A DNA stretch of 64,000 bases from assembly GCA_016871415.1 (NCBI GenBank), contig VHDL01000002.1, forward strand, positions 1 to 64,000, given 5' to 3'. The position numbers were made by a program, and so were the translations under genes. Below are positions 1 through 64,000 of this stretch, piece by piece. Numbering within the stretch: position 1 is the first letter of the stretch; the number at the start of each line of letters is the position of its first letter. Source of the DNA: Verrucomicrobiota bacterium. GTDB taxonomy: Bacteria > Verrucomicrobiota > Verrucomicrobiia > Opitutales > UBA953. The notes below the pieces were generated by a model that saw only the letters and a program-made list of their open reading frames with translations, ran no database searches and was not told the origin of the DNA.

Positions 1-1
1 G

Positions 2-244
2 CTGCATCCGCGGGAGGTCTTCCGTCAGGCCCTCCGTCACGCCGCCTGCGCCGCCATCGTCGCCCACAATCACCCGAGCGGCGACCCCTCGCCCAGTCCG
101 GCCGACCGGGCGGTCACTCGGCAGCTGGCCGAGGCGGGCAGGGTGGTGGGCGTCGAACTGCTGGATCACGTGGTGGTGGGCCGTCCGGAGGCCGATCCGG
201 GCGGCAAGGGCTGGTTCAGTTTCGGCGAAGCCGGCTTGATTTAG
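2..244 (+). CDS. radC: RadC family protein, C-terminal fragment
   Basis: This is the last 80 codons of a gene entering from the left edge, reading in frame from base 2 to a TAG stop. The motif [14 protein letters not shown] is the metal-binding JAMM signature (HxHP-x-GD...D) of the RadC/JAB domain. It is followed by the usual 'LLDHVVVG' strand and a C-terminal 'FSFGEAGL'. RadC proteins are JAMM-fold proteins historically linked to DNA repair, but their biochemical role is not settled. The N-terminal helix-hairpin-helix part lies outside the window. Confidence 0.93.
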
Positions 245-280
245 CGGAACTACCCGCTGACCTTCGGGGTCGTACCCCGC

Positions 281-2614
281 ATGGCCCTCCCTCGCGTCAT
301 CAAGACAGGCCTCTGGCTTCTCTGCGCAGCCTGCGTCCTCGCGGCCGGATGGTCGGGCTACCGTTCCTATCTCAAGAAGCATGGTCCGCCCCGTTCGGGC
401 GAGGCCGTCTACCGGCAGGACTGCCGCTCCTGCCACGGTCCCATGGGTGAGGGCGTCGCCGGCAAGGCGGACGAAGCCCTGTTCGGGGAGAAGTCGGTCG
501 CCGCGCTGGCGCGCTACATCGTCCGCGAGATGCCCGATGACGACCCGGGCTCGCTGAGCGAGGCGGACGCCGCCGCCGTGGCGGCCTACGTCCACGGCAA
601 GTTCTACTCGCCCGAGGCCCGCGCCCGGAACAACCCGCCGCGCATCGAGCTCGCGCACCTCACCGTGCGCCAGTACCGCGAGACGATGGCCGACCTGCTC
701 GGTTCCTTCCGGCCCAGGCAGACCGCCACGGTCGCGGGCGGACTCAAGGCCACCTACCACGACTCCGACGGCATGAACAAGCGCGCCCGCAAGGCACTGG
801 AGCGCACCGACCCTTCGGTCGACTTCGACTACGGCGCGGGGGCTCCGGCGGAGAAGATGAAGAAGGACCAGTTCTCGGTCAGCTGGGAGGGCTCGTTGCT
901 CGTGCGCGACACCGGCGTCTACGCTTTCCGCGTCACCACGCCGAACGGCGCGCGTCTCTATCTCAACAGCCCGGTGAGCGCCAATGAGAACACCCGGGAC
1001 GACTCCGGCGCCCTCGGGCGCGCCGCCACCGTCGACCTCTGGGTCAGTTCGGGCGCCGTGCGCGTCGGCGAGGCCGAGCTGCTGCTGCTCGGAGGACGGC
1101 CGTATCCACTCAAGCTCGACTACTTCAAGTACAAGGACAAGACCGCCGCCGTCCGTCTCGAGTGGCGTCCGCCCGGCGGAGTCTGGACGGTGATTCCGCC
1201 CGAGAGCCTCTCCCCTGAGCCGTCCTCGCGCACCGACATCGTCGCCGCCGATTTTCCGGCCGACGACTCCTCGCTCGGCTACGAGCGCGGCGTGGGCGTC
1301 TCCCGCGAGTGGACGGAGGCCGTCGCGCGCGGCGCCTTCGAGGCCGCCGGCCTGCTCGAGCCCAAGATGCTCGAATACGCCGGCACGGCGCCCGAGGCCA
1401 AGGACAAGGGCGTGAAGCTGGCGGAGTTCTGCCTGCGTCTGGCCGAGCGCGCCTACCGCCGTCCGCTCGAGGAGGCGGAGAGGTCCGAACTCCGCGCGAT
1501 CTTCGCGCCCGGCCTCGCCCCCGAGACCGCGGCCCGGCGCGCCGTCCTGCGCATCCTCTCCTCGCCCCAGTTCCTCTATCCCGACCACCGCGGCGCTTCG
1601 TCCCACGCCGTCGCGGCCAGGCTCGCGCTCGCCCTCTGGGATTCGCTGCCCGACGAGGCCCTGCTCAAGGAGGCCGCGGCCGGCCGCCTGCGTGAGCCCG
1701 CCCAGGTGCGTGCCCAGGCGCGTCGCATGATGCAGGATTCCCGCGCCCGGGCCAAGCTGGCCGACTTCTTCCGGCACTGGCTGCACGTCGAGGAGGACGC
1801 CGACCTCGCCAAGGACGCGCAGGCCTACCCCGGCTTTGACCGCGCGGTCATCGCCGACCTTCTCACTTCGCTGGACCTGACCGTGGAGCGCGTCGTGTGG
1901 TCGGAGAAGTCCGACTACCGCGAGCTCCTGCTCGGCGACACCGTCCTGCTCAACCGCCGCCTCGCCAGATTCTACGGTCAGCCCGAGCCCGCCGGCCGTG
2001 GGTTCGAGCCCGTGCGTCTCGACGCCGATCACCGCGCGGGCGTCCTCACGCACCCCTACGTGCTGGCCACGCTCTCCTATCACAAGTCCTCCTCGCCCAT
2101 CCACCGCGGCGTCTTCGTCACGCGCAACATCCTCGGCCGGATGCTGCGCCCGCCGCCCATGGCGATCGCCTTCATGGACGACAAGTTCGACCCCTCGCTG
2201 ACCATGCGTGAGAAGGTGACCGAGCTCACTTCCAAGCCCGCGTGCATGTCCTGTCACGTGACCATCAACCCCCTCGGCTTCAGCCTCGAGCGCTTCGACG
2301 CCGTCGGGCGCCTGCGCGCCACGGACAACAGCAAGCCCGTCGATCCCGTTTCCGAATATCAGGCCGCCAACGGCACCGTCCTCCGCCTGCAGGGGGCGAG
2401 GGACGTCGCACGGCACGCCGTCGAGAGCCCCGGCGGTCAGGCCGGCTTCGCGCGCAACCTCTTCCACGCCATCGTCCGGCAGCCGCCCGCGGCCTGGTCG
2501 CCCGACGCGGTCGGACGTCTCGCCGAAGGTTTCCGCAGCGGCGGCTACCACGTCCGCGACCTTGCGGTGGAGATCGTCGTGATGGCCGCCCTGCCGCCGC
2601 CCCTTCCGAACTGA
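281..2614 (+). CDS. DUF1587/DUF1592/DUF1588/DUF1585 cytochrome-type protein with PA14-like insert
   Basis: This 777-residue exported protein has an N-terminal membrane anchor or signal (about 8-28) followed by a c-type haem motif CRSCH (C48, C51, H52). A DUF1587-like segment comes next (about 120-140), then a PA14-like beta region (about 195-310, 'VRDTGVYAFRVTTPNGARLYL'). DUF1595-, DUF1592- and DUF1588-like blocks follow, with a second CMSCH motif (C655, C658, H659), and a DUF1585-type C-terminus. The architecture is typical of Planctomycetes and Verrucomicrobia, where these genes pair with a DUF1552 gene, as here (5 bp downstream). The function is not established. A periplasmic redox or polysaccharide role is often assumed from the haem sites and is inference only. 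Confidence 0.9.
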   Translation: MALPRVIKTGLWLLCAACVLAAGWSGYRSYLKKHGPPRSGEAVYRQDCRSCHGPMGEGVAGKADEALFGEKSVAALARYIVREMPDDDPGSLSEADAAAVAAYVHGKFYSPEARARNNPPRIELAHLTVRQYRETMADLLGSFRPRQTATVAGGLKATYHDSDGMNKRARKALERTDPSVDFDYGAGAPAEKMKKDQFSVSWEGSLLVRDTGVYAFRVTTPNGARLYLNSPVSANENTRDDSGALGRAATVDLWVSSGAVRVGEAELLLLGGRPYPLKLDYFKYKDKTAAVRLEWRPPGGVWTVIPPESLSPEPSSRTDIVAADFPADDSSLGYERGVGVSREWTEAVARGAFEAAGLLEPKMLEYAGTAPEAKDKGVKLAEFCLRLAERAYRRPLEEAERSELRAIFAPGLAPETAARRAVLRILSSPQFLYPDHRGASSHAVAARLALALWDSLPDEALLKEAAAGRLREPAQVRAQARRMMQDSRARAKLADFFRHWLHVEEDADLAKDAQAYPGFDRAVIADLLTSLDLTVERVVWSEKSDYRELLLGDTVLLNRRLARFYGQPEPAGRGFEPVRLDADHRAGVLTHPYVLATLSYHKSSSPIHRGVFVTRNILGRMLRPPPMAIAFMDDKFDPSLTMREKVTELTSKPACMSCHVTINPLGFSLERFDAVGRLRATDNSKPVDPVSEYQAANGTVLRLQGARDVARHAVESPGGQAGFARNLFHAIVRQPPAAWSPDAVGRLAEGFRSGGYHVRDLAVEIVVMAALPPPLPN

Positions 2615-2619
2615 CGTCC

Positions 2620-3933
2620 ATGAGCCTCCATCACCGCCGTGACTTCCTCCGCCGCCTGGGCCTTTCGGCCGCCGCGCTCCCCCTGCTCGCCGGGCTGCCC
2701 TCGCTGAACGCCGCGCAGGGCGCCTCCCCCCGCCGTCGCATCATCTTCGTCTTCTCGCCCAACGGCACGATCCCTTCCGAGTTCTGGCCTGAGCCCGTCG
2801 GAGACAAGTTCCGTCTCAAGCGCATCCTGGCCCCGCTCACGCCCTTCCGTGACCGCCTGCTCACCCTGCGCGGCGTCAACAACCGCGTCCGCGGGGACGG
2901 TGACGGCCACATGCGCGGCATGAGCTGCCTGCTCACCGGCATCGAGCTCTTCCCCGGCAACATCCAGGGTGGGGGCGAGACCCCGGCTGGCTGGGCCAGT
3001 GGCCCTTCCATCGACCAGGAGATCCGCCGGTTCCTCCAGTCCGACCCCGCCACCAGGACCCGCCACGGATCGCTCGAGTTCGGCGTCGCCGTGCCCAACC
3101 GGGCCGATCCCTGGACCCGCTGGAGCTACGCCGGCCCGAACCAGCCCATGACGCCGGTCACCAGCCCCTACGCGATGTTCGAGAAGCTCTACGGGCAGAC
3201 CAAGGACCGCGAGAGCCTCGTGTCCGTGCTCGACGGGCTGCGGTCGGACCTGGCCAGGATCTCCGCCCGCGTCGACGCCAAGGACCGCGAGGCCTTGGAC
3301 CGTCACGCCACCGCGCTGCGTGAGATGGAGAAGGAGCTGCAGCAGCAGGCGGCCAGCGGTGACGTGGCCGCGCCTCCCGCCCCGCAGGCGGGCGTGCCGC
3401 TGGAGAACGACAACATCCCGGAGATCACGCGCATGCAGACCGAGCTCCTCATCAGCGCCTTCCAGAACGACCTGGCCCGCGTGGCCACCTTCCAGTTCAC
3501 CCATTCCGTCGGTCAGGCGCGCATGCGCTGGGCGGGGGTGGAGGAGACGCACCACGCCCTTTCGCACGATCCCGACCTGAACGCCGGCTCGCAGGAGAAG
3601 CTCATCAAGATCAACGTCTGGTTCGCGGAGCAGCTCGCCCATCTCGCGAAGCGCCTGCAGGACACGCCGGAGCCGGGAGGGCGGGGCAGCATGCTCGACC
3701 ACACCACCGTCGTCTGGACGAATGAGCTCGGGAAGGGCAACAGCCACACCCATGAGGACATCCCCTGGCTGCTGCTCGGCGGCGGCCTCGGCTTCAGGAC
3801 CGGCCGCGCCCTCGCCTTCGACAAGCAGCCTCACAACCGTCTGCTGCTTTCGCTCGCTCACGCCTTCGGACACCGCATCCCCAAGTTCGGCAACCCGAGC
3901 CTCTGCGAAGGCGGACCGCTCGACCTGGGTTGA
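2620..3933 (+). CDS. DUF1552 domain protein, Tat-exported
   Basis: The protein has 437 residues. The start ATG was chosen because it lies 5 bp after the upstream stop and gives a twin-arginine signal peptide (HHRRDFLRRLGLSAA followed by a hydrophobic stretch ending near AQGA). The body matches the DUF1552 family: 'IIFVFSPNGTIPSEFWP' near the start, 'MRGMSCLLTG', a central coiled segment (about 200-250), and a C-terminal 'TTVVWTNELGKGNSHTHEDI' block like that of DUF1501/sulfatase-fold proteins. Tat export suggests folding or cofactor loading before export. It is almost certainly co-transcribed with the preceding haem protein. No enzymatic function is known for the family. Confidence 0.9.
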   Translation: MSLHHRRDFLRRLGLSAAALPLLAGLPSLNAAQGASPRRRIIFVFSPNGTIPSEFWPEPVGDKFRLKRILAPLTPFRDRLLTLRGVNNRVRGDGDGHMRGMSCLLTGIELFPGNIQGGGETPAGWASGPSIDQEIRRFLQSDPATRTRHGSLEFGVAVPNRADPWTRWSYAGPNQPMTPVTSPYAMFEKLYGQTKDRESLVSVLDGLRSDLARISARVDAKDREALDRHATALREMEKELQQQAASGDVAAPPAPQAGVPLENDNIPEITRMQTELLISAFQNDLARVATFQFTHSVGQARMRWAGVEETHHALSHDPDLNAGSQEKLIKINVWFAEQLAHLAKRLQDTPEPGGRGSMLDHTTVVWTNELGKGNSHTHEDIPWLLLGGGLGFRTGRALAFDKQPHNRLLLSLAHAFGHRIPKFGNPSLCEGGPLDLG

Positions 3934-4315
3934 GGGCAGGCGGAGGCGGTGGGCGGTCAGGCCAAGGCATGGACGCAAGGCGGCGTCCAGGGTCAGTCAG
4001 GTCGTGACGCGATCCCGACCCTCCCTGTCATCTGTCATCTGCCCTCTGTCATCTCTCAAAAAAGATTCCCCCGCCTGTGCCGGTTCCGATGGAGCTCCAG
4101 TTTTCCTGGAGTTAAGGTGGGCGGCGCGTTGCCACGGCTCGGACGAGGCCGGTCGGGTCGCGCCTCCCGTTGATTATGATCGTAGGAGACGGATGCTGCC
4201 GCGGGTGTCGAACACTGCAGGGGAATTTTAAGATGAGCATGAAGGCCACCTTTGGCAAGCGTCGCCGGCGTTTCGGGTAAATTCAAGGACGTGTCACATT
4301 ATCGCCAAGCCGTGA
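3934..4315. other. Intergenic stretch with short tandem repeats and a possible micro-ORF
   Basis: No convincing gene is visible in these 380 bp. CTGTCAT occurs at 4025, 4032 and 4046 inside a CT-rich run, followed by an A6 tract (4058-4063). At 4233-4280 an ATG opens a 15-residue basic peptide (MSMKATFGKRRRRFG) with a purine-rich AGGGGAA about 8 bases upstream. It could be a leader peptide or the remains of a longer gene. No clear hairpin terminator follows the DUF1552 gene. Confidence 0.4.
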
Positions 4316-5643
4316 CCCGCCCCTTCCCCGCCCCTCGGCGTCCTGCTGCGCACCGCCTGTGCCGCCGACGTCCATGAGCCCGTCCCCTCCGGCGTGCCGG
4401 AGCATTACGTCGGGCGAAAGGCTTCGCGGCCTTCCGGCCTCTGGCTCCTGCCCGGCGCCCTGCTCGCGCTCTGCGGCCATTCTATCATGGAGCAGAAGAT
4501 GTGCCGCCGCGTGATCGAGGCGTGCCACGCCACGGCGCGGCGCGACTTCGGCGTTTCCTGCCGGCAGTATGGCTGGAGCGGCGAGCAGGCCGGCGGCTTC
4601 CTGCGACGTATGAAGAACAACGTCATCCGCTTCCGGCCGACGTTCGCCACGACCTGCCAAGGCATGAACGACTTCCGGCACGTGCCCTGGCAGCCCGACC
4701 TCGGCGAGGCCTACCGATTCAACCTTACCCAGATTGTCCGCGCCTTTCGTGAGTCCGGCGTACGGACAATCCTCGGCTCCCCGGACACCATCCACTCCGT
4801 GCCGCCGTGGGTGAAGACCGCGCGCGGTACCCGGGAGGAGCCCAACCTCTCCCCGCCGCGCTTCCGCGACATCGCCATCGAGGTCGCCGACGACGAGGAC
4901 GCGGGCTTCGCCGCAGGTGGCTCCCGCGCGTAACCCACGGCCACCGCATGTGCGCCCTGCACGGCAACGCCTTCAAAATCGAGGGCGCCGACCGGGTGCA
5001 TCCTGGCTGGGCCGGGCACGTAATCATGGCGACCGCCTTCCTGGACGTCATGGGGTTGGACGGCGACCTCGGCACCATCGAGGCTGAGTTCACGCCCGAC
5101 GGGATGAACGTGACCCCCCGTGACGGCCAGCGCGCCCTCCGTGTGCGCGACGGCCAGGTGCTGCCCGCAGGTCTGATCCGGGTCATCCATGACCGCATCC
5201 CTTTCACGGTCGAGCCGGGCGACGTGCGGAGCGATTCCGCCATGGCGGCCGGCGCCGCGCTCACCGACTTCCACGGACGCTTCAATCGCCTCACCCTGCG
5301 CGTCACCGGACTGAAGGGGTCCGTCGGACGCGTGACCTGAGGCGGCAAGTCCAAGGATTTCACCGCCTCCGCGCTCGCCTCCGGCATCAATCTCACCGCC
5401 GAGTTTCCGGAAAATCCGACCACCCCCACGTTCGCCGCCGTCAGGAAGGCCGTCGGTGAGAAGCAGGCCTACGAGATCAAGCAGATCAAGACCCTCTTCC
5501 GATCCAAGGAGGCCAAGGCCGACATGGAGAAAGTCGTCGCGGAGAGCCAGGTGGAGTTCCTGCGCCTTGAGGCCGCGCTCAAGGCCGCCGGTGCGGCGAC
5601 CGTCGAAAGCGAGCTCCTGATCGAGGATCCGGCGGAACGCTGA
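4316..5643 (+). pseudogene. SGNH/GDSL hydrolase, degraded
   Basis: The open frame from 4316 to about 4933 encodes the tail of a signal peptide, then an SGNH fold. Block I reads ALCGHSIMEQ where GDSIxE is expected, so the aspartate has become histidine. The 'YGWSGEQAGGFLRRM' and 'ATTCQGMNDFR' blocks (II and III) follow. Near 4915-4940 the homology moves to another frame (GHRMCALHGNAFKIEGADRVHPGWAGH, broken here by the shift), which carries the catalytic DxxHP-like block. That frame stops at TGA 5338-5340. In-frame homology resumes with 'KDFTASALASGINLTAEFP' and runs to TGA 5643. The N-terminus also seems frameshifted near 4330. With a lost motif residue, frameshifts and a nonsense codon, this is a pseudogene unless the assembly is faulty. 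Confidence 0.82.
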
Positions 5644-5656
5644 CCCGCAAAGAGAC

Positions 5657-5678
5657 GGGCCGCGCTTGCGCGCGGCCC
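5657..5678. terminator. Hairpin between the SGNH pseudogene and recA
   Basis: GGGCCGCGC and GCGCGGCCC form a perfect 9-bp stem around a TTGC loop. It lies 25 bp past the recA stop on the minus strand and 13 bp past the pseudogene stop on the plus strand. Minus-strand sequence after the stem is GTCTCTTTGC, a weak U-tract. A bidirectional terminator for convergent genes is the simplest reading. Confidence 0.65.
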
Positions 5679-5703
5679 GGGCTAGGAAGCCAACAACGAA
5701 AAC

Positions 5704-6786
5704 TTATTCCGCGGCGACGTTCTCGCCAGCGCCCGCGCCGAGCGTCATGCCGCCGACCACCTGGACCTTCTCGAGGATCGTCCTCTGCAGCTCCTCGAGG
5801 ACCTTCGGGTTCTTGATGAGGTACTCCTTGGCGGCCTCGCGACCCTGGCCGATGAGCTGGCCGTTGTGGGCGATCCAGGCGCCCTTCTTCTCGAGAATCT
5901 TGTGTTCGATGCCGAGGTCGAGGACCGAGCCCGTGCGGGAGATGCCCTCGTTGTACATGATGTCGAACTCGCACTCCGTGAAGGGCGGGGCGACCTTGTT
6001 CTTCACTACCTTCACCTTGGTGCGGTTGCCGATGACCTTGCCGGTCGGCTCCTTGATCTGGCCGATGCGGCGGATGTCGATGCGCACCGAGGAGAAGAAC
6101 TTGAGCGCGCGGCCGCCGGGGGTGGTCTCGGGGTTGCCGAACATCACGCCGATCTTCTCGCGGATCTGATTGGTGAAGATCACCACGCAGTTCGTCCGGC
6201 TGATCGCGGCGGTGAGGCGGCGCATCGCCTGGCTCATCATGCGGGCCTGGACGCCGACCGTGGAGTCGCCCATCTGACCGTCGAGCTCCTGCTTGGAGAC
6301 CAGGGCCGCGACGGAGTCGACCACGATGACGTCCACCGCGCCGGAGCGGATGAGCGTCTCGGCGATGTTGAGGGCGTCTTCGCCGGATTCAGGCTGGGAG
6401 ACCAGGAGGTTGTCGAGGTCGACCCCGACCACCTTGGCGTAGCGGGGGTCCAGGGCGTGCTCGACGTCGATGAAGACGGCGTTGCCGCCCTGCCGCTGGA
6501 TTTCGGCGATGATGGAGAGACAGAGGGTCGTCTTGCCCGAGGATTCCGGACCGTAGATCTCGACGATGCGGCCGCGGGGGAGGCCGCCGACCCCGAGGGC
6601 GAGGTCGATCGCCACCGAGCCGGTGGACACGGTCGAGACCTGCATCTTGGTGGCGTCGCCCATGCGCATGAGCGTGCCGTCGCCGTACTGCTTGTTGATG
6701 GCGGAGAGGGCGAGATCGAGCGTCTTGCGTTCGGCGGCCTGGGCGGAGGCCTTTTCTTTGGCGGCGGTTTCGGGCTTGGCGGACAT
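5704..6786 (-). CDS. recA: RecA recombinase
   Basis: This 360-residue protein is the ATP-dependent strand-exchange protein of homologous recombination and the co-protease that triggers LexA cleavage. Walker [10 protein letters not shown] is at residues 79-87. Walker B-like [10 protein letters not shown], the L1 region ([19 protein letters not shown]), the L2 region ([20 protein letters not shown]) and the '[14 protein letters not shown]' block are all present and standard. The N-terminus has a 20-residue Ala/Lys-rich extension before '[17 protein letters not shown]'. The gene stands alone, transcribed from its own promoter region (see the operator at 6845-6856), with a hairpin after the stop. 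Confidence 0.98.
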
Positions 6787-6844
6787 GGGCGTGGGTTGTT
6801 GGTGACCTCAAAGTGACGGAACCCGCCGCGGTGGCAAGCAAATT

Positions 6845-6856
6845 GAACAAATGTTC
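6845..6856 (-). promoter_or_regulatory. Candidate LexA (SOS) box upstream of recA
   Basis: GAACAAATGTTC is a near-perfect palindrome of the form GAAC-N4-GTTC, 58 bp upstream of the recA ATG. On the minus strand it sits between TTGAAG (6864-6869) and TCAATT (6841-6846), spaced 17 bp, which could serve as -35 and -10 elements. The pattern is that of Gram-positive (DinR-type) LexA boxes. As I recall it, the motif reported for Verrucomicrobia is TGTTC-N4-GAACA, so the half-site order differs here. LexA binding is inferred from the position and symmetry. Confidence 0.6.
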
Positions 6857-6888
6857 ACTACTTCTTCAACCCTATGTTTCGCTGAGGG

Positions 6889-7854
6889 TTAGAAACTAAA
6901 AAGATCCGCCAGCCAGTCCCAGATGTCGGGCTCACGGGCGGGTCGGCCCCGGGTCTTGGGAGCTACCTTGAGGCTGGCCTGCTTAGCCGCTTCCGCCTCG
7001 GCCAGGGCCGCCAGACTGGCGAAGCCGACGTCCATCAGCTCGCCGGCGAGCTGGTCGCGGATGCGTTGTTCGGGCTTGGCGCCGGCGGGGCTGTCGCAGC
7101 CGAGGACGATCGCGATCACCCTTCGCCCGTCGCGGACGGCCGTCGTGGCGATGGAGGCGTTGGAGGCGGACGTGTAGCCGGTCTTGAGGCCGTCGCATCC
7201 GCGGTAATCGGTGAGCAGATGGTTGTGGTTCGTCAGCTGGATGGAGCGGCCGCCGGGGCGGAAGAGCATGAAGGAACGCGTGGAGGCGTATTTCAGGGCC
7301 GCGGGCTTCTTCACCAGTTCCACGCAGAGCCGGGCGAGGTCGCGCGCGGTGCTGCGGTCGTGGGGGCCAGCCCCTTCGGTGAGCCCGTTGGGCGAGGCGA
7401 AGCGCGTCGCGGCCATGCCGAGGCGGGAGGCCCGTTCGTTCATCCGGGCGACGAAGGCCGCGGTGGAGCTGGCGCGGTCGACCGCCAGCGCGACCGCCGC
7501 GTCATTGGCCGACTGCAGCATCAGCGCGTGCAGCAGCTCGTCGACGGTGAAGGACTCGCCTTCGGCCAGCCAGACTTGGGAGCCGCCCGTGCGCGCCGCC
7601 TCCCGGGTGGCCTTGACCTTGCGGTCGGAGCGGATGGCGCCCGATTCGATGTCCTCGAGGACCAGCAGGAGCGTCATCAGCTTGGTCACGCTCGCCGGGC
7701 GGCCCGGGTAGTCGGCCGAGTCCTCGGCGAGGACCCGGCCCGTCGCCGCGTCCACGCAGATCACACCGTCATACCGCATGCCCGCCCGGGAGTAGGTCGC
7801 CGCCTGCGCGCAGACGGTGAGGGCGGCCAGGAGCAGGAGCGTAGTCAGACGCAC
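6889..7854 (-). CDS. D-alanyl-D-alanine carboxypeptidase (peptidase S11, PBP5-like)
   Basis: This 321-residue exported enzyme would trim D-Ala from peptidoglycan stem peptides. The GTG start at 7854 was chosen because it opens directly onto a signal peptide (VRLTTLLLLAALTVCAQA). Further upstream the frame runs into the divergent sixA gene and has no homology. The active-site motifs are S55-VTK (SxxK), SAN in 'LMLQSANDAAVAL', and KTG in 'DGLKTGYTSASN'. It lacks the C-terminal amphipathic anchor of E. coli PBP5 and ends with a charged tail and 'DIWDWLADLFSF'. A small inverted repeat AACCCT/AGGGTT (6868-6890) just after the stop could attenuate read-through into recA. Confidence 0.92.
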   Translation of the reverse strand: MRLTTLLLLAALTVCAQAATYSRAGMRYDGVICVDAATGRVLAEDSADYPGRPASVTKLMTLLLVLEDIESGAIRSDRKVKATREAARTGGSQVWLAEGESFTVDELLHALMLQSANDAAVALAVDRASSTAAFVARMNERASRLGMAATRFASPNGLTEGAGPHDRSTARDLARLCVELVKKPAALKYASTRSFMLFRPGGRSIQLTNHNHLLTDYRGCDGLKTGYTSASNASIATTAVRDGRRVIAIVLGCDSPAGAKPEQRIRDQLAGELMDVGFASLAALAEAEAAKQASLKVAPKTRGRPAREPDIWDWLADLFSF

Positions 7855-7930
7855 GCAGCATTCGTCATCGCCGCCCGTCCGGTCGCAAGTCGTATTTGTG
7901 TCGCACGGCTCCGCGGTCATGATGCGACGC

Positions 7931-8416
7931 ATGCTGGTGTTCCTGATGCGACATGCCGAAGCGGAGCCGGGCGAGCCCGATGCGGCGCGCCCGCTGACGG
8001 TGAAGGGTCGGCGGCAGGCGAGGCGCGCGGGCCGGGGCCCCTTCGCCGTCGCCGCGGCCGTCGCGCCCCTGGTTGAGCACAGCGGGCTCGTGCGCTCCGT
8101 CCAGACCGCCGAGCTGGCCATGCGCGCTGCGAGCGTGGCTCCGCGACGTCTGCGGCTCCTTGCCGGTCTCGCGCCCGAGGACGATCCTGCCGTCACCGCC
8201 CGCCTCCTCGCCACCGCCCGGCGACCGAGACTGATTGTCGGTCACAACCCCCATCTCGCCTCCCTTCTCGCCTTGCTCCTCGGCGCGCGTTCCGGCGAGG
8301 TCGTGCGCTTCCGCAAGGGGGCCGTGGCCGCCCTTGAGCGCATCGCGTCCCCTTCGCGCGGCGCGCCGCATGGACGTTGGCGGCTGCGGTGGTTCGTGCC
8401 GCCGGTCCTGGTATGA
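7931..8416 (+). CDS. sixA: SixA-like phosphohistidine phosphatase
   Basis: This 161-residue member of the histidine phosphatase superfamily has the N-terminal catalytic RHA motif (MLVFLMRHAEAEPGE, His8) and the second histidine in 'LIVGHNPHLASLL'. SixA proteins dephosphorylate phosphohistidine on phosphorelay or PTS proteins; in E. coli the PTS protein NPr is a target. ATGs at 7919 and 7922 are also in frame, but 7931 gives the usual SixA N-terminus directly before the first beta strand. The gene is divergent from the carboxypeptidase. An HPr gene lies 12 kb away, which is suggestive only. Confidence 0.85.
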   Translation: MLVFLMRHAEAEPGEPDAARPLTVKGRRQARRAGRGPFAVAAAVAPLVEHSGLVRSVQTAELAMRAASVAPRRLRLLAGLAPEDDPAVTARLLATARRPRLIVGHNPHLASLLALLLGARSGEVVRFRKGAVAALERIASPSRGAPHGRWRLRWFVPPVLV

Positions 8417-8463
8417 CCCGGCCCGCACTTGACTGTCCTCCGGCCTAGCCCGACCCTCCGCCC

Positions 8464-9102
8464 GTGGAAGCCGCCCGTCGTCATGCCATGACTTGGTCCG
8501 TCGTTGCGGCCGCGCACCTGGCCGCCGCGGCGGCCTTGGTGGGCGGCGCTCCCGCCTCGCTCACCGAGCCCGTCCGGGAGGGCGGCCTACTCCTGGTCGT
8601 CTCCGTCACGGAGCCGGAGCCGATTGCGCCGGCGGGCGAGGCTCCGGCCGGAACCGAGGCCGGCGCCGGCGCATCGACCCCGCCGCCGGCCGACCCCGTC
8701 GTCGCGATCTCCGCGCCGAGCGTGCCGGCGGCCAGCCTGACGGGCGCGCCCGTGGAGCGCGCGTCCGTCGCATCGTCGCCCGCGCCCGTCGTCACGGAGG
8801 CTCCCTCGGCTCCGGTGCCCCGTCCGCCCGTGCTCGAGCCGCCGGCCTTCCTCGTCCGCGAGGAGCCATCCTACCCGTTGCGCGCCCGTCGCGCCGGCTC
8901 TGAGGGTCGCGTCGTCGTTAAGGTCCTCCTCTCGGCGTCGGGCGAGGTGACCGCCCTCGTCGTGCACGAATCCTCCGGCAGCGCGCTGCTCGACGAGGCG
9001 GCGCTGGCGGCCGCGCGCGCCTCGCGCTTCACGCCGGCCCGCCGCGACGGCGTCGCCGAGCCTTCCGAGGCCCTGGCCGCCTACCGCTTCGAGCTCCGCT
9101 GA
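8464..9102 (+). CDS. TonB family energy-transducer protein
   Basis: The protein has 212 residues. A short cytoplasmic head and one membrane helix (about 9-28) precede a long Pro/Ala/Ser/Glu-rich periplasmic linker (about 45-125) and a TonB_C domain (about 130-212). That domain carries 'YPLRARRAGSEGRVVVKVLLSASG' and 'LLDEAALAAARASRFTPA' (here abbreviated as family landmarks). TonB couples the proton-motive force to outer-membrane receptors. GTG is the probable start; ATG at codon 9 is an alternative. No ExbB or ExbD is adjacent, so it must use partners encoded elsewhere. The following glycosyltransferase begins 5 bp downstream and may share its transcript. Confidence 0.85.
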   Translation: MEAARRHAMTWSVVAAAHLAAAAALVGGAPASLTEPVREGGLLLVVSVTEPEPIAPAGEAPAGTEAGAGASTPPPADPVVAISAPSVPAASLTGAPVERASVASSPAPVVTEAPSAPVPRPPVLEPPAFLVREEPSYPLRARRAGSEGRVVVKVLLSASGEVTALVVHESSGSALLDEAALAAARASRFTPARRDGVAEPSEALAAYRFELR

Positions 9103-9106
9103 CCGC

Positions 9107-10144
9107 ATGCGGATCCTCGTCGCCTCCTCCAACCGCGGCGTCAACGGGGCCGTCGTCTACGCCCGTCGGATCGCGCCCCTCCTCCGCTCGGCCGGCCATC
9201 ACGTCACCCTCGCCTGCGAGCCCGGATCATGGATCGAGTCGGCCGTGGGCGCCGACGTCCCGCTCCTGCGCACGGACTTCTCCCGCTGGCCTCTGCGCGA
9301 GGCCGACCGCGTCGCGGCCATCTGCCGGGCCGAGGGCGTCGACGTCGTGCATTCGCATCTCACCCGCGCCGGGAACTTCGCGGCCCTGCTGCGCGCGCGG
9401 CACGGCGTGCCGAGCGTCGCGCACCTGCACGCCAACCATCCTCAGCCGCACACCGGACTGCATGACCTGCTCATCGCCGTCTCGCGTGACACCGCGGCCA
9501 GGCAGCGCGTCGTGCCGTGGAACTGGTCCGTGCCGGTCGAGGTCCTGCCCAACTTCGTCGACCCCGCGCAGTTCCGTCCGGCCTCGGCCGGGACAGATCC
9601 CTTGCGCGAGGCTCTGGGCGCGGCCCCGTCGACGCCGGTTGTGGCCGTCGTGGGGCTCATCTCCCGGCGCAAGGGCCAGGATCTCGCCGTGCGCGCCTTC
9701 GCCGAAGTCCGGAGGTCGCGTCCCGACGCCGTGCTGGCGATCATCGGCGGCGGCGAGCTTCCCGCCGGACTTCCCATGGAGGGCGTGCGCGCCCTCGGCC
9801 AGAGGGACGACCTGCCCGGCCTGCTTCCGCATGCGACCGTCGTCATCGTGCCTTCGCGCGACGAGCCTTTCGGCCTCGCGGCCGTGGAGGCGATGGCGTG
9901 CGGCGTACCCGTAGCGGCCTTCGCCGTGGGCGGCCTGCGTGAGATTCTCAAGGGAGGCGCAGGGATTTCCGTGCCCTCCGGGGACATCGCCGCCCTCGCC
10001 CGCGCGGTTCGCGGCCTGCTCGATGACGACGCGTCGCGCCGCGTCCAGGCCGAAAGGGGCAGGGCCGCGGCGCTCACCCGTTACGGTCCGGAGGCGCACG
10101 TCGCCGCGCTAACCACGCTGCTGGCGCGGGGCGCGGGTCAGTAG
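9107..10144 (+). CDS. Glycosyltransferase family 4 protein
   Basis: This 345-residue GT-B fold protein has an N-terminal 'MRILVASSNRGVNGAVVYARR' acceptor domain whose glycine-rich turn follows the first strand. The C-terminal donor domain starts near 'VAVVGLISRRKGQDLAVRAF' and contains the EX7E motif (E-PFGLAAV-E) characteristic of retaining GT4 enzymes. It probably transfers a nucleotide-activated sugar to a surface glycan. The convergent LpxL-type acyltransferase at 10138-11037 makes a role in lipopolysaccharide plausible, but donor and acceptor cannot be read from sequence. Its last 7 bp overlap that gene. Confidence 0.87.
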   Translation: MRILVASSNRGVNGAVVYARRIAPLLRSAGHHVTLACEPGSWIESAVGADVPLLRTDFSRWPLREADRVAAICRAEGVDVVHSHLTRAGNFAALLRARHGVPSVAHLHANHPQPHTGLHDLLIAVSRDTAARQRVVPWNWSVPVEVLPNFVDPAQFRPASAGTDPLREALGAAPSTPVVAVVGLISRRKGQDLAVRAFAEVRRSRPDAVLAIIGGGELPAGLPMEGVRALGQRDDLPGLLPHATVVIVPSRDEPFGLAAVEAMACGVPVAAFAVGGLREILKGGAGISVPSGDIAALARAVRGLLDDDASRRVQAERGRAAALTRYGPEAHVAALTTLLARGAGQ

Positions 10145-11037
10145 GGGCTCACGGGCAGACCTCGGTGGCCCTTGAACCGACGGTGGACCCACAGGTACTG
10201 GTCCGGCGCCGCGCGCACCGCGTCCTCGAGCAGGCCCGTCAGCCTCCGCGTGTCGGCTTCCGCGTCGCCCGAAGGGAATCCCTCCAGGGGTCCGTCGAGT
10301 TTGAGCGCATAGCTGCCGTCCTCCAGGCGGACCGGGAAGAACGTCATCACCGCGGCGCCTGACATCTGCGCGAGCTTGGCCGTGGCCGTGTTGGTGATGG
10401 CGTCGCGCCCGAAGAACGGCAGCAGCCTCGACTGGGGCGTCCATTTGCCCTGGTCGGGCGCATACCAGACCGTGTCGCCCTGCCGGAGCGCGCGGAGCAG
10501 CCCCATCAGGTCGTTCATGCTGATGGCACGATGGGTCCAGGCCGTGCGGTGCCGGCGGAGCAGCCCGGCCAGCACGGCGTTGTTGGGGTCGCGGTACAGG
10601 CAGCTCAGCGGCGTGCGTAGCGAGAGCATGCGTCCGGCGATTTCCAGCGTAGTGAAATGTCCCGAGACCAGCAGCACCGGCCGTCCCTCGGCCCGCAGAC
10701 GCTCGAGCGCCTCGAGCCCTTCGACGCGGCAGGGCGGAAGTTCCGCCGGCCCGCGCCACCAGCAGCGGGCCACCTCGAGCGCCCCTAGGACCAGCGACTG
10801 GTAATGCCGGATCGCGAGCGCCTCGCGTTCCGCCTCACCGAGTTCCGGGAAGCAGATGCGCAGGTTGACCCGCACCACGTGCCTTCTCAACGGCAGGCAG
10901 CGGTACGCCATCCATCCGGCCACGACGGCCAACCTGCGCTGCCAGGACCACGGGAGCCGGCTCACGAGCCAGAGCACCGCCAGACCCGCGCGGGTGAACG
11001 CGCGGCCCGCCGGGCCGGTCTCATGCGGATTGGACAT
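10138..11037 (-). CDS. Lipid A biosynthesis lauroyl/myristoyl acyltransferase-like (LpxL/HtrB family)
   Basis: The protein has 299 residues. A hydrophobic N-terminal segment (about 15-45) is followed by the LABLAT fold with the catalytic HX4E motif at H127-FTTL-E132 ('VLLVSGHFTTLEIAG'). Further conserved blocks are 'YRDPNNAVLAGLLRRHR', 'WYAPDQGKWT' and a C-terminal 'YLWVHRRFKG'. Such enzymes add secondary acyl chains to lipid A precursors at the inner membrane, so the organism probably makes LPS. Start ATG 11037 is the first in frame. It overlaps the convergent glycosyltransferase gene by 7 bp. Confidence 0.9.
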   Translation of the reverse strand: MSNPHETGPAGRAFTRAGLAVLWLVSRLPWSWQRRLAVVAGWMAYRCLPLRRHVVRVNLRICFPELGEAEREALAIRHYQSLVLGALEVARCWWRGPAELPPCRVEGLEALERLRAEGRPVLLVSGHFTTLEIAGRMLSLRTPLSCLYRDPNNAVLAGLLRRHRTAWTHRAISMNDLMGLLRALRQGDTVWYAPDQGKWTPQSRLLPFFGRDAITNTATAKLAQMSGAAVMTFFPVRLEDGSYALKLDGPLEGFPSGDAEADTRRLTGLLEDAVRAAPDQYLWVHRRFKGHRGLPVSPY

Positions 11038-11087
11038 GCGTCACCTTCCCCCAGCACCTTTCCGCAGTGAAGACAAATCTCGCCGCC

Positions 11088-12113
11088 TCACCGCAACCGC
11101 ACGTAGCGGGGGTCGGCTCCCGTCAGCAGCGCGCCGAACCTGCCCCAGTCCCCGTCCTCGATGCGTCGGTCGAAGAACACGTCGCCGGCGGAGCCGTCCG
11201 GCGGCGTGCGCACCGACCAAAGCGGACGAATCGACGTGGGGAGCGTCGCGAAGCGGACGTCGCCGACGAAGACCTTGCCGTCACGCCGGTCTAGGCAGTT
11301 CCAGCCGCCGGTGAACTCCGAGAACTCCGCGATCATCACGGCGCCGCGCGAGCCCCAGGGCGGCGCGTCCGGGCCGGTGGGCAAGTAGGCCTGCTTGGTG
11401 CCGCCCGGCGCGATCTGCGCCCGGGCGAAGGGCACCACCCGCACGCCCGCGGCTTCCCAGCGTCCCGCGTGCAGCCAGACCGCACGCCAGACGAGCAGGT
11501 TGGAGAAAGTGGGCTTCACCGCGAGCCGTTCGGGCTTCACGCCCCGTCCGTCGAGCCATTCGCGCACCGCCGCCTCGGCCCGTTCGTGCTGCAGGACGCC
11601 CGCGGCCGCGTAGGCCGTGAACCAGGCGAGCGCCCAGGCCGCCGCCTGGCGGGAGTCGCGCGCCCAGGCCGTGACCGCGAGGCCGAGGACCGGGAGCGTG
11701 CAGGCCACGTCGACAATCGGGAGGCAGTCCCAGGCGATGCGGGCCGGACTGAGGGGCCAGAGGAGCATTGTTCCGTAGCTCGTGCAGGCGTCGCACAGGA
11801 TGTGCGTGAGCGCGGCGCCGAGCGAAGGTAGCCAGAGCGCCTTCCAGCCCGCCCCTTCGCGCCTGCGGAACCACCATGCCGTGAAGAAGGCCGTGACGGT
11901 GGCGATGAGCGGCAGGAAGGCGAAGCTGTGGGTGAAATGCCGGTGCCAGCGGAAGGACACCAAGGGGTCCCCCGGCGACCGGATGAGGAGGTCGAGGTCG
12001 GGGGCCAAGCCCGCGAGCATGCCCGCCGTGGCCGCTGCGGCCAAGGGGACTGACTTCGGGCGGAGCGCGATGCCGGCGGAGATGCCGAGCACGGCATGGG
12101 TGAGCGGATCCAT
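11088..12113 (-). CDS. YdjM-like (DUF457) metal-dependent hydrolase family membrane protein
   Basis: This 341-residue protein opens with the family signature MDPLTHAVLGISAG, then 'AGLAPDLDLL' and 'WHRHFTHSFAF', and later 'THILCDACTSYGT'. The His/Asp residues in these blocks are the conserved putative metal ligands of the DUF457/YdjM family. Several membrane helices span the first 190 residues; the last 150 residues form a soluble domain. E. coli YdjM is LexA-regulated, but no SOS box was seen here. The substrate is unknown, and 'hydrolase' rests on the family name rather than a demonstrated activity. Confidence 0.85.
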   Translation of the reverse strand: MDPLTHAVLGISAGIALRPKSVPLAAAATAGMLAGLAPDLDLLIRSPGDPLVSFRWHRHFTHSFAFLPLIATVTAFFTAWWFRRREGAGWKALWLPSLGAALTHILCDACTSYGTMLLWPLSPARIAWDCLPIVDVACTLPVLGLAVTAWARDSRQAAAWALAWFTAYAAAGVLQHERAEAAVREWLDGRGVKPERLAVKPTFSNLLVWRAVWLHAGRWEAAGVRVVPFARAQIAPGGTKQAYLPTGPDAPPWGSRGAVMIAEFSEFTGGWNCLDRRDGKVFVGDVRFATLPTSIRPLWSVRTPPDGSAGDVFFDRRIEDGDWGRFGALLTGADPRYVRLR

Positions 12114-12202
12114 CGGCTTCTTACGATACCCGCGGCCATCGGCGTTGGAAGCGACTTTTTGACTGCCTGCCGCATGTCCCTACGATTGACTACCTTAATT
12201 TC

Positions 12203-13483
12203 ATGAGACCTCTGCTGCTCCTGGCGGCCGTCCTGGCCCTGGCCGCCCCCGCCGTCGAATTCCCGCCCGTGCCCGCGGTCGAATGCCGCCCGCGCGCCGG
12301 CTTGCCCAACTTCCTGGAGAAGGCCGCGACGCCGGGCGCGGAGGTGCGCGTCGCCTACCTCGGCGGCTCGATCACCGCACAGAACGGATGGCGCGTGAAG
12401 ACCCTCGCCCATTTCCGCAAGGCCCATCCGGCCGCCACGTTCACCGAAATCAACGCGGCCATCGGCGGCACCGGCTCCGACCTCGGCGTCTTCCGGCTCG
12501 CGCAGGACGTTCTCTCCGGCAAGCCCGACCTCGTCTTCGTGGAGTTCGCCGTGAACGACGGCGGCGCGGACCCTGCCCGCATCGTCCGCTGCATGGAGGG
12601 CATCGTCCGGCAGGTCCGCCGCGCCAACCCGCGTACCGACATCTGTTTCGTCTACACCGTCACCGAGGCGCTCGTGCCTGCCCTGCTCGAGGGGAGCTTC
12701 CAGCGCTCCGCCGGCGCCATGGAGAAGGTCGCCGACCATTACGGCTTGCCCACCGTGCACATGGGTCTCGAGGTGGCGCGTCTCACGAAGGCGGGCCGGC
12801 TACTGTGGCGTTCGCCGCTGCCGAAGACCGAGGCCGACCGCGCCGCGCTGGGCGACAAGTTTGTCTTCGCGCCGGACGGCGTGCATCCGCACGAGTCCAC
12901 CGGGCATGAACTGTACCTGCAGGCCGTCGTGCGATCCCTGCCGCTCGTCGCCAAGGCCTCCGGTCCTTCCGCGCCGCACGTCCTGCCCGCGCCCCTCGCC
13001 GCCGACAACTTCGAGCGTGCGCGTCTCGAGCCCGTCGGCCGAGCCAAGTTCTCTGAGGGCGTCGTTCCGGCCGAACCCGCCGCGCATCCGCTCGCCAAGG
13101 CCTTCGTCAGGCGTCTGCCCCAGATGGTCCCGCTCACCCGGGCCGGGCAGTCCTTCACCTTCCGCTTCCGCGGCACCCATGCTGCGGTCTACGACGTCGT
13201 CGGTCCAGCCGGCGGCAAGGTGCGCGTGACCCTCGACGGCGGGGCGCCCCGGACCGTGGCGCGCTTCGACTCCTACTGCACGCATCCCCGCCTGAGCGTG
13301 TTCACCGTCGGCACGGATCTCGAGGACCGCGAGCACGTCGTTACCGTCGAGCTCACCGATGAGAAAGTCGACAAGGCCGCCGTCCTCGCACAACGGAAGC
13401 AGAAGATCGACGACCCCGCGCGGTTCGCCGACCACCACGCCTTCCCCGGCGCCATCCTGCTCATCGGCGAACTACTGCCCTGA
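12203..13483 (+). CDS. Exported SGNH/GDSL-type esterase or lipase
   Basis: This 426-residue protein has a signal peptide (about 1-17). The SGNH blocks are GGSIT (54-58, nucleophile S56), 'NAAIGGTGSDLG' (block II), 'VEFAVNDGG' (block III) and D225-GVH228 (block V). A C-terminal beta-rich domain (about 270-426, 'FTFRFRGTHAAVYDVVG') resembles the accessory domain of carbohydrate-active SGNH esterases. A role in removing acyl groups from polysaccharides in the periplasm is plausible. The downstream genes (epimerase, DUF1080, ThuA) run in the same direction, suggesting one catabolic cluster. A related but decayed SGNH gene lies at 4316-5643. Confidence 0.88.
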   Translation: MRPLLLLAAVLALAAPAVEFPPVPAVECRPRAGLPNFLEKAATPGAEVRVAYLGGSITAQNGWRVKTLAHFRKAHPAATFTEINAAIGGTGSDLGVFRLAQDVLSGKPDLVFVEFAVNDGGADPARIVRCMEGIVRQVRRANPRTDICFVYTVTEALVPALLEGSFQRSAGAMEKVADHYGLPTVHMGLEVARLTKAGRLLWRSPLPKTEADRAALGDKFVFAPDGVHPHESTGHELYLQAVVRSLPLVAKASGPSAPHVLPAPLAADNFERARLEPVGRAKFSEGVVPAEPAAHPLAKAFVRRLPQMVPLTRAGQSFTFRFRGTHAAVYDVVGPAGGKVRVTLDGGAPRTVARFDSYCTHPRLSVFTVGTDLEDREHVVTVELTDEKVDKAAVLAQRKQKIDDPARFADHHAFPGAILLIGELLP

Positions 13484-13555
13484 GGCGTCCTCCCGTCCTT
13501 GACCCACGGCCCGCCCGTGCCAAGGATGCCTTTCCCCAATCATCCCCATCCCACC

Positions 13556-14410
13556 ATGCGCTTCGGACTCAACACTTTCCTCTACGCCTCGCCGTTCACC
13601 AACGACAGCGTCCATCTCTTCAGGAAGCTGAAGAACTGGGGCTTCGACTCCGTCGAAATCCCGATCGAGGACCCCTCCCACACCGACCCCCGGGTGCTCA
13701 AGGCCGCCGCCGCCAAGGCCGGCATCGCCATCGGCTCCATCTGCGCGTGCATGGGCCCCGGACGCGACCTTCGCGGTTCCGCCAAGGACCAGGCCGCCGG
13801 ACGCAAGTACATCATGGCGCTGATCGACCAGGCCGCCGTCGCCGGCTGCCCGCGCATCATCGGGCCGCTCTACTCCGTCGTCGGCCTCATCGGCGCCCAT
13901 GACAACAGGACCAAGGCGACGCACTTCAAGCTGGTCGTCAAGAACCTCAAGGTCATCGGCAAGTACGCTCAGAAGAAGGGCATCGAGCTCGACGTCGAGC
14001 CGCTGAACCGCTTCGAGACCGACTTCCTCAACACCTGCGACCAGGGACTCCGCCTCATCAAGGCCGTCAACCTGCCCAACGTGAAGCTCCACCTCGACAC
14101 GTTCCACATGAACATCGAGGAGAAGAACCAGTCCGCCGCCATCCTCCGGGCCGGCAAGCATCTCGGACACTTCCACGCCTGCGGCACCGACCGCGGCACC
14201 CCTGGCAACGACTCCCTCGACTGGAAGCCCATCGTGGCCGCCCTGAAGAAGATTGGCTACAAGAAGGAGGTCGTGATCGAGTCCTTCACCACCGACGTCA
14301 AGGTCATCGCCCGCGCCGCCGCCATCTGGCGCGCCATGGAGCCCCGTCGCGACGACATCGCCGTGAAGGGCCTGAAGAACCTGCACCGCTTCTTCGGTTC
14401 CAAGAAGTGA
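13556..14410 (+). CDS. D-tagatose/D-psicose 3-epimerase-like sugar isomerase
   Basis: This 284-residue TIM-barrel protein of the xylose isomerase-like superfamily has a metal-binding quartet E148 (DVEPLNRFETDF), D181 (LHLDTFHM), H207 (FHACGTDRG) and E242 (VIESFT). The spacing is the same as in characterised ketose 3-epimerases, which interconvert ketohexoses such as psicose and fructose. The ATG at 13556 starts directly at the first strand (MRFGLNTFLY). The protein has no signal peptide, so it acts in the cytoplasm. In this cluster (DUF1080, ThuA, SGNH) it may handle oxidised or epimerised sugars released from glycans, but the exact substrate cannot be told. Confidence 0.87.
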   Translation: MRFGLNTFLYASPFTNDSVHLFRKLKNWGFDSVEIPIEDPSHTDPRVLKAAAAKAGIAIGSICACMGPGRDLRGSAKDQAAGRKYIMALIDQAAVAGCPRIIGPLYSVVGLIGAHDNRTKATHFKLVVKNLKVIGKYAQKKGIELDVEPLNRFETDFLNTCDQGLRLIKAVNLPNVKLHLDTFHMNIEEKNQSAAILRAGKHLGHFHACGTDRGTPGNDSLDWKPIVAALKKIGYKKEVVIESFTTDVKVIARAAAIWRAMEPRRDDIAVKGLKNLHRFFGSKK

Positions 14411-14418
14411 CACGACCC

Positions 14419-15093
14419 ATGCGCTTCGCCATTCTCACCGCCCTCCTGTCCGCCGCCGCGCTCTCAGCCGGCACGCGGCAGCTCTTCAACGGAAAGGACC
14501 TGACCGGCTGGAAGGGCCTCGATTTCTGGACCGTCGAGGACGGCGCCATCACCGGCCGCACCACCAAGGAGAAGCCCACCAAGGGCAATACCTTCATCGT
14601 CTGGCAGGGCGGCACGGTCTCCGACTTCGAGCTGACCTTCCGTTACCGCATCTTCCACGGCAATTCCGGCGTTCAGTATCGCAGCAAGCTCGTCGATGAG
14701 AAGGGCTTCGTCGTCGCCGGCTACCAGGGCGACTTCGAGGCGGGCAGGACCTACTCGGGCATCCTCTATGAGGAGAAGGGCAGGGGCATCCTCGCCAAGC
14801 GCGGCGAGAAGGTGACCGTCTCCGAGGGCGCCGAACCCAAGAAGCCGAAGATCGTCGTCGAGGGGTCGCTCGGGAAGTCCGACGAGATCCAGGCCGTGAT
14901 CAGGAACGAGGATTGGAACGAGTACCGCGTGGTCGCCAAGGGCGGCCGCCTGCAGCACTTCATCAACGGCCGCCAGACCGTCGACGTCACCGACACCACC
15001 GCCGTTGGCGCCAAGGAGGGCGTGCTCGCCTTCCAGCTGCACGCTGGCCCGCCCATGCTGGTGCAGATCAAGGACGTCGTCCTGCAGGACTGA
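14419..15093 (+). CDS. DUF1080 (3-keto-disaccharide hydrolase-like) exported protein
   Basis: The protein has 224 residues with a signal peptide (MRFAILTALLSAAALSAG) and the family opening 'LFNGKDLTGWKGLDFWTVEDG'. Further landmarks are 'DFELTFRYRIFHGNSGVQYRS', 'VAGYQGDFE' and 'EWNEYRVVAKG' (near 'NEDWNEYRVVAKGGRLQHF'), all typical of the concanavalin-like DUF1080 fold. Some members hydrolyse 3-keto-glycosides. The ATG at 14419 follows the epimerase stop by 8 bp. The chain ends with 'VLAFQLHAGPPMLVQIKDV', the usual family terminus. It is periplasmic and likely co-expressed with the ThuA-like gene. Confidence 0.9.
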   Translation: MRFAILTALLSAAALSAGTRQLFNGKDLTGWKGLDFWTVEDGAITGRTTKEKPTKGNTFIVWQGGTVSDFELTFRYRIFHGNSGVQYRSKLVDEKGFVVAGYQGDFEAGRTYSGILYEEKGRGILAKRGEKVTVSEGAEPKKPKIVVEGSLGKSDEIQAVIRNEDWNEYRVVAKGGRLQHFINGRQTVDVTDTTAVGAKEGVLAFQLHAGPPMLVQIKDVVLQD

Positions 15094-15104
15094 CCCTTTC
15101 CTCC

Positions 15105-16070
15105 ATGAAGCCCCGCGCCCTCCTCGCCGTCCTGCTCGCCGCCGCCTCCCTCGGCGCCGCCGAGAAGAAGAACGTCCTCATGATTGCCGGCCGCCCGAGC
15201 CACGCGCCCGGCGAGCACGAGCACAACGCCGGCATCCTGCTCCTCGCCGCCGGCCTGAAGCAGGGCGCGGCCGACCTCGTCGAGGTCGACGTCTCCCTCG
15301 GCGGCCAGTGGCCGTCGCCTGAGCGCGTCGCCAAGGCCGACACCATCGTCATCTACTCCGACGGCGGCGGCGGACACCCCGCGCTGCCCCATCTCGACGA
15401 GCTCGAGAAGAAGATGGCCGCCGGCACGGGTTTCGTCTGCCTGCATTACGCGGTCGAGCCCGCCTATGAGCGCGCCTGCTGGCCGAGCGTCGACGGCAAG
15501 CCCGTCAACCCGCCCCCTGCCGGACGTTCCTCCACGGGCAAGGGCGCCCGGGAGTTCAAGGAGTGGCTCGGCGGCTATTTCGAGCAGCACTGGTCCGTGA
15601 ACCCCCATTGGACCGCCGACTTCCGTTCCCTGCCCGACCATCCCGTGAGCGCGGGCGTGAAGCCCTTCGGTTCCAACGACGAGTGGTACTTCAACATGCG
15701 TTTCCGTGATGGCATGGAGGGCGTGACCCCCATCCTCTCCGCGGTCGCCCCCGCCGAGACGATGAACCGCGGCGAAGGCCCGCACGCCGGCAACCCCGAC
15801 GTGAAGCGCCTCGTGCTCGAGGAGAAGAAGCCGCAGGTCGTCGCCTGGGCCGTGCAGCGCAAGGACGGCGGACGCGGCTTCGGCTTCACCGGCGGCCATT
15901 TCCACCGCGGCTGGTCCAATGACAGCCAGCGCACCCTCGTCCTCAACGCGATTGTCTGGACCGCCAAGGCACAGGTGCCTTCGCAGGGAGTCGCGTCCCG
16001 GTTCACCGAGGCCGAGCTCAACGCCAACCTCGACCCCAAGCCTCCGCGCAAGGCTCCGAAGAAGAAGTGA
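15105..16070 (+). CDS. ThuA-like domain protein
   Basis: This 321-residue protein has a signal peptide (about 1-19, ending GAA) and a ThuA fold related to class I glutamine amidotransferases. Landmarks are 'VLMIAGRPSHAPGEHEHNAG', 'TIVIYSDGGGGHPALP', 'GTGFVCLHYAVEP' and 'GFGFTGGHFHRGWSND'. ThuA proteins were named for trehalose use in rhizobia and often sit with DUF1080 genes and sugar oxidoreductases. The biochemical step is unresolved. It follows DUF1080 by 11 bp and is closed by a strong hairpin terminator. The Lys-rich C-terminus (PPRKAPKKK) is a local feature. Confidence 0.88.
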   Translation: MKPRALLAVLLAAASLGAAEKKNVLMIAGRPSHAPGEHEHNAGILLLAAGLKQGAADLVEVDVSLGGQWPSPERVAKADTIVIYSDGGGGHPALPHLDELEKKMAAGTGFVCLHYAVEPAYERACWPSVDGKPVNPPPAGRSSTGKGAREFKEWLGGYFEQHWSVNPHWTADFRSLPDHPVSAGVKPFGSNDEWYFNMRFRDGMEGVTPILSAVAPAETMNRGEGPHAGNPDVKRLVLEEKKPQVVAWAVQRKDGGRGFGFTGGHFHRGWSNDSQRTLVLNAIVWTAKAQVPSQGVASRFTEAELNANLDPKPPRKAPKKK

Positions 16071-16089
16071 GGGCCGAAAGGCCCCCGAC

Positions 16090-16117
16090 GGGCCGGCCCA
16101 TGCCGGCCCTTTTCTTT
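16090..16117 (+). terminator. Rho-independent terminator after the ThuA gene
   Basis: GGGCCGGC and GCCGGCCC form an 8-bp perfect stem with a CCAT loop, followed directly by TTTTCTTT. It begins 20 bp past the ThuA stop and would end the sugar-catabolic transcript that starts near 12.2 kb. Confidence 0.85.
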
Positions 16118-16178
16118 ACCTGGATCCCAAAAGCGGCCGGCGGTTTGACCGCCGCCCCGCCTCCCAGACCTTGCCTGC

Positions 16179-16877
16179 ATGCCGCTCGACATCGCCGTCA
16201 TCGGAGGAAACACCGGAATCGGACTCTCGGTCGTCCGCCTCCTCGCCCGGGACGGACACCGCGTGCATCTCGCCGCACGCAATCCCGGCGAAGCCGGGGC
16301 GCTTTCCGCCAGCGTGCGTCCCTTTGATGCCGCGTCGCCGGTCGGACTCGCATGGCCCGAGCGCCTGGACGGCCTCGCCTACTTTCCGGGCACCATCGCC
16401 CTGAAGCCCTTCCACCGCATGACCGACGAGGACTTCCGCCGCGACCTGCAGGTGAACTTCTTTGGCGCTGTCGAGGCGTTGCGCTCCGCGCTGCCCGCGC
16501 TGAAGGCCACCGGCTCCGCTTCGGTCGTGCTCTTCTCCACCGTCGCCGTCGCGCAGGGCATGCCGATGCATTCGGGCATCGCCGCCGCCAAGGGCGCCCT
16601 CGAGGGCCTGGCTCGTAGCCTCGCCGCCGAGTGGGCTCCGACCGTGCGCGTGAACCTGATCGCGCCCGGGCTCACCGACACCCCGCTCGCCGCGCCGCTA
16701 CTGAACGCAGACGCCAAGCGCGAGGCCGCCGCCAAGCGTCATCCCCTGCAGCGCGTCGGCACCCCCGACCAGGTCGCCGAACTCGCCGCCTGGCTACTCG
16801 GTCCCGGATCCGCATTCATGACCGGCCAGGTCCTCCGTCCGGACGGCGGCCTGTCCTCGGTGCGCACCTTCGCCTGA
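16179..16877 (+). CDS. SDR-fold protein lacking the catalytic tyrosine
   Basis: This 232-residue Rossmann-fold protein has a dinucleotide motif GGNTGIG (9-15), a catalytic-type serine S120 and the SDR helix 'GALEGLARSLAAEWAP'. Where classical SDR enzymes have YxxxK the sequence reads I134-AAA-K138, so the proton-donating tyrosine is missing and the lysine is kept. 'VNLIAPGLTDTPLA' and 'GQVLRPDGGLS' complete the fold. I recall a minor SDR subgroup with the same S-[IV]-AAAKG pattern, so the change is probably fixed in the lineage. It may bind NAD(P) without ordinary dehydrogenase activity. It has its own start after the terminator and is convergent with pdhC. Confidence 0.85.
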   Translation: MPLDIAVIGGNTGIGLSVVRLLARDGHRVHLAARNPGEAGALSASVRPFDAASPVGLAWPERLDGLAYFPGTIALKPFHRMTDEDFRRDLQVNFFGAVEALRSALPALKATGSASVVLFSTVAVAQGMPMHSGIAAAKGALEGLARSLAAEWAPTVRVNLIAPGLTDTPLAAPLLNADAKREAAAKRHPLQRVGTPDQVAELAAWLLGPGSAFMTGQVLRPDGGLSSVRTFA

Positions 16878-16886
16878 GCGCGGCCT

Positions 16887-18167
16887 TCAAATCAGCATCG
16901 CCGTCGGCTCCTCCAGCGACTTCTTGAGCGCCTGGAGGAACTGGGCGGCCGTGGCCCCGTCGATTACGCGGTGATCGCCCGAGAGACCGAGCGTCATGCG
17001 CTGGCCCACGACGATGCGGTCATGCGCGTCGACCACCGGCTTCTTGAGCGTGGCGCCGACCGAGAGAATCGCGGCGTTGGGGACGTTGATGATGCCGAAG
17101 AATCCCGAGACCCCGAACATGCCGAGGTTCGTGACCGTGAAGGTCGAGCCCGACATCTCGGCGGGCGTGAGCTTCTTGGAGCGCGCCTTGCTGATGAGCG
17201 CCTTGGCGTCCGTGGCGATCTCGCGCAGCGACTTCGCGTGCGCGTCGCGAATGACCGGCGTCACCAGTCCGTCGTCGAGGGCTACCCCGAAGGACAGGTG
17301 CACCGCGCCGTGCTGGCGGATGCTCGTGCCCGCCCAGGAGCAGTTGACCGCGGGTACCTGGCGGAGCGCCTCCGCGGAGGCTTTCAGGATGAAGTCGTTG
17401 ACCGAGAGCTTGAGGGCGTCCTTGCCCTCCGCCTCGGCCAGCCGGCGGTTGATCGACTCGCGCATCGCCATCAGCGGGGCGGCGTCGACGTCCACCTCGA
17501 GGTAGAAGTGCGGCACCGTCACCTTAGACTCGAGCAGTCGGCGGGCGATCGTCTGGCGCATGCCACCGACCGCGAGGTCGCCGTCAGGCTGCACACCCTT
17601 GCCGTCGGAAGGCGGAGGCACCGTCACGTTGACCGGTCCCGAAGGCGCGGCGGGCAGCACGGCGGCTGCGGCGACGTCGCGGGCCACGACGCGTCCTCCC
17701 GGACCGGTGCCGGCGAGCGAGGCGGCGTTGAGCGCGGCCTTCTCGGCCATGCGTCGGGCGTAAGGGGAGACCTTGGCGCGTGAGCCGTCGGAGGCGGTGC
17801 GCACTGGAGCCGAACCGCCCGCCGGGGCCGGAGGCACGCAGGCGATGCCGGTCGTCTCAGGGATGGGCGGCGCGGTGACCTTGGGGGCCTCCTTGGGGGC
17901 GGGCGCGTCGGGCTCGGGGACCTTCTCGCCCTTCTTGCCGACGGCGAGGATCGGCGCGCCAACCGGCAGCTGGGTGCCGGCCGCGACGTAGATCTTGAGC
18001 ACCGTGCCGGGGACCGTGCAGGAGAGTTCCATCGTCGCCTTGTCCGTCTCGACCTCGCCGAGGATGTCGCCGAAGGCGACCTCCTGGCCCTCCTTCACGT
18101 TCCACTTCACAAGCGTGCCCACCGACATCGTGTCGGAGAGCTTGGGCATGTCTATGATTTCGGCCAT
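16887..18167 (-). CDS. pdhC: Pyruvate dehydrogenase complex E2, dihydrolipoamide acetyltransferase
   Basis: This 426-residue protein has one N-terminal lipoyl domain with the target lysine K43 in EVETDKATME. A Pro/Ala linker leads to a peripheral-subunit-binding domain (about 134-170, 'SPYARRMAEKAALNAASLAG'). A second linker leads to the catalytic acyltransferase domain (about 200-426), which ends with the active-site block 'GDHRVIDGATAAQFL'. It moves the acetyl group from E1 to CoA, making acetyl-CoA. It is the last gene of the E1alpha-E1beta-E2 set on the minus strand. No E3 (dihydrolipoyl dehydrogenase) is present in the window. Confidence 0.95.
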   Translation of the reverse strand: MAEIIDMPKLSDTMSVGTLVKWNVKEGQEVAFGDILGEVETDKATMELSCTVPGTVLKIYVAAGTQLPVGAPILAVGKKGEKVPEPDAPAPKEAPKVTAPPIPETTGIACVPPAPAGGSAPVRTASDGSRAKVSPYARRMAEKAALNAASLAGTGPGGRVVARDVAAAAVLPAAPSGPVNVTVPPPSDGKGVQPDGDLAVGGMRQTIARRLLESKVTVPHFYLEVDVDAAPLMAMRESINRRLAEAEGKDALKLSVNDFILKASAEALRQVPAVNCSWAGTSIRQHGAVHLSFGVALDDGLVTPVIRDAHAKSLREIATDAKALISKARSKKLTPAEMSGSTFTVTNLGMFGVSGFFGIINVPNAAILSVGATLKKPVVDAHDRIVVGQRMTLGLSGDHRVIDGATAAQFLQALKKSLEEPTAMLI

Positions 18168-18190
18168 CGGTAGATTGGTCGGGCCCCGCC

Positions 18191-19183
18191 TTAGGCGAGG
18201 ACCTTGAGCGCCTCGGCAACGACGCGGGCGGGGTTGGGAATCTGCTGGTCCTCGAGACGCTTGCAGTAGATCTGCGGGGCGTCGACCGACGACACGCGGT
18301 GAATCGGCGCGTCGAGCTCGTCGAAGGCGCGGGACTGGATTAGGTAGGCGATCTGCGCGTCGACGCCGCAGAACGGCTTGTTCTCCTCCACGAGGAGCAC
18401 GCGGTGCGTCTTGCGGACCGAGGCAAGGACTGTCTCCTCGTCGAGCGGACGGATGGAACGCAGGTCCACCACCTCGACGCTCACGCCGTGCTCCGACTCG
18501 AGAATCTCGGCGGCCTTGAGCGACGTGATGACCGCGCGCCCGTGGGCTACGATGGTCAGGTCATCGCCCGCCCGCTTCACGTCGGCAACGCCGAGCGGCA
18601 CGACGTAGTCGTCCTCGGGCACCTCGCCCTTGTCGTTGTAGAGGATGGTGTTCTCCATCACGTAGACCGGGTCGTTGTCGCGGATGGCGGCCTTCATGAG
18701 CCCCTTGGCGTCGTAAGGCGTGGCCGGGCAGACCACCTTGATACCGGGGTGCGAGGCCAGGACGGCCTCGGGCGTGTGGGAGTGCGTGGCGCCGACGTTG
18801 GTGCCGCCGTTGGCCGGGCCGCGGATGACGATCGGGCAGTTGATGAGCCCGCCGGACATGTAGCGGATGTTGCCCGCGTTGTTCACGATTTGGTCGAGGG
18901 CGACGTAGGAGAACGACCAGAACATCAGCTCCATCACCGGACGGATGCCGAGCATCGAAGCGCCGATGCCGAGGCCGATAAAGCCCGCCTCCGAGATGGG
19001 AGTGTCCACGACGCGCTTCGGGCCGAACTCTTTGAGGAGACCCTCGGTCACCTTGTAGGCGCCGTTGAACTGGGCCACCTCCTCGCCCATGAGCACGACT
19101 TTCTCGTCGCGTCGGAGCTCTTCGCGCATCGCGGCGCGGAGCGCCTCGCGGTAGGACATGACGGGCATCGGAGGATTATTCAA
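18191..19183 (-). CDS. pdhB: Pyruvate dehydrogenase E1 component, beta subunit
   Basis: The protein has 330 residues. Landmarks of the E1beta transketolase-like fold are 'SYREALRAAMREELRRDEKV', 'MGEEVAQFNGAYKVTEGL', 'VDTPISEAGFIGLGIG', 'GGTNVGATHSH' and 'DLRSIRPLDEETV'. With E1alpha it forms the thiamine-diphosphate-dependent decarboxylase that oxidises pyruvate and acetylates the lipoyl group of E2. Its start overlaps the end of pdhA by 8 bp, so translational coupling is likely. The E2 gene starts 23 bp beyond its stop. Confidence 0.95.
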   Translation of the reverse strand: MNNPPMPVMSYREALRAAMREELRRDEKVVLMGEEVAQFNGAYKVTEGLLKEFGPKRVVDTPISEAGFIGLGIGASMLGIRPVMELMFWSFSYVALDQIVNNAGNIRYMSGGLINCPIVIRGPANGGTNVGATHSHTPEAVLASHPGIKVVCPATPYDAKGLMKAAIRDNDPVYVMENTILYNDKGEVPEDDYVVPLGVADVKRAGDDLTIVAHGRAVITSLKAAEILESEHGVSVEVVDLRSIRPLDEETVLASVRKTHRVLLVEENKPFCGVDAQIAYLIQSRAFDELDAPIHRVSSVDAPQIYCKRLEDQQIPNPARVVAEALKVLA

Positions 19184-20282
19184 AGATGATGGTGCCGCGC
19201 GAGGAGGTGTCCGGGCCCCGGTTGTCCTCCTCCCAGTAGATGTCCTTGGTCACGTCGGCTGGGGTCGGGTCGGGGGATTCGTCGGCGAACTTGGCGGCCG
19301 CGTCGGCCTCCTCCATGGCGGCCTCGTTGATGGCTTTGGCCTTTTGCGGCGTGAGGACCTTCTCGGCGATCAGCTCCTTTTCAAAGAGCAGGACTGGGTC
19401 CTTCTGTTCGCGGTACTCCTTGATCTCCTCCTTGTCGCGGTAGGTCTTGTCCGGGTCGGCCATCGAATGACCGTAGTAGCGGTAGGTGAAGATCTCGAGG
19501 ACCGTGGGCTTCGACTCCTCGTGGGCGCGGCGCAGCGCGACGGCGGCGCGGGCGCGCACCTCGTACACGTCGTGTCCGTTGACCACGTCCCACGCCATGC
19601 CGTAGCCTTCCGCTCGTTTGGCGAGGCAGCCCGGGTGGGCCGTGGACCGCTCCTGCGAGGTCCCCATCGAGTAGCCGTTGTTCTCGATCACGAAGATGAC
19701 GGGCAGGTCCCAGAGGGCGGCGAGATTGTAGGCCTCATGGACCGCGCCCTGGTTGACCGCGCCGTCTCCCATGTAACAGATGCACGAGCCCTTGCGGCCG
19801 AGGTATTTGACCGCGTAGGCGAGCCCGGTGCCCAGGGGGGCTTGGCCGCCAACGATGCCGTGGCCGCCCCAGAAGTTCTTGTCGGGAGCGAAGTAGTGCA
19901 TCGAGCCGCCCTTGCCCTTGGAGCATCCCGTGACCTTGCCCGTCAGCTCGGCCATGCACTCGTTCATGCTCATGCCCACCATGAGGGCGTGACCGTGGTC
20001 GCGGTAGCCCGTGATCAAGTGGTCATCCTTGCCCAGCAGCGAGATTGTGCCGGCGGCCACCGCCTCCTGGCCGATGTAAAGATGGAGGAAGCCGCCGATC
20101 TTACCCTGCTGGTAGACCCGGATGCAGCGCTGCTCGAAATGGCGAATGCGGGCCATTTTAGTGTAGAGTGCTACCTTTTCGGCCTTGGACATGCCGGCGT
20201 TCACGGGGTTTTTGGCGTACTCCGACGGTCCGGCGGGCCGTTTGAGGGACTCGGGGTGGGTGAGGACTGCGGGCTTGGCCAC
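19176..20282 (-). CDS. pdhA: Pyruvate dehydrogenase E1 component, alpha subunit
   Basis: This E1alpha subunit has 368 residues from the preferred GTG start at 20282 (MAKPAVLTHPE...). The frame is open to a TTG at 20330, and an ATG lies near residue 31 (MSKAEKVALY), so the exact start is uncertain. The ThDP motif is 'GDGAVNQGAVHEAYNLAALW' ending in ENN. 'RHFEQRCIRVYQQGKIGGF' and 'YRYYGHSMADPDKTYR' (phosphorylation-loop region) are typical. The palindrome GGCGGG-TT-CCCGCC (20309-20322) lies just upstream. The gene heads the pdhABC operon and is divergent from ptsH. Confidence 0.93.
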   Translation of the reverse strand: MAKPAVLTHPESLKRPAGPSEYAKNPVNAGMSKAEKVALYTKMARIRHFEQRCIRVYQQGKIGGFLHLYIGQEAVAAGTISLLGKDDHLITGYRDHGHALMVGMSMNECMAELTGKVTGCSKGKGGSMHYFAPDKNFWGGHGIVGGQAPLGTGLAYAVKYLGRKGSCICYMGDGAVNQGAVHEAYNLAALWDLPVIFVIENNGYSMGTSQERSTAHPGCLAKRAEGYGMAWDVVNGHDVYEVRARAAVALRRAHEESKPTVLEIFTYRYYGHSMADPDKTYRDKEEIKEYREQKDPVLLFEKELIAEKVLTPQKAKAINEAAMEEADAAAKFADESPDPTPADVTKDIYWEEDNRGPDTSSRGTIIFE

Positions 20283-20432
20283 GGCGGTGGGTGTTCCGCT
20301 CGATTGGAGGCGGGTTCCCGCCAAGGTCAAGCGAACCCCCTTACCCCCCTTATTTGCCTTGACCCTCCTTGCCTCCGAACTCCCTTTTCGCTCTACTCAT
20401 AAAGGCCGCAAAGCCGCTTATTGACCCTTTTC

Positions 20433-20720
20433 ATGGAAGATTCCCCAGAGGCCAAGGCCCGCGAGTTCACCGTTCAGAACCGGATGGGCATCCATACCCG
20501 GCCGGCCGCCCAGATCGTCCGCCTAGCCAACCGTTTCCCCGAGGTCGAGGTGACCGTCTTCAAGGACGACGAGTCCGTAAACGGGAAGTCGATCATGGGC
20601 CTCATGATGCTCGCCGCCGGTCAGGGGTCGCGGCTCCGTTTCTCTGCCAAGGGCAAGGAGGCGACGGCCCTGCTGGACGAGATGGACGCCTTGTTTGCTA
20701 GGAAATTTGATGAATCCTGA
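20433..20720 (+). CDS. ptsH: HPr family phosphocarrier protein
   Basis: This 95-residue protein has the phosphorylatable H21 in 'GIHTRPAAQIV' and the regulatory-serine region 'VNGKSIMGLMML' (S53, equivalent to Ser46). The N-terminus is about 6 residues longer than in E. coli HPr. HPr carries phosphate from enzyme I to PTS components or, in many non-PTS bacteria, serves regulation through HPr kinase. Neither enzyme I nor HPr kinase is in this window. The ATG at 20433 was preferred over an upstream TTG. The next gene overlaps its 3' end by 11 bp, which suggests coupling. Confidence 0.93.
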   Translation: MEDSPEAKAREFTVQNRMGIHTRPAAQIVRLANRFPEVEVTVFKDDESVNGKSIMGLMMLAAGQGSRLRFSAKGKEATALLDEMDALFARKFDES

Positions 20721-21921
20721 CGTGAGACCCCTGCTCGCCTGCCTCTGCCTTCTTTCCGGCCTCTGCCTGCGTGCGGCGGATGCCAAGCCGTCGGCTCCGC
20801 CGCCCGTGCCCGACAACGAAATCCCGTCCCTCCTCAGCCGTACGGAGCTCTCCGAGTGGGGCAGCGCCCTGCGGCAGGTCCAGCTCGGCGAGGAGCGCGT
20901 CAGGCAGGGCAACAGCATCATCGCCTCGGCCGCCATCAATCGCAACACCCAGGGAGCCTTCGCGGAGACGCCCGAGCAGGTGAAGGCCCGTGGACAGAAG
21001 CTCGTCAATGAAGGCACCGAGCAGATCCGTCGCGCCCAGCCCTCCATCCTTAAGTTGCGCGCGGTCGCGGCCGCCAAGAAGGCCGACCTGACCAAACCCG
21101 TGGTGCATGAGGCCGAAGTGCCCGTCCATGGCTGGATCATGGCCTCCTCCCTGTCCGCCGTCCGTCTCCAGAAGGCGGCGCGTGACGGCGGCTTCAAGCA
21201 TGTCCATTTCCTCGGCGCCTCCGTGTTCGCCAACGGCAAGGCCGTCCGCTCCGTCGCCATCGGCGACTCCCTTCGCGCTGCATGGGAGAAGGCCGATTCG
21301 AAGTCGCTCTCTCCCGTGCCCGCTGGCGGCTACGCCTACTTCGCCCCGCCTTCCGGAGAAGGGCCCTCCGCGTTCTCCGCCAAGCTCGACCCCGCCGCCA
21401 CCCCGCGCACGGTGGCCCTGCTCTGGGCGGAGGTCTTCCCTCTGGCCCCGGACGGCTCCGCCGGACTCCTCTTCGTGCGGCTGGCCGACGCCTTCACCTC
21501 GCGCGTCGTCGCTTCTGAAGCCTTCCTGACTAGCGTCGGTCCGGCCGATGCCCCCATGAAGGAGTACGGCGTGCGTCTTACGCTGGCCGACGCGCGCAGC
21601 TTCATCCCGCGTCTGGCCGCCTCGGGCGACTGGTTGCTGGCCTACGACCGGGCTTCTCCCGCCCTGGGCTCCGCGCTCCTCCGTCATCTCTGCGTGCGCA
21701 ACGGACGGATCGCCGTCGGCTCAAGCCTTCCTGCGGCCGCCGTGATTGGCGGCGCGGACGCGCCCTCCCTCGACGGCGCGCGCGCGACCTGGAGCGTCGC
21801 CTCCCTCGTCTCCTCCCGACTTAGCCGCTCCTTCCGCGTCTCCGGCGGCGCCGGGGCCGACCTGGTTTCCGTCGGAGACCTGGAACTGCGCGTCAGCGAG
21901 CCCCCCGCCGCCAAGAAGTGA
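20710..21921 (+). CDS. Exported protein of unknown function
   Basis: This 403-residue protein with a signal peptide (about 1-20, ending LRAADA) is not recognised. Residues 40-115 look helical and Gln/Arg/Glu-rich ('ALRQVQLGEERVRQGNSII'). The remaining 280 residues look like mixed alpha/beta sequence, with 'FLGASVFANGKAVRSVAIG', 'GGYAYFAPPSG' and 'VAVIGG'-like segments but no known catalytic motif. Its start lies inside the last 11 bp of ptsH in a different frame, so it is probably co-translated with HPr. The mature domain would be periplasmic. Confidence 0.75.
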   Translation: MNPDVRPLLACLCLLSGLCLRAADAKPSAPPPVPDNEIPSLLSRTELSEWGSALRQVQLGEERVRQGNSIIASAAINRNTQGAFAETPEQVKARGQKLVNEGTEQIRRAQPSILKLRAVAAAKKADLTKPVVHEAEVPVHGWIMASSLSAVRLQKAARDGGFKHVHFLGASVFANGKAVRSVAIGDSLRAAWEKADSKSLSPVPAGGYAYFAPPSGEGPSAFSAKLDPAATPRTVALLWAEVFPLAPDGSAGLLFVRLADAFTSRVVASEAFLTSVGPADAPMKEYGVRLTLADARSFIPRLAASGDWLLAYDRASPALGSALLRHLCVRNGRIAVGSSLPAAAVIGGADAPSLDGARATWSVASLVSSRLSRSFRVSGGAGADLVSVGDLELRVSEPPAAKK

Positions 21922-21924
21922 TTT

Positions 21925-22500
21925 TCACTTCCTGCGGACCGCGCGGAGCGAGGCCTCGGTGTCCCGGCGGATGCGCTTGATTCTGGAGGCGGCCAGGAGC
22001 ACGTCGGGTCCGGCCATTCGGTCAATGAACAGCACGCCCTGGCAATGGTCGTGCTCATGCTGCAAGCAGCGCGCCAGCAGACCCGAGCATTCCAACACGT
22101 GGGGCGCGCCGTCGGCGTCTCGGTAGCGCACAGTCGCGCGTTCGACGCGCGCCACCGACCCGCGCACGCCTGGGAAGGAGAGGCAGCCCTCATCATAGCG
22201 CAGCGCCTCGCCCTCGGGCACGGAGACCTCCGCGTTGGCCAGCACCATGGGCATGATGCGAGCGAGATCCTCCTCCCGTCCGTCCAGGACCGGCCTCGAC
22301 TCCGCATCCCGCACGTCGAGCACGAAGAGCTGCAGCGGCAATCCGACCTGCGGAGCGGCCAGCCCGATGCCCTTGGCCGCGCGCATCGTCTCGAGCATCG
22401 TCTCGCCGAGCGCGCGGAGCGGCGCGCCGAACTCGCGCACTGGCTCGCCCTTGGTGCGCAGCACCGGGTCGCCGTAAAGCCTGATGGGCAGCGAGGCCAT
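21925..22500 (-). CDS. def: Peptide deformylase
   Basis: This 191-residue metalloprotease removes the formyl group from the initiator methionine of nascent proteins. All three motifs are present: GIGLAAPQVG (motif 1), EGCLSFPG with the metal cysteine (motif 2) and HEHDHCQGVLF (HExxH-type motif 3). The ATG at 22500 starts at 'MASLPIRLYGDPVLR', the standard N-terminus. The frame continues upstream but only as a shadow of the neighbouring gene. Only one base separates it from the stop of the HTH gene, indicating an operon. No methionyl-tRNA formyltransferase gene follows, unlike in many bacteria. Confidence 0.96.
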   Translation of the reverse strand: MASLPIRLYGDPVLRTKGEPVREFGAPLRALGETMLETMRAAKGIGLAAPQVGLPLQLFVLDVRDAESRPVLDGREEDLARIMPMVLANAEVSVPEGEALRYDEGCLSFPGVRGSVARVERATVRYRDADGAPHVLECSGLLARCLQHEHDHCQGVLFIDRMAGPDVLLAASRIKRIRRDTEASLRAVRRK

Positions 22501-22501
22501 G

Positions 22502-23017
22502 TCAGTCCTCGGGCGAGTAGTCTCCCCGTTCGCAGGCGCGGATGAATCCCTCGGCGCGCTTGCGGAGCGCGTCCCAGCGCCCGCGGAGCTCCTGCGCCTC
22601 CGCTCCGGAGATGCGGTGGTCCTCGACGGCGTCCGCCAGTTCCGTGATGACCAGGCTAAACTCGCGCACCAGGGAGTTCGCCGCCCGGGAGAGCTCGGGG
22701 GCGCGGGCTTCCGTCTCCTCAGGCGAGAAATGCCCGCCTGCTCGCTGCGCGAACCAGTCGGCGACGCGCAGGTCGCCGGTGGCCTCGAGCAGGATCGCGG
22801 CCCGCTCGAGCGGATTGGGCTGGCCGCTGCCGTGCGCGCTGGGCTCCCGCCACTTGTAGAGCATCGAGGTGGACACGCCCAGCGCCTTGGCGACTTCGGC
22901 ATGGGCGTCGGACTGGCGTCCTTCAGCCCGCGCCCCCAGGTGCAGCAGGGCCTCCCGCACCACTTCGTGCGCGGGCTTCACGTGCTTGCTCCTCTCGCCT
23001 CTCGGTTTGCCGGCCAT
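22502..23017 (-). CDS. Putative helix-turn-helix DNA-binding protein
   Basis: The protein has 171 residues from the ATG at 23017 (MAGKPRGERSKHVKP); ATG 23047 would add 10 residues. The segment 'AEVAKALGVSTSMLYKWREP' (about residues 40-60) is a clear helix-turn-helix of the phage-CII/transposase-orfA style. The C-terminal part (about 95-171) is predicted helical and acidic ('LVREFSLVITELADAVEDH'). It may be a regulator, but the target is unknown. It directly precedes def with one base between, which suggests a link to translation quality or simply transcriptional convenience. Confidence 0.7.
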   Translation of the reverse strand: MAGKPRGERSKHVKPAHEVVREALLHLGARAEGRQSDAHAEVAKALGVSTSMLYKWREPSAHGSGQPNPLERAAILLEATGDLRVADWFAQRAGGHFSPEETEARAPELSRAANSLVREFSLVITELADAVEDHRISGAEAQELRGRWDALRKRAEGFIRACERGDYSPED

Positions 23018-23135
23018 CCCCGCAGGATGGGGCTCCTCGCCGCCCATCGCAAGCGGCTTGCGGCGTTACAGGCACCGCCGTCTTTTGTAGTCCCGAGGTT
23101 CAGAAAAGGGTGGATGCCCCGTGCTCCCCCCGCCT

Positions 23136-23621
23136 ATGCTCACGGATATGGAAGAGACCGCATCCCTCGCGCTTGCCTGGACCTTGCTCGCCGCCGGACT
23201 CGTGCTCATCGCCGCCGAGTTCCTGCTGCCCACCGTCTTCATCGGCTTCGTCGGCGCGGCTGTCTCCTTCGCCGGCATCTGGCTGTCGGCCTCGGCCGGG
23301 GCCGGGTCCTGCCTCCTTTTCTGCCTCGTCTTCGTCGTCGCTCTGGCCGCGGAGTTCCTGCTGTTCCGACGCTTACTGCGCGCGGCACCCATCACCAACC
23401 GAGCGGAGAACCAAGGCGCCGCCGTCCCGGCCGCCTCCGGTTACGCGCTGTTCGTGGGTCGTCAGGCCCGCACCCTCACCATCCTCGCCCCTTCGGGCGC
23501 GATCGAGATTGACGGCCGGCGCGTCGAGGCCTTCTCGGCCGACGGCTACGTCGACCGTGGCGCCGCCGTCGTCGTGACCGAGGCGACCGCCGGTCGCGTC
23601 ACCGTCCGCCTCACCCGCTGA
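23136..23621 (+). CDS. NfeD-like membrane protein
   Basis: The protein has 161 residues from ATG 23136; ATG 23148 is an alternative. Two or three membrane helices fill residues 10-80 ('[19 protein letters not shown]', then '[17 protein letters not shown]' and '[17 protein letters not shown]'). A short soluble beta domain at the C-terminus (about 95-161, '[15 protein letters not shown]' to '[15 protein letters not shown]') is the OB-fold NfeD domain. NfeD proteins pair with flotillins, and floA starts 11 bp downstream. Together they would organise membrane microdomains. Confidence 0.88.
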
Positions 23622-23632
23622 ACATTCCTCCC

Positions 23633-24646
23633 ATGCCTCCCACCCTGACCATCCTGGCCTACGTGGCCGTCGGCGCCCTGCTGCTGCTGGTGCTGTTCTT
23701 ACTCTCTTTCCTCGCCGTCTGGGTGAGGGCGCGGCTCGCCGGGGCCGAGGTCGGCGTCTTCGAGCTGGTGGGCATGCGCCTGCGCGGCGTGCCCTACTCG
23801 GTGATCGTCGACGCGAAGATCGCGGCGACCAAGGCCGGCCTTCCCCTGGAGATCGACCGGCTCGACGCCCACTTCCTCGCCGGCGGCAACGTCGTGCAGA
23901 CGGTGCAGGCGCTCATCGCCGCCCAGAAGGCCGGCCTTGAGCTCGACTGGAACCACGCCTGCGCCATCGACATCGCGACCCGCGGCACGAACAAGTCCGT
24001 CCTCGAGGCCGTGCTCACCAGCGTCAGCCCCAAGGTGATCGACTGTCCGAATCCCGCCAGCGGCCGCGTGACCATCGACGCCGTCGCCAAGGACGGCATC
24101 CAGGTGAAGGTCAAGGCGCGCGTGACCGTGCGCACCAGCCTCTCGCGCTTCGTGGGCGGCGCGCAGGAGGAGACGATCGTCGCGCGCGTCGGCGAAGGCA
24201 TCGTGACCACCATCGGCTCCTCGGACTCCTACAAGCACGTGCTGGAGAATCCGGACCGCATCTCCAAGACCGTCCTCGCGCGCGGCCTCGACGACGGCAC
24301 GGCCTACCAGATCATCTCCATCGACATCGCGGACGTCGACGTCGGCGACAACGTCGGCGCGATGCTCCAGGAGGCGCAGGCCCAGGCGAACAAGAACATG
24401 GCGCAGGCCCAGGCCGAGATCCGTCGCGCCGCGGCCGTCGCGCTCGAGCAGGAGATGCGCGCCCGCGTCGAGGAGATGCGCGCCCGCGTCGTCGAGGCCG
24501 AGGCCAAGGTGCCCGAGGCCCTCGCCGAGGCGCTGCGCACCGGCAAGATCGGCTACATGGACTACCAGCGTCTGCAGAACCTGCAGGCCGACACCGACAT
24601 GCGCAAGGGCATCGCCGGCGAAGGCGGAGCCGCGCCCAAGGCTTGA
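23633..24646 (+). CDS. floA: Flotillin-like protein FloA
   Basis: This 337-residue protein has an N-terminal membrane hairpin (about 5-32), a band-7/SPFH-like domain (about 40-210) and a coiled-coil C-terminal region rich in EA repeats (about 235-300, '[19 protein letters not shown]', '[18 protein letters not shown]'). The terminal '[21 protein letters not shown]' is a hallmark of the YqfA/FloA group. Flotillins scaffold lipid domains at the inner face of the membrane. It forms an operon with the NfeD-like gene and with the small membrane protein whose TTG overlaps its stop. Confidence 0.95.
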
Positions 24647-24996
24647 GCGCGCTCCTCATCAAGCTCGCGGTCCTCGTCATCGGGGGGCTCATCTACGGCG
24701 CGATCAAGCGCGCCGCCGAGGCGCCGGCTTCCGTGCCGCCTCCTCTGCCGGCTCCCCGTGCGCCCTACCGTCCGCGCCGGCGGTCCGCGCCTTCCTCAGC
24801 CGCCCGCGCGGAGAAGGCGGAGTCCGTTCCGTTCGTTCCGGCGTCCGTCGCGGCCCCCGTCCGGGCGCCCGCCGTCGTCGTGGAGCCCCGCCGCCGGCCC
24901 CGTTTCCATTTCGCGGACGCGGCGGATCTCCGCCGGGCTTTCGTGGCCTCGGAAATTCTCGGCCGCCCCGTCTCGATACGGGAGCCTAGGATCTGA
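24643..24996 (+). CDS. Small membrane-anchored protein of unknown function
   Basis: This 117-residue protein starts at TTG 24643, overlapping the floA stop by 4 bp (TTGA). One membrane helix (about 3-20, '[18 protein letters not shown]') is followed by a Pro/Arg-rich disordered stretch (about 28-85). A short conserved-looking end follows ('[19 protein letters not shown]', then '[11 protein letters not shown]'). The tail resembles small Opitutae proteins found after flotillin genes, but I do not recognise a family. Tight overlap suggests a FloA partner. The TTG start and low complexity lower confidence. Confidence 0.6.
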
Positions 24997-25004
24997 CTGC
25001 GGAT

Positions 25005-25817
25005 TCAGCGTACGCGGGCGAAGAGCCGCGCGAGGAGGTAGGGGAGCGAACAGCCGAGCACGATGCCGGCTCCCGACGGCACGCCCTCGAAGTGGTAGGA
25101 GAGCAGCAGCCCCGCGGCTCCGCCGGACACCGCGCAGGCCACCGCCCAGCCCATCGCGCCCGCCAGGCTGCGCCCGAGCAGCACGCCGGTCGCGGCGGGC
25201 AGCACCAGCAGGGCGGTGGTGAGCAGCGCGCCGAGCAGGCGCACGCAGGCGACCGCTCCCAGCGCCACGAGGGCCAGCAGCACCGTCCGCAGCAGCGCCG
25301 GCCGGGCCCCGAGCAGCCGGGCGTATTCTTCATCGAAGGAGGCCAGCTCGAGTTCCTTGTGCAGGACGCGCAGCGCGAGCAGGATCAGCGTCGAGGTGGC
25401 GCCGACCGCGGCCAGGTCCTCCGGCCCCACCGAGACCACGCTGCCGAAGAGCAGGCCTCCGTAGTCCCTCCACGCGTGAGCTTGCTGCATGAGCGCCACG
25501 CCCGCGGCCAGCATCACGGAGAGCATCACACCGATCGCGGTGTCCTCGCTCACCTCCTTGCGCGAGGCCAGCCAGGCCGCACCCGCCGCGGTGAGCAGCG
25601 CCGCGGCCAGCGCGCCGAGGTAAGGTGAGATCCCGAGCAGGACGGCCCCGGTGATGCCAGGTAGGATGGAATGCGTGAGCGCCATGCTGACGAAGGCCAT
25701 GCGGCGCAGGATGACGTAGACTCCCAGGCAGGCACAGGCTGCGCCGCCGAGCGTCAGCGCGACGAGCGCGCGGAGGAAGAAATCCTCCGACAGCGGCTGG
25801 GTGAGGAATTCAAGCAT
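25005..25817 (-). CDS. znuB: Metal ABC transporter permease (ZnuB/MntB family)
   Basis: This 270-residue integral membrane protein of the ABC-3 family has seven or more hydrophobic segments. Family landmarks are 'FLRALVALTLGGAACACLGVY', 'FVSMALTHSILPGITGAVLL' (the coupling region near the N-terminus) and 'DEEYARLLGARP'. It forms the channel of a zinc or manganese importer with the ATPase (25810-26580) and the binding protein (26577-27428). The start overlaps the ATPase stop by 8 bp. Metal choice cannot be read from the permease. Zinc is favoured by the neighbouring genes and the operator. Confidence 0.92.
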   Translation of the reverse strand: MLEFLTQPLSEDFFLRALVALTLGGAACACLGVYVILRRMAFVSMALTHSILPGITGAVLLGISPYLGALAAALLTAAGAAWLASRKEVSEDTAIGVMLSVMLAAGVALMQQAHAWRDYGGLLFGSVVSVGPEDLAAVGATSTLILLALRVLHKELELASFDEEYARLLGARPALLRTVLLALVALGAVACVRLLGALLTTALLVLPAATGVLLGRSLAGAMGWAVACAVSGGAAGLLLSYHFEGVPSGAGIVLGCSLPYLLARLFARVR

Positions 25818-26580
25818 GCGGCGCGCCTCCGGCGCGTTCGCGCAGCCCGCCGCCGCTCATCTCCAGCACCTGGTCGAAGCGGGACAGTCCTCCAATCCCG
25901 TGGGTCGACATCAGCACCGAGAACTTCGCGTCGGGCGCGAAAAGGTGCGCGTCCACGAGTTCGCGGCTGGCGTCGTCGAGGGCCGCGTAGGGCTCGTCGA
26001 GCAGCAGCAGTTCCGCGCCCTGCACGGCGGCCCGGGCGAGGAGCGCCCGTTGGAGCTGCCCGCCCGAGAGCGATTGGACCTGGCGTTCCGCGAGATCGGA
26101 AAGGCCGAGCATGGCGAGGGCGCGTTCCACGGTTCCGCTCCGGTGGCTGCATTCCTCGAACCAGCCGTGTTGGGCGTACGTGCCCGTGGCCACCAGCCTC
26201 CTGAGCGTGATCGGGAAGGGCGTGGTGAAAGCGGGCCTCTGCGCAAGGAAGGCAATCTGTGGGCGGCCCGTGCTCGGCGTGCGGCCCAGAGCCCTGACCG
26301 CACCGCCGGCGGGCGGCAGCAGGCCGGCCAGCACGCGCAGCAACGTCGACTTGCCCGAGCCGTTCGGTCCGGTGAGCGCGGCACGTCCGCCCTTGCGCAG
26401 TCGGAAATTCACCCCGGAGAACGCGAGCGGCCCGCCAGCCTCCGCGCTGGCGGAGAGGTCCTCGGCTTCGGCCGTCCAGAGATTCCCCGACGCCGACTCG
26501 GGCCGGGAGTAGGGCAGGGTGGGCAGCAGGCGGAGCGGCAGACCCGACAGCGCGTCCAGCCACCGTCCCCCTTCCTTCAT
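25810..26580 (-). CDS. znuC: Metal ABC transporter ATP-binding protein (ZnuC-like)
   Basis: This 256-residue ABC ATPase has Walker A 'GPNGSGKSTLLRVLAG', signature 'QSLSGGQLQRALLARA', Walker B 'LLLLDEPYAALDD' and the switch histidine in 'VLMSTHGIG'. The first 50 residues ('KEGGRWLDALSGLPLRLLP') are longer than usual and carry no recognised motif. The gene sits between the binding protein and the permease, with overlaps of 4 and 8 bp, so the three are translationally coupled. It energises divalent metal import. Confidence 0.92.
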   Translation of the reverse strand: MKEGGRWLDALSGLPLRLLPTLPYSRPESASGNLWTAEAEDLSASAEAGGPLAFSGVNFRLRKGGRAALTGPNGSGKSTLLRVLAGLLPPAGGAVRALGRTPSTGRPQIAFLAQRPAFTTPFPITLRRLVATGTYAQHGWFEECSHRSGTVERALAMLGLSDLAERQVQSLSGGQLQRALLARAAVQGAELLLLDEPYAALDDASRELVDAHLFAPDAKFSVLMSTHGIGGLSRFDQVLEMSGGGLRERAGGAPHA

Positions 26581-27428
26581 CGGAGCATCAGCGCCTCGTG
26601 GAGCATCCGTCCCTGGAGGACCATCATGCTCTTCCAGCTGGAGCCTTGGGCGGACGGGAGCGATTCGAAGTTGAGCGCAATGGGCGAGGGAATCCCGGCG
26701 TCCGATGCGAGGCGCTTGGCCATCTCCTGGTTGTGGCCTTCGTCGGTCACGATCACGCGCACGCCGTCGGCCCGGATGCTCTTGAGCAGCCGGGAGAAGT
26801 GGCGGGCGGAAGTGTCAGCCGCCTCACCTGAGGAGCTCTCCAGAAGCGTGCCGACGATTTTAATCCCATATCTCGCGGCGAAAGGATTGAGACTCGGGTG
26901 CTGGGTCACGAGCTTGCGTCGTTCAGCGGGCAGGGTTGAAAACAGGGCCTTGAGCTCGGAGTCGACGGACTGGGCCTCCTTAAGCATTTGTACATGAGAA
27001 ACATTCAGATTAGGGTCGGTCTTGTTCAGTTCAGCGCACAGTCTGGTGACCATGCTCATGACAAGAAGCGGATCCGTCCATCCATGGGAAGGAAGTCGGG
27101 TTCCGTCCTCGTTCACGCCGAGCCAAAGGACGCGGTGATTCGGGGAGGATTTGGCCCAATCGTGCAGCCAGGCTTCAGAATCCGGGCTGAAGCCGACCAC
27201 CACCTGGGACCGTTTCAGCCTGACGACGTCTTGGGCCGATAGCTGGTACTCGTGCAATTCGCCTTTAATGGGCACGAGGCTATGAATTAAGCCTTTATCC
27301 TTCAGTATTTGATGACACCAGTCTTCGAGAATGCTGAAGCTGCACACGACCTCGATCTTCGATGTCCCGGCCGATGCCATGCAGGGGGCGAAAATTAATG
27401 TCAGTACGAACAGCGCCTTGTGATACAT
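26577..27428 (-). CDS. znuA: Metal ABC transporter substrate-binding protein (ZnuA-like), divergent
   Basis: This 283-residue protein has a signal peptide (about 1-20, ending ASA) and a cluster A-I binding fold. Candidate metal ligands are H59 (GELHEYQLSAQD) and H177 (TQHPSLNPFAARYGI). At the site where family members have DPHxW the sequence reads D119-PLL, so one usual histidine is absent, and the His-rich loop of many zinc-binding proteins is also missing. A Glu or Asp near 'TDEGHNQEM' may compensate. Its base composition is visibly less GC-rich than its neighbours. It heads the operon behind the operator at 27463-27477. Confidence 0.85.
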   Translation of the reverse strand: MYHKALFVLTLIFAPCMASAGTSKIEVVCSFSILEDWCHQILKDKGLIHSLVPIKGELHEYQLSAQDVVRLKRSQVVVGFSPDSEAWLHDWAKSSPNHRVLWLGVNEDGTRLPSHGWTDPLLVMSMVTRLCAELNKTDPNLNVSHVQMLKEAQSVDSELKALFSTLPAERRKLVTQHPSLNPFAARYGIKIVGTLLESSSGEAADTSARHFSRLLKSIRADGVRVIVTDEGHNQEMAKRLASDAGIPSPIALNFESLPSAQGSSWKSMMVLQGRMLHEALMLR

Positions 27429-27462
27429 AGGAGAGAAGAGAAAACCTCTGGATCATCTGTAT

Positions 27463-27477
27463 TGCAATTCATTTGCA
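27463..27477 (-). promoter_or_regulatory. Candidate Fur/Zur-family operator upstream of the metal importer
   Basis: Read on the minus strand the site is TGCAAAT-G-AATTGCA, a 7-1-7 inverted repeat with one mismatch, the geometry used by Fur-family repressors. It lies 35 bp upstream of the znuA-like ATG in the AT-rich 120-bp gap between the divergent importer and pilus-like operons. Zur control of a zinc importer is the simplest hypothesis. No regulator gene is in the window. Confidence 0.5.
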
Positions 27478-27550
27478 TAACGGATTGTGCATTTCTTGCC
27501 TAGTTTTGCGTTTGCAACCCACTTTTTGAAAGGATAGCCCTCTATTTCCC

Positions 27551-28216
27551 ATGTCCACGTTGCGTGCCATGACCGCTCTTTTTGGGGTATTCGCCCTAAT
27601 GGCAGGTCCCCTTTTCGGTCAGGCCGCCGCACCTGTCAAAAGCCCCGTCGCCGTTCGCGACGTGAAGTTCATGCAGGTCAGGATAGGCGCCCAGGAGCAT
27701 CCTTGGAACCGGATGCAGGTCGAATTGCAGGCAAACGCCACCCTCGATCCCAAGGCCATCAAGCGCTGGGTGGACAAGGTGAAGGTGACCGTCACCCAGA
27801 TTTACAAGACGGACTCCGCCAAGTTCGAGGACTGGAACTACTACCGTTCTTCCGCCACGGTGCTCACCCTGGAGCTCGGCAAGCCCCGCTCAGTCCTGTT
27901 CTATCTTCCCGGCGACATCGTCAAGCGCGACAACCTGCGCAAGGAGCCAGACTATTATTTCGTCCAGGTCGACGTCGGTGGCACGGAGTCCCCCCTCTTC
28001 GACGCCAAAGGCGCGCTGCTCACGGAGCAGTCCCGTGCCGTGCACCGCGAAATCGCCAAGAAGGACGTCTTCGACAAGGCCAAGGACGCCGCGGACCGCG
28101 GCGTAATCACCACGCCCGGCATCCTGCGCCCCCAGTACCTTCTCATCTTTCCCGACATTGTGCCGGCCGTGCCTGCCTCGCCTGAATTCATCCGCGAGGA
28201 CGCCTCCGCCCGCTGA
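27551..28216 (+). CDS. Amuc_1102-like exported protein of the pilus-like operon
   Basis: This 221-residue protein has a signal peptide (about 1-25, cut near GQAAA) and a compact beta-rich domain ('VAVRDVKFMQVRIGAQEHPW', 'VDKVKVTVTQIYKTD', 'VLTLELGKPRSVLFYLPGD'). It is the first gene of a five-gene operon whose order (this gene, PilM-like, PilO-like, PilP-like, PilQ secretin) matches Akkermansia muciniphila Amuc_1102 to Amuc_1098. Assignment to the Amuc_1102 group rests on position and general features rather than a sequence alignment. It is probably a periplasmic or outer-surface part of the machine. Confidence 0.75.
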   Translation: MSTLRAMTALFGVFALMAGPLFGQAAAPVKSPVAVRDVKFMQVRIGAQEHPWNRMQVELQANATLDPKAIKRWVDKVKVTVTQIYKTDSAKFEDWNYYRSSATVLTLELGKPRSVLFYLPGDIVKRDNLRKEPDYYFVQVDVGGTESPLFDAKGALLTEQSRAVHREIAKKDVFDKAKDAADRGVITTPGILRPQYLLIFPDIVPAVPASPEFIREDASAR

Positions 28217-28240
28217 TCCGACCTGTCCCCAAACCGCAGC

Positions 28241-29935
28241 ATGAGCCAGACCCAGGCGACCATCGTCAATCTTGCGGCGTCCCACGTCTCGGTGTCGGTC
28301 TTCGGCACGTCGTCCGGCAGCCTCGTCCTGCAGCGTTTTCACGTCGAGGAACTCACGTCCGGACTCACCGTCGACGACCAGTGGCTTGACGCGTCCGTTA
28401 ACGCCCTCCGCGACCTCGTCGAGGCTCACGGCATCTCGGGCTACGTGACCGTCATCGTGCCCGGCTTCCTGCTGCTGCAGAAGTCCCTCAAGGTGCCCCA
28501 GGTCGAAAGCCAGAAGCAGGCCCAGATCGTCGCCTACGAGGCCCAGAACGCGATCCCCTATCCGCTCAACGAAGTCATCTGGGACAGCCAGGTGATGTCA
28601 TCGGACGGCGTCGAGGCCGAGGTGCTCCTCTTCGCCCTCCGCACCGAGGTCGCGAGCCGCATCGCCAACCTCGTCTCCTCCACCGGCCTGCGTCCCTATG
28701 CCATTCAGGCCTCGCCCCTCCTTGACAGCCAGGCCTTCCTGCTCGCCGGCGGCTCCGCCACCGAGGAGGTGCTCATCCTCAACGTGGGCGCGCGCTCGAC
28801 CACCCTCAGCTTCGTCGGCCCCGGCGGCGCCAACATCCAGTCCGCCAACATCGGCGGCAACATGCTCACCCAAGGGCTCTCGGACAACACCGGCCAGCCT
28901 TTCGCCGCCGCCGAGGCCCTCAAGGTAGGCTACTTCAGTGGCGTCCTCCATCTCGCCGAGTCCGATCCCCAGGCGGCGCTCCTCCAGTCCAACTCCCAGC
29001 AGTTCATCCGGCGCCTGTCTCAAGACATCAACCGCCGCCTGATCAACGTCCGTCGCGGCGCCGGCGCCCGACAGCCCACCCGCATCCTGCTCACCGGCCG
29101 CGGCACCCTCCTGCCCGGCCTGAAGGAGCAGCTGTGCGAGACCTTGCGCCTGCCCGTCGAGCCCTTCCAGCCCGCTTCCGTCCTCATCCTCGGTGAGGAG
29201 GTCAGCCAAGACCTCGTGCGCCGGACCCAGAACCAGGTTTCCGAAGTCGTCGGCGAGGCCGCGCGGCTACTCCTGCCCCAGGCCGCCGGCGTGAACCTGA
29301 TTCCGAAGGACATCGCCGCGCAGATCGCGTTCTCCGCCCGTCAGCCCAAGCTACTCGCGGCCGCCCTCCTCGCCGCGCTCATTCCTTTCCCCGTCTGGTA
29401 CGTCTACAGTGAGAGCGCGACGCATTCTCAGGATCTTACCTCGAAGCTCACCGCCAAGTCGGCCGAGCTCAAGCGTCACCAGGTTGAGCTGACCGACACG
29501 CGCCAGAAGACGGACGCCGTTCTTGCGGTGAACCGCGAGCTCGAGTCGGTCGTGCTCAACCGGCCCAACTGGCTGGCCTTCCTGGCCGACCTCCAGGTGC
29601 GCATCTCCTCACTCCCCAACACTTGGGTCGAGGAGATGCACGTGCGACGTGAGACCCAGACGCTCCCGCCCGCCGCCGAAGGCGAGCCGCCGCCCCCTCT
29701 GGTCACCGTGTCTAAGGTCATCCTCACGGTGAGATTCCTCCTCCCTGAAGTTGCCCCGCAGCGTCCCCACAACGCCGCCGCGATGAACAAGCGGCAGAAG
29801 GCCCTGCTCGACGCCCTGCGCCAGTCCAAGTTCATCGCCGAGATTCCCGACGGTGACATCAAGGGGGAGTTCACGCCCACCAACTCTCCCAAGCTCACGC
29901 TGACCCTGGTTATCGACAAGGAGGCCTCGCTCTGA
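28241..29935 (+). CDS. PilM-PilN fusion (type IV pilus-like inner-membrane assembly protein)
   Basis: The protein has 564 residues. Residues 1-340 form an actin-like PilM/FtsA-type ATPase ('TIVNLAASHVSVSVF', 'LILNVGARSTTLSF' phosphate-binding strand, 'ANIGGNMLTQGL', 'ILLTGRGTLLPGL'). The motif VNLIPKD follows (NLIP at 352-355), which is the N-terminal PilN peptide that docks on PilM in other bacteria. A membrane helix (about 369-389), a coiled coil (about 395-440) and a PilN-type ferredoxin-like domain come after it. One polypeptide therefore carries cytoplasmic ATPase and periplasmic assembly functions. It corresponds in position to Amuc_1101. Confidence 0.85.
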   Translation: MSQTQATIVNLAASHVSVSVFGTSSGSLVLQRFHVEELTSGLTVDDQWLDASVNALRDLVEAHGISGYVTVIVPGFLLLQKSLKVPQVESQKQAQIVAYEAQNAIPYPLNEVIWDSQVMSSDGVEAEVLLFALRTEVASRIANLVSSTGLRPYAIQASPLLDSQAFLLAGGSATEEVLILNVGARSTTLSFVGPGGANIQSANIGGNMLTQGLSDNTGQPFAAAEALKVGYFSGVLHLAESDPQAALLQSNSQQFIRRLSQDINRRLINVRRGAGARQPTRILLTGRGTLLPGLKEQLCETLRLPVEPFQPASVLILGEEVSQDLVRRTQNQVSEVVGEAARLLLPQAAGVNLIPKDIAAQIAFSARQPKLLAAALLAALIPFPVWYVYSESATHSQDLTSKLTAKSAELKRHQVELTDTRQKTDAVLAVNRELESVVLNRPNWLAFLADLQVRISSLPNTWVEEMHVRRETQTLPPAAEGEPPPPLVTVSKVILTVRFLLPEVAPQRPHNAAAMNKRQKALLDALRQSKFIAEIPDGDIKGEFTPTNSPKLTLTLVIDKEASL

Positions 29936-29937
29936 AC

Positions 29938-31020
29938 ATGGACGCCTTCCGTAAGAACAAGGGCTTCTTCGTCGGGCTGATTCTCGTCGCCCTGGTCTTC
30001 CTTCTCGGCGTCTCCCTGGCGGCGCTCAGCTATCTCGACGCCTCCGACGCCGACAGCCGGCTGCTCTCCGCCCAGCGCGAAGTCAAACTGCTGCTCGACG
30101 GGCATGAGTTCCCGGCCTTCAAGGTGGCGCCCAAGACGGACAAGATCGCCCTCACCGGGGAGTCCACCGAGGCGGCGGCCAAGGACCTGGCCGAGCTCAC
30201 CTCGCGCCAGGCCGAGCTCCGCAAGGTGATCAACGGCGACCCGGATTCCGCTATCAAGGGCCGCGTTTCCGCCAACTCCTCCGAGCTCGCCTCCACCATC
30301 CGCCAGTCCGTGGACGAATGGAAGCGTTTCGCCCAGGACAAGGACGTGCGCCTGCTCCCCAACGACCAGTGCGACTTTGGCTTCCGTCGTTACATCCGCA
30401 ATCCCGGCACCTCGCCCCGCAAGGACCTCGTGCGCGTCGATCAGCAGCGCCTGATTATCGACTACCTTTTCCGTCTCCTGGTCGAATCCCGGCCCGCCGG
30501 TGCGCCCATGCTGCTCCTCTCCGTCGACCGCGAACCCGTCGAGACCTTCGTAATCATCCCCGAGGGCAAGCCCGGAGCCGGCACGCTCGGGCCGGATCCG
30601 GACGGGGTGCGCAACTCGGAGGCGGACGAGTTCTCCCCGACCCGCACTTTCCGACGCAAGGACCTCGTCGAGACGCTTTCCTTCCGCGTGCGCTTCGTCG
30701 GCTCCACGCCGACTTTCCGCACGTTCATCAACAAGCTTCGCAACTCCGGCCGACCCTTCGCCATCACCAGCGTCGACGTGGGCCTGCCCAATGCCGAGAC
30801 GACAAAGATCATTTACGCCGCCACCCCCGCCGCAAACGGCGCGCCGCCCGCCGCCGCGGTCATCCCCGGACTCATCCCCTCTCCCGCCCCGGGCGTCGAT
30901 GCCGCCGCTAAGGACGAGCGCATCACCGTCGTCACGGAGAAGCCCACCGAGTTCACCGTCCAGATTGACTACCTGCACGCGCCCGAAGCCCCTGTCGCGG
31001 AGGGCGAGGCCAAGAAGTAA
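29938..31020 (+). CDS. PilO-like/Amuc_1100-like inner-membrane protein
   Basis: This 360-residue protein has one N-terminal membrane helix (about 10-32) and a long coiled coil (about 40-125). A periplasmic alpha/beta region follows ('CDFGFRRYIRNPG', 'LSFRVRFVGSTPTFRTFIN'), then a Pro/Ala-rich stretch and a C-terminal 'EFTVQIDYLHAPEAP'. The layout and the short matches 'FGF..Y' and 'V.I...H...P' resemble Akkermansia Amuc_1100, the protein studied for host interaction. Start ATG 29938 is 2 bp after the previous stop. It is likely a PilO-type scaffold in the periplasm. Confidence 0.77.
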   Translation: MDAFRKNKGFFVGLILVALVFLLGVSLAALSYLDASDADSRLLSAQREVKLLLDGHEFPAFKVAPKTDKIALTGESTEAAAKDLAELTSRQAELRKVINGDPDSAIKGRVSANSSELASTIRQSVDEWKRFAQDKDVRLLPNDQCDFGFRRYIRNPGTSPRKDLVRVDQQRLIIDYLFRLLVESRPAGAPMLLLSVDREPVETFVIIPEGKPGAGTLGPDPDGVRNSEADEFSPTRTFRRKDLVETLSFRVRFVGSTPTFRTFINKLRNSGRPFAITSVDVGLPNAETTKIIYAATPAANGAPPAAAVIPGLIPSPAPGVDAAAKDERITVVTEKPTEFTVQIDYLHAPEAPVAEGEAKK

Positions 31021-31023
31021 GCC

Positions 31024-32010
31024 ATGAATGCCCGCAAGGACAGCGTCATCATCTGTCTTTCCGCCCTGCTGCTGGCCGTGGCCGGGATCTTCTCTGCCGC
31101 CAAGCTCGGCATGATTGAGGTCATGTTCATCCGCCCCATCTTGCTGGATCCGCAGGCTTCGGCCGCGCAGTTCTCCGAGATCGAGGCTGCCCCCAAGGGC
31201 GTGATCTACCCTTCCACGCCCAGCCCTTCTCTGGAAGACAACGCTCCGGACGTGCCCACGCCCGAGGAGAATGAGGACGGCTGGGACTTCGACCTTTTCA
31301 CCACCATCGACATCGCCTGGGACCCCGTGCTCAAGGAGTACGTGCCCAAGCGCCGCAAGGTGATCCCGCTACCGCCCTTCGGCGTCTCTCTGGCCAAGGT
31401 CGGCCACCCCCGCTACCCTTACATCCTCCGCTTCTCCATCATGGGCCGCAAGGGCCGTGAGGAGATCGACCGCAAGTTCGCCATCGAGAACCTTGAGACC
31501 AAGCAGTACTACGACGGCTGCCGCATTGGTACGCCGCTCGACGCCAACACCCCGGTGGTCCCCGTCTCGTTCGCCGTCGTCAAGGAGAAGGATAAGGACG
31601 GCTTCCTCGTAAGCCGCAACGTGCTCAAGCTCGAGGACAAGAAGCTCGGACGCACCATCGAGATTGACGACGTCAAGCCCGTCGAGTTCTCCGACCAGAC
31701 GGACATCCTGCTGGTCTCCACCTCGGAGCCGGACAAGTCCTGGACCCTGCACGCGATAGGCGACAAGTTCACCTATAACGACGCGGTCTTCGTGGTCAAT
31801 GGCGTTGACTCGGACGCTCGGACAGTGACGCTCAACAAGATTTTCGCCCCCAACCCCAAGAAGCCCAAGAAGACCTTCACCGAGGTGCTTTCGGTTCCTT
31901 CAGCCAAGCCGGTCGCCGTCCCTAGCGCCGCCTCTCCCGCCCCCGGCACCGCCGCTCCTGCGGCGCCCGTCGGCCTCCCTCCCGCCTTCGCCTTGCCCCC
32001 TCCCCAGTAA
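31024..32010 (+). CDS. PilP-like/Amuc_1099-like protein
   Basis: This 328-residue protein has an N-terminal hydrophobic helix (about 8-30), an acidic linker (about 60-90) and two beta-rich regions ('DIAWDPVLKEYVPKRRKVI', 'PYILRFSIMGRKGREEIDR', 'GDKFTYNDAVFVVNGVDSD'). A Pro/Ala/Lys tail follows. In type IV pilus operons a PilP lipoprotein between PilO and PilQ links the inner-membrane complex to the secretin. Here the anchor is a membrane helix and no lipobox is visible. The call is by position and fold-like features, with only weak direct sequence evidence. Confidence 0.72.
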   Translation: MNARKDSVIICLSALLLAVAGIFSAAKLGMIEVMFIRPILLDPQASAAQFSEIEAAPKGVIYPSTPSPSLEDNAPDVPTPEENEDGWDFDLFTTIDIAWDPVLKEYVPKRRKVIPLPPFGVSLAKVGHPRYPYILRFSIMGRKGREEIDRKFAIENLETKQYYDGCRIGTPLDANTPVVPVSFAVVKEKDKDGFLVSRNVLKLEDKKLGRTIEIDDVKPVEFSDQTDILLVSTSEPDKSWTLHAIGDKFTYNDAVFVVNGVDSDARTVTLNKIFAPNPKKPKKTFTEVLSVPSAKPVAVPSAASPAPGTAAPAAPVGLPPAFALPPPQ

Positions 32011-32045
32011 CGCCACCCCAGCGATTTTTAAGAAAAAGCACAAAA

Positions 32046-35000
32046 ATGAAGACGAATTCCCCCTTACGGCTCACCCTCGCCGCCCTCCTCCTGGGCTCTG
32101 TCGCCGGGAATCTTACCGGGCAGGCCACCGACCTGGCGATTCAGCAGGTCCAGCTGCTCAACGAAGCTGTAAAGCTCCGCGACGAGGGTAAGCTCCAGCC
32201 TGCCCTCGAAAAGGTCCAGCAGGTGCTCAAGGCCAATCCGTCCGATGAGGGGGCCAAGGAACTGGTCGCCAGCATCCGGCTTGCCTTGGATGAGGCGACC
32301 AAGAATGCCGCCGCGCCCGCCCCGGGCGCCGCCCCTGCCGTCGAAGTACCGGCCATCCCCGCCGACCCGGCGATTCAGCAGGTCAGACTGCTCAGCGAGG
32401 CGATCAAGCTCAGGGATGAGGGCAAGCTGCAGCCTGCGCTCGAGAAGGCCGACGGCCTGCTCAAACTCGACCCATCCGACGAGGGGGCCAAGGAGCTCCG
32501 CGCCAGCATCGTGCTCGCCCTTGAGGAGGCCGCCAAGAAGGCTCCCGCCGCGCCGGCTCCCGCCGCCCCCATCGATGCGCTCGCCCAGGAGTACGCCGCG
32601 CTCTACGCCGAAGTCGCCGCCGCCATCGCCAGGGCCAAGGCCGAGGCCGCCCGCGGTGACCACGCCAAGGCCGTCGCCACCCTCGACGCCGCCATCGCCG
32701 CGCTCCCCAACATCGTCTCCGCCCAGCCCGTCCGTGACCGCGCCAGCCTGGCCCGTCAGGATGTGCTGATCGACAGGGACGCTGTGAAGCCGGCTTCCGA
32801 TCCTCTTCTCTCCGGAGCCTCCAAGGAAGTGTCTGCCAAGGTTGCCAAGTCCCAGGAGCTGCTCAAGGCGGCCGAGTCGCTCGTCCGCAAGGGCGACGTC
32901 GATTCTCTCTTGGCCGCGCTTAGTGAGCTTGACCGTGCGGGCCGTGAGCTCCCTTCCAACATCGCCGCCGACCTCCTCAAGGAGCGCATCAAGACCGTCC
33001 GCGCCGGCGCGCTCGGCCGTCTCGCCCTTCTCTCCATCAACGCCCGCGAGATGTCCCGTGCCGACGGCTACATCACCGACCTCGAGAAGCTGATGGGCGA
33101 AGCCGATCCCTCGGCCGTCCGTCTGCGTGCCGAATTCAAGGCCCGTCGGTCCGACCCCACCTACCAGAACATCGACGAGCTCTCGCCCGGCATCCGCCAG
33201 AAGGCCGACCGCGTCCAGGAGCTGCTCGTGCGCGGACGCGCGCGCTATCTCTACGGAGACTATCAGGGCGCCATCGAGGTTTACCGCGAGGTCATGCAGT
33301 ACCAGCCCAATAATCCTGAGGCCAAGGCCTATCAGGTGCGCATCCGCGAGCTCCTTTCGGAGACCTCCGGCCAGTGGAACCGCGGCGTGACCAAGGGCAA
33401 GTTGCTCGAGCTGCTCGACGAGACCTGGAAGCTGCCCGAAGTCTTCAACCGCGAGGTCACGATCGTCGGCGGACCGCAGGTCGCCGACCCCATCACCGAA
33501 CGCATTAAGACCATCGTCCTCCCGACCGTCCGCATCCTTGACCAGCCCCTCGACCGCGCCTGCCAGTACATCAGCCAGCAGGCGCAGCAGTATGACAAGG
33601 ACCAGCGCGAGCTGAACATCATCCCCGTTGATCCCGAGCGCAAGAACCCCCCAATCAGCCTCACCATGGCAGGCGTGACGGTTGAGCAGGCGCTCAACAT
33701 CATCACGCGTCAGGCCAACTTCACCTGGATCGTGAGCCAGGGCATCATCGAAGTGCGTCCCGACTCCGGCTCGAGCGACCTCGAGACGGAGTTCTTCCCC
33801 CTCGCCCCTTCCGCGGTGATCAAGATGACGGGCGTCAGCGGTGGAAGCGCCGCTGCTCCCGGCGCCACGGCCAGTCCCTTTGCGGGCGGCGGCGGAGGCT
33901 CCGCCAGCGGCGCCGAAGCCCGCCCCGAGGAGATCGGCATCAAGAATTTCTTCATCCGTTCGGGCGTCGCCTTCGAGGGCGTGAATGGGGCAGCCATGGC
34001 CTACGACGGCACCAACCTCATCGTCACCCAGAACCGTAAGAACCTCGACCGGGTCCGGAACATTCTGCGCCGCTATTCCGACATTAAGCAGGTCTACATC
34101 GAGTCCAAGTTCATCGAAGTCTCGCAGTCCGTCCTCAATGAGCTCGCCACGAACTGGCAGATCATCAATCCGGCGAACGCCATCCGCGCCCAGAGCGAAC
34201 TGCGCACGCTGTCCGGAGTCTTCGGAGTCGCGGCCACATCACAAGCTGGAGGGATTGTAGTTCCTGGACAAGACCCAGTGCCCATTCCCAACCGCCCCCC
34301 GGCCATCTCCGGCAGTAACTTTGGCACCGGCAGTCCGACCTTCGGAGGATTCAACCCAACAACCCAAGCCGGCAACATCGGCCTGATTGACAGCTACAAC
34401 CTCAACCTCTTCCTCCGTGCGGTCGAGCAGAACAGCGGGACGGACCTCATGTCCTCCCCCAGCCTCACCGTGCTCGACGGCAAGACCGCCATCATCAAGG
34501 TGGCCCAGCTGCTCCGTTACCCGCAGTCCTACGGTGACGTGCAGGCCGTCGTCAGCCAGGGCGGCGGCGGCGCCGGCGGCGGGGTCGGCGGCCAGGCCGT
34601 GGCCGTGACCGCGGGCACCCCGCAGGACTTCACCGTGCAGGAAGTCGGCGTGACGCTGGAGGTGACTCCGACCGTCGCGGCCGATGATTCCATCGCGATG
34701 AACCTTAAGCCTAAGGTCATCGAATTCGAGGGCTTCGTGGAATACGGCGGCACCTCCGTCGCCATCTCGGGCTCCACGACCGTCTCCGTCCCCTCAGGCT
34801 TCTTCCAGCCAATCTTCACCACGCGCGAGGTCGTGACCGACGTCACGGTCTTCGACGGCGCGACCGTCGTCATCGGCGGCCTGACCCGCGAGGAGGTCAA
34901 GACGGTCGAGGACAAGGTGCCCGTGCTCGGTGACATCCCTCTGATCGGCGCGGCCTTCCGGTCCTCCGGCAAGAGCACCAGCAAGCGCAACCTCATGGTC

Positions 35001-35195
35001 TTCGTGACCGCCAACCTGGTCTCTCCGGGCGGCGCCACACTCCGCAGCTCCCACTCCGGCATGCGCGCCGGCTCGACCTTCTCGAACCCCGTCCTGGCTT
35101 CGCCGGGAGGTGCCGTCTACCGCGAGCCGGTCGAGCCCGCCGCCCCGGCCGCGCCCACCGCGCCCACCGCGCCCGCGGCTCCGGTAGCTAACTGA
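32046..35195 (+). CDS. PilQ/GspD-type outer-membrane secretin (Amuc_1098-like)
   Basis: The protein has 1049 residues with a signal peptide (about 1-25). Residues 29-88 and 108-167 are two nearly identical TPR-like repeats ('LRDEGKLQPALEKVQQVLK' and 'LRDEGKLQPALEKADGLLK'). More helical and TPR-like sequence follows to about 470. An STN/N0-type domain comes next (about 495-570, 'ILDQPLDRACQYISQQAQQ', 'VTVEQALNIITRQANFTW'). An N1-like domain (about 640-700) precedes the secretin barrel (about 790-1000, 'SSPSLTVLDGKTAIIKV', 'ATVVIGGLTREEVKTVEDK', 'VPVLGDIPLIGAAF'). The C-terminal tail is Ala/Pro-rich. It forms the outer-membrane pore. No PilB, PilT or PilC gene is nearby. Confidence 0.9.
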   Translation: MKTNSPLRLTLAALLLGSVAGNLTGQATDLAIQQVQLLNEAVKLRDEGKLQPALEKVQQVLKANPSDEGAKELVASIRLALDEATKNAAAPAPGAAPAVEVPAIPADPAIQQVRLLSEAIKLRDEGKLQPALEKADGLLKLDPSDEGAKELRASIVLALEEAAKKAPAAPAPAAPIDALAQEYAALYAEVAAAIARAKAEAARGDHAKAVATLDAAIAALPNIVSAQPVRDRASLARQDVLIDRDAVKPASDPLLSGASKEVSAKVAKSQELLKAAESLVRKGDVDSLLAALSELDRAGRELPSNIAADLLKERIKTVRAGALGRLALLSINAREMSRADGYITDLEKLMGEADPSAVRLRAEFKARRSDPTYQNIDELSPGIRQKADRVQELLVRGRARYLYGDYQGAIEVYREVMQYQPNNPEAKAYQVRIRELLSETSGQWNRGVTKGKLLELLDETWKLPEVFNREVTIVGGPQVADPITERIKTIVLPTVRILDQPLDRACQYISQQAQQYDKDQRELNIIPVDPERKNPPISLTMAGVTVEQALNIITRQANFTWIVSQGIIEVRPDSGSSDLETEFFPLAPSAVIKMTGVSGGSAAAPGATASPFAGGGGGSASGAEARPEEIGIKNFFIRSGVAFEGVNGAAMAYDGTNLIVTQNRKNLDRVRNILRRYSDIKQVYIESKFIEVSQSVLNELATNWQIINPANAIRAQSELRTLSGVFGVAATSQAGGIVVPGQDPVPIPNRPPAISGSNFGTGSPTFGGFNPTTQAGNIGLIDSYNLNLFLRAVEQNSGTDLMSSPSLTVLDGKTAIIKVAQLLRYPQSYGDVQAVVSQGGGGAGGGVGGQAVAVTAGTPQDFTVQEVGVTLEVTPTVAADDSIAMNLKPKVIEFEGFVEYGGTSVAISGSTTVSVPSGFFQPIFTTREVVTDVTVFDGATVVIGGLTREEVKTVEDKVPVLGDIPLIGAAFRSSGKSTSKRNLMVFVTANLVSPGGATLRSSHSGMRAGSTFSNPVLASPGGAVYREPVEPAAPAAPTAPTAPAAPVAN

Positions 35196-35219
35196 AAGCC
35201 CGCGCATCGGCCGCTGAAC

Positions 35220-35249
35220 GGGCCCGCCTCACGGCGGGCCCGCTTTTTT
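35220..35249 (+). terminator. Rho-independent terminator after the secretin gene
   Basis: GGGCCCGCC and GGCGGGCCC form a perfect 9-bp stem with a TCAC loop, followed by GC and six T residues. It begins 25 bp after the secretin stop and closes the pilus-like operon. Confidence 0.92.
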
Positions 35250-35284
35250 CTGGCTGGGGCGGCTCCGCGGCGGAGACTCCGTGC

Positions 35285-36259
35285 ATGCGCTGGATGCTAG
35301 TCGACGGCTTCAACCTGGTCTTCCGCAGCCATTTCGCGATGGAGCGGTCCAATCTCCGCCGTCAGTCGGATCAGTTTCCCACCGGCGCCCTGCACGGCTG
35401 GATCAAGTCTCTGCTCGACCTGCGTGATTCGGAAAAGCCCGACCGGGCCGCCGTCTTCTTCGACCTCGGCGGATCGGATCGTCATCTTGCGGCGCATCCC
35501 GAATACAAGGCGCAGCGGGATGACACGCCGGAGGACATCGTGCTCCAGCTGCCGGAGGTCAAGCGGCTGACGGCCCTGCTCGGTTTCCAGGTGGTCGAGC
35601 GGCGGGGCGTCGAGGCCGATGACCTGATCGCGACGGCGGTGCGGCGGCTCTCCGCCGAAGGCCACGGGTGCGTCATCGTCAGCGCGGACAAGGATTTCGG
35701 CCAATGCGTCGGGGGCGAGGTCTTCCAGCTCGCGCCTCCGCCCACCGCCAATCCGTCTGCCGGATGGCGTCGGCTTGACGCGGCTGGCGTCACCGAGAAG
35801 TTCGGGGTCCCTCCGGCGCGCATCGCCGACTACCTCGCCTTGGTCGGAGACGCGTCGGACAACATCCCGGGCCTGCGCGGAGTCGGGCCCAAGACCGCCG
35901 TGAAATGGATCTCCGAGCATGGCGGCCTCGAGCAGGTGCTCGCCGCGGCTGACCGGCTCGAGCCCGGGCGCTTCCGCGAGCAGGTGCGCGCGGAGGCCGA
36001 CCGCATCCGCGCCAACCTCGACCTGGTGACCTTTCGGACCGATTATGAGCTCGACCTGGGCGAGGCCCCCGTCGAGGACGTCGAGGGCGTGGAGCGGTTA
36101 CTCGGTGAGATGGAGATGCACGCCACCTTGCGCCGTTACCGCGCCCGGCACGGCAGGGATGCTGCCGACAATGCGTCCGCCTCGGCGCCTTCCGTCCCAC
36201 AGAGGCCCCCGAAGCCTCCGGAGCCTTCCGGCGGCTCCGTGCAGGGGGAGCTCTTCTGA
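35285..36259 (+). CDS. 5'-3' exonuclease (PolI N-terminal/flap endonuclease family)
   Basis: This 324-residue stand-alone homologue of the 5' nuclease domain of DNA polymerase I has acidic metal ligands in 'LVDGFNLVFR' (D7), 'VEADDLIATAVR' and 'VIVSADKDFGQ'. The 'LVGDASDNIPGLRGVGPKTA' block is a helix-hairpin-helix with the GDxSDNIPG signature. It would remove RNA primers or flaps during replication and repair. The last five residues, QGELF (320-324), fit the QxxLF type of beta-clamp-binding peptide after a Pro-rich flexible tail. ATG 35285 follows the terminator closely, so it probably has its own promoter. Confidence 0.92.
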   Translation: MRWMLVDGFNLVFRSHFAMERSNLRRQSDQFPTGALHGWIKSLLDLRDSEKPDRAAVFFDLGGSDRHLAAHPEYKAQRDDTPEDIVLQLPEVKRLTALLGFQVVERRGVEADDLIATAVRRLSAEGHGCVIVSADKDFGQCVGGEVFQLAPPPTANPSAGWRRLDAAGVTEKFGVPPARIADYLALVGDASDNIPGLRGVGPKTAVKWISEHGGLEQVLAAADRLEPGRFREQVRAEADRIRANLDLVTFRTDYELDLGEAPVEDVEGVERLLGEMEMHATLRRYRARHGRDAADNASASAPSVPQRPPKPPEPSGGSVQGELF

Positions 36260-36265
36260 AACGAA

Positions 36266-36289
36266 GAGGCCCGCCTTTCGGCGGGCCTC
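36266..36289. terminator. Bidirectional hairpin between convergent genes
   Basis: GAGGCCCGCC and GGCGGGCCTC form a perfect 10-bp stem around TTTC. It lies 6 bp past the exonuclease stop and 21 bp past the stop of the minus-strand gene at 36311. Neither side has a strong T-tract, so it may be a weak bidirectional terminator or a transcript-stabilising hairpin. Confidence 0.6.
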
Positions 36290-36310
36290 GATGCGCGGGA
36301 GAGGCGGCGG

Positions 36311-37168
36311 TCAGTTCTTCTTCTCCGCCTTCTTCTCGGCCTTCGGAGCCTCGGTCTTGGGGGCTCCGGCCGCGGCGGCGGCGGCCTGCTGGCCGGCCTG
36401 CTGCTGCTGGATGGCGCCCACGACCGTGTTCACTTCCTCCTGGTTGAGCAGGATCACGAACTTGCTCTCGAGGACTTCGACCTCGTAATTGTGGGTGATG
36501 GAGTAGCCGACGCTCTGGGCCATCTCCTGATTGCCCTTGTCGAGGGCCTGGGCGGCTTGGTCGAGCAGATTCTTGAGCTTCTTCTTCTCCTCCTCGGCCG
36601 TCGCTCGCTCGTGCATGGAGCGCAGCTGCACGAAGGCGTCGCGGCGAGCCTGGAGCTCCTTGGTGAAACGTTCGAACATGACGATGGCGTCGAGGCTGAG
36701 CAGGTCGGCCACGCGGAGCAGGCGGCGCTCACCGCGCACGACGAGGTCCTCCTCCTTGAAGTCCCTCGCGGCACGGGCCTTGGCGGCCTCCTCCTCGTTC
36801 ACCACGGCGTGCAGGCGGAGCTTAGTGTTCACCAGCGCTGTCTGGCGGTCGGCGATGAGCGGAAGGCTGAAGTAGCGACGGGCGAAGATCGCGTCTTTTT
36901 CGTTGAAGTCCTTCACCTCGGTTTCGAGGATCTTGGCAAGTGCGTCCTTCTCGGGCGTGGTCAGGGCCGTCTGCTGGCGCTGCTGCAGCTGACGGAGCCG
37001 GCCGAACTGCTGGCCGTGCGCGTTGAGCTCCTGCTGGAAACGGACGATCGCGTCCTGACCGGTGAGGGTCAGGGCGACTCGGCCGAGGTTCTGGCCGAGC
37101 GGGAGGATCTCGATGACTGGGCCCTTGGGGGCTTCGGCGGGAGCTTCAGGGGTGGCGGCGGTGCTCAT
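36311..37168 (-). CDS. Uncharacterised coiled-coil protein, paralogue of the gene at 37199
   Basis: This 285-residue protein has no signal peptide and no recognised family. It is dominated by helical, Gln/Glu/Lys/Ala-rich sequence (about 40-90, 110-230). It carries two motifs shared with the upstream gene: 'ALTTPEKDALAK' (neighbour ALTTPEREARSK) and 'RQTALVNTKLRLHAVVNEEE' (neighbour 'RQYLVVQTKLNVLSALSNEE'). The C-terminal halves are alike as well ('LESKFVILLNQEE' against 'AEAKLYTLLSDEE'). The end is an Ala/Lys-rich tail (PKAEKKAEKKN). A duplication with loss of the signal sequence is likely. The role is unknown. Confidence 0.75.
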   Translation of the reverse strand: MSTAATPEAPAEAPKGPVIEILPLGQNLGRVALTLTGQDAIVRFQQELNAHGQQFGRLRQLQQRQQTALTTPEKDALAKILETEVKDFNEKDAIFARRYFSLPLIADRQTALVNTKLRLHAVVNEEEAAKARAARDFKEEDLVVRGERRLLRVADLLSLDAIVMFERFTKELQARRDAFVQLRSMHERATAEEEKKKLKNLLDQAAQALDKGNQEMAQSVGYSITHNYEVEVLESKFVILLNQEEVNTVVGAIQQQQAGQQAAAAAAGAPKTEAPKAEKKAEKKN

Positions 37169-37198
37169 GTTTGATGGGTTGGGTATCTGGGAAAGGGT

Positions 37199-38026
37199 TC
37201 ACTTCTTCTCTTCGTCCTTCTTGGCCGGGGTCTGGTCGCCTAGGCGCTTACTCTCCTCGTCCGAGAGCAGGGTGTAGAGCTTGGCCTCGGCCGTCTGGAG
37301 CGTAATTTCGCCGGGCAGGTCGTAACCGCGGGACTTCCTGAATTCCTCGAGCGCGGCGTTCACCTCGCCCTGGGCGTTCTTGACGGCGTCCTCGACTTTC
37401 TTCTTGTCCGCGTCCTTGGTGAGGCGGGGCTGGAGGTCGACGAGCTGCTGCAGCGCGCGGCGGGTCTCCATGACGCGCTGCACCTGGAGCTTGAAGGCCT
37501 CGACTTCCACGGCGCCGCTGACGGAGCCTCGGTTAAGGAACTTCTTGTCGCCGGCGTTGACGACCGACTCGGACTTGAACTCCTTGTCGGCGGCGAGCTT
37601 GATGTATTCCTCGTTGGAAAGGGCGGAAAGCACGTTGAGCTTGGTCTGCACCACGAGGTACTGGCGGCTCAGGTCGAAGCCGTAGTTCTTAGCCATGGTC
37701 GCGTTGTCGGACTGCAGCACGGCCAGCTTGGCCTCGAACTCCTTGCTCCGAGCCTCGCGCTCGGGGGTCGTCAGGGCGATCTGCGCCAGCTGTTGGACCT
37801 GCTGGGCCTCCTGACGCTTCTGGTTGATGACCTGGACATTCCGCTCGAAGTTGGCGAAGTCTTCCACGGCGGCGAAGTTGCGGACGAGGACGAAGCGCTT
37901 GCCTTCGACCTCGAGCACCTCGACCTGGGCGGTCTTGGGGTCCGCCGGCTTGGCGTCGGCGGGCTTGGTCTCCTGCGCGATCGCGGACAAGGCGCAAAAG
38001 CAGAGGAATGCAGTCAACTTCTTCAT
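37199..38026 (-). CDS. Exported coiled-coil protein of unknown function, paralogue of the gene at 36311
   Basis: This 275-residue protein has a signal peptide (MKKLTAFLCFCALSAIAQ), a Lys/Pro/Ala-rich linker and then 'VLEVEGKRFVLVRNFAAVEDF' and long helical stretches. It shares a repeated layout with the adjacent downstream gene. A second copy of the 'TKLxxLSxLxxEE' pattern appears near its own C-terminus ('EAKLYTLLSDEESKRL'), so each protein may itself be an internal duplication. The Lys-rich end is KKDEEKK. A TATTAT box lies near 38087 on the minus strand as a possible -10. It may be a periplasmic or surface scaffold; no enzyme motif is seen. Confidence 0.75.
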   Translation of the reverse strand: MKKLTAFLCFCALSAIAQETKPADAKPADPKTAQVEVLEVEGKRFVLVRNFAAVEDFANFERNVQVINQKRQEAQQVQQLAQIALTTPEREARSKEFEAKLAVLQSDNATMAKNYGFDLSRQYLVVQTKLNVLSALSNEEYIKLAADKEFKSESVVNAGDKKFLNRGSVSGAVEVEAFKLQVQRVMETRRALQQLVDLQPRLTKDADKKKVEDAVKNAQGEVNAALEEFRKSRGYDLPGEITLQTAEAKLYTLLSDEESKRLGDQTPAKKDEEKK

Positions 38027-38100
38027 GAGATTCGTAAGGGACGGGAGGTTTGAAATTAACGAGAATCTCCCCAGCCTCTACAAAATAATACGCCCAGACC

Positions 38101-38907
38101 TTACTTTTGGGGCTTTTCCAAGGCCTTGCCCATCAAGCCGGCCAGGTCCACCTTCTCGATTTCCCGCTGCAGGGCTTCATCCGCCAAGGCGGCGCGCACT
38201 TTGGGGTGGTCAATTACTTTATTTAAATCGTTATTATGCAATGCTTTACGTATATCAGCATCTTGCCAGGCTTGGTAGACTGTCGGGTGTGAGGCCAGGC
38301 CCCGGATTTCGGGCATCGCCATGAGTCTTCGTCTCGCCGCTGGATCCGCCATCACCCGGCGAGAACGAGAAATCAGGATGCGATGCCGGTCAGGGATGGG
38401 GGACCAGTCCCTGAGTTCCGAAGCCAAACCACTTTTTATCAATTCTTTGCGGATCCTGACAGGCCAGGCCTCGCCCTCCGTCGGCCCCTGCAGGCATTCC
38501 TCGATGGAGGCCCATGAAAACAGGGTCATCAACAAAAGGACGAAGTACATGATGCCTGTCCAGCAACCAACGATAGCGCCTGCCACCGGACTTTCAGCCT
38601 CGTCCGAGCCCTTCGGCCTGCGTCCCAGCCACCAACAAGCCGAATAGGTCATCAGCCCCGAGACGGTGCCGAGGACGCAGATTCCGGCCGCGCCCCTGAG
38701 CAGCCACGGAAAGTCCGAGCCCTCGAGCGTCGCGTGTCCGGCCTCCGGCCCGAAGACCCAGCCTGCGGTGATGCCGGCGGTGAGCGCGGCCGGTCCTGCC
38801 AGCTGACGTAAGGGGCCGCGTCGGTAGCCTCGCCAGGCGCCCCGGATCATCAGGCCGAGCAGCAGGCCCAGGGCGACGCAGGCGGAGGCGGGAAAGGTCG
38901 GTTCCAT
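38101..38907 (-). CDS. CvpA-like membrane protein
   Basis: This 268-residue protein has four predicted membrane helices in the first 135 residues ('ASACVALGLLLGLMI', 'LTAGITAGWVFG', 'GICVLGTVSGLMTYSACWW', 'GCWTGIMYFVLLLMTLF'). This matches the general plan of the CvpA/colicin V production family ('RRGPLRQLAG'-type loop, 'AIVGCWTGI'). The C-terminal 130 residues are soluble and helical ('LRDWSPIPDRHRILI', 'DLNKVIDHPKVRAALADEA'). The DNA near 38215-38260 is markedly AT-rich compared with its surroundings. The family call is tentative, and the function of CvpA proteins is not settled. Confidence 0.6.
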   Translation of the reverse strand: MEPTFPASACVALGLLLGLMIRGAWRGYRRGPLRQLAGPAALTAGITAGWVFGPEAGHATLEGSDFPWLLRGAAGICVLGTVSGLMTYSACWWLGRRPKGSDEAESPVAGAIVGCWTGIMYFVLLLMTLFSWASIEECLQGPTEGEAWPVRIRKELIKSGLASELRDWSPIPDRHRILISRSRRVMADPAARRRLMAMPEIRGLASHPTVYQAWQDADIRKALHNNDLNKVIDHPKVRAALADEALQREIEKVDLAGLMGKALEKPQK

Positions 38908-38910
38908 GAA

Positions 38911-40038
38911 TCAGCGTTCTCCCAGCACCTTGAGGATGCGCCCTTCGCGCGCCTCGATACTCTCCGTCAGCTTGAACTGCACCAGCGCGCGCCGCAGGTT
39001 GTGGCCCGGGTGCCGCACCTTGAAGTAGATGTCGCCGGCGAGGTGGTCGGCGAGGAAACGGATCCCGAGCTCGAGCGGGATGAGATGCACGCAGTCGAAG
39101 AGACGGCGGTGATCCTCCTCGCTGAGGAACTCGCGCGCGTGCTTAAGATAGCCCCGGTAGATGGCGGTGAAGAGGTCGGTGTCGAAGATGACCGATGACA
39201 GGTCCTGGGCGTCCTCGCCGGCCGGGTTGCAGGCCGACCGTGTCGCGTCGCCGATGTCGTAGTGCACCAGCCCTGGCTGCACCGTGTCGAGGTCGACGAT
39301 GCAGGTTCCGCGGCCGGTGGCCTCGTCGATCATCACGTTACCCACCTTGGGGTCGCCGTGCGTCGTGCGCAGCCGGAGACGTCCGGCGTCCAGCGCGTCC
39401 TGCAGCACGCGGCAGTGGCCGCGGCGTTCCTCGACGAACCGCACCGCGCGGCGGGCCTCGGGCGAGGCTTCAAGACGTTCCTGGCCGGCCCGCTTGGCCA
39501 GGGCCTCGTCGAGCTTGGCGAGGTAGCCGGGCGTGACGTGAAAGCCGGGCAGGGCGTAGCGCAGGCGAGACGGCTCAAGGTCGCTCACCATTCGGTGGAA
39601 GTGTCCGAGCACGAAGCCCACCTCGTGGGCGTGCTCGGGATTCTGCACGCGCTCGTGGGCGTTGGCGCTCGCGATCTGAGAGATGGCCCGCCAGAGGTCC
39701 CCGTCGGCGTCGGTCACCCAGTCTTCGCCTACCTTGGTCTGGATGATCTTGGGTAGCTGCCAGATGCGGTCCGAATGGTCGGCCTCGGCCTCAAGCCGCG
39801 CATGGCAGTGGTCGGTCAGCGCGCGCATGTTCTGCATGATGGCCTCGGGATCCGGGAAGACCGACTTGCGCACGCGCTGCACGATGAAGCGCTGTTCTGA
39901 GAACGTCGTGCGGAAGATCGCCAGGTAGGTGTCGTTGACGTTGCCCGAGCCGTAGGGCTCGACGGTGACCAGCCGGCCCTGGACGTCGAACTGCCTTGCG
40001 ATGAGGGCTGCGCGCACGGCCTCAATCTGCCCCGCCAC
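38911..40038 (-). CDS. NahK-like sugar 1-kinase (aminoglycoside phosphotransferase fold)
   Basis: This protein has 375 residues from GTG 40038; a longer frame reaches 40125 but would overlap the tRNA-Thr gene. The phosphotransferase core shows the catalytic loop 'TTHGDPKVGNVMIDEATG' and the metal motif 'CIVDLDTVQPGLVHYDIGD', the wording typical of N-acetylhexosamine 1-kinases, which phosphorylate GlcNAc or GalNAc at C1. An N-terminal 'EPYGSGNVNDTYLA' forms the ATP loop. It may feed amino sugars into salvage, consistent with the glycan-oriented genes elsewhere. The CvpA-like gene follows 3 bp after its stop, so they likely form an operon. Confidence 0.82.
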   Translation of the reverse strand: MAGQIEAVRAALIARQFDVQGRLVTVEPYGSGNVNDTYLAIFRTTFSEQRFIVQRVRKSVFPDPEAIMQNMRALTDHCHARLEAEADHSDRIWQLPKIIQTKVGEDWVTDADGDLWRAISQIASANAHERVQNPEHAHEVGFVLGHFHRMVSDLEPSRLRYALPGFHVTPGYLAKLDEALAKRAGQERLEASPEARRAVRFVEERRGHCRVLQDALDAGRLRLRTTHGDPKVGNVMIDEATGRGTCIVDLDTVQPGLVHYDIGDATRSACNPAGEDAQDLSSVIFDTDLFTAIYRGYLKHAREFLSEEDHRRLFDCVHLIPLELGIRFLADHLAGDIYFKVRHPGHNLRRALVQFKLTESIEAREGRILKVLGER

Positions 40039-40120
40039 GGCCGTCTGGCGAGGGCATTCGGCCTCCGCCAAGGCTTGCCTTCCCCGCCCGGACTGCCCAC
40101 GTTCATCCTTCCTTCGTGCC

Positions 40121-40196
40121 GCCACCTTAGCTCAGTTGGTAGAGCGTCTCATTCGTAATGAGAATGTCGCCGGTTCAAGTCCGGCAGGTGGCTCCA
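40121..40196 (+). tRNA. tRNA-Thr(CGT)
   Basis: Acceptor arms GCCACCT and AGGTGGC pair over 7 bp. The D-arm GCTC/GAGC, anticodon stem TCTCA/TGAGA with loop TTCGTAA (anticodon CGT) and T-arm CCGG-type stem with TTCAAGT are all present. The CCA end is encoded (40194-40196). Confidence 0.95.
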
Positions 40197-40259
40197 GCAC
40201 GGAGGGCCTTTTCATTCCGGCCGGCTTGCGTCGACCGGCAAACCTCCCTCTCTCCCAGC

Positions 40260-41219
40260 ATGACCCGAGCCAATCATCCTCCCCGCAGCCGCGATCTCAA
40301 CCGTCGTTACGATCGGGCTTTCCGCGCAGACGACGCCTACCGCGCCACGCTGCCGGACATGCAGAACACCGACGGCTCCCAGATTCAGGGAGCCAACGTG
40401 CCCATCCAGCACGTCGGCATCTCGGGCTTCCGCCTCCCCATGTCCGTGGCGTCGCGTGACGGGCGCCCCGTGCTCCTGGAGTGCTCGGTCACTGGCACGG
40501 TGTCCCTCGGTGCTGACCGTAAGGGCATCAACATGTCCCGCATCATGCGCGTCTTCTACGAGTTTAAGGACCGCGTGATGTCCCATGAGCTGCTTGAGGA
40601 GGTCCTGCTTCGTTACAAGAAGGAGCTCGGCTGCAGCCGCGCCCGCATCCTGGTCGAGTTCCGCTACCCGATCCTGCAGAAGTCACTGCGCTCCGGACTC
40701 GAAGGCTGGCAGTATTACCGCGCGGTCCTCGAAGGCACGGTCGACGACCTCGACCGTCTCCGCCGCTATGTGCATTTCGACTTCGTGTACTCCTCCGCCT
40801 GCCCCTGCTCCGCGGAGCTCACCGAGCACGCCCGGGAGGAGCGTTCGGCCTACGGCATCCCCCATTCCCAGCGCTCCAAGTCCCGCATTGTCGCCGAGGT
40901 GGCTCCCGGACGCAGCCTGTTCGTCGAGGACATGAAGGACCTCGCCCTGGCCGCCCTCCAGACCGAGACGCAGGTCATGGTGAAGCGCGAGGACGAGCAG
41001 GCCTTCGCCGAGCTCAACGGAGCCCACGCCAAGTTCGTCGAGGACGCCGCCCGTCTCGTGTTCGAACGTTTCGACACCGACCTGCGCGTGCGCGACTTCG
41101 TCGTGGCCTGCTCGCACCTAGAGTCGCTCCATTCCCACGACGCCGTTTCGGTCATCAACAAGGGCCTGCCCGGCGGGCTCTCGGCCGACTTCATGGGCTT
41201 CAGAGACCTGGTCTGCTGA
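40260..41219 (+). CDS. folE2: GTP cyclohydrolase I type IB
   Basis: This 319-residue protein is the FolE2-type GTP cyclohydrolase that opens the GTP ring to make dihydroneopterin triphosphate for folate or queuosine. The family block '[17 protein letters not shown]' (carrying the active-site cysteine), '[12 protein letters not shown]' and '[15 protein letters not shown]' are all present. ATG 40260 was chosen because it lies past the tRNA gene. FolE2 enzymes can work without zinc and are often made under zinc limitation, which fits a genome with a predicted Zur-controlled zinc importer. No Fur-type box was seen next to it. Confidence 0.95.
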
Positions 41220-41223
41220 CTCT

Positions 41224-41261
41224 CCGAGGCTTGCCCCGCCCCTCGCCGGGGGCATCCTCGG
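41224..41261 (+). terminator. Hairpin between folE2 and tRNA-Arg
   Basis: CCGAGG (41224-41229) and CCTCGG (41256-41261) pair, and the stem can extend through TGCCCC/GGGGCA with a one-base bulge. It begins 5 bp past the folE2 stop. There is no T-tract, so it may be a weak terminator or a processing element before the tRNA. Confidence 0.4.
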
Positions 41262-41267
41262 TCCCAC

Positions 41268-41345
41268 GAGGGGGTAGCTCAGTTGGATTAGAGCAGCAGC
41301 CTTCTAAGCTGCGGGTCGCGGGTTCGAGTCCCGCCCCCCTCGCCA
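41268..41345 (+). tRNA. tRNA-Arg(TCT)
   Basis: Acceptor GAGGGGG pairs with CCCCCTC, with discriminator G and an encoded CCA (41343-41345). The anticodon stem CAGC-type arm encloses the loop CTTCTAA (anticodon TCT), and the T-arm GCGGG/CCCGC encloses TTCGAGT. It reads AGA codons. Confidence 0.95.
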
Positions 41346-41393
41346 CTTTTTCCCGGGCTTGCTCCCGTGGCCTTGAATCGGTTTGCTTTGCCA

Positions 41394-42251
41394 ATGGAAA
41401 TCCATGTCGCCCGGAAGTCCGTCTCGCTCGGGACTTTCAAGCTAGAGGAGGTCCGCGCTGGGCTGGCGACCGGTCGCTTCATCACGACCGATCTGGCGTG
41501 GCGGGAGGGCATGGCCGAGTGGAAGGCCCTCGGCGAATGGCCGGAGTTCGCGGGCGCGGCGCCCCCGCCGTCCCCGGGCTTCCCCGGCGGTTCCGCCGAA
41601 CAGCCGCCGCTGCCCTCTTGGGAGCGCGGCGCATCCTTCGCCCACTTCTTCGCCACCATCAGGGAGGTGGCGCTCGATCCGGTGCGCACGTTTGACGGGA
41701 TGCGTGAAGGCGGCTTTAGCCGGCCCATCGCGTTCAGCTACGCCACGCTCTTCCCCGCCTGGCTTTGCGGCAGCACCCTCTACGGCGGACTCATCCTCTT
41801 CATGGCCGGCATCGCCAACTATGACGGCGGGACGGCCCCGCCATCGGCGCCGATGCGATTGGACTTTTTGGCTGAGTTCGGGGCCGCCGCGGCCGCCGCC
41901 GTCGTTTCCGGCATCCTCGCGGTCGCGTTCCTGCTGGTGCCGCTCTTCAATTTCGTCGGCGCCGCCATCGCCCATCTGCTTCTCCTGCCCTGGAATCCGC
42001 AGGGTGGATACGCCCAGACCTACCGGGCCCAGGCCTACGCCTACGGAGCGTTCATGCCCTTCGCGTTCATTCCTTGCGTGAATTACGTGGTCGGCCCCTG
42101 GCAGGTGGTCGCCGCGGTCATCGCGCACTCCCGCGTCCATCGCATCGCCTGGTGGAAGGTGGCGATCTCCCTGGTGCTCGTGCCATGCTGCTGCGCCTGC
42201 GGAATCTACGCCCTTCTCATCGCCGCCATCATGCCGACCTTCCTCGGCTGA
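41394..42251 (+). CDS. GYF_2 domain membrane protein (Yip1-like), first of a tandem pair
   Basis: The protein has 285 residues. The N-terminal 60 residues are a GYF_2-type module ('IHVARKSVSLGTFKLEEVR', 'GRFITTDLAWREGMAEW') that usually binds peptides. After a Pro-rich linker (about 62-80), four or five membrane helices form a Yip1-like domain (about 105-285). The ATG at 41394 starts directly at the GYF module. It is followed 10 bp later by a second gene with the same N-terminus. The function of bacterial GYF_2-Yip1 proteins is unknown. The DNA of the module contains 44 bp identical to its neighbour. Confidence 0.82.
   Translation: MEIHVARKSVSLGTFKLEEVRAGLATGRFITTDLAWREGMAEWKALGEWPEFAGAAPPPSPGFPGGSAEQPPLPSWERGASFAHFFATIREVALDPVRTFDGMREGGFSRPIAFSYATLFPAWLCGSTLYGGLILFMAGIANYDGGTAPPSAPMRLDFLAEFGAAAAAAVVSGILAVAFLLVPLFNFVGAAIAHLLLLPWNPQGGYAQTYRAQAYAYGAFMPFAFIPCVNYVVGPWQVVAAVIAHSRVHRIAWWKVAISLVLVPCCCACGIYALLIAAIMPTFLG
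41505..41548 (+). repeat. 44-bp direct repeat, copy 1 (tandem GYF_2 genes)
   Basis: These 44 bp are identical to 42373-42416, 868 bp downstream. Both copies encode the end of the GYF_2 module (EGMAEWKALGEWPEF). Identity at synonymous sites points to recent duplication or gene conversion. Confidence 0.9.
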
Positions 42252-42261
42252 AATCTTCCCC

Positions 42262-43137
42262 ATGCAGATCCACATCGCCCGCAAAGGCGCCCAGCTCGGC
42301 GTCTTCACCTCCGAGGAGGTCCGCGACGGCCTGGCCTCAGGCCGTTTCACAGGGACCGACCTCGCCTGGCGCGAGGGCATGGCCGAGTGGAAGGCCCTCG
42401 GCGAATGGCCGGAGTTTGCGGGCGCGGTGCCCGTCTCGCCTTCCTTGGCCGCCGCCCCTGCCGTCGCCTCCGAGATTCCCTGGGAGCGGGGCAAGTCGGC
42501 CGGATCGTTCTTCGCGACCGTGAAGCAGGCAATCTTCGTTCCCTCCGTCCTGTCGACCGGACGCCTCGGCTTTGGCGACTGGCTGCTTTTCTGTTACGTG
42601 GCTCTGGCCTTCGCGGCGCCCTTCAATCTGGCCGGCGTCTTCCTGGCCGGCCAGCAGAACGAGGCCCTCGCCTCCATGATCCGGAGCTTCGGTCTCCCGC
42701 AGTTTAACGAGTTCGCCGACCAGATGGCCCGCACGCCGCCGACTCCGCTCGGCCTGATGGTCTTCCAGACGGTCATTGGACTGGCGTTCGCCCCGATCCT
42801 CTACGCGGGCGGCGGCCTCGCCCACTGGGTCGGCCAGAGGATCTTCCAGATCAGGGTGCCGGCCGAGCGCACCGTGGCCGCCACGCTGCTGGCCACCAGC
42901 GCGCTGTTGCTCCTGGCCGCCCCTTTCCAACTGCTGGCCTTCGACCTCAGCGCCCAGCTGATCGTGGGCATGTTGACTTTCATCCCCTTTGGCGTGGTCT
43001 ACTTCCGCGCGTTCGGTGCGGCGTCCGGCGTCAATCCCTGGGCGCAGTTCGGCATCTCCTGCTTCGTCTGGTTCGTGCTCTGCGCTTGCTGCTGTCTGCT
43101 CCCCGCGGGGGTGTTCGGGCTCCTTGTGAGCCGCTGA
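42262..43137 (+). CDS. GYF_2 domain membrane protein (Yip1-like), second of a tandem pair
   Basis: This 291-residue protein has an N-terminal GYF_2 module (residues 1-58, 'IHIARKGAQLGVFTSEEVR') nearly identical to that of the preceding protein. A linker, and then five membrane segments, follow ('LLFCYVALAFAAPFNLAGV', 'VFQTVIGLAFAPILYAGG', 'TLLATSALLLLAAPFQLLA', 'LIVGMLTFIPFGVVYF', 'FVWFVLCACCCLLPAGV'). The membrane part is only distantly like that of its partner. The pair looks like a recent duplication of the module joined to diverged membrane domains, or gene conversion in the module. DUF2752 follows immediately. Confidence 0.82.
   Translation: MQIHIARKGAQLGVFTSEEVRDGLASGRFTGTDLAWREGMAEWKALGEWPEFAGAVPVSPSLAAAPAVASEIPWERGKSAGSFFATVKQAIFVPSVLSTGRLGFGDWLLFCYVALAFAAPFNLAGVFLAGQQNEALASMIRSFGLPQFNEFADQMARTPPTPLGLMVFQTVIGLAFAPILYAGGGLAHWVGQRIFQIRVPAERTVAATLLATSALLLLAAPFQLLAFDLSAQLIVGMLTFIPFGVVYFRAFGAASGVNPWAQFGISCFVWFVLCACCCLLPAGVFGLLVSR
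42373..42416 (+). repeat. 44-bp direct repeat, copy 2 (tandem GYF_2 genes)
   Basis: Identical to 41505-41548. Flanking bases remain similar for about ten more positions (GCGGGCGCGG after one mismatch), then the two genes diverge. Confidence 0.9.
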
Positions 43138-43140
43138 TCG

Positions 43141-43566
43141 GTGCTGCGCCTAATCCGCAGGCCCCCTTACCCCGGCGAGCTGAGGCACGAGCTCGTCTGG
43201 AGCGCCACGTTCCTGGGCGGCGCCGCCGCCGCCTTCCTGTGGTTCGCCACCGGGTGGAGCCTGCCGGACTGTCTGCTCATGAAGTGGACGGGGCTGCCCT
43301 GCCTCGGATGCGGCAGCACGCGTTCAGCGCGCTGCCTAGTCGCCTTCGATCCTTGGCAGGCCCTGCTCTACCATCCAGGCTTCACGCTGACTGTCCTCGG
43401 GCTGTGCCTGTGGACGCTCTACTCCGCGTACGTCCTGGTCAGCCGCGATCCATTACGGCTGAGGATTGCCATGGATGAGTCCGGCCGCTCGTGGCTGCGC
43501 CGCGGTCTGGTTGCGGGACTCCTCCTGCATTGGGTCTGGCAGGTCTTTTATCTCATACGGGCATGA
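43141..43566 (+). CDS. DUF2752 membrane protein
   Basis: This 141-residue protein has three membrane helices (about 18-35, 80-100, 120-140) and the family signature 'LPCLGCGSTRSARCL', where the paired cysteines precede a conserved Thr-Arg. The GTG at 43141 lies 3 bp after the previous stop. DUF2752 proteins are small inner-membrane proteins of unknown function, often encoded beside GYF_2/Yip1-type membrane genes in Verrucomicrobia and Bacteroidetes, as here. The nuclease start overlaps its stop (ATGA), suggesting that the four genes from 41394 form one transcript. Confidence 0.87.
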   Translation: MLRLIRRPPYPGELRHELVWSATFLGGAAAAFLWFATGWSLPDCLLMKWTGLPCLGCGSTRSARCLVAFDPWQALLYHPGFTLTVLGLCLWTLYSAYVLVSRDPLRLRIAMDESGRSWLRRGLVAGLLLHWVWQVFYLIRA

Positions 43567-44507
43567 CCCGCCGCATCTTCAGGCTCATCGGCTGGCTCGC
43601 GCTCACGGCGGTCATCCTCGCCGCGGCGCTCGCGGCGACCTACGGCCTGCTGGACCGCCCGGGGAAGAAAGCCATCGAGGGGCCGGCGCTCGATCTCGTC
43701 GACAGGGTGCGCGAGGACGGCGAGACGCCGCGGCGTGTGGTGGGCTGGCTCGACCGGGTGGCGGACGCCACCTTGTCGGTGCAGGGCGAAGTGGTGCCGG
43801 CTCCGCCGCCCGCCCCCGGGTCGGTCTGCGCCTACGGGGAGCCGCTCGACCGGGTGGGCCTGCAGCGCCTTTCCAACCGGGGCCATTCGGTCGGCTATGA
43901 CAACGCCCTGCCCGGGCCGCGTTGGGCCGCCTACCGCGTCTTCCCGCATTCCGGCCAGTCGCCTCCGCGGCCGTCGTCGTTCCGCACCGATCGCCGGACT
44001 TCGGCCCTGGTCCGCACCGATGAATACACGCGGTCCGGTTACGACCGCGGGCACATGGCGCCCAATTACGCCGTCGCGGTCTGCCATGGCGTGGACGCGC
44101 AGAACGAGACCTTCCTCATGAGCAACGTCGCTCCGCAGCTGCATGCGCTCAACGCGGGGCTCTGGAAGGATCTCGAGCAGCGCATCGCCCAGCGCTACGT
44201 CGAGCGCTACGGCGAGGTCTGGGTCGTCGTGGGGCCGGTCTACGGGGCCGCGCCCACCAGGTTCGGCCGCATCCCCGTCCCCGAGGCGTTCTGGGCGGTC
44301 ATCGCCGAGTATGACGAGGCCGGCCGGGGCGTGCGCGCCGTCGCCTACCTCGTTCCGCACGAGGAGAAGTGGCGCGACCGCGAGCTGACCCGTTACGTCG
44401 TCAGCGTCGACCGCCTCGAGGAGCTCACCGGCCTCGACTTCTTCCCCGCGCTTTCCGCCGAGACCCAGTCGCTCCTCGAGTCGAGGCGCGCCGACCGGGC
44501 CTGGTGA
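43563..44507 (+). CDS. DNA/RNA non-specific endonuclease (NucA/EndA family), exported or anchored
   Basis: The protein has 314 residues. An N-terminal membrane segment (about 5-28) exports or anchors the beta-beta-alpha-metal nuclease domain. The catalytic DRGH motif is in 'SGYDRGHMAPNYAVAV', with the usual 'NETFLMSNVAPQLHALN' block (metal-ligand asparagine) and 'VWVVVGPVY'. Such enzymes degrade extracellular or periplasmic nucleic acids for nutrition or DNA uptake. The ATG overlaps the DUF2752 stop. Its 3' end overlaps the convergent prmB gene by 83 bp, unusual for bacterial genes. Confidence 0.9.
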   Translation: MTRRIFRLIGWLALTAVILAAALAATYGLLDRPGKKAIEGPALDLVDRVREDGETPRRVVGWLDRVADATLSVQGEVVPAPPPAPGSVCAYGEPLDRVGLQRLSNRGHSVGYDNALPGPRWAAYRVFPHSGQSPPRPSSFRTDRRTSALVRTDEYTRSGYDRGHMAPNYAVAVCHGVDAQNETFLMSNVAPQLHALNAGLWKDLEQRIAQRYVERYGEVWVVVGPVYGAAPTRFGRIPVPEAFWAVIAEYDEAGRGVRAVAYLVPHEEKWRDRELTRYVVSVDRLEELTGLDFFPALSAETQSLLESRRADRAW

Positions 44508-45417
44508 ACGCCGCGAGGTCGGCGGCGTGGATGAGGCCCACGCAGTCGGAGCCGTCGGCCGTCGGCAGCCAGCAGACCGGCAGCCGTGGCCATTCCCTGG
44601 CCATCGCTTCGCGCAGGCCGCCGACTTCGATGACCAAGGCGCCGTGCGGGAGCAGCGACGAGGCGGCCTCCCGCAGCAGCCGGCGGATCACGTCCAGCCC
44701 GTCCTTCCCGCTCACAAGCGCTTCCGGCGGCTCGCGGTGGAATTCGGCGGGCAGGCGCCGCAGCACCTTCTCCGGCTCATACGGCGGATTGCTGATGATC
44801 AGGTCGTAGCGCGGCCGTCCTGCCAGTGAGCGCATGACGTCGGTGCGGTGCAGGCGGATGCGCCCCTTGAGTCCGTGGGCGGCGATGTTTTCCGCGGCCA
44901 CTTCTAGGGCCGCATCGGAGAGGTCGGTGGCGTCGACTTTCGCCTCGGGGAAGCGGCGTGCGAGCAGCACGGCGAGGCAGCCCGAGCCCGTGCACACGTC
45001 GGCCACGCGGAGGATCCTCTCCGCCGGCGGCAACCAGGCGGGGATGACTTCCGGAATCAGTTCCACGAAGTAGGAGCGCGGGATGATCACCCGCTCGTCC
45101 ACCTTGAAGCGCAGCCCGCCCAGCCAGGCTTCGCCGACGAGGTAGGCCGTCGGCGTCCGATCCTCCGTGCGCCTGCGCAGCAGTTCGAGGAACCGCGTCG
45201 CGGCTTCCGCGGACACCGGCCTGCGGAAGCAGGATGGCAGGTCCTCCCAGGCCAGTCCGAGCGCGTGCCCGAGCAGCGTCAGCGACTCCTCCTCCGGTCC
45301 GAGGAAGCCCTGCCCGTGGGACACCCCGGCCCGTCGCATCTCGCGGTTCGCATGCCGGAGCAGGTCGCCTCCCGTACGGAGAGGCGGGGGCGGGATGGGG
45401 CGCCTGCGGCCGTTCAT
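44425..45417 (-). CDS. prmB: Protein-(glutamine-N5) methyltransferase, PrmB-like
   Basis: This 330-residue SAM-dependent methyltransferase has an N-terminal helical recognition domain (about 15-90). The Rossmann methylase domain shows motif I 'VADVCTGSGCLAVLLAR', 'VDATDLSDAALEVAAEN' and the catalytic NPPY in 'LIISNPPYEPEKVLR'. The block 'VIIPRSYFVELIPE' resembles PrmB, which methylates ribosomal protein L3, more than PrmC, which has IPRPDTE. The last 30 residues are Arg/Gly/Ser-rich and coincide with the overlap into the nuclease gene. The true stop could have been displaced by mutation. Confidence 0.85.
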   Translation of the reverse strand: MNGRRRPIPPPPLRTGGDLLRHANREMRRAGVSHGQGFLGPEEESLTLLGHALGLAWEDLPSCFRRPVSAEAATRFLELLRRRTEDRTPTAYLVGEAWLGGLRFKVDERVIIPRSYFVELIPEVIPAWLPPAERILRVADVCTGSGCLAVLLARRFPEAKVDATDLSDAALEVAAENIAAHGLKGRIRLHRTDVMRSLAGRPRYDLIISNPPYEPEKVLRRLPAEFHREPPEALVSGKDGLDVIRRLLREAASSLLPHGALVIEVGGLREAMAREWPRLPVCWLPTADGSDCVGLIHAADLAAFTRPGRRASTRGATGSRRKARGRSRGR

Positions 45418-45430
45418 GCCGCTGGCGTCC

Positions 45431-46807
<1,377 letters not shown>

Positions 46808-46823
46808 TCGCGTGCTCCGGGGC

Positions 46824-47327
46824 TCAGCTGACCTTCACGCGGAAGAGCGGCTGGCCGAACTCCACGGAAGTGCCGCTGGCGACCAGGCACTCGACGATGG
46901 TTCCTTCGAGTTCGGACTGGATCTCATTCATGACCTTCATCGCCTCGACGATGCAGACGACGCTGTCAGGCTTCACGGGAGAGCCGACGGTCACGAAGGG
47001 AGGATTGTCCGGAGAGGGGGCCGCGTAGAAGGTGCCCACCATGGGGGAATTGATGACCTTGACGCCGGGGTCGGCGGCCGGACCGGCGGCGGGCGCGGCG
47101 GGTGCGGCGGCCGCGACGGGGGCGGCGGGAGCGGCGGCGGGGGCCGGAGCCGGAGCCGGGGCGGCCGCGGTCGGGGCTTGGAACACGGTGGGCTGCCCCC
47201 CCACGTCCCGCTTGATGCGCAGCTTGAACTCCTGGTCTTGGATTTCAAACTCGGACAGACCGGACTTCTTCATCAAGTCCACCACTTGTTTGATTTTGCT
47301 TAGGTCCAAGGGATTCTCCTCCGTCAT
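46824..47327 (-). CDS. accB: Acetyl-CoA carboxylase, biotin carboxyl carrier protein
   Basis: This 167-residue protein has a short helical N-terminal domain ([19 protein letters not shown]), an Ala/Pro-rich linker (about 50-88) and the biotinyl domain (about 90-167). The biotin-accepting K131 lies in [12 protein letters not shown] 47327 was preferred over a longer frame starting at 47372, since it gives the usual N-terminus. It carries biotin between AccC and the carboxyltransferase. The linker is typical in composition and makes this region low in complexity at the DNA level. Confidence 0.96.
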
Positions 47328-47376
47328 GAGGGTGAAGTCAGACTGATACACCGCTTCAGTCCTACAAATCAATCCC

Positions 47377-50058
47377 TCATTCCTTTAGGACGTCAGGAAT
47401 TTTACCCAAGTTATTGTTTTTCTTTGACTTAATGAAGTCTGAGAGCCTAGGCAGTGCGGAGGTTTCGGGCTTGGAAAAACTGCCTTTTACCCTTATTTTT
47501 GTAAGTCCGATCAAGGCCCGATTTGGGTTCAGGAGACCGATCAGGGGGACCCCCTGCTTTTCCATGAAGGATAGGTCCCCGATGAAGTCCAATTGCCCCC
47601 CCTCCAAGCCGCTCACCCCCGACAAGGTGAGCATGGCTTGGGGCCCCGTCAAGGTGAGGTCAGGGAGGTAGGCTTTCCCCTCCAGGCAGCCGAAGGTCCC
47701 CCGGGCTTCCTTGAGGTCATAGGAGGTGACGTTGACGCCGAGCTCCTCGAGCAGGCCCGAAAGGCCCCCCAGGAGCCTGACCTTCTTGAGTTCGGGATCT
47801 AACAGGCGGTAGTCGCCCAGCCCTCGCAACTGGCGCGGGGCCCGGAGGTCGACCGTGCCCTTAAAACTGAGGTCCAGGCGGGCATTGCCCGTGCTCTCAA
47901 CCTGGGTCCCCTCGAAGGCGGTCAGCAGAAGCTCGGGCTTTGAGCCCAGAATTGAAAAATCGACGACTGGTTTCCGCAGGACGTCCCCCTTTACGTCTAG
48001 CCGCGCTTCGCCATCCGCCAGCCCGAAGGTTGTCCGGATGGTCATCTGCTGGCCGGCACCCTCCGTCTTCGCGTTCAGATTCAGCAACGGAACCCCCCAG
48101 GCTTGGCTGATGCCAGGCGCGGAGATCTCGGCGGTGATCACCGGCTTGCCGCCCTCGGGACGTGCGACCACGCGGAGTCTCCGGCCCGCAGGCAGTTGCA
48201 GACCTTTCAAAGTTTCGCCGAAGGATTCGCTGACGCACCGCGCGGCGATCCACGGCTTCATGTCACCGCTGACGTCGACGTTCGGGCCGGCGATCTCCGG
48301 AGGGAGGCTCCAGTCCCAGGTCACTTGCCCGTCGAGCGAGCCGTCGGCGGGCAGGCTTCCGCCGGCCAGTTCCTCCAGCCCTATGACCGTGCGTCGCGCG
48401 TCCGCATCCACCGTCACTTCAACCCCGCGGAAAGGCGCGCCCATGAACGTGAAGTCATCGAGCTTCACCCGGCCCGTTGTCCGTGCGCCGAGCTTCATCC
48501 ACTCGCCGTCGACGTCGATGTATGCGTGAGGATGCCTGCGCACCCGGAACAGTGACCACAGGTCCATCCACCAGCGGCCGAGCACCTGGTCGAGGCAGGG
48601 AGGCGCCAGGTCGCCGCGCAGGTGCAGGGAGAAAGGCCCGCCGGCCTTGAGCGACAGCTCGGCCTCACCGCGCACCGAGGCCAGCTGGAGCTCCGTCAGT
48701 CGCAGGGGCCTGGGGCCGCGGGCCGCATCGAAGTCAAATCCGGCCGAGAGGGGCAGAGCGGCGCCGGGCGCGATGGATGCCGATGAAAGCCCCATCGCGC
48801 TGAAGCCGCTCAGGTCCGCCGCGCCCGTCGCTCGGGCCAGTCCCCCCGCTCCGTCGGCCACGAACCTCGCCTCCCTTAGGATCACGGAGCCGGAGAGCCC
48901 GACTCCCGCGTCCGCCAGCGCCTTGCGCAAGGGCGCGACGGAAAGCATCTCCTCCGAACAGAAGTCCGCCCGGTCTAACGTCAGCTCGCGCCAGGCCCGG
49001 TCCTCGGTCTTCAGGCGCCCGCTGGCGCGTGAGCCGTCAGTCTTCAGCAGGAATCGCGTCTCCGCCGGACCTTCCCGTCCCACCAGCGTGTCCCATCGGA
49101 GACGTGCGGTCGGTAGGCCGTCCGCGAGCGCCTCGTCCGCCTTGGCGATGATGCGGAAGCCGCCGTGCCGCGGCTCAGGCGATGCGGTCACCCGCAGGCC
49201 GCGCAGGTTCATCCTGATGTCTCCGATTACGGCCGCGGCCTGCGCGGCGTCGGCCTCCAGCACCCAATCGCCGAGGCCTGCGTCCGGGCGTACGCCCACG
49301 GAGGCCGTGATCCGCAGGTCCTCGATGCGCACGGGGGTGGACAACGGAGGTGAGATCGTCGGCTGCGCCAATGCCACGAGGTGCAGCGTCGCTCCGTCCG
49401 CCCCGTCGCTCCGTGCGCGCACTTCGACCGAACGGAGCCCGAAGCCGTCCGCATCCCTGATCCATACGTCGGCAGATTTCAGCGCGGCGGGGAGGTCGGC
49501 GCCGTTCCGTCTTCCCGTCATGAGGATCGCCACCGGCACCTCGCCCGACAGGAACGCCGTCATCCCCCGGCTCCGCAGACGTGCCGAACGGATCACCAGC
49601 CAACGGCCTTCGCGGAGGACCTCGCAGTCGATCCGGTCCGCGATCGTCCGCGGCCTGCCGTCGGGCGTCAGCGGACCGGGGAGCCTCACCTGGGCGTCGG
49701 TGACCGTGAGTCCGGTCGGCTCCAGCTTTCCGGCTGCCAGCGCCGGCAGGCTCAGGCGTACGTCCAGACTCCGCGCCGAGATCACCCCGTCTCCCGCCCC
49801 GTCGAAGCCCAGCGTGACGTCCTCTGCCCGCAGCGATCGGTCCGGATTCACCATCAGCGCGCGGGCCGTGAAGCGGATGCCCTTCGTCGCCAGCGCCGCG
49901 GCCGTCTCGGAGAGTAGCCGGTCGGGCAGGCGCACGGGACGGTCGTTATGGGCGAGCCAGAGCAGCGCCAGCTGGCAGGGCAGCAGCAGGAAGAGGCACG
50001 TGTGGACGAGGCTCCGCAGGAAATTTCTCCATGCCGGCCGCTCCGGCGCCGGGCTCAT
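47377..50058 (-). CDS. AsmA-like large exported protein
   Basis: The protein has 893 residues. One N-terminal membrane helix (about 15-37) is followed by a very long, repetitive beta-rich periplasmic region ('[19 protein letters not shown]'-type strands). The C-terminal part shows AsmA_2-like features ('[19 protein letters not shown]', '[17 protein letters not shown]', '[17 protein letters not shown]'). AsmA-family proteins are thought to form bridge-like lipid conduits between inner and outer membranes. The last 20 residues are Lys/Asn-rich. The start overlaps the stop of the DUF4340 gene by 4 bp, so the gene belongs to the downstream end of that operon. Confidence 0.77.
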
Positions 50059-51872
50059 CGGGGCGCCGGCGGCGCCAGCAGCGGCGTCACCGCTTCGGCC
50101 TGCGCGGGTTCCAGCAGGAACTCGTCGGAGTCGGCTTCATCCCGCAGCAGCAGCGTCCGCGCGTTGATCGGGCCGGAGCAGAGGTAGGTGCGGAAGGTCT
50201 CGGCCGCTTCGCCGGCTCCGCCCGCGGCCCGGTCCGTCACGCGGATTTCGAACCGCCAGCCGCCGGCTCCCGTGTCCCGGTTCGGAAATTCAGCGGCGCG
50301 CAGGTCGGACATCACCGAGGCGAGCCGGCGCGCGGCGGCGGGATCGAGCGCGCCCTTGCCGGTCCAGCCGCCGTCCGGCCCCAGCCTGGCTTCCCCGATT
50401 AAGGCGCCATCCTCCTTGCGCGTGACGCGCAGCCCGGTCACGCGGGCGCCTTGCGGCAGCGTGGCGACGATCCTGCGACGCCATGCCTGAGGCTCCACTT
50501 CCCTGTGCCCGCCCATGAGCGAAGCCAGGTCGCAGACCGCGCCCAGCGGGGCGCCCTTGGCCTGCACCAGCGCCGCGCCCGCGCGCGCTTCAGGGTCCTC
50601 CGAGAATCCCACGATCATCCGTTCGCCGCCGAACTCCAGTTCGACCGAATGGAGCGGCGCGCCGTTCGGCCTCGCGGTCGCGGGCAGGGAGACGTCGGAC
50701 TTGGTGCGCAGGGCCCGCAATCCGGCGAGCCCCTCGAGGAAGCGGTTGACCACGGCGGCGTCGGCCTCCCGTCGACGGGTGGCCGTCGAGCCCGGGGCGA
50801 CCGGGATTTCCCAGCGCGGGTCATTGCCAGCGGAATCGATTCGATGGAGCGTGAGGTAGCGTCCGCCCGAGGTGAGCGTGAATCCGGTGACGAGCGCGGG
50901 CTCGAAGTCGGCGGGGCGGGACGGGGCCAGGGCCCGGGCGGCGTTTCTCCACAGGCCCGTCCTCTTGGTCTCGATCAGGAACGTCGAGGGATTCTCCTCG
51001 AGGCGCGCCCAGGAGAGGCCCGGCGCGTCGGCCGCCGGCTTGCCGATGAGGAGCACCTGCCGCTTGGAGTTGCCCTCGACGGCAATCCGCAGGGCGGGCG
51101 TGGCAAGGCCGGTGGTGTCCTCGGCCGCCTCCTGAAAACGTGCGGCCCGCAGCCCGGTCAAATCCGTGACCGCCTGCGTCGCGGCCTCCTGGTCAGCCAG
51201 CGTGTCGAAAGGCGCTTCGAACCTCCATTCCGGTCCGCCGAGGCGTCGGCCCGGCCGCACCCTTGACTCGGAGAGGATGGAGACCGTCTCGCCCCCGTCG
51301 ACCTTGACGGAAACGGCCCTGGCCTCGAAGTCCGCGATCTCAAACACCTTGTCGACCCGGTAGGACTCGGGCTTGGCGGAGAGCGCCGCCCCCATCGCCT
51401 CGGCGAGCGGCAGGATGCGCCGGCCGTTGTCGCAGAGCAGGAAGAGGTTCCTCGTGGCGGGCTGGAGGCCCGCCCTGACCTCGACCGGCTCGACCGCCTT
51501 GACGCCCTCGCCCGTCACGCGCAGCGTCCAGCGGGGTCGGTCGAGCCCGTAGGCGGCGAGGCCCTGCGGCCCGGCCTCGGACGTGTCGAAGCCCCCGTCG
51601 GTCGTGATGAAGCGCAGCTCGTCGACCAGCCGCTGCACGGCCCAGACGTTCGCCTGCCACTCGAAGGGTTCCGTGATCTTCCAGAGTCCGGCCCGCCGTT
51701 CCATGGTCAGCCGCTGCGCTCCGTCGGTGACGGAAATCTTGGCTGGCTCAGCGGGGAAGAGCTGCTGCCGCTCGACGGCTGGGGCGCGATGCGACGAGGT
51801 CGCCCTCCACACGATCGCGAAGGCCGCCAGGTTGGCCAGCAGCAGTATGATCGTGGTCCTCGACGGCCGCAT
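50055..51872 (-). CDS. DUF4340 protein
   Basis: This 605-residue protein has an N-terminal membrane helix (about 7-23, 'ILLLANLAAFAIVWRA') and then repeated DUF4340 units. The first unit includes 'ISVTDGAQRLTMERRAGLW' and 'WQANVWAVQRLVDELRFI'. Later units have 'ARAVSVKVDGGETVSIL', 'EWRFEAPFDTLADQEA' and similar Trp/Pro-containing strands. DUF4340 proteins commonly follow GldG-type ABC genes in Bacteria, as in this operon. They are probably periplasmic parts of the same system, with an unknown cargo. It follows GldG by 6 bp and overlaps the AsmA-like gene by 4 bp. Confidence 0.85.
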   Translation of the reverse strand: MRPSRTTIILLLANLAAFAIVWRATSSHRAPAVERQQLFPAEPAKISVTDGAQRLTMERRAGLWKITEPFEWQANVWAVQRLVDELRFITTDGGFDTSEAGPQGLAAYGLDRPRWTLRVTGEGVKAVEPVEVRAGLQPATRNLFLLCDNGRRILPLAEAMGAALSAKPESYRVDKVFEIADFEARAVSVKVDGGETVSILSESRVRPGRRLGGPEWRFEAPFDTLADQEAATQAVTDLTGLRAARFQEAAEDTTGLATPALRIAVEGNSKRQVLLIGKPAADAPGLSWARLEENPSTFLIETKRTGLWRNAARALAPSRPADFEPALVTGFTLTSGGRYLTLHRIDSAGNDPRWEIPVAPGSTATRRREADAAVVNRFLEGLAGLRALRTKSDVSLPATARPNGAPLHSVELEFGGERMIVGFSEDPEARAGAALVQAKGAPLGAVCDLASLMGGHREVEPQAWRRRIVATLPQGARVTGLRVTRKEDGALIGEARLGPDGGWTGKGALDPAAARRLASVMSDLRAAEFPNRDTGAGGWRFEIRVTDRAAGGAGEAAETFRTYLCSGPINARTLLLRDEADSDEFLLEPAQAEAVTPLLAPPAPR

Positions 51873-51878
51873 CCGAGG

Positions 51879-53387
51879 CTAGTTTCTGCGGCGCCAGACG
51901 GAAACAGCAAGCCCGACCACCAGCACGGCGAGCGGCACGGCGGCGAAGCGCAGTCCGAGCGCCCAGAAGTCTGCCGTGGTCGCCGTCAGCTGGAAGGACG
52001 TCGCGCCGCGTCCGGGCAGCGAGACGGCCCGGTCGCGGTCGGTCAGCCAAGCCGCGCACTGCACCATGAAGGCGCGGTTGCCGCCCCGGCTCAGACGCTC
52101 GTTGGCGGCGATGTCGGAAGTGCCTACCACCACGAGCCTTCCTCCCGTGCTTCCGAGGCCCTGCCTGATCCCGGTGGCGCGCTCGGCGGCGGCGGCGACG
52201 CAGACCGGACCCGGCTGGTCCAACGCGGAGTCGAACCTCAGGGGCCTCCTGGCGGGATCGGCCTCGCCCCAGGCGGCGTCGGAGGAGAAGATGAGCTGCC
52301 AGACGTTGAGCGTGCTGTCGGGCTCGCTGCCGATGTCGTACTTCGCGGGACGGAGTCGGGTGGCCAGCAGCGGCAGGTCCTGGTCCTGCAGGACTTTCGT
52401 GAGCGGGTGGCCGCGGTCGTCCAGGCGGGTCAGCGCGATCTCGCCGGAAGGGGTGCGCCTAGTCGGATCCGGCTCCTGTAGTTCGGCGTCGGGGGAGAAC
52501 ACGCCCCATTCGGAAAGCAGCGGGTCCAGCCCGTGCGCGCGCCCGGGCTCCAGCAGCGCCAGCGCGCGGCCGTTGCGCTCCATGAGGTAGCCGCGGAGCC
52601 TCGCCGTCTCGGCGGGAGAGAACGGGGCCTGCGGTCCGGCGATGAGCACCATCGAGGCGTCGCGCGGGATTTCCGGCGTCACCGCGAGGTCCAGCGCCCG
52701 CACCTCGAAGTTGCGCGCCCGCAGGAGCAGCGAGAGCTGGGACAGCCCGCGCGCCTGCGAGACGTCCTCGAGTCCGAGTTCGCCGTGCCCGCGGGTGACG
52801 TAGCAGACCGCCGCGCGGTCCTCGGTGACGTCGATGAGCGCGGAGGTCACCGCCTCTTCGCCGCGGAACGTACCTGCGGCGTCGGTCAGCTCCTTGCGGC
52901 GCACGTACCTGGCCCGGCCGTTGCAGGTGAGGATGAGGACGGTGTCGGCTTCCGGCGCGCCGTGCCGCGCCGCCACTTCCGAGAGGAGCGGCGCGTTACG
53001 ACCGCCGCCCACGGTGTCGATCCTGAACCAGGTCGCGCCGTCGCGGCCCGCTTCCAGGGCGTAGGCGTCGAGCAGGCGCAGCAGGCGCGGCCGCAGCAGG
53101 CGCGACTCGTCGGAGCCGTCCCCCGCGAGAACGAGGGCGCGCACCCAGCCCGCGTTGCGCCCCTCTCCGACCGGACTGCGCCGTCCCGCCACGCGCACCG
53201 TCTCCACGGATTCGGGGGCGAGGGAGTGGCGTCGGTCCACGCTGAGGTCCCCGCGCAGGCGGAAGGCCGGCAGGGAGGCGAGGAAGTTGACCGAGGCGGC
53301 TAGGGCGAGCGCCAGCAAGGCCTGCGTCGCGCGGTTCAGCCGGCGCGCGGGGCGGACGGCGGCGAAGTCGTCGGGCGCCTGCCTCAT
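51879..53387 (-). CDS. GldG-type ABC transporter auxiliary protein
   Basis: This 502-residue protein starts at ATG 53387; the frame is open further but overlaps the permease gene. It has an N-terminal membrane helix (about 20-40), an ABC_transp_aux domain (about 55-330, 'SLAPESVETVRVAGRR', 'AAVCYVTRGHGELGL', 'SMVLIAGPQAPFSPAE') and a C-terminal membrane helix (about 475-495). The family includes GldG of gliding bacteria and an intraflagellar-transport-like fold. It overlaps the permease gene by 4 bp (ATGA). Gliding function is not implied, since these clusters occur in many non-gliding bacteria. Confidence 0.87.
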   Translation of the reverse strand: MRQAPDDFAAVRPARRLNRATQALLALALAASVNFLASLPAFRLRGDLSVDRRHSLAPESVETVRVAGRRSPVGEGRNAGWVRALVLAGDGSDESRLLRPRLLRLLDAYALEAGRDGATWFRIDTVGGGRNAPLLSEVAARHGAPEADTVLILTCNGRARYVRRKELTDAAGTFRGEEAVTSALIDVTEDRAAVCYVTRGHGELGLEDVSQARGLSQLSLLLRARNFEVRALDLAVTPEIPRDASMVLIAGPQAPFSPAETARLRGYLMERNGRALALLEPGRAHGLDPLLSEWGVFSPDAELQEPDPTRRTPSGEIALTRLDDRGHPLTKVLQDQDLPLLATRLRPAKYDIGSEPDSTLNVWQLIFSSDAAWGEADPARRPLRFDSALDQPGPVCVAAAAERATGIRQGLGSTGGRLVVVGTSDIAANERLSRGGNRAFMVQCAAWLTDRDRAVSLPGRGATSFQLTATTADFWALGLRFAAVPLAVLVVGLAVSVWRRRN

Positions 53388-54148
53388 GACTCCTGCCCCT
53401 CTAGGGCGAGCACCGAGAGTCCGAGGCAGAGCAGGGTTCCCGTGGCGTAAAGCACCAGCGGACGTGAGTCGATGACGCCGGAGGCGAAGTCCTGCAGGTG
53501 TCCGAAGGTTCGCAGGTGGTCGGCGGGGTCGCGCAGCCAGCCCATCCACTCCCAGCTCTCGATGGGCAGCGAGTCGATGGCTCCACCCGCGGCGGTCAGC
53601 GTGAGCAGCGCGATGAAGGTGAGCAGTGCCGCCAGCGCCGGATTGCGGGTGATGCAGCTGCAGAGTACGCCGACCGCCACGTGCATCAGGCCGCTGGTGA
53701 GCACGAATGCCAGCCCTCCCCAGAGCGCCACGGGGTCGGCCAGCCTGGCGTCGCCCGGCGTGCCCAGGCGATGTTCGGTGAGCCCGGGGAACGCAGTGAA
53801 GGCCGCCCAGAGCAGGGCCCAGACGGTCCACGTCGACAGGAACTTCGCCCACACCACCGACGTCGCGCTGGCTGGCGTGGTCAGAAGTGCGGCCAGCGTG
53901 CCCGACCTGCGCTCCTCGGCGAAGGTCCGCATGGTGAGCAGCGGCAGAATGAAGAGCAGCGGGACCCAGAAGAGGCGGAAGGTCCCTTCCGTCGGGGTCC
54001 ACGGCGTCGGCGCCCGGCTGCACTCTAGCACGGCGAACCAGTGCACGGCCCCCATGAGGGCGAGGAAAAGCGCCGCGACCGACCAGGTCGCGCCGGAGAG
54101 CAGCGCACAGCGCAGCTCATGGAGGAGCAGCACGCGGAAGTGCCTCAT
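53384..54148 (-). CDS. ABC-2 type permease (GldF-like)
   Basis: This 254-residue membrane protein has six predicted helices ('WSVAALFLALMGAVHWFAV', 'LFWVPLLFILPLLTMRTF', 'TWTVWALLWAAFTAF', 'WGGLAFVLTSGLMHVAVGVL', 'LAALLTFIALLTLTAAGGA', 'LVLYATGTLLCLGLSVLAL'). The block 'MRTFAEERRSGTLAALLTTP' is the ABC-2 permease coupling motif. It would form the exporter channel with the ATPase at 54150-55136. One base separates its start from the ATPase stop. Confidence 0.9.
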   Translation of the reverse strand: MRHFRVLLLHELRCALLSGATWSVAALFLALMGAVHWFAVLECSRAPTPWTPTEGTFRLFWVPLLFILPLLTMRTFAEERRSGTLAALLTTPASATSVVWAKFLSTWTVWALLWAAFTAFPGLTEHRLGTPGDARLADPVALWGGLAFVLTSGLMHVAVGVLCSCITRNPALAALLTFIALLTLTAAGGAIDSLPIESWEWMGWLRDPADHLRTFGHLQDFASGVIDSRPLVLYATGTLLCLGLSVLALEGQES

Positions 54149-54149
54149 C

Positions 54150-55136
54150 TCAGGGGCGCCGCCTCTCCCCGGGCGAACGGCGGGTCGCGGCGAGGAAGAT
54201 CTCCTCCAGGCCGAATCGGTCCTCGGAAGCCTCCCTCAGGCGGAGTCCCGCCAGCGCGAGTCCGGAGGCAAGCGACTCTAGGGCGGGCGAGCTGGCCGGG
54301 AGCAAGAGGCGCGTGCGACGCCAGCCGTCCTCCTCTCCGGCGTCCTCCGCCGTGGCAGCGGGATCCAGCGAGCGCGCCGCGGCCAGCACGGCCGCCGCTT
54401 CCTCGCGGGCCACCACGGTGAAGGAAGCCGCGGGCCGCAGTTCGCGGCGCAGGTCCGCCGGGCGGCCCTGCGCGACCAGCCTTCCGCGGTTGATGATCAC
54501 GACCTTGTCGCAGACCTGTTCGACCTCATGCAGGATGTGGCTGGAGATGAGCACCGCCATCCGTCCGCGCAGCGAGCGGATGAGGTCGCGGATGCCGAGG
54601 ATCTGGTGCGGGTCGAGGCCGATGGTGGGCTCGTCGAGCAGCACGACCTTGGGTTCCGCCAGCAGCGCGTCCGCGATGCCGACACGCTGCCGGAAGCCCT
54701 TGGAGAGATGGCCGATCAGCCGCCCCGAAGCGCGGCGCGCGAGGTCGCAGTCCTCCATGACCTTCGCCACGCGCGCCTTCACGTTCGCAGGCTCCACGTC
54801 CTTGAGCCGCGCGCGCAGCGTGAGGTATTCCTCCACGCGGAGATCCTCTGGCAGCGGGTTGTTCTCCGGCATGTAAGCCATGCGTCGTTTGGCTGCCGCC
54901 GGATCGAGCGCCACGGAAGCCCCCCAGATGGAGGCCCTTCCGGAGGTGGCCGCCATGGTGCCCGCCAGGATTCTCAGGGTGGTCGACTTGCCGGCTCCGT
55001 TCGGACCGAGGAATCCGACCACCTCCCCGGGCGCCACGGAAAAGCTCAGGTCCTCGATCGCAGTCAGTGAGCCGTAACGCTTGGTCAGCCCTTCCGCCGC
55101 CACCGCTGCCAGGGACTTTTCGGCATCTGGAAACAT
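54150..55136 (-). CDS. ABC transporter ATP-binding protein
   Basis: The protein has 328 residues. Walker A is 'GPNGAGKSTTLRILAG', the signature 'HLSKGFRQRVGIADAL', Walker B 'VVLLDEPTIGLDPHQI' and the switch histidine is in 'ISSHILHEVEQ'. A C-terminal extension (about 230-328) shows a DUF4162-like pattern ('ASFTVVAREEAAAVLAAAR'). The ATG at 55136 was chosen because it starts at the first strand; the frame is open upstream only as a shadow of the TPR gene. It powers the ABC-2/GldG exporter of this cluster, whose cargo is unknown. Confidence 0.92.
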   Translation of the reverse strand: MFPDAEKSLAAVAAEGLTKRYGSLTAIEDLSFSVAPGEVVGFLGPNGAGKSTTLRILAGTMAATSGRASIWGASVALDPAAAKRRMAYMPENNPLPEDLRVEEYLTLRARLKDVEPANVKARVAKVMEDCDLARRASGRLIGHLSKGFRQRVGIADALLAEPKVVLLDEPTIGLDPHQILGIRDLIRSLRGRMAVLISSHILHEVEQVCDKVVIINRGRLVAQGRPADLRRELRPAASFTVVAREEAAAVLAAARSLDPAATAEDAGEEDGWRRTRLLLPASSPALESLASGLALAGLRLREASEDRFGLEEIFLAATRRSPGERRRP

Positions 55137-55183
55137 GGCGGTGGTTCGGCTGCGTGCGTCTCGTCCTGAGACCGCCGCCGGTC

Positions 55184-55900
55184 TCACTTGGCCGCGGGAG
55201 CGGCGGTGAGCGAGGGTTCGGAGCGGACGAGGAAGGCCTTGTCCTGCTGCCAGACGTTGTCCGGGCGCAGGCGCCGGTCCATTGCGTTGAGCCACTTCGC
55301 CGCTTCGGCGGAATCTCCGCGCGCGACCGCGAGGTTGGCCAGGCTGAGCATGGCCAGGCCGCGCAAGGTCTCCGGGGCGGAAGGCTCGTCGGCGACGGCG
55401 GCGACGGCGGCCTCGGCACCCTTGTCGCCGAGCTCCGAGCGGGTCAGTCCGGCGTAAAGGCGGGCGCGCAGGGCGAGCGCCCGCACGGCGGGAGCCTCGC
55501 CGGCTTTGCCGGCGGCGACAGCCGCCTCGTCGTAGGCCTTGGCGGCTTCGGCGAGATTGCCGGCCCGCTTGAGGTCGTCGCCGACTTCCGCCAGTGCGAC
55601 CGCGGCCAGCGGATCGCCGGCGTGACGCGCCGCAAAGGCGCGCCGCGCGGCCTCGTCCTGACAGGCGGCGTACTCGGCGCCGATTTCCTCGCGCCGTGAC
55701 TGCTGCCAGAAGTGATGGCCGATGGCGGTCAGGACGCCCAGAATCACGAGGCTGGTCCCCCTCACGATGAGGGTCTTGTTGCGCTCCCAGAAGAGCCACA
55801 GCCGGTCCTCGGCGTCCGCGTTGGCGAAATCATCGTCCACGACTACCAAGTTGCGGTCATCGTCGGCTGGCGGCCGCTTCTTGGCGCTGTCGTCTGACAT
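55184..55900 (-). CDS. Membrane-anchored TPR protein, YfgM-like
   Basis: This 238-residue protein has an acidic N-terminal cytoplasmic region (about 1-45) and one membrane helix (about 46-66, 'GTSLVILGVLTAIGHHFW'). Helical repeats follow: 'LAAVALAEVGDDLKRAGNL', 'AKAYDEAAVAAGKAGEAPA', 'LANLAVARGDSAEAAKWLN'. The plan resembles YfgM/tetratricopeptide proteins that act beside SecYEG or BamB, but the neighbours here are ABC genes. It lies 47 bp upstream of the ABC ATPase on the same strand and may start that transcript. Confidence 0.75.
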   Translation of the reverse strand: MSDDSAKKRPPADDDRNLVVVDDDFANADAEDRLWLFWERNKTLIVRGTSLVILGVLTAIGHHFWQQSRREEIGAEYAACQDEAARRAFAARHAGDPLAAVALAEVGDDLKRAGNLAEAAKAYDEAAVAAGKAGEAPAVRALALRARLYAGLTRSELGDKGAEAAVAAVADEPSAPETLRGLAMLSLANLAVARGDSAEAAKWLNAMDRRLRPDNVWQQDKAFLVRSEPSLTAAPAAK

Positions 55901-55998
55901 GGGTGGGATACGCTTGCGAGGGGTGGAGGGGTGTCAATCCCCGCCTCCCCCGCTCCGGGCTTGTACCCGCCCGTCCGGGGCCAAGGATGCCACCCCCG

Positions 55999-57924
55999 AT
56001 GAGCGCCGCTGACACCCTCGCCGCCCTGAAGTCCGCCGCCAAGTCTGGCAGTCTTTCGCCCGCCGCCCTGGCCAATGTCAGCGGCTGGCTCGTATCCGGC
56101 GCTCTGCCCGCGGAGGCCATGGCCGCCCTGGACGATCTGGTCGCAAGGGGGTGCTGGGGGGAGCTGGAGGACCGTTTCTACAAGGGCATCGCCTTCGGCA
56201 CGGGCGGCATGCGCGGCCGCACGGTGGGCCGGGTGTCGGCCGCGGGGGAGCTGGACGCCTCGGGAAGGCCGGTCGGCGCGGCGGTCGGATCCGCCTGCCT
56301 CAATGACGTCAATGTCCTGCGCGCCGCCATCGGCCTCTATCGGCACGTCTCCGCCGTCCATTCTTCGCCTAGGATTGTCGTGGCGCACGACGTCCGTCAC
56401 TTCTCGCGCCACTTCGCCGAACTGGTCGCCTCCGCCTGGACGCGGCTCGGCGGCGAGGCCCATCTCTTCGCCGGCCCGCGTTCGACCCCGCAGCTCAGCT
56501 TTACCGTGCGCCACCTGGGCGCGCAGGCCGGAGTGGTCATCACCGCCAGCCACAATCCCAGTCATGACAACGGCTTCAAATGCTGCCTGAGCGACGGCGG
56601 ACAGGTGACTCCGCCCGCGGACGCCGCGATCGTGGCGGAGGTCGGACGGCTGGGTCCGGCCGAGGTCGCCGACTTCATGGACAAGGACCTCGGCGGGGTC
56701 CTCACGGTCGGATCCGACGCCGAGGAGGCCTACCTAGCCCGGCTCGTCGACGCCGCGGTCGACCCCGAGGCGCTGGCCCGCCACGCCCCGCGCGTCGTCT
56801 ACACGAATCTCCACGGCACCGGTGACGTCATGATCGAGCCGGCGCTCCGCCGTCTCGGCGTCGACCCCCTGCTGGTCGACGAACAGCGCGAGCACGACGG
56901 CGCCTTCCCCACGGTCTTCTCCCCGAATCCCGAGAGCGCGGCAGCCTTCACGCTCGCCCTGCGTTTGGCGTCGGAGAAGGGCGCCGACGTCATCCTCGCC
57001 ACCGACCCCGACACCGACCGGGTCGGCGCCGCGGTGCCCCTGCCCGAGGGCGGACACCGCCTACTCAACGGCAACGAGGTCGCGGCCCTTCTGGCCGAAC
57101 ACCGCATCTCCGCCCTCAAGGATGCCGGCGTGCTGCCCGCCGCGGGTTCGCCCAACGCCGCGGTCGTCAAGTCGCTCGTCACCACCCCGCTCGTCGCGGC
57201 CGTCTGCGCCCGCCACGGCGTCCGCTGCGTTGAGACCCTGGTCGGATTCAAGTGGATCGCGCGCAAGCTCGAGCGCTGGTCGCGCAAGCTGGCCGAGCAG
57301 GCCGGGCCCGAGTCGCCCCTGCTGCCCCTGCGTCGGCGCGCCCCCCTGGCGCTCCGTCACTCCTGCCAGTTCCTGTTTGGCGCCGAGGAGAGCTACGGCT
57401 ACCTGGCGGACGACGCCGTGCGCGACAAGGACGCCAACGCCGCGGTGCTGCTGCTCGTCGAATACGCCGCGGTGCTCCGCTCGCGAGGCCGCACGCTCCT
57501 CGACGCGCTCGACGCGCTGCACCTCAGCCACGGGGCCCATCACGAGGACCGGCTGGACCTTGCCTTCGAGGGCGCGGAAGGCGCCGCCGCCATCCGCCGG
57601 CTCGTCGCCTCTTGGCGCTCAGCTCCGCCCGCCACGGTCGACGGATCCAAGGTGGTCTGCGTCACGGACTACGAGCGCGACGAGGTCCTCGACGCCGAAG
57701 GCGAGCGCATGCCTCCGGAGGAATTCCTCGTCATCGACCTCGCCGACGGCCGCCGCGTCGCCGTGCGCGCCTCCGGCACCGAGCCCAAGGCGAAGTTCTA
57801 CGTCTTCACGCGCGCGGAGGTCGCCGACGCCGACGACCTGACCGCCGCCCGTGAGCGCGCCCGCAAGTCCGCCCTCTCCCTGCGTGCCTGGCTCGAAGCC
57901 GACGCCCGTCGCCGCGCCAAATGA
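55999..57924 (+). CDS. Phosphoglucomutase/phosphomannomutase family protein
   Basis: This 641-residue alpha-D-phosphohexomutase has the phosphoserine S184 in 'TASHNPSHDNGFK', the metal loop 'ATDPDTDRVGAA', the sugar-binding 'GAEESYGYLADD' and the phosphate-binding 'RASGTEPKAKFYVF'. The early 'FGTGGMRGRTVGRVS' is typical of the B. subtilis PgcA group. It interconverts glucose 1- and 6-phosphate, or the mannose isomers, for glycogen or cell-envelope precursors. ATG 55999 was preferred to ATG 55987 because an AAGG at 55983-55986 fits it better as a ribosome site. Length is at the long end for the family. Confidence 0.93.
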   Translation: MSAADTLAALKSAAKSGSLSPAALANVSGWLVSGALPAEAMAALDDLVARGCWGELEDRFYKGIAFGTGGMRGRTVGRVSAAGELDASGRPVGAAVGSACLNDVNVLRAAIGLYRHVSAVHSSPRIVVAHDVRHFSRHFAELVASAWTRLGGEAHLFAGPRSTPQLSFTVRHLGAQAGVVITASHNPSHDNGFKCCLSDGGQVTPPADAAIVAEVGRLGPAEVADFMDKDLGGVLTVGSDAEEAYLARLVDAAVDPEALARHAPRVVYTNLHGTGDVMIEPALRRLGVDPLLVDEQREHDGAFPTVFSPNPESAAAFTLALRLASEKGADVILATDPDTDRVGAAVPLPEGGHRLLNGNEVAALLAEHRISALKDAGVLPAAGSPNAAVVKSLVTTPLVAAVCARHGVRCVETLVGFKWIARKLERWSRKLAEQAGPESPLLPLRRRAPLALRHSCQFLFGAEESYGYLADDAVRDKDANAAVLLLVEYAAVLRSRGRTLLDALDALHLSHGAHHEDRLDLAFEGAEGAAAIRRLVASWRSAPPATVDGSKVVCVTDYERDEVLDAEGERMPPEEFLVIDLADGRRVAVRASGTEPKAKFYVFTRAEVADADDLTAARERARKSALSLRAWLEADARRRAK

Positions 57925-57931
57925 CGTTTCC

Positions 57932-58174
57932 ATGAAAAAGCTGCCCCTCCTCCTGCTGCCTCTGCTGTCAGGCTGCGCCACGCCCGCAGGCGACGGATCG
58001 TTCGTCACGGAGAAGACGCCCGCCGCGGCGGCCCTTTCCGGAGAGTCCTCCTCGGGCGACTATGCGGACCGCGTCCGTTCGGCCAACCAGCGCAACGACG
58101 GCCGCCTGATCAAGGGCGACTGGCTCGGCGCACGGCCCGCCGTTGGACCCGGGCCGGACCTTCAGCGGCCCTGA
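57932..58174 (+). CDS. Small lipoprotein of unknown function
   Basis: This 80-residue protein has a lipoprotein signal (MKKLPLLLLPLLSGC, lipidated C15). The mature part is short, Ser/Ala-rich and disordered-looking, ending 'GDWLGARPAVGPGPDLQRP'. It follows the mutase by 7 bp and overlaps the convergent FGase-like gene by 13 bp. The family is not recognised. The clear lipobox and start make it a credible gene. Confidence 0.72.
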   Translation: MKKLPLLLLPLLSGCATPAGDGSFVTEKTPAAAALSGESSSGDYADRVRSANQRNDGRLIKGDWLGARPAVGPGPDLQRP

Positions 58175-59067
58175 GCGTCCTTCGGACGCAGCTCGGTGCG
58201 GAAGTGCGTCCGGAAGTAGGCCTCGACCGCCTCGGCCACCGCCTTGGCCGTCGCGGCCCGGCGCTCATCCGTGTCCCGCATCAGTCTCGGCACTTCGAAC
58301 TGGATCCCGTCCAGCTGGGCCTTATCGCGTGAGCCGTGCGCCGCGATGTTGAAGGCGCCGTTGAAGTAGGGTTCCTCCTTCTCCGGACGCTGCAGGTGTG
58401 AGGGTACCGCCGCCACGCCGCGTTCCTCGAGGAGCCCACCCATGCTGCTCTTGCCGCGCACGAGTTCGGAGAAGCTGGCCTGCGTGCGCTCGGCGAGCCA
58501 GCGGATCGAGGACTTGCGCCGGAAGGACGGGTCATGGTCGAGCTTTGCATCGGGCTGGCGCAGGTCCTCGGCGGTGAGCAGGTAGCCGAGCTCCATGCGC
58601 TCCTTGGTGTGTCCGTGGGAGTGCACGTCAAGATAGAGTCCGTGCGGGACGCGCCCAAGGACATCGCGCTCGGCCTCGTCGATCATCGCGTGGTATTCCT
58701 TCCAAACCTTCTCGGCGGCGGGATTGCCCTGCGCGCCCTCCTTGATGTCGCGGTTGCAGTCGACCTTACGGCGGGAGAGGTCGCAGACGACGAGGTGCGG
58801 GGCCCGGCCGAAACGCGCGCGCATGGCGTCACGGAGGGCGGTCGCCAACGCCGCGGAATGCGTGTCGCGCACGATGACGCCGGTCTTGCGGTCGGCGATC
58901 TCCGCAGGCCTGGCGGCGCCGTCGTGCGGGACGGAAATCACCACCTGCAACTCGCCCGGCCAGTGTCGGACGTAGCCCGACTCACTCTTCCGGAATTCGG
59001 CCGGCTCCGCCGCGCGGAGGGCTGCGGAAAGGGTGAGGAACGCAAGCAGGATGCCGTGCAGGGGCAT
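58162..59067 (-). CDS. Exported N-formylglutamate amidohydrolase-like protein
   Basis: This 301-residue protein has a signal peptide (about 1-19, ending RAAEP) and the FGase fold. Candidate metal or active-site residues are in 'VVISVPHDGAARP', 'VCDLSRRKVDCNRDIKEG' (R..D.NR) and 'LYLDVHSHGHTKER'. Cytoplasmic FGases remove formate from N-formylglutamate in histidine breakdown. This one is exported, so it probably acts on another substrate, for example a peptide or cell-wall fragment. It is followed by the convergent lipoprotein gene. The next gene on this strand upstream is aroB, 41 bp away. Confidence 0.82.
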   Translation of the reverse strand: MPLHGILLAFLTLSAALRAAEPAEFRKSESGYVRHWPGELQVVISVPHDGAARPAEIADRKTGVIVRDTHSAALATALRDAMRARFGRAPHLVVCDLSRRKVDCNRDIKEGAQGNPAAEKVWKEYHAMIDEAERDVLGRVPHGLYLDVHSHGHTKERMELGYLLTAEDLRQPDAKLDHDPSFRRKSSIRWLAERTQASFSELVRGKSSMGGLLEERGVAAVPSHLQRPEKEEPYFNGAFNIAAHGSRDKAQLDGIQFEVPRLMRDTDERRAATAKAVAEAVEAYFRTHFRTELRPKDAQGR

Positions 59068-59108
59068 GACGCAAGGATGCTCCGCGTCCCTCCGGCGTCA
59101 AGGTGCGG

Positions 59109-60206
59109 TCAGCGCGTCGCTCCGCCCGAAAGCAGTGCCCGCACGGCCGAATCCTCGGCGACGTTGTCGCTCGTCGCGGCGCCGCCAATTCCCTCTAGGA
59201 GCACGAAATGCATGCGGCCGCCGCGCACCTTCTTGTCGCGTCGCATGGCCGCGAGCAGGCGGTCAAGCGGCAGCGGCTCACGCAGCCGCTCGGGCAGCCC
59301 GTGCGCCGTCAGCGCGGCGCGCACCTGCTCCGCCTGGGCGGCGGTGCAGCGGCCCAGCTCGGCGGAGAGCGACGCCGCCATCGCCAGCCCGATTGCCACC
59401 GCCTCGCCATGGAGGTAGGCGCCATACCCCGCCGTCGCCTCGACGGCGTGTCCGAACGTGTGGCCGAGGTTGAGCAGAGCCCGCCCGCCCTGGGCGCTCG
59501 TCTCCCGCTCGTCCCCCGCGACGACCGCCGCCTTGATTTCGACGCAGCGGCGCACCACGGCGGGCAGGAGCGGATGCTTCCAGGAGAGCGGCGCGTTCTG
59601 TTCGAGCAGCCCGAAGAGCCCGGCGTCCGCAATCAGCCCGTGCTTGATGACCTCCGCCATGCCCGCGGCGAACTCACGCTTCGGCAACGTGCCCAGCAGC
59701 TCCGTGTCGGCGAAGACCGCGGCCGGCTGATGGAAGGCGCCCACGAGGTTCTTGCCGGCCGCGAGGTTGACGCCCGTCTTGCCTCCGACCGAGCTGTCGA
59801 CCATCGCGAGCAGCGTCGTCGGCATCTGCACGAACTCGACGCCGCGCTGGTAGGACGCCGCGGCGAAGCCGGCGAGGTCGCCTACGACGCCGCCGCCGAG
59901 CGCGAAGACCGCGCCGTCCCGCGCGACGCCGTTGCCGGCCAGGAAGTCCCAGCAGCGCGCGACCTCTTCGGCCGACTTGGCGGTCTCGCCGTCCCTTGCC
60001 GTCACCAGCACCGGCATGAGGCGGCCGAGCTCCGCCAGCAGGTCTGGCATCGCGCGCGCCACGGCGGGCGAGGTCACGGCCGCGCAGCGACGGCCCGCGT
60101 CCGCCCGCGCCTTGGCGGCGGCCAGCGCCTCGCGTCGCACGCCGGCGCCGATGCGCACGGGGTAGGAGCGGCTGCCCAGTTCGACGGTGACGGTCTCGGC
60201 CGGCAT
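59109..60206 (-). CDS. aroB: 3-dehydroquinate synthase
   Basis: This 365-residue NAD-dependent enzyme carries out the second step of the shikimate pathway (DAHP to 3-dehydroquinate). Landmarks are 'ALGGGVVGDLAGFAAASYQR', 'QMPTTLLAMVDSSVGGKTG', 'NLAAGKNLVGAFHQP', metal-binding 'GMAEVIKHGLI' and 'LLNLGHTFGHAVEATAGYG' (Glu, His, His ligands). The start is ATG 60206. It lies downstream of ftsY on the minus strand with 42 bp between. Confidence 0.97.
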   Translation of the reverse strand: MPAETVTVELGSRSYPVRIGAGVRREALAAAKARADAGRRCAAVTSPAVARAMPDLLAELGRLMPVLVTARDGETAKSAEEVARCWDFLAGNGVARDGAVFALGGGVVGDLAGFAAASYQRGVEFVQMPTTLLAMVDSSVGGKTGVNLAAGKNLVGAFHQPAAVFADTELLGTLPKREFAAGMAEVIKHGLIADAGLFGLLEQNAPLSWKHPLLPAVVRRCVEIKAAVVAGDERETSAQGGRALLNLGHTFGHAVEATAGYGAYLHGEAVAIGLAMAASLSAELGRCTAAQAEQVRAALTAHGLPERLREPLPLDRLLAAMRRDKKVRGGRMHFVLLEGIGGAATSDNVAEDSAVRALLSGGATR

Positions 60207-60248
60207 GCCGTCACGCTGGCGTGCGCCCGAGACGGAGGCAAGAAAGCC

Positions 60249-61154
60249 TTACGGCGCCAGCCCGACTACCGCGCGCGCGTAGGCCCGCGCCTCGAAGGGC
60301 TGCAGGTCCTCCGCCCTTTCACCCAGACCGATGAAACGGACCGGCACGCGCAGCGCCCGCACGGCCGCGACCAGCGCGCCGCCCTTCGCAGAACCGTCGA
60401 GCTTGGTCACGATCAGTCCGGTGAGCCCGACGGCCTCGTGGAAGACGCGGGCCTGCTCGAGCGAGTTGGAGCCGAGCGAGCCGTCCAGCACCAGCCAGCG
60501 CTCGTGCGGCGCTCCGGGCAGCGCCTTGCCGGCGACGCGCGTCACCTTGCGCAGCTCCTCGAGTAGGTGCGCTTTGGTGTGCAGGCGTCCCGCCGTGTCG
60601 AGGAGCGCGACGTCGCGACCCCGCGCCGTGGCCGCGCGCACGGCGTCGAACGCCACCGCCGCCGAATCGGCGCCGGCCGCACCGCCCACCGTCTCGGCGC
60701 CGACGCGCGCCCCCCAGGCCGCGAGCTGCTCGCCCGCGGCCGCGCGGAAGGTGTCGCAAGCTCCGAGCAGGCAGGTGCGGCCTTCGCCCGCCCAGCGCGC
60801 GGCGAGCTTGGCCGCGGTCGTCGTCTTGCCCGCACCGTTCACGCCCAGCAGCATGACCACCAGCGGGCCCTGCGCCGGGTGCGTGAGGGGCGGCGGCGGT
60901 CCGCCGAGGGCGCGTTCGAGCGCGGCGGCGGCGGCTTCCGCCGGTCCGGCCGCACGCAGCGCGGCCTCGGACTTCCAGGCCTCCTGCGCGGCGCCGACGA
61001 CCTCGTCCGCCGTCTCCGGCCCGAAGTCCGCCGCGATCAGCCGCTCGCGGAGCTCCTCCGCGGCGCGCCCGTCCATGGGGCGCGACAGCAGGTTGGAGAG
61101 CGCTTCAGCGGTGCGTCCGAGGCCGGCGCGGAGACGGTCCAGGAAGCCGCCCAT
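60249..61154 (-). CDS. ftsY: Signal recognition particle receptor FtsY
   Basis: This 301-residue GTPase recruits ribosome-SRP complexes to the membrane. It consists of the N domain (about 1-85) and G domain only: G1 'GVNGAGKTTTAAKLA', 'ACDTFRAAAGEQLAAW', G3 'LLDTAGRLHTKAHLLEEL', G4 'TKLDGSAKGG' and 'GLGERAEDLQPFEARAYA'. The long acidic A domain of E. coli FtsY is absent, as in many bacteria. ATG 61154 (MGGFLDRLRAGLGRT) starts the N-terminal amphipathic helix. It follows nusB by 4 bp. Confidence 0.96.
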   Translation of the reverse strand: MGGFLDRLRAGLGRTAEALSNLLSRPMDGRAAEELRERLIAADFGPETADEVVGAAQEAWKSEAALRAAGPAEAAAAALERALGGPPPPLTHPAQGPLVVMLLGVNGAGKTTTAAKLAARWAGEGRTCLLGACDTFRAAAGEQLAAWGARVGAETVGGAAGADSAAVAFDAVRAATARGRDVALLDTAGRLHTKAHLLEELRKVTRVAGKALPGAPHERWLVLDGSLGSNSLEQARVFHEAVGLTGLIVTKLDGSAKGGALVAAVRALRVPVRFIGLGERAEDLQPFEARAYARAVVGLAP

Positions 61155-61158
61155 CGGC

Positions 61159-61908
61159 TCAGCCCGCGGTCCGCGGGTCGCGGGACAGCTCGCCCTTGTA
61201 GCGGTCAAGGATGCCGTTCACGAAGCGGCGCGACTCCTCGGTGGAGAACTCCTTCGCGACGTCCACCGCCTCGTTGATGCTCACGACCGGGGGGATGTCC
61301 TCGCGGCCCATCAGCTCGTGCACGCCGAGACGCAGGACCGCCAGGTCCACCTTGGCGATGCGCTCGAAGGACCAGTTGCTGGCGAGCCGGGCGATCACGC
61401 CGTCGACCGCCGACAACTCGCGGATGACGCCGTGGATGAGTTCTTCGGCGAAAGCGTATTCCTCCCGCCTCTCCGGGTGTTCGGCGAAGAAGTCGTGCAG
61501 GCCCGTGACCAGGTCGGGATGGCGCTGGATTTCCCAGCTCACCAGGAACCGCATGGCAGCGACGCGCGATTCGTGACGTCGGTTGCGCCTGCCCTGCGCC
61601 GGGGCGCTCTCGGCCCTCTCCTCGGCCATCACGAACTTCACCTCGACGCCGGCCGTCAGCGTGTGGCGCTGGAAGGCGCCTAGCGTGCCCGGTCCGGGCT
61701 CATGCACAATCACGAGCCGCAGGTGGCGCCGGCCGGCGGCGGTGTCCAGCGCGGGCTCCGGCAGCGGGCCCGTGACGCGGCAGCCGGTGGCGCGGGCGGT
61801 GGTCACCACGTCCGCGGCCGCCTGGTCCACGGTGCGGTGGTCCTCGCCGGCGATGCGCAGGCGGACGGAGCGGGAGGTCCGGGGCGTTCCGAAGGCGTCA
61901 GCTTCCAT
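61159..61908 (-). CDS. nusB: NusE(S10-like)-NusB fusion, transcription antitermination protein
   Basis: The protein has 249 residues. Residues 113-245 are a standard NusB fold ('SRVAAMRFLVSWEIQRHP', 'IAKVDLAVLRLGVHELMGR', 'VSINEAVDVAKEFSTEESR', 'FVNGILDRY'). Residues 15-93 match ribosomal protein S10: 'VRLRIAGEDHRTVDQAA', 'ARATGCRVTGPLPEP', 'RRHLRLVIVHEPGPGTLGA', 'TAGVEVKFVM'. Between the second and third block the E. coli S10 loop of about 24 residues (T44-I67), which inserts into the ribosome, is cut to 7 (ALDTAAG). NusB and S10 (NusE) act as a heterodimer on boxA RNA in ribosomal RNA antitermination, so this looks like a dedicated fused complex. M94 (codon at 61629) could give a NusB-only product. 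ribH precedes it by 1 bp. Confidence 0.9.
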   Translation of the reverse strand: MEADAFGTPRTSRSVRLRIAGEDHRTVDQAAADVVTTARATGCRVTGPLPEPALDTAAGRRHLRLVIVHEPGPGTLGAFQRHTLTAGVEVKFVMAEERAESAPAQGRRNRRHESRVAAMRFLVSWEIQRHPDLVTGLHDFFAEHPERREEYAFAEELIHGVIRELSAVDGVIARLASNWSFERIAKVDLAVLRLGVHELMGREDIPPVVSINEAVDVAKEFSTEESRRFVNGILDRYKGELSRDPRTAG

Positions 61909-61909
61909 C

Positions 61910-62449
61910 TCAGTTCTGGGCGAAGGGATCCTGGCCCTCGCGACGGCGGCGTTCCTCGTCCTCGACCTGGTCCAGGCGCTCGCCCAGCTCGATGCGGTGC
62001 AGGGCCATGCTCAGCGCGGCCCGAGCGAACTCGGCTCCGCGGTCGAGCTCGCCCTTGCAGCGGGCCTCGGCCTGCTCGCGCGTGTTGGTGACCACGATGC
62101 CGTTGATCACGGGCACCTCCGCGCGCAGGCACACGTCTTGGAGCGCCTTAGCCGTGGAATGTGCGATGACCTCGTAGTGCGGGGTGTCGCCCGCGATGAC
62201 GACGCCGAGCGCGATGACGCAGTCATAGTCTCCGGTCATCGCGGCCATGTAGGCCGCGTAGGGAATCTCGCCCGAACCGGGCACCCGAACGACCCGGATC
62301 GCGTCCTCCTTCACCTTTGCGGCGCGCAGGGTCTTCTGCGCGCGGCGGAGGAGCGCCTCGACCAGTTCGCCGTTGAAGCCTGCCGCCACGACCGCGAAAC
62401 GCAGCTCGGAGCCGTCGACGGCGTCGGGGATGGGCTTGTCCTGGCTCAT
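61910..62449 (-). CDS. ribH: 6,7-dimethyl-8-ribityllumazine synthase
   Basis: This 179-residue protein joins 5-amino-6-ribitylaminouracil with 3,4-dihydroxybutanone 4-phosphate in riboflavin synthesis. 'FAVVAAGFNGELVEALLRRA', 'VRVPGSGEIPYAA', 'IALGVVIAGDTPHYEVIA' (catalytic H91) and 'VINGIVVTNTREQAEAR' are canonical. The C-terminal 25 residues are unusually charged (Glu/Arg) and end in 'GQDPFAQN'. The stop lies 1 bp before the nusB start, and ribBA is upstream by 70 bp, giving the common ribBA-ribH-nusB order. Confidence 0.96.
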   Translation of the reverse strand: MSQDKPIPDAVDGSELRFAVVAAGFNGELVEALLRRAQKTLRAAKVKEDAIRVVRVPGSGEIPYAAYMAAMTGDYDCVIALGVVIAGDTPHYEVIAHSTAKALQDVCLRAEVPVINGIVVTNTREQAEARCKGELDRGAEFARAALSMALHRIELGERLDQVEDEERRRREGQDPFAQN

Positions 62450-62519
62450 GTGCTGGAGAACGGAACGGTGATGAAGCCCCGCCCGGCCGCTGCATCAAGC
62501 GGAAAACCCCCGCCCGGCC

Positions 62520-63596
62520 TCAGAAGGGCACCTGTTCGACGATTTCGATGCCGTGTCCGCCGAGGCCCACCACCTTGCGCGGGTTGTTCGTGATCAGGCG
62601 GAGGCGCCGCACACCGAGGTGGGCGAGGATCTGGGCGCCGATGCCGTAGTCACGCTCGTCCATACGGCCGAGCCGAACCCCGTCCGCGTCGGCCTCGAGT
62701 CCGCCGGCCGGCTGGGCCACGTGCACGATCACGCCACGGCCTTCCTTGGCCACGGCCTCGAAGCTGGCGCGGAGGGACCGGCCGCCGCCGAACTCGGCGC
62801 CGCGGAAGAGGTCGCCGAGGAGGTTTTCGCGCTGCACGCGCACGAGGGTCGGGCCCTCGCCGGGTTCGCCGAGCACGAAGGCGAGGTGCTGGCGTCCGTC
62901 CGCGAAAGAGCGGTAAGCGCACAGGCGGAACTCGCCCCACTCGCATCGGAAGGGCGACTCCGCCACGAGCTCCACGAGGCGTTCGCGGCGCAGACGGTAC
63001 TCGATGAGCTGCGCAATCGAGACCATGCGCAGGCCGAACTTAACCTTCATCTCCGTGAGCTCGGGCAGGCGGGCCATCGAGCCGTCCTCATTGAGGATCT
63101 CGCAGATGACGCCGCTCGGATGGAGGCCGGCGAGCGAGGCGAGGTCGACCGCGGCCTCGGTGTGCCCGGCCCGCTGCAGCACGCCGCCCGGCCGGGCGAG
63201 CAGAGGGAAGATGTGTCCCGGGCGCACGAGCTGCTCGGGGCGCGCGGCGGGGTCCGCCAAGATGGAGATTGTCCGCGCGCGGTCGTAGGCGCTGATCCCG
63301 GTGGTGACGTCCTCGGCCGCATCGACCGAGACCGCGAAGGCCGTGCGCATCGACTCGCGGTTGTCCGGCACCATCTGGGCGATGCCCAGCCGGCGCATCT
63401 GGGGCTCAACGGTGGGGACACAGATGAGCCCGCGGGCGTGCCGGATCATCATGTTCACCGTTTCGGGGGTCGCCTTCGAGGCCGCCATCACGAGGTCGCC
63501 CTCGTTCTCGCGGTTCTCGTCGTCCGTGACGATGATCAGGCGTCCCGCGGCGATGTCCGCGAGTGCCTCCTCGATCGTGTCGAACGGTTGCGGCAT
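62520..63596 (-). CDS. ribB: RibBA-like protein: DHBP synthase with a degenerate GTP cyclohydrolase II domain
   Basis: This 358-residue protein starts at ATG 63596. The first 205 residues form a complete 3,4-dihydroxy-2-butanone 4-phosphate synthase ('VTDDENRENEGDLVMAA', 'TTGISAYDRARTI', 'RPGHIFPLLARPGGVLQRA' and 'GHTEAAVDLASLAG'). The rest has the GTP cyclohydrolase II fold ending in 'DYGIGAQILAHLGVRRLRL'. Where GCHII has the zinc ligands in SECLTGDxFxSxRCDCG, this sequence reads 'RENLLGDLFRGAEFGGG', so all three cysteines are lost. GCHII activity is therefore unlikely, and a true RibA must be encoded elsewhere. The first enzyme half should still make the four-carbon unit for RibH. Confidence 0.9.
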   Translation of the reverse strand: MPQPFDTIEEALADIAAGRLIIVTDDENRENEGDLVMAASKATPETVNMMIRHARGLICVPTVEPQMRRLGIAQMVPDNRESMRTAFAVSVDAAEDVTTGISAYDRARTISILADPAARPEQLVRPGHIFPLLARPGGVLQRAGHTEAAVDLASLAGLHPSGVICEILNEDGSMARLPELTEMKVKFGLRMVSIAQLIEYRLRRERLVELVAESPFRCEWGEFRLCAYRSFADGRQHLAFVLGEPGEGPTLVRVQRENLLGDLFRGAEFGGGRSLRASFEAVAKEGRGVIVHVAQPAGGLEADADGVRLGRMDERDYGIGAQILAHLGVRRLRLITNNPRKVVGLGGHGIEIVEQVPF

Positions 63597-63868
63597 GGGC
63601 TGGGAGGGTCGAACTTGGCGGTTCGTCTCGTCCCTGCAAGCGGCGAAGCGCCCCTTAGGAGGCCTTCTGTGCTTGGTCTCCGGCAGCTCCTCGCGCGGAT
63701 GCCTTCCCCTGTGCGCACCCACTTCCCTTTCGCCACCTTCTAGGCGGCGGCCTCGGCGTCCTTGGTCAGGGCGTCGACGACGAGCGCCTTCTCGGGCTAC
63801 GCGAGCAGGGTGGCGGGCGGTTCGGCGGCCCCTAGGGCGGCGGCCAGGGTGAAGACGGCTGATTTCAT
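63597..63868 (-). pseudogene. Possible decayed small exported-protein gene upstream of ribBA
   Basis: From ATG 63868 the minus strand reads MKSAVFTLAAALGAAEPP, a signal-peptide-like start. It then meets TAG after 'ATLLA' and another TAG after 'PEKALVVDALTKDAEAAA', before continuing 'KVAKGKWVRTGEGI'. The frame then shifts. The Lys/Ala pattern resembles a small helical periplasmic protein. Two in-frame stops make this a pseudogene or a coincidence. The stretch also holds the ribBA leader; no FMN riboswitch consensus was seen. Confidence 0.35.
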
Positions 63869-63916
63869 CGGTCTGGATGATGAGGATGGAACTGCGCAAA
63901 CTGCCAGGGGTTGTGG

Positions 63917-64000
63917 TCAATCGTAGGCCAGCTGGGCGGACAGCCTGGTGGTCTGTGCGGAAACGGTGCGCAGCCAGTAGGCGTTGAGCCAGCCGGGCAG
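63917..64000 (-). CDS. C-terminal fragment of an unidentified protein
   Basis: The last 27 codons of a minus-strand gene enter from the right edge and end at TGA 63917-63919. The visible sequence (LPGWLNAYWLRTVSAQTTRL then SAQLAYD) is too short to identify. Confidence 0.5.
   Translation of the reverse strand: MPGWLNAYWLRTVSAQTTRLSAQLAYD

Follow-up and report, generated by a model that had tools for sequence, protein, structure and literature searches.

The initial annotation of the window, a 64,000-nucleotide stretch of contig VHDL01000002.1 from an Opitutales member of the Verrucomicrobiota, described positions 27551-35195 as a complete Amuc_1102-1098-like pilus/secretin operon without motor genes. 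This raises the question of what such a locus builds: an envelope machine that works without motors, or one part of a type IV pilus whose motors are encoded elsewhere in the genome.

Organization of the operon

Five open reading frames on the plus strand make up the locus (Table 1), and because genes 2 and 5 match known families, they are not chance frames. Their coordinates confirmed the annotated order of small exported protein, PilM, PilO, PilP and PilQ positions. The intergenic gaps are 24, 2, 3 and 35 bp; the annotated range of 2-35 bp was thus correct, although the first gap, which had been set apart as an exception, is not unusual. The terminator proposed at the operon end was also found, as a hairpin followed by a T-rich tract. 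If genes 1-5 form one transcript, the divergent intergenic region in front of gene 1 must contain the operon promoter; a promoter scan of this region found no sigma-70-type site. On its two sides lie genes for a znuABC-like ABC transporter of the zinc type and for a free-standing 5'-3' exonuclease of the polymerase I type, and no pilB, pilT, pilC or pilin gene adjoins it in the local neighbourhood. Of 98 related loci, about 90 carried homologues of genes 1, 2 and 3 in unchanged order.

Table 1. Features of the operon and its boundaries in the window
Feature	Position	Strand	Size	Assignment and basis
Divergent intergenic region	27429-27550		122 bp	Between a znuA-like gene (minus strand) and gene 1
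Gene 1	27551-28216	+	221 aa	Amuc_1102 (MUL2A) homologue; hhalign, synteny, motif scan
Gene 2	28241-29935	+	564 aa	Amuc_1101 (MUL2B) homologue, predicted PilM-PilN-like fusion; NF045709, PilM_2
Gene 3	29938-31020	+	360 aa	Amuc_1100 homologue, PilO; hhalign, fold
Gene 4	31024-32010	+	328 aa	Amuc_1099 homologue in PilP/GspC position; hhalign
Gene 5	32046-35195	+	1049 aa	Amuc_1098 homologue, PilQ secretin; NF042912, Secretin, TPR models
Intrinsic-terminator-like hairpin	35219-35242	+		10 G-C pairs, then CTTTTTT; fold z -2.3

Identities of the five gene products

Genes 2 and 5 were identified directly. The gene 5 product matched NF042912 Amuc_1098_fam (9e-97) and the Secretin model (7e-36), in agreement with its annotation as PilQ, and it carries an N-terminal TPR region. 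The gene 2 product matched NF045709 Amuc_1101_fam (8e-77) and PilM_2 (1.8e-18), and a profile built from nine Opitutales proteins matched the PilM structures 3jc8 and 2ych. This profile alignment continued beyond PilM and reached the PilN peptide of 5eou, a PilM-PilN chimera, as far as its 'NLLP'. The protein itself has a VNLIP motif, a membrane helix at about residues 371-389 and then a periplasmic domain, so that the PilN N-terminal INLLP-type motif lies within the fused protein; the motif leucine L353 and proline P355 are invariant in 17 proteins including that of Akkermansia. Judged from sequence, gene 2 and its Amuc_1101-like relatives encode a protein in which an actin-like PilM domain is joined to a PilN-like part. 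A fusion of PilM and PilN thus describes the product better than the annotated 'PilM-like ATPase'.

Genes 1, 3 and 4 are more divergent. Gene 1 showed no single-sequence match to Amuc_1102 with NCBIfam models or pairwise BLAST, a phmmer search of the PDB with the gene 3 protein alone gave nothing relevant, and profile HMMs of all three genes found no related chain in the PDB. After these empty searches, their links to the Akkermansia MUL2 genes rest on hhalign comparison of alignments built separately for each clade (negative control, 2%) and, for gene 3, on the fold. The Opitutales alignment of gene 1 matched that of Akkermansiaceae Amuc_1102 with a probability of 93.9% (E 1.6e-7), gene 3 matched Amuc_1100 with 99.7% (E 1.6e-26), and gene 4 matched Amuc_1099 with 97.5% (E 7e-12). 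The gene 1 product is small and exported, and a motif scan found in it neither a type III prepilin motif nor a lipobox.

The gene 3 product consists of an N-terminal membrane helix, a coiled coil and a two-motif periplasmic core. The best matches of its AlphaFold2 model (pLDDT 82.6) were the Amuc_1100 crystal structures 6lad, 6laf and 6kny (Z 16.4-17.2), whose chains also took Foldseek ranks 1-10. The top VIA superposition reached Z 17.2 with 4.0 A over 179 residues. Next below the Amuc_1100 entries came PilO, namely 2rjz from Pseudomonas (Z 8.9), 5uvr (Z 7.1) and the 3jc8 model. The structure comparison proposed with the annotation thus bore out its PilO-like call. The comparison further suggests that Amuc_1100, a probiotic protein investigated for its activity at the surface, has both the fold and the operon position of PilO.

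The gene 4 product is a bitopic membrane protein whose periplasmic domain is rich in beta structure (model pLDDT 81.6). Foldseek and VIA-align gave no clear PDB match for this model and no PilP row among the matches; the motif scan found no lipobox, while PilP is a lipoprotein with an HR-type beta domain. Because no PDB fold matched clearly, the 'PilP' label rests on the operon position and the Amuc_1099 profile link.

Relation to Akkermansia MUL2

The Akkermansia muciniphila operon Amuc_1102-1098 (MUL2), source of the host-active protein Amuc_1100, has the same five genes in identical order and strand, as the annotation had claimed and as profile links, NCBIfam matches and synteny now indicate. 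Genes 2 and 5 share about 25% identity with their Akkermansia counterparts, and genes 1, 3 and 4 have no significant pairwise BLAST similarity. When scored on the equivalog models NF045709, NF038287, NF042912, NF042424 and NF042425, gene 2 reached 259 bits (cut-off 650), gene 3 reached 13 (180) and gene 5 reached 325 (750), all below equivalog level, and genes 1 and 4 gave no score. By these measures, the window genes are distant homologues of MUL2 and not NCBI-defined equivalogs. In Akkermansia, coaE-rho lies 3' of pilQ (L149), whereas the window operon has no such neighbour.

The unchanged gene order might be taken as a sign that the Akkermansia operon was transferred horizontally into this freshwater lineage. 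We give this explanation practically no weight: identity to Akkermansia is low for genes 2 and 5, the best relatives are freshwater Opitutales at 69-88%, and nearly the whole phylum has the PilM gene, which is present in about 257 of 288 sampled genomes. The window operon is ordinary for the phylum. Syntenic amuc_1099-1102 has been reported in marine and freshwater Akkermansiaceae/Verrucomicrobiales and read as an ancestral toolkit (Wilkie et al. 2026, PMC13174399); that study reports the order Verrucomicrobiales, finds the locus less well conserved in Chthoniobacterales and sees no conservation in Methylacidiphilales. The presence of MUL2 outside Akkermansia is thus already published and not new, and the main text of that study, as far as covered here, mentions neither Opitutales nor a link to a motor operon. 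Together with the phylum-wide count, this work supports an ancestral rather than a gut-derived origin, as initially proposed.

Motor, pilin and type II secretion genes in the same genome

The genome-wide search proposed with the annotation gave a result against its motor-less reading. A pilB-pilT-pilB-pilC operon was found on another contig (C6 of G000; L007, positions 8032-13774, minus strand), unlinked to the window operon. Its PilT scored 429 bits on TIGR01420 (cut-off 319), and neither PilB reached the cut-off of the TfpB model. The same genome also has a prepilin peptidase (Peptidase_A24) and ten N-methylation-type pilin genes, so all classes of machine parts are encoded in it. 'Without motor genes' hence holds for the neighbourhood of the operon but not for the genome.

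A distinct gene set for type II secretion (GspD, GspE, GspF and GspG, with GspG over its cut-off) sits at C7 and C32. Since this set has its own GspE, type II secretion can be accounted for without the C6 motors. One may still ask whether the window operon is itself part of a type II secretion system: the secretin and PilC score on GspD/GspF models about as well as, or better than, on pilus models, the layout of the PilM-PilN fusion is similar to that of GspL, and in genome G015 the Amuc_1099-like protein gives a marginal GspC match (E 0.03). Nevertheless we regard this as very unlikely, as the type II set is unlinked to the operon, the gene 2 profile and the gene 3 model match PilM and PilO structures, and the motors of the whole cluster described below include a PilT retraction ATPase over the curated cut-off.

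An intact cluster and co-occurrence of the two operons

In G015 and G157 (another family), scaffold and motor genes form one same-strand run of pilB2-pilT-pilB1-pilC, Amuc_1102-1101-1100-1099-1098 homologues, an extra gene, coaE and rho. The G015 cluster (C26:14009-36267) holds pilins beside the motors and MUL2 genes, while that of G157 holds motors and MUL2 genes. NCBIfam E-values in G015 were 3e-10 (1102), 1.5e-149 (1101), 1.6e-15 (1100), 1.2e-10 (1099) and 4.9e-133 (1098); a search with its three pilins and a 704-aa protein identified no unique counterpart in the window genome. After the cluster was split, the coaE-rho pair remained next to pilQ in Akkermansiaceae, whereas in most Opitutales it kept its place next to pilB, preceding pilB2 in most motor loci; in the window genome rho no longer sits between coaE and pilB2.

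Among the matches listed, in which presence was scored by hand, the tandem-PilB operon occurred in 72 of 79 MUL2-positive and 3 of 19 MUL2-negative genomes (Fisher p 2e-10), and within the order in 32 of 37 versus 2 of 9 (p 4e-4), with the test treating genomes as unrelated and the sample being non-random. MUL2 absence, first scored by PilM alone, was revised by a secretin search; G134, G280 and G290, which have an Amuc_1098-like secretin, and G269 were dropped as ambiguous, and G146, a split-contig case, was left out. The exceptions among the matches listed were G060, G116, G207, G223, G304, G046 and G194 (MUL2 without the tandem PilB pair) and G108, G281 and G283 (the pair without MUL2, with a stop in one pilB of G283).

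These data also bear on the initially suggested motor-less machine, in which the MUL2 proteins would form a static channel across the envelope, or an adhesive complex, with no need of PilB/PilT, and the motor operon would serve another system. The motors adjoin neither the window operon nor the Akkermansia locus, the few genomes with MUL2 but no tandem pair would suit such a complex, and what is reported for A. muciniphila (PMC4960237) may exceed the needs of a few pili per cell. We nonetheless consider it improbable, because the whole cluster of G015 and G157 includes motors, the co-occurrence is strong among the matches listed, PilM with a PilN motif and the PilO fold belong to motor-driven machines, and type II secretion has an ATPase of its own.

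A probable split type IV pilus

Based on the whole cluster, the tandem-PilB co-occurrence and the PilM-PilN fusion, the window operon probably is the envelope scaffold half of a type IV pilus, with its motors encoded elsewhere in the genome. It would make an Amuc_1102-type exported accessory protein, the PilM-PilN fusion at the inner membrane, PilO, a PilP/GspC-position protein and the PilQ secretin. The two PilB-type extension ATPases, PilT and PilC would come from the second operon, and the pilins and prepilin peptidase from further loci. The two operons would be halves of one ancestral cluster, which some members of the phylum still keep undivided but which is unlinked here, and the separated halves would still assemble into one machine. 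Such a pilus would extend and retract, and would serve attachment or polysaccharide capture, the function proposed for MUL2.

Compared with the type IVa pili of Pseudomonas, Myxococcus and Thermus, the system shares PilM, the PilN motif, the PilO fold, the PilQ secretin, PilB, PilT, PilC, prepilin peptidase and pilin-type genes. It differs in that one protein combines PilM and PilN, a membrane helix replaces the lipobox in the PilP-position protein, an Amuc_1102-type gene is added, the secretin bears a TPR region, one operon carries two PilB genes, and the scaffold and motor operons are unlinked. In Acinetobacter baylyi, two extension ATPases act in one pilus system (PMC8213720); unlike that case, both PilB genes share one operon here.

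In Akkermansia muciniphila, a pilB2-pilB1-pilC-pilin operon (L199) and two tandem pilT genes lie far from Amuc_1098-1102, and a search of open-access literature found no paper combining Akkermansia, PilQ and PilT. These genes offer the Akkermansia field concrete candidates for the power source of MUL2. We tentatively propose, at somewhat less than even confidence, that the MUL2/Amuc_1100 system, together with its counterparts elsewhere in the phylum, works as a retractile type IV pilus that has PilT and a pair of extension ATPases and whose dynamics might drive mucin or algal polysaccharide capture and periplasmic uptake, and that Amuc_1100 might be an inner-membrane PilO rather than a surface pilus protein. 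A PilO nature of Amuc_1100 would bear on the route by which this protein could reach the host.

Identity of the operon

The same-strand operon of five genes described in the initial annotation was confirmed, with intergenic gaps of 24, 2, 3 and 35 bp and a strong terminator-like hairpin behind it. Upstream lies a divergent zinc-type ABC transporter. The downstream exonuclease resembles the N-terminal domain of DNA polymerase I; in freshwater Opitutales it stays adjacent to the operon, as does a pair of genes alike in size and without confident family match. The closest name-bearing relatives of the window PilM are from freshwater Opitutae/Opitutales MAGs (best 69-88% identity). The window genome is small and comprises 2.21 Mb in 60 contigs (completeness 99.5%).

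Features discussed in the text (positions without contig or locus are those of the window)
Feature	Location	Strand	Content
Operon	27551-35195	+	genes 1-5, homologues of Amuc_1102, 1101, 1100, 1099, 1098
Gene 3	29938-31020	+	Amuc_1100 homologue
Strong terminator-like hairpin	35219-35242		downstream of gene 5
Stand-alone polymerase-I-type 5'-3' exonuclease	35285-36259		downstream of operon
Adjoining gene pair	36311-37168, 37199-38026	-	
Motor operon, window genome	C6		pilC, pilB, pilT, second pilB
Type II secretion set, window genome	C7 and C32 (L008:1-6339; L216:7034-11662)		GspD, GspE, GspF (L008); GspG, GspI-like genes (L216)
PilT-family tandem pair, genome G113	C1:202311-204408		
Amuc_1098-type secretins	G280:C4:37618-41755; G134:C26:23681-25315; G290:C93:21401-23311		
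Amuc_1099-type protein, Akkermansiaceae	L149:7366-8376		DxDxDG
Whole cluster, genome G015	C26:14009-36267	one strand	pilB2-pilT-pilB1-pilC, three pilins, 704-aa protein, 1102-1101-1100-1099-1098, 698-aa protein, coaE, rho

Genes 2 and 5 matched the NCBIfam families Amuc_1101_fam (E 8e-77) and Amuc_1098_fam (E 9e-97), and gene 3 matched Amuc_1100_fam only marginally (E 0.04). For genes 1 and 4 the single-sequence model search gave no NCBIfam match. To avoid circular profiles, Opitutales and Akkermansiaceae proteins were profiled apart and then compared. Genes 1, 3 and 4 reached match probabilities of 93.9%, 99.7% and 97.5% against 1102, 1100 and 1099, respectively, while a mismatched control gave 2.1%. 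The proposed structural comparison of gene 3 with Amuc_1100 was also positive: Amuc_1100 crystal chains took ranks 1-10 in the fold search with its AlphaFold2 model (pLDDT 82.6; VIA Z 16.4-17.2), followed by Pseudomonas PilO (Z 8.9).

The PilM profile of gene 2 extends beyond the actin-like domain to the NLLP of the PilN peptide joined to PilM in PDB 5eou. The matching leucine and proline are invariant across 17 aligned proteins, and a membrane helix follows at about residue 371. On this evidence gene 2 is a PilM-PilN fusion. The operon then reads PilM-N, PilO, PilP-position, PilQ, the usual pilMNOPQ order of type IV pili. Gene 4 is predicted to be membrane-anchored with a beta-rich domain; a motif scan found no lipobox, and structure searches with its model matched no PilP fold. 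Gene 1, in which the motif scan found no prepilin motif, is a putative exported accessory protein. In Akkermansiaceae Amuc_1099-type proteins, an invariant DxDxDG (D133, D135, D137, G138; alignment A8) resembles a loop that binds calcium.

The name PilQ was given to Amuc_1098 by Ottman et al. 2016, who also pointed out that other Verrucomicrobia have homologues (PMC4960237). Wilkie et al. 2026 reported the Akkermansia locus, MUL2, as syntenic in Akkermansiaceae and Verrucomicrobiales of marine and freshwater origin, adjoining dephospho-CoA kinase and rho, and read it as an ancestral polysaccharide-attachment system (PMC13174399). By hand count, the PilM gene occurs in about 257 of 288 sampled genomes of the phylum at E <= 2e-21. 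The point made in the initial annotation is therefore correct, yet already published.

Motor genes in the window genome and in Akkermansia

The initial annotation had placed the operon without motor genes, which holds for its surroundings but not for the genome. A genome-wide search recovered two pilB, pilT, pilC and ten pilin-type genes, including a four-gene cassette at C11; a prepilin peptidase is also encoded. Three of the four PF00437 ATPases lie in a single operon adjoining coaE and ftsH, whose PilT scored 429 bits against TIGR01420 (cut-off 319). The fourth is part of a distinct type II secretion set, whose GspG is encoded on another contig than its GspD and GspF.

Motor genes occur in Akkermansia as well. 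Genome G113 was treated as that of A. muciniphila or a near relative, since its MUL2 proteins are near-perfect matches to PDB Amuc_1100 and Amuc_1102 and all five exceed NCBIfam cut-offs. At about 1.905 Mb of C1 (L199) it carries a pilB2-pilB1-pilC-pilin operon that lacks pilT; two PilT-family genes lie in tandem at 0.202 Mb. MUL2 lies far from both, at 1.315 Mb.

Co-occurrence of the two halves

Among the matches listed and by hand count, 72 of the 79 genomes that have an Amuc_1101-type PilM also have a tandem-PilB operon, versus 3 of the 19 that lack such a PilM (Fisher p 2e-10, ignoring phylogeny). Within the order, again among the matches listed, the counts were 32/37 and 2/9 (Fisher p 4e-4, ignoring phylogeny). 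Genomes with neither half occur in several families (f3, f8, f64, f65, f68 and others), which, without phylogenetic correction, suggests more than one loss.

Individual genomes vary. In G283, an Opitutales genome without MUL2, one pilB of the motor operon is interrupted by a stop codon, TAG, and its pilC match is short (L207 on C65), as if the motor half decayed after loss of the scaffold half. In the 1.4 Mb Opitutales genome G204, MUL2 is accompanied by a tandem PilB pair, but no PilT above the family cut-off was found genome-wide; its pilus may work without a dedicated retraction ATPase. G134, G280 and G290 carry Amuc_1098-type secretins; neither a strong Amuc_1101-type PilM (G290 searched with the window protein alone) nor a tandem PilB pair was found, and these are possibly partial or diverged systems. 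Two or three tandem PilQ-like secretin genes adjoin MUL2 at L165, L152, L154 and L166, loci from several genomes across the phylum.

An intact cluster and the coaE-rho junction

In two f22 genomes, G015 and G157, both halves form one single-strand run closed by coaE-rho. NCBIfam models detect all five MUL2 families in G015; G157 shares this gene order, and between its two halves no pilins were recognised. At L149 and L150 (Akkermansia and Verrucomicrobiaceae-like loci) coaE-rho directly follows pilQ, and in most Opitutales motor loci examined it directly precedes pilB2 (L195, L197, L208, L210, L212 and others). Rho domains were verified in L195, L210 and L149. In the window's own family, ftsH-coaE-pilB2 persists (L007, L193). 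The simplest reading is a single ancestral cluster, broken on different sides of coaE-rho. No mention of the intact cluster, this junction or the motor assignment was found in the accessible literature, a scope that leaves two key works outside.

Co-occurrence, the intact f22 cluster and the position of coaE-rho all say that, at the level of gene content and order, the scaffold and motor halves belong together. The operon is very probably the scaffold portion of a type IV pilus whose gene set has split in two, and its connection to the motors is the aspect worth pursuing.
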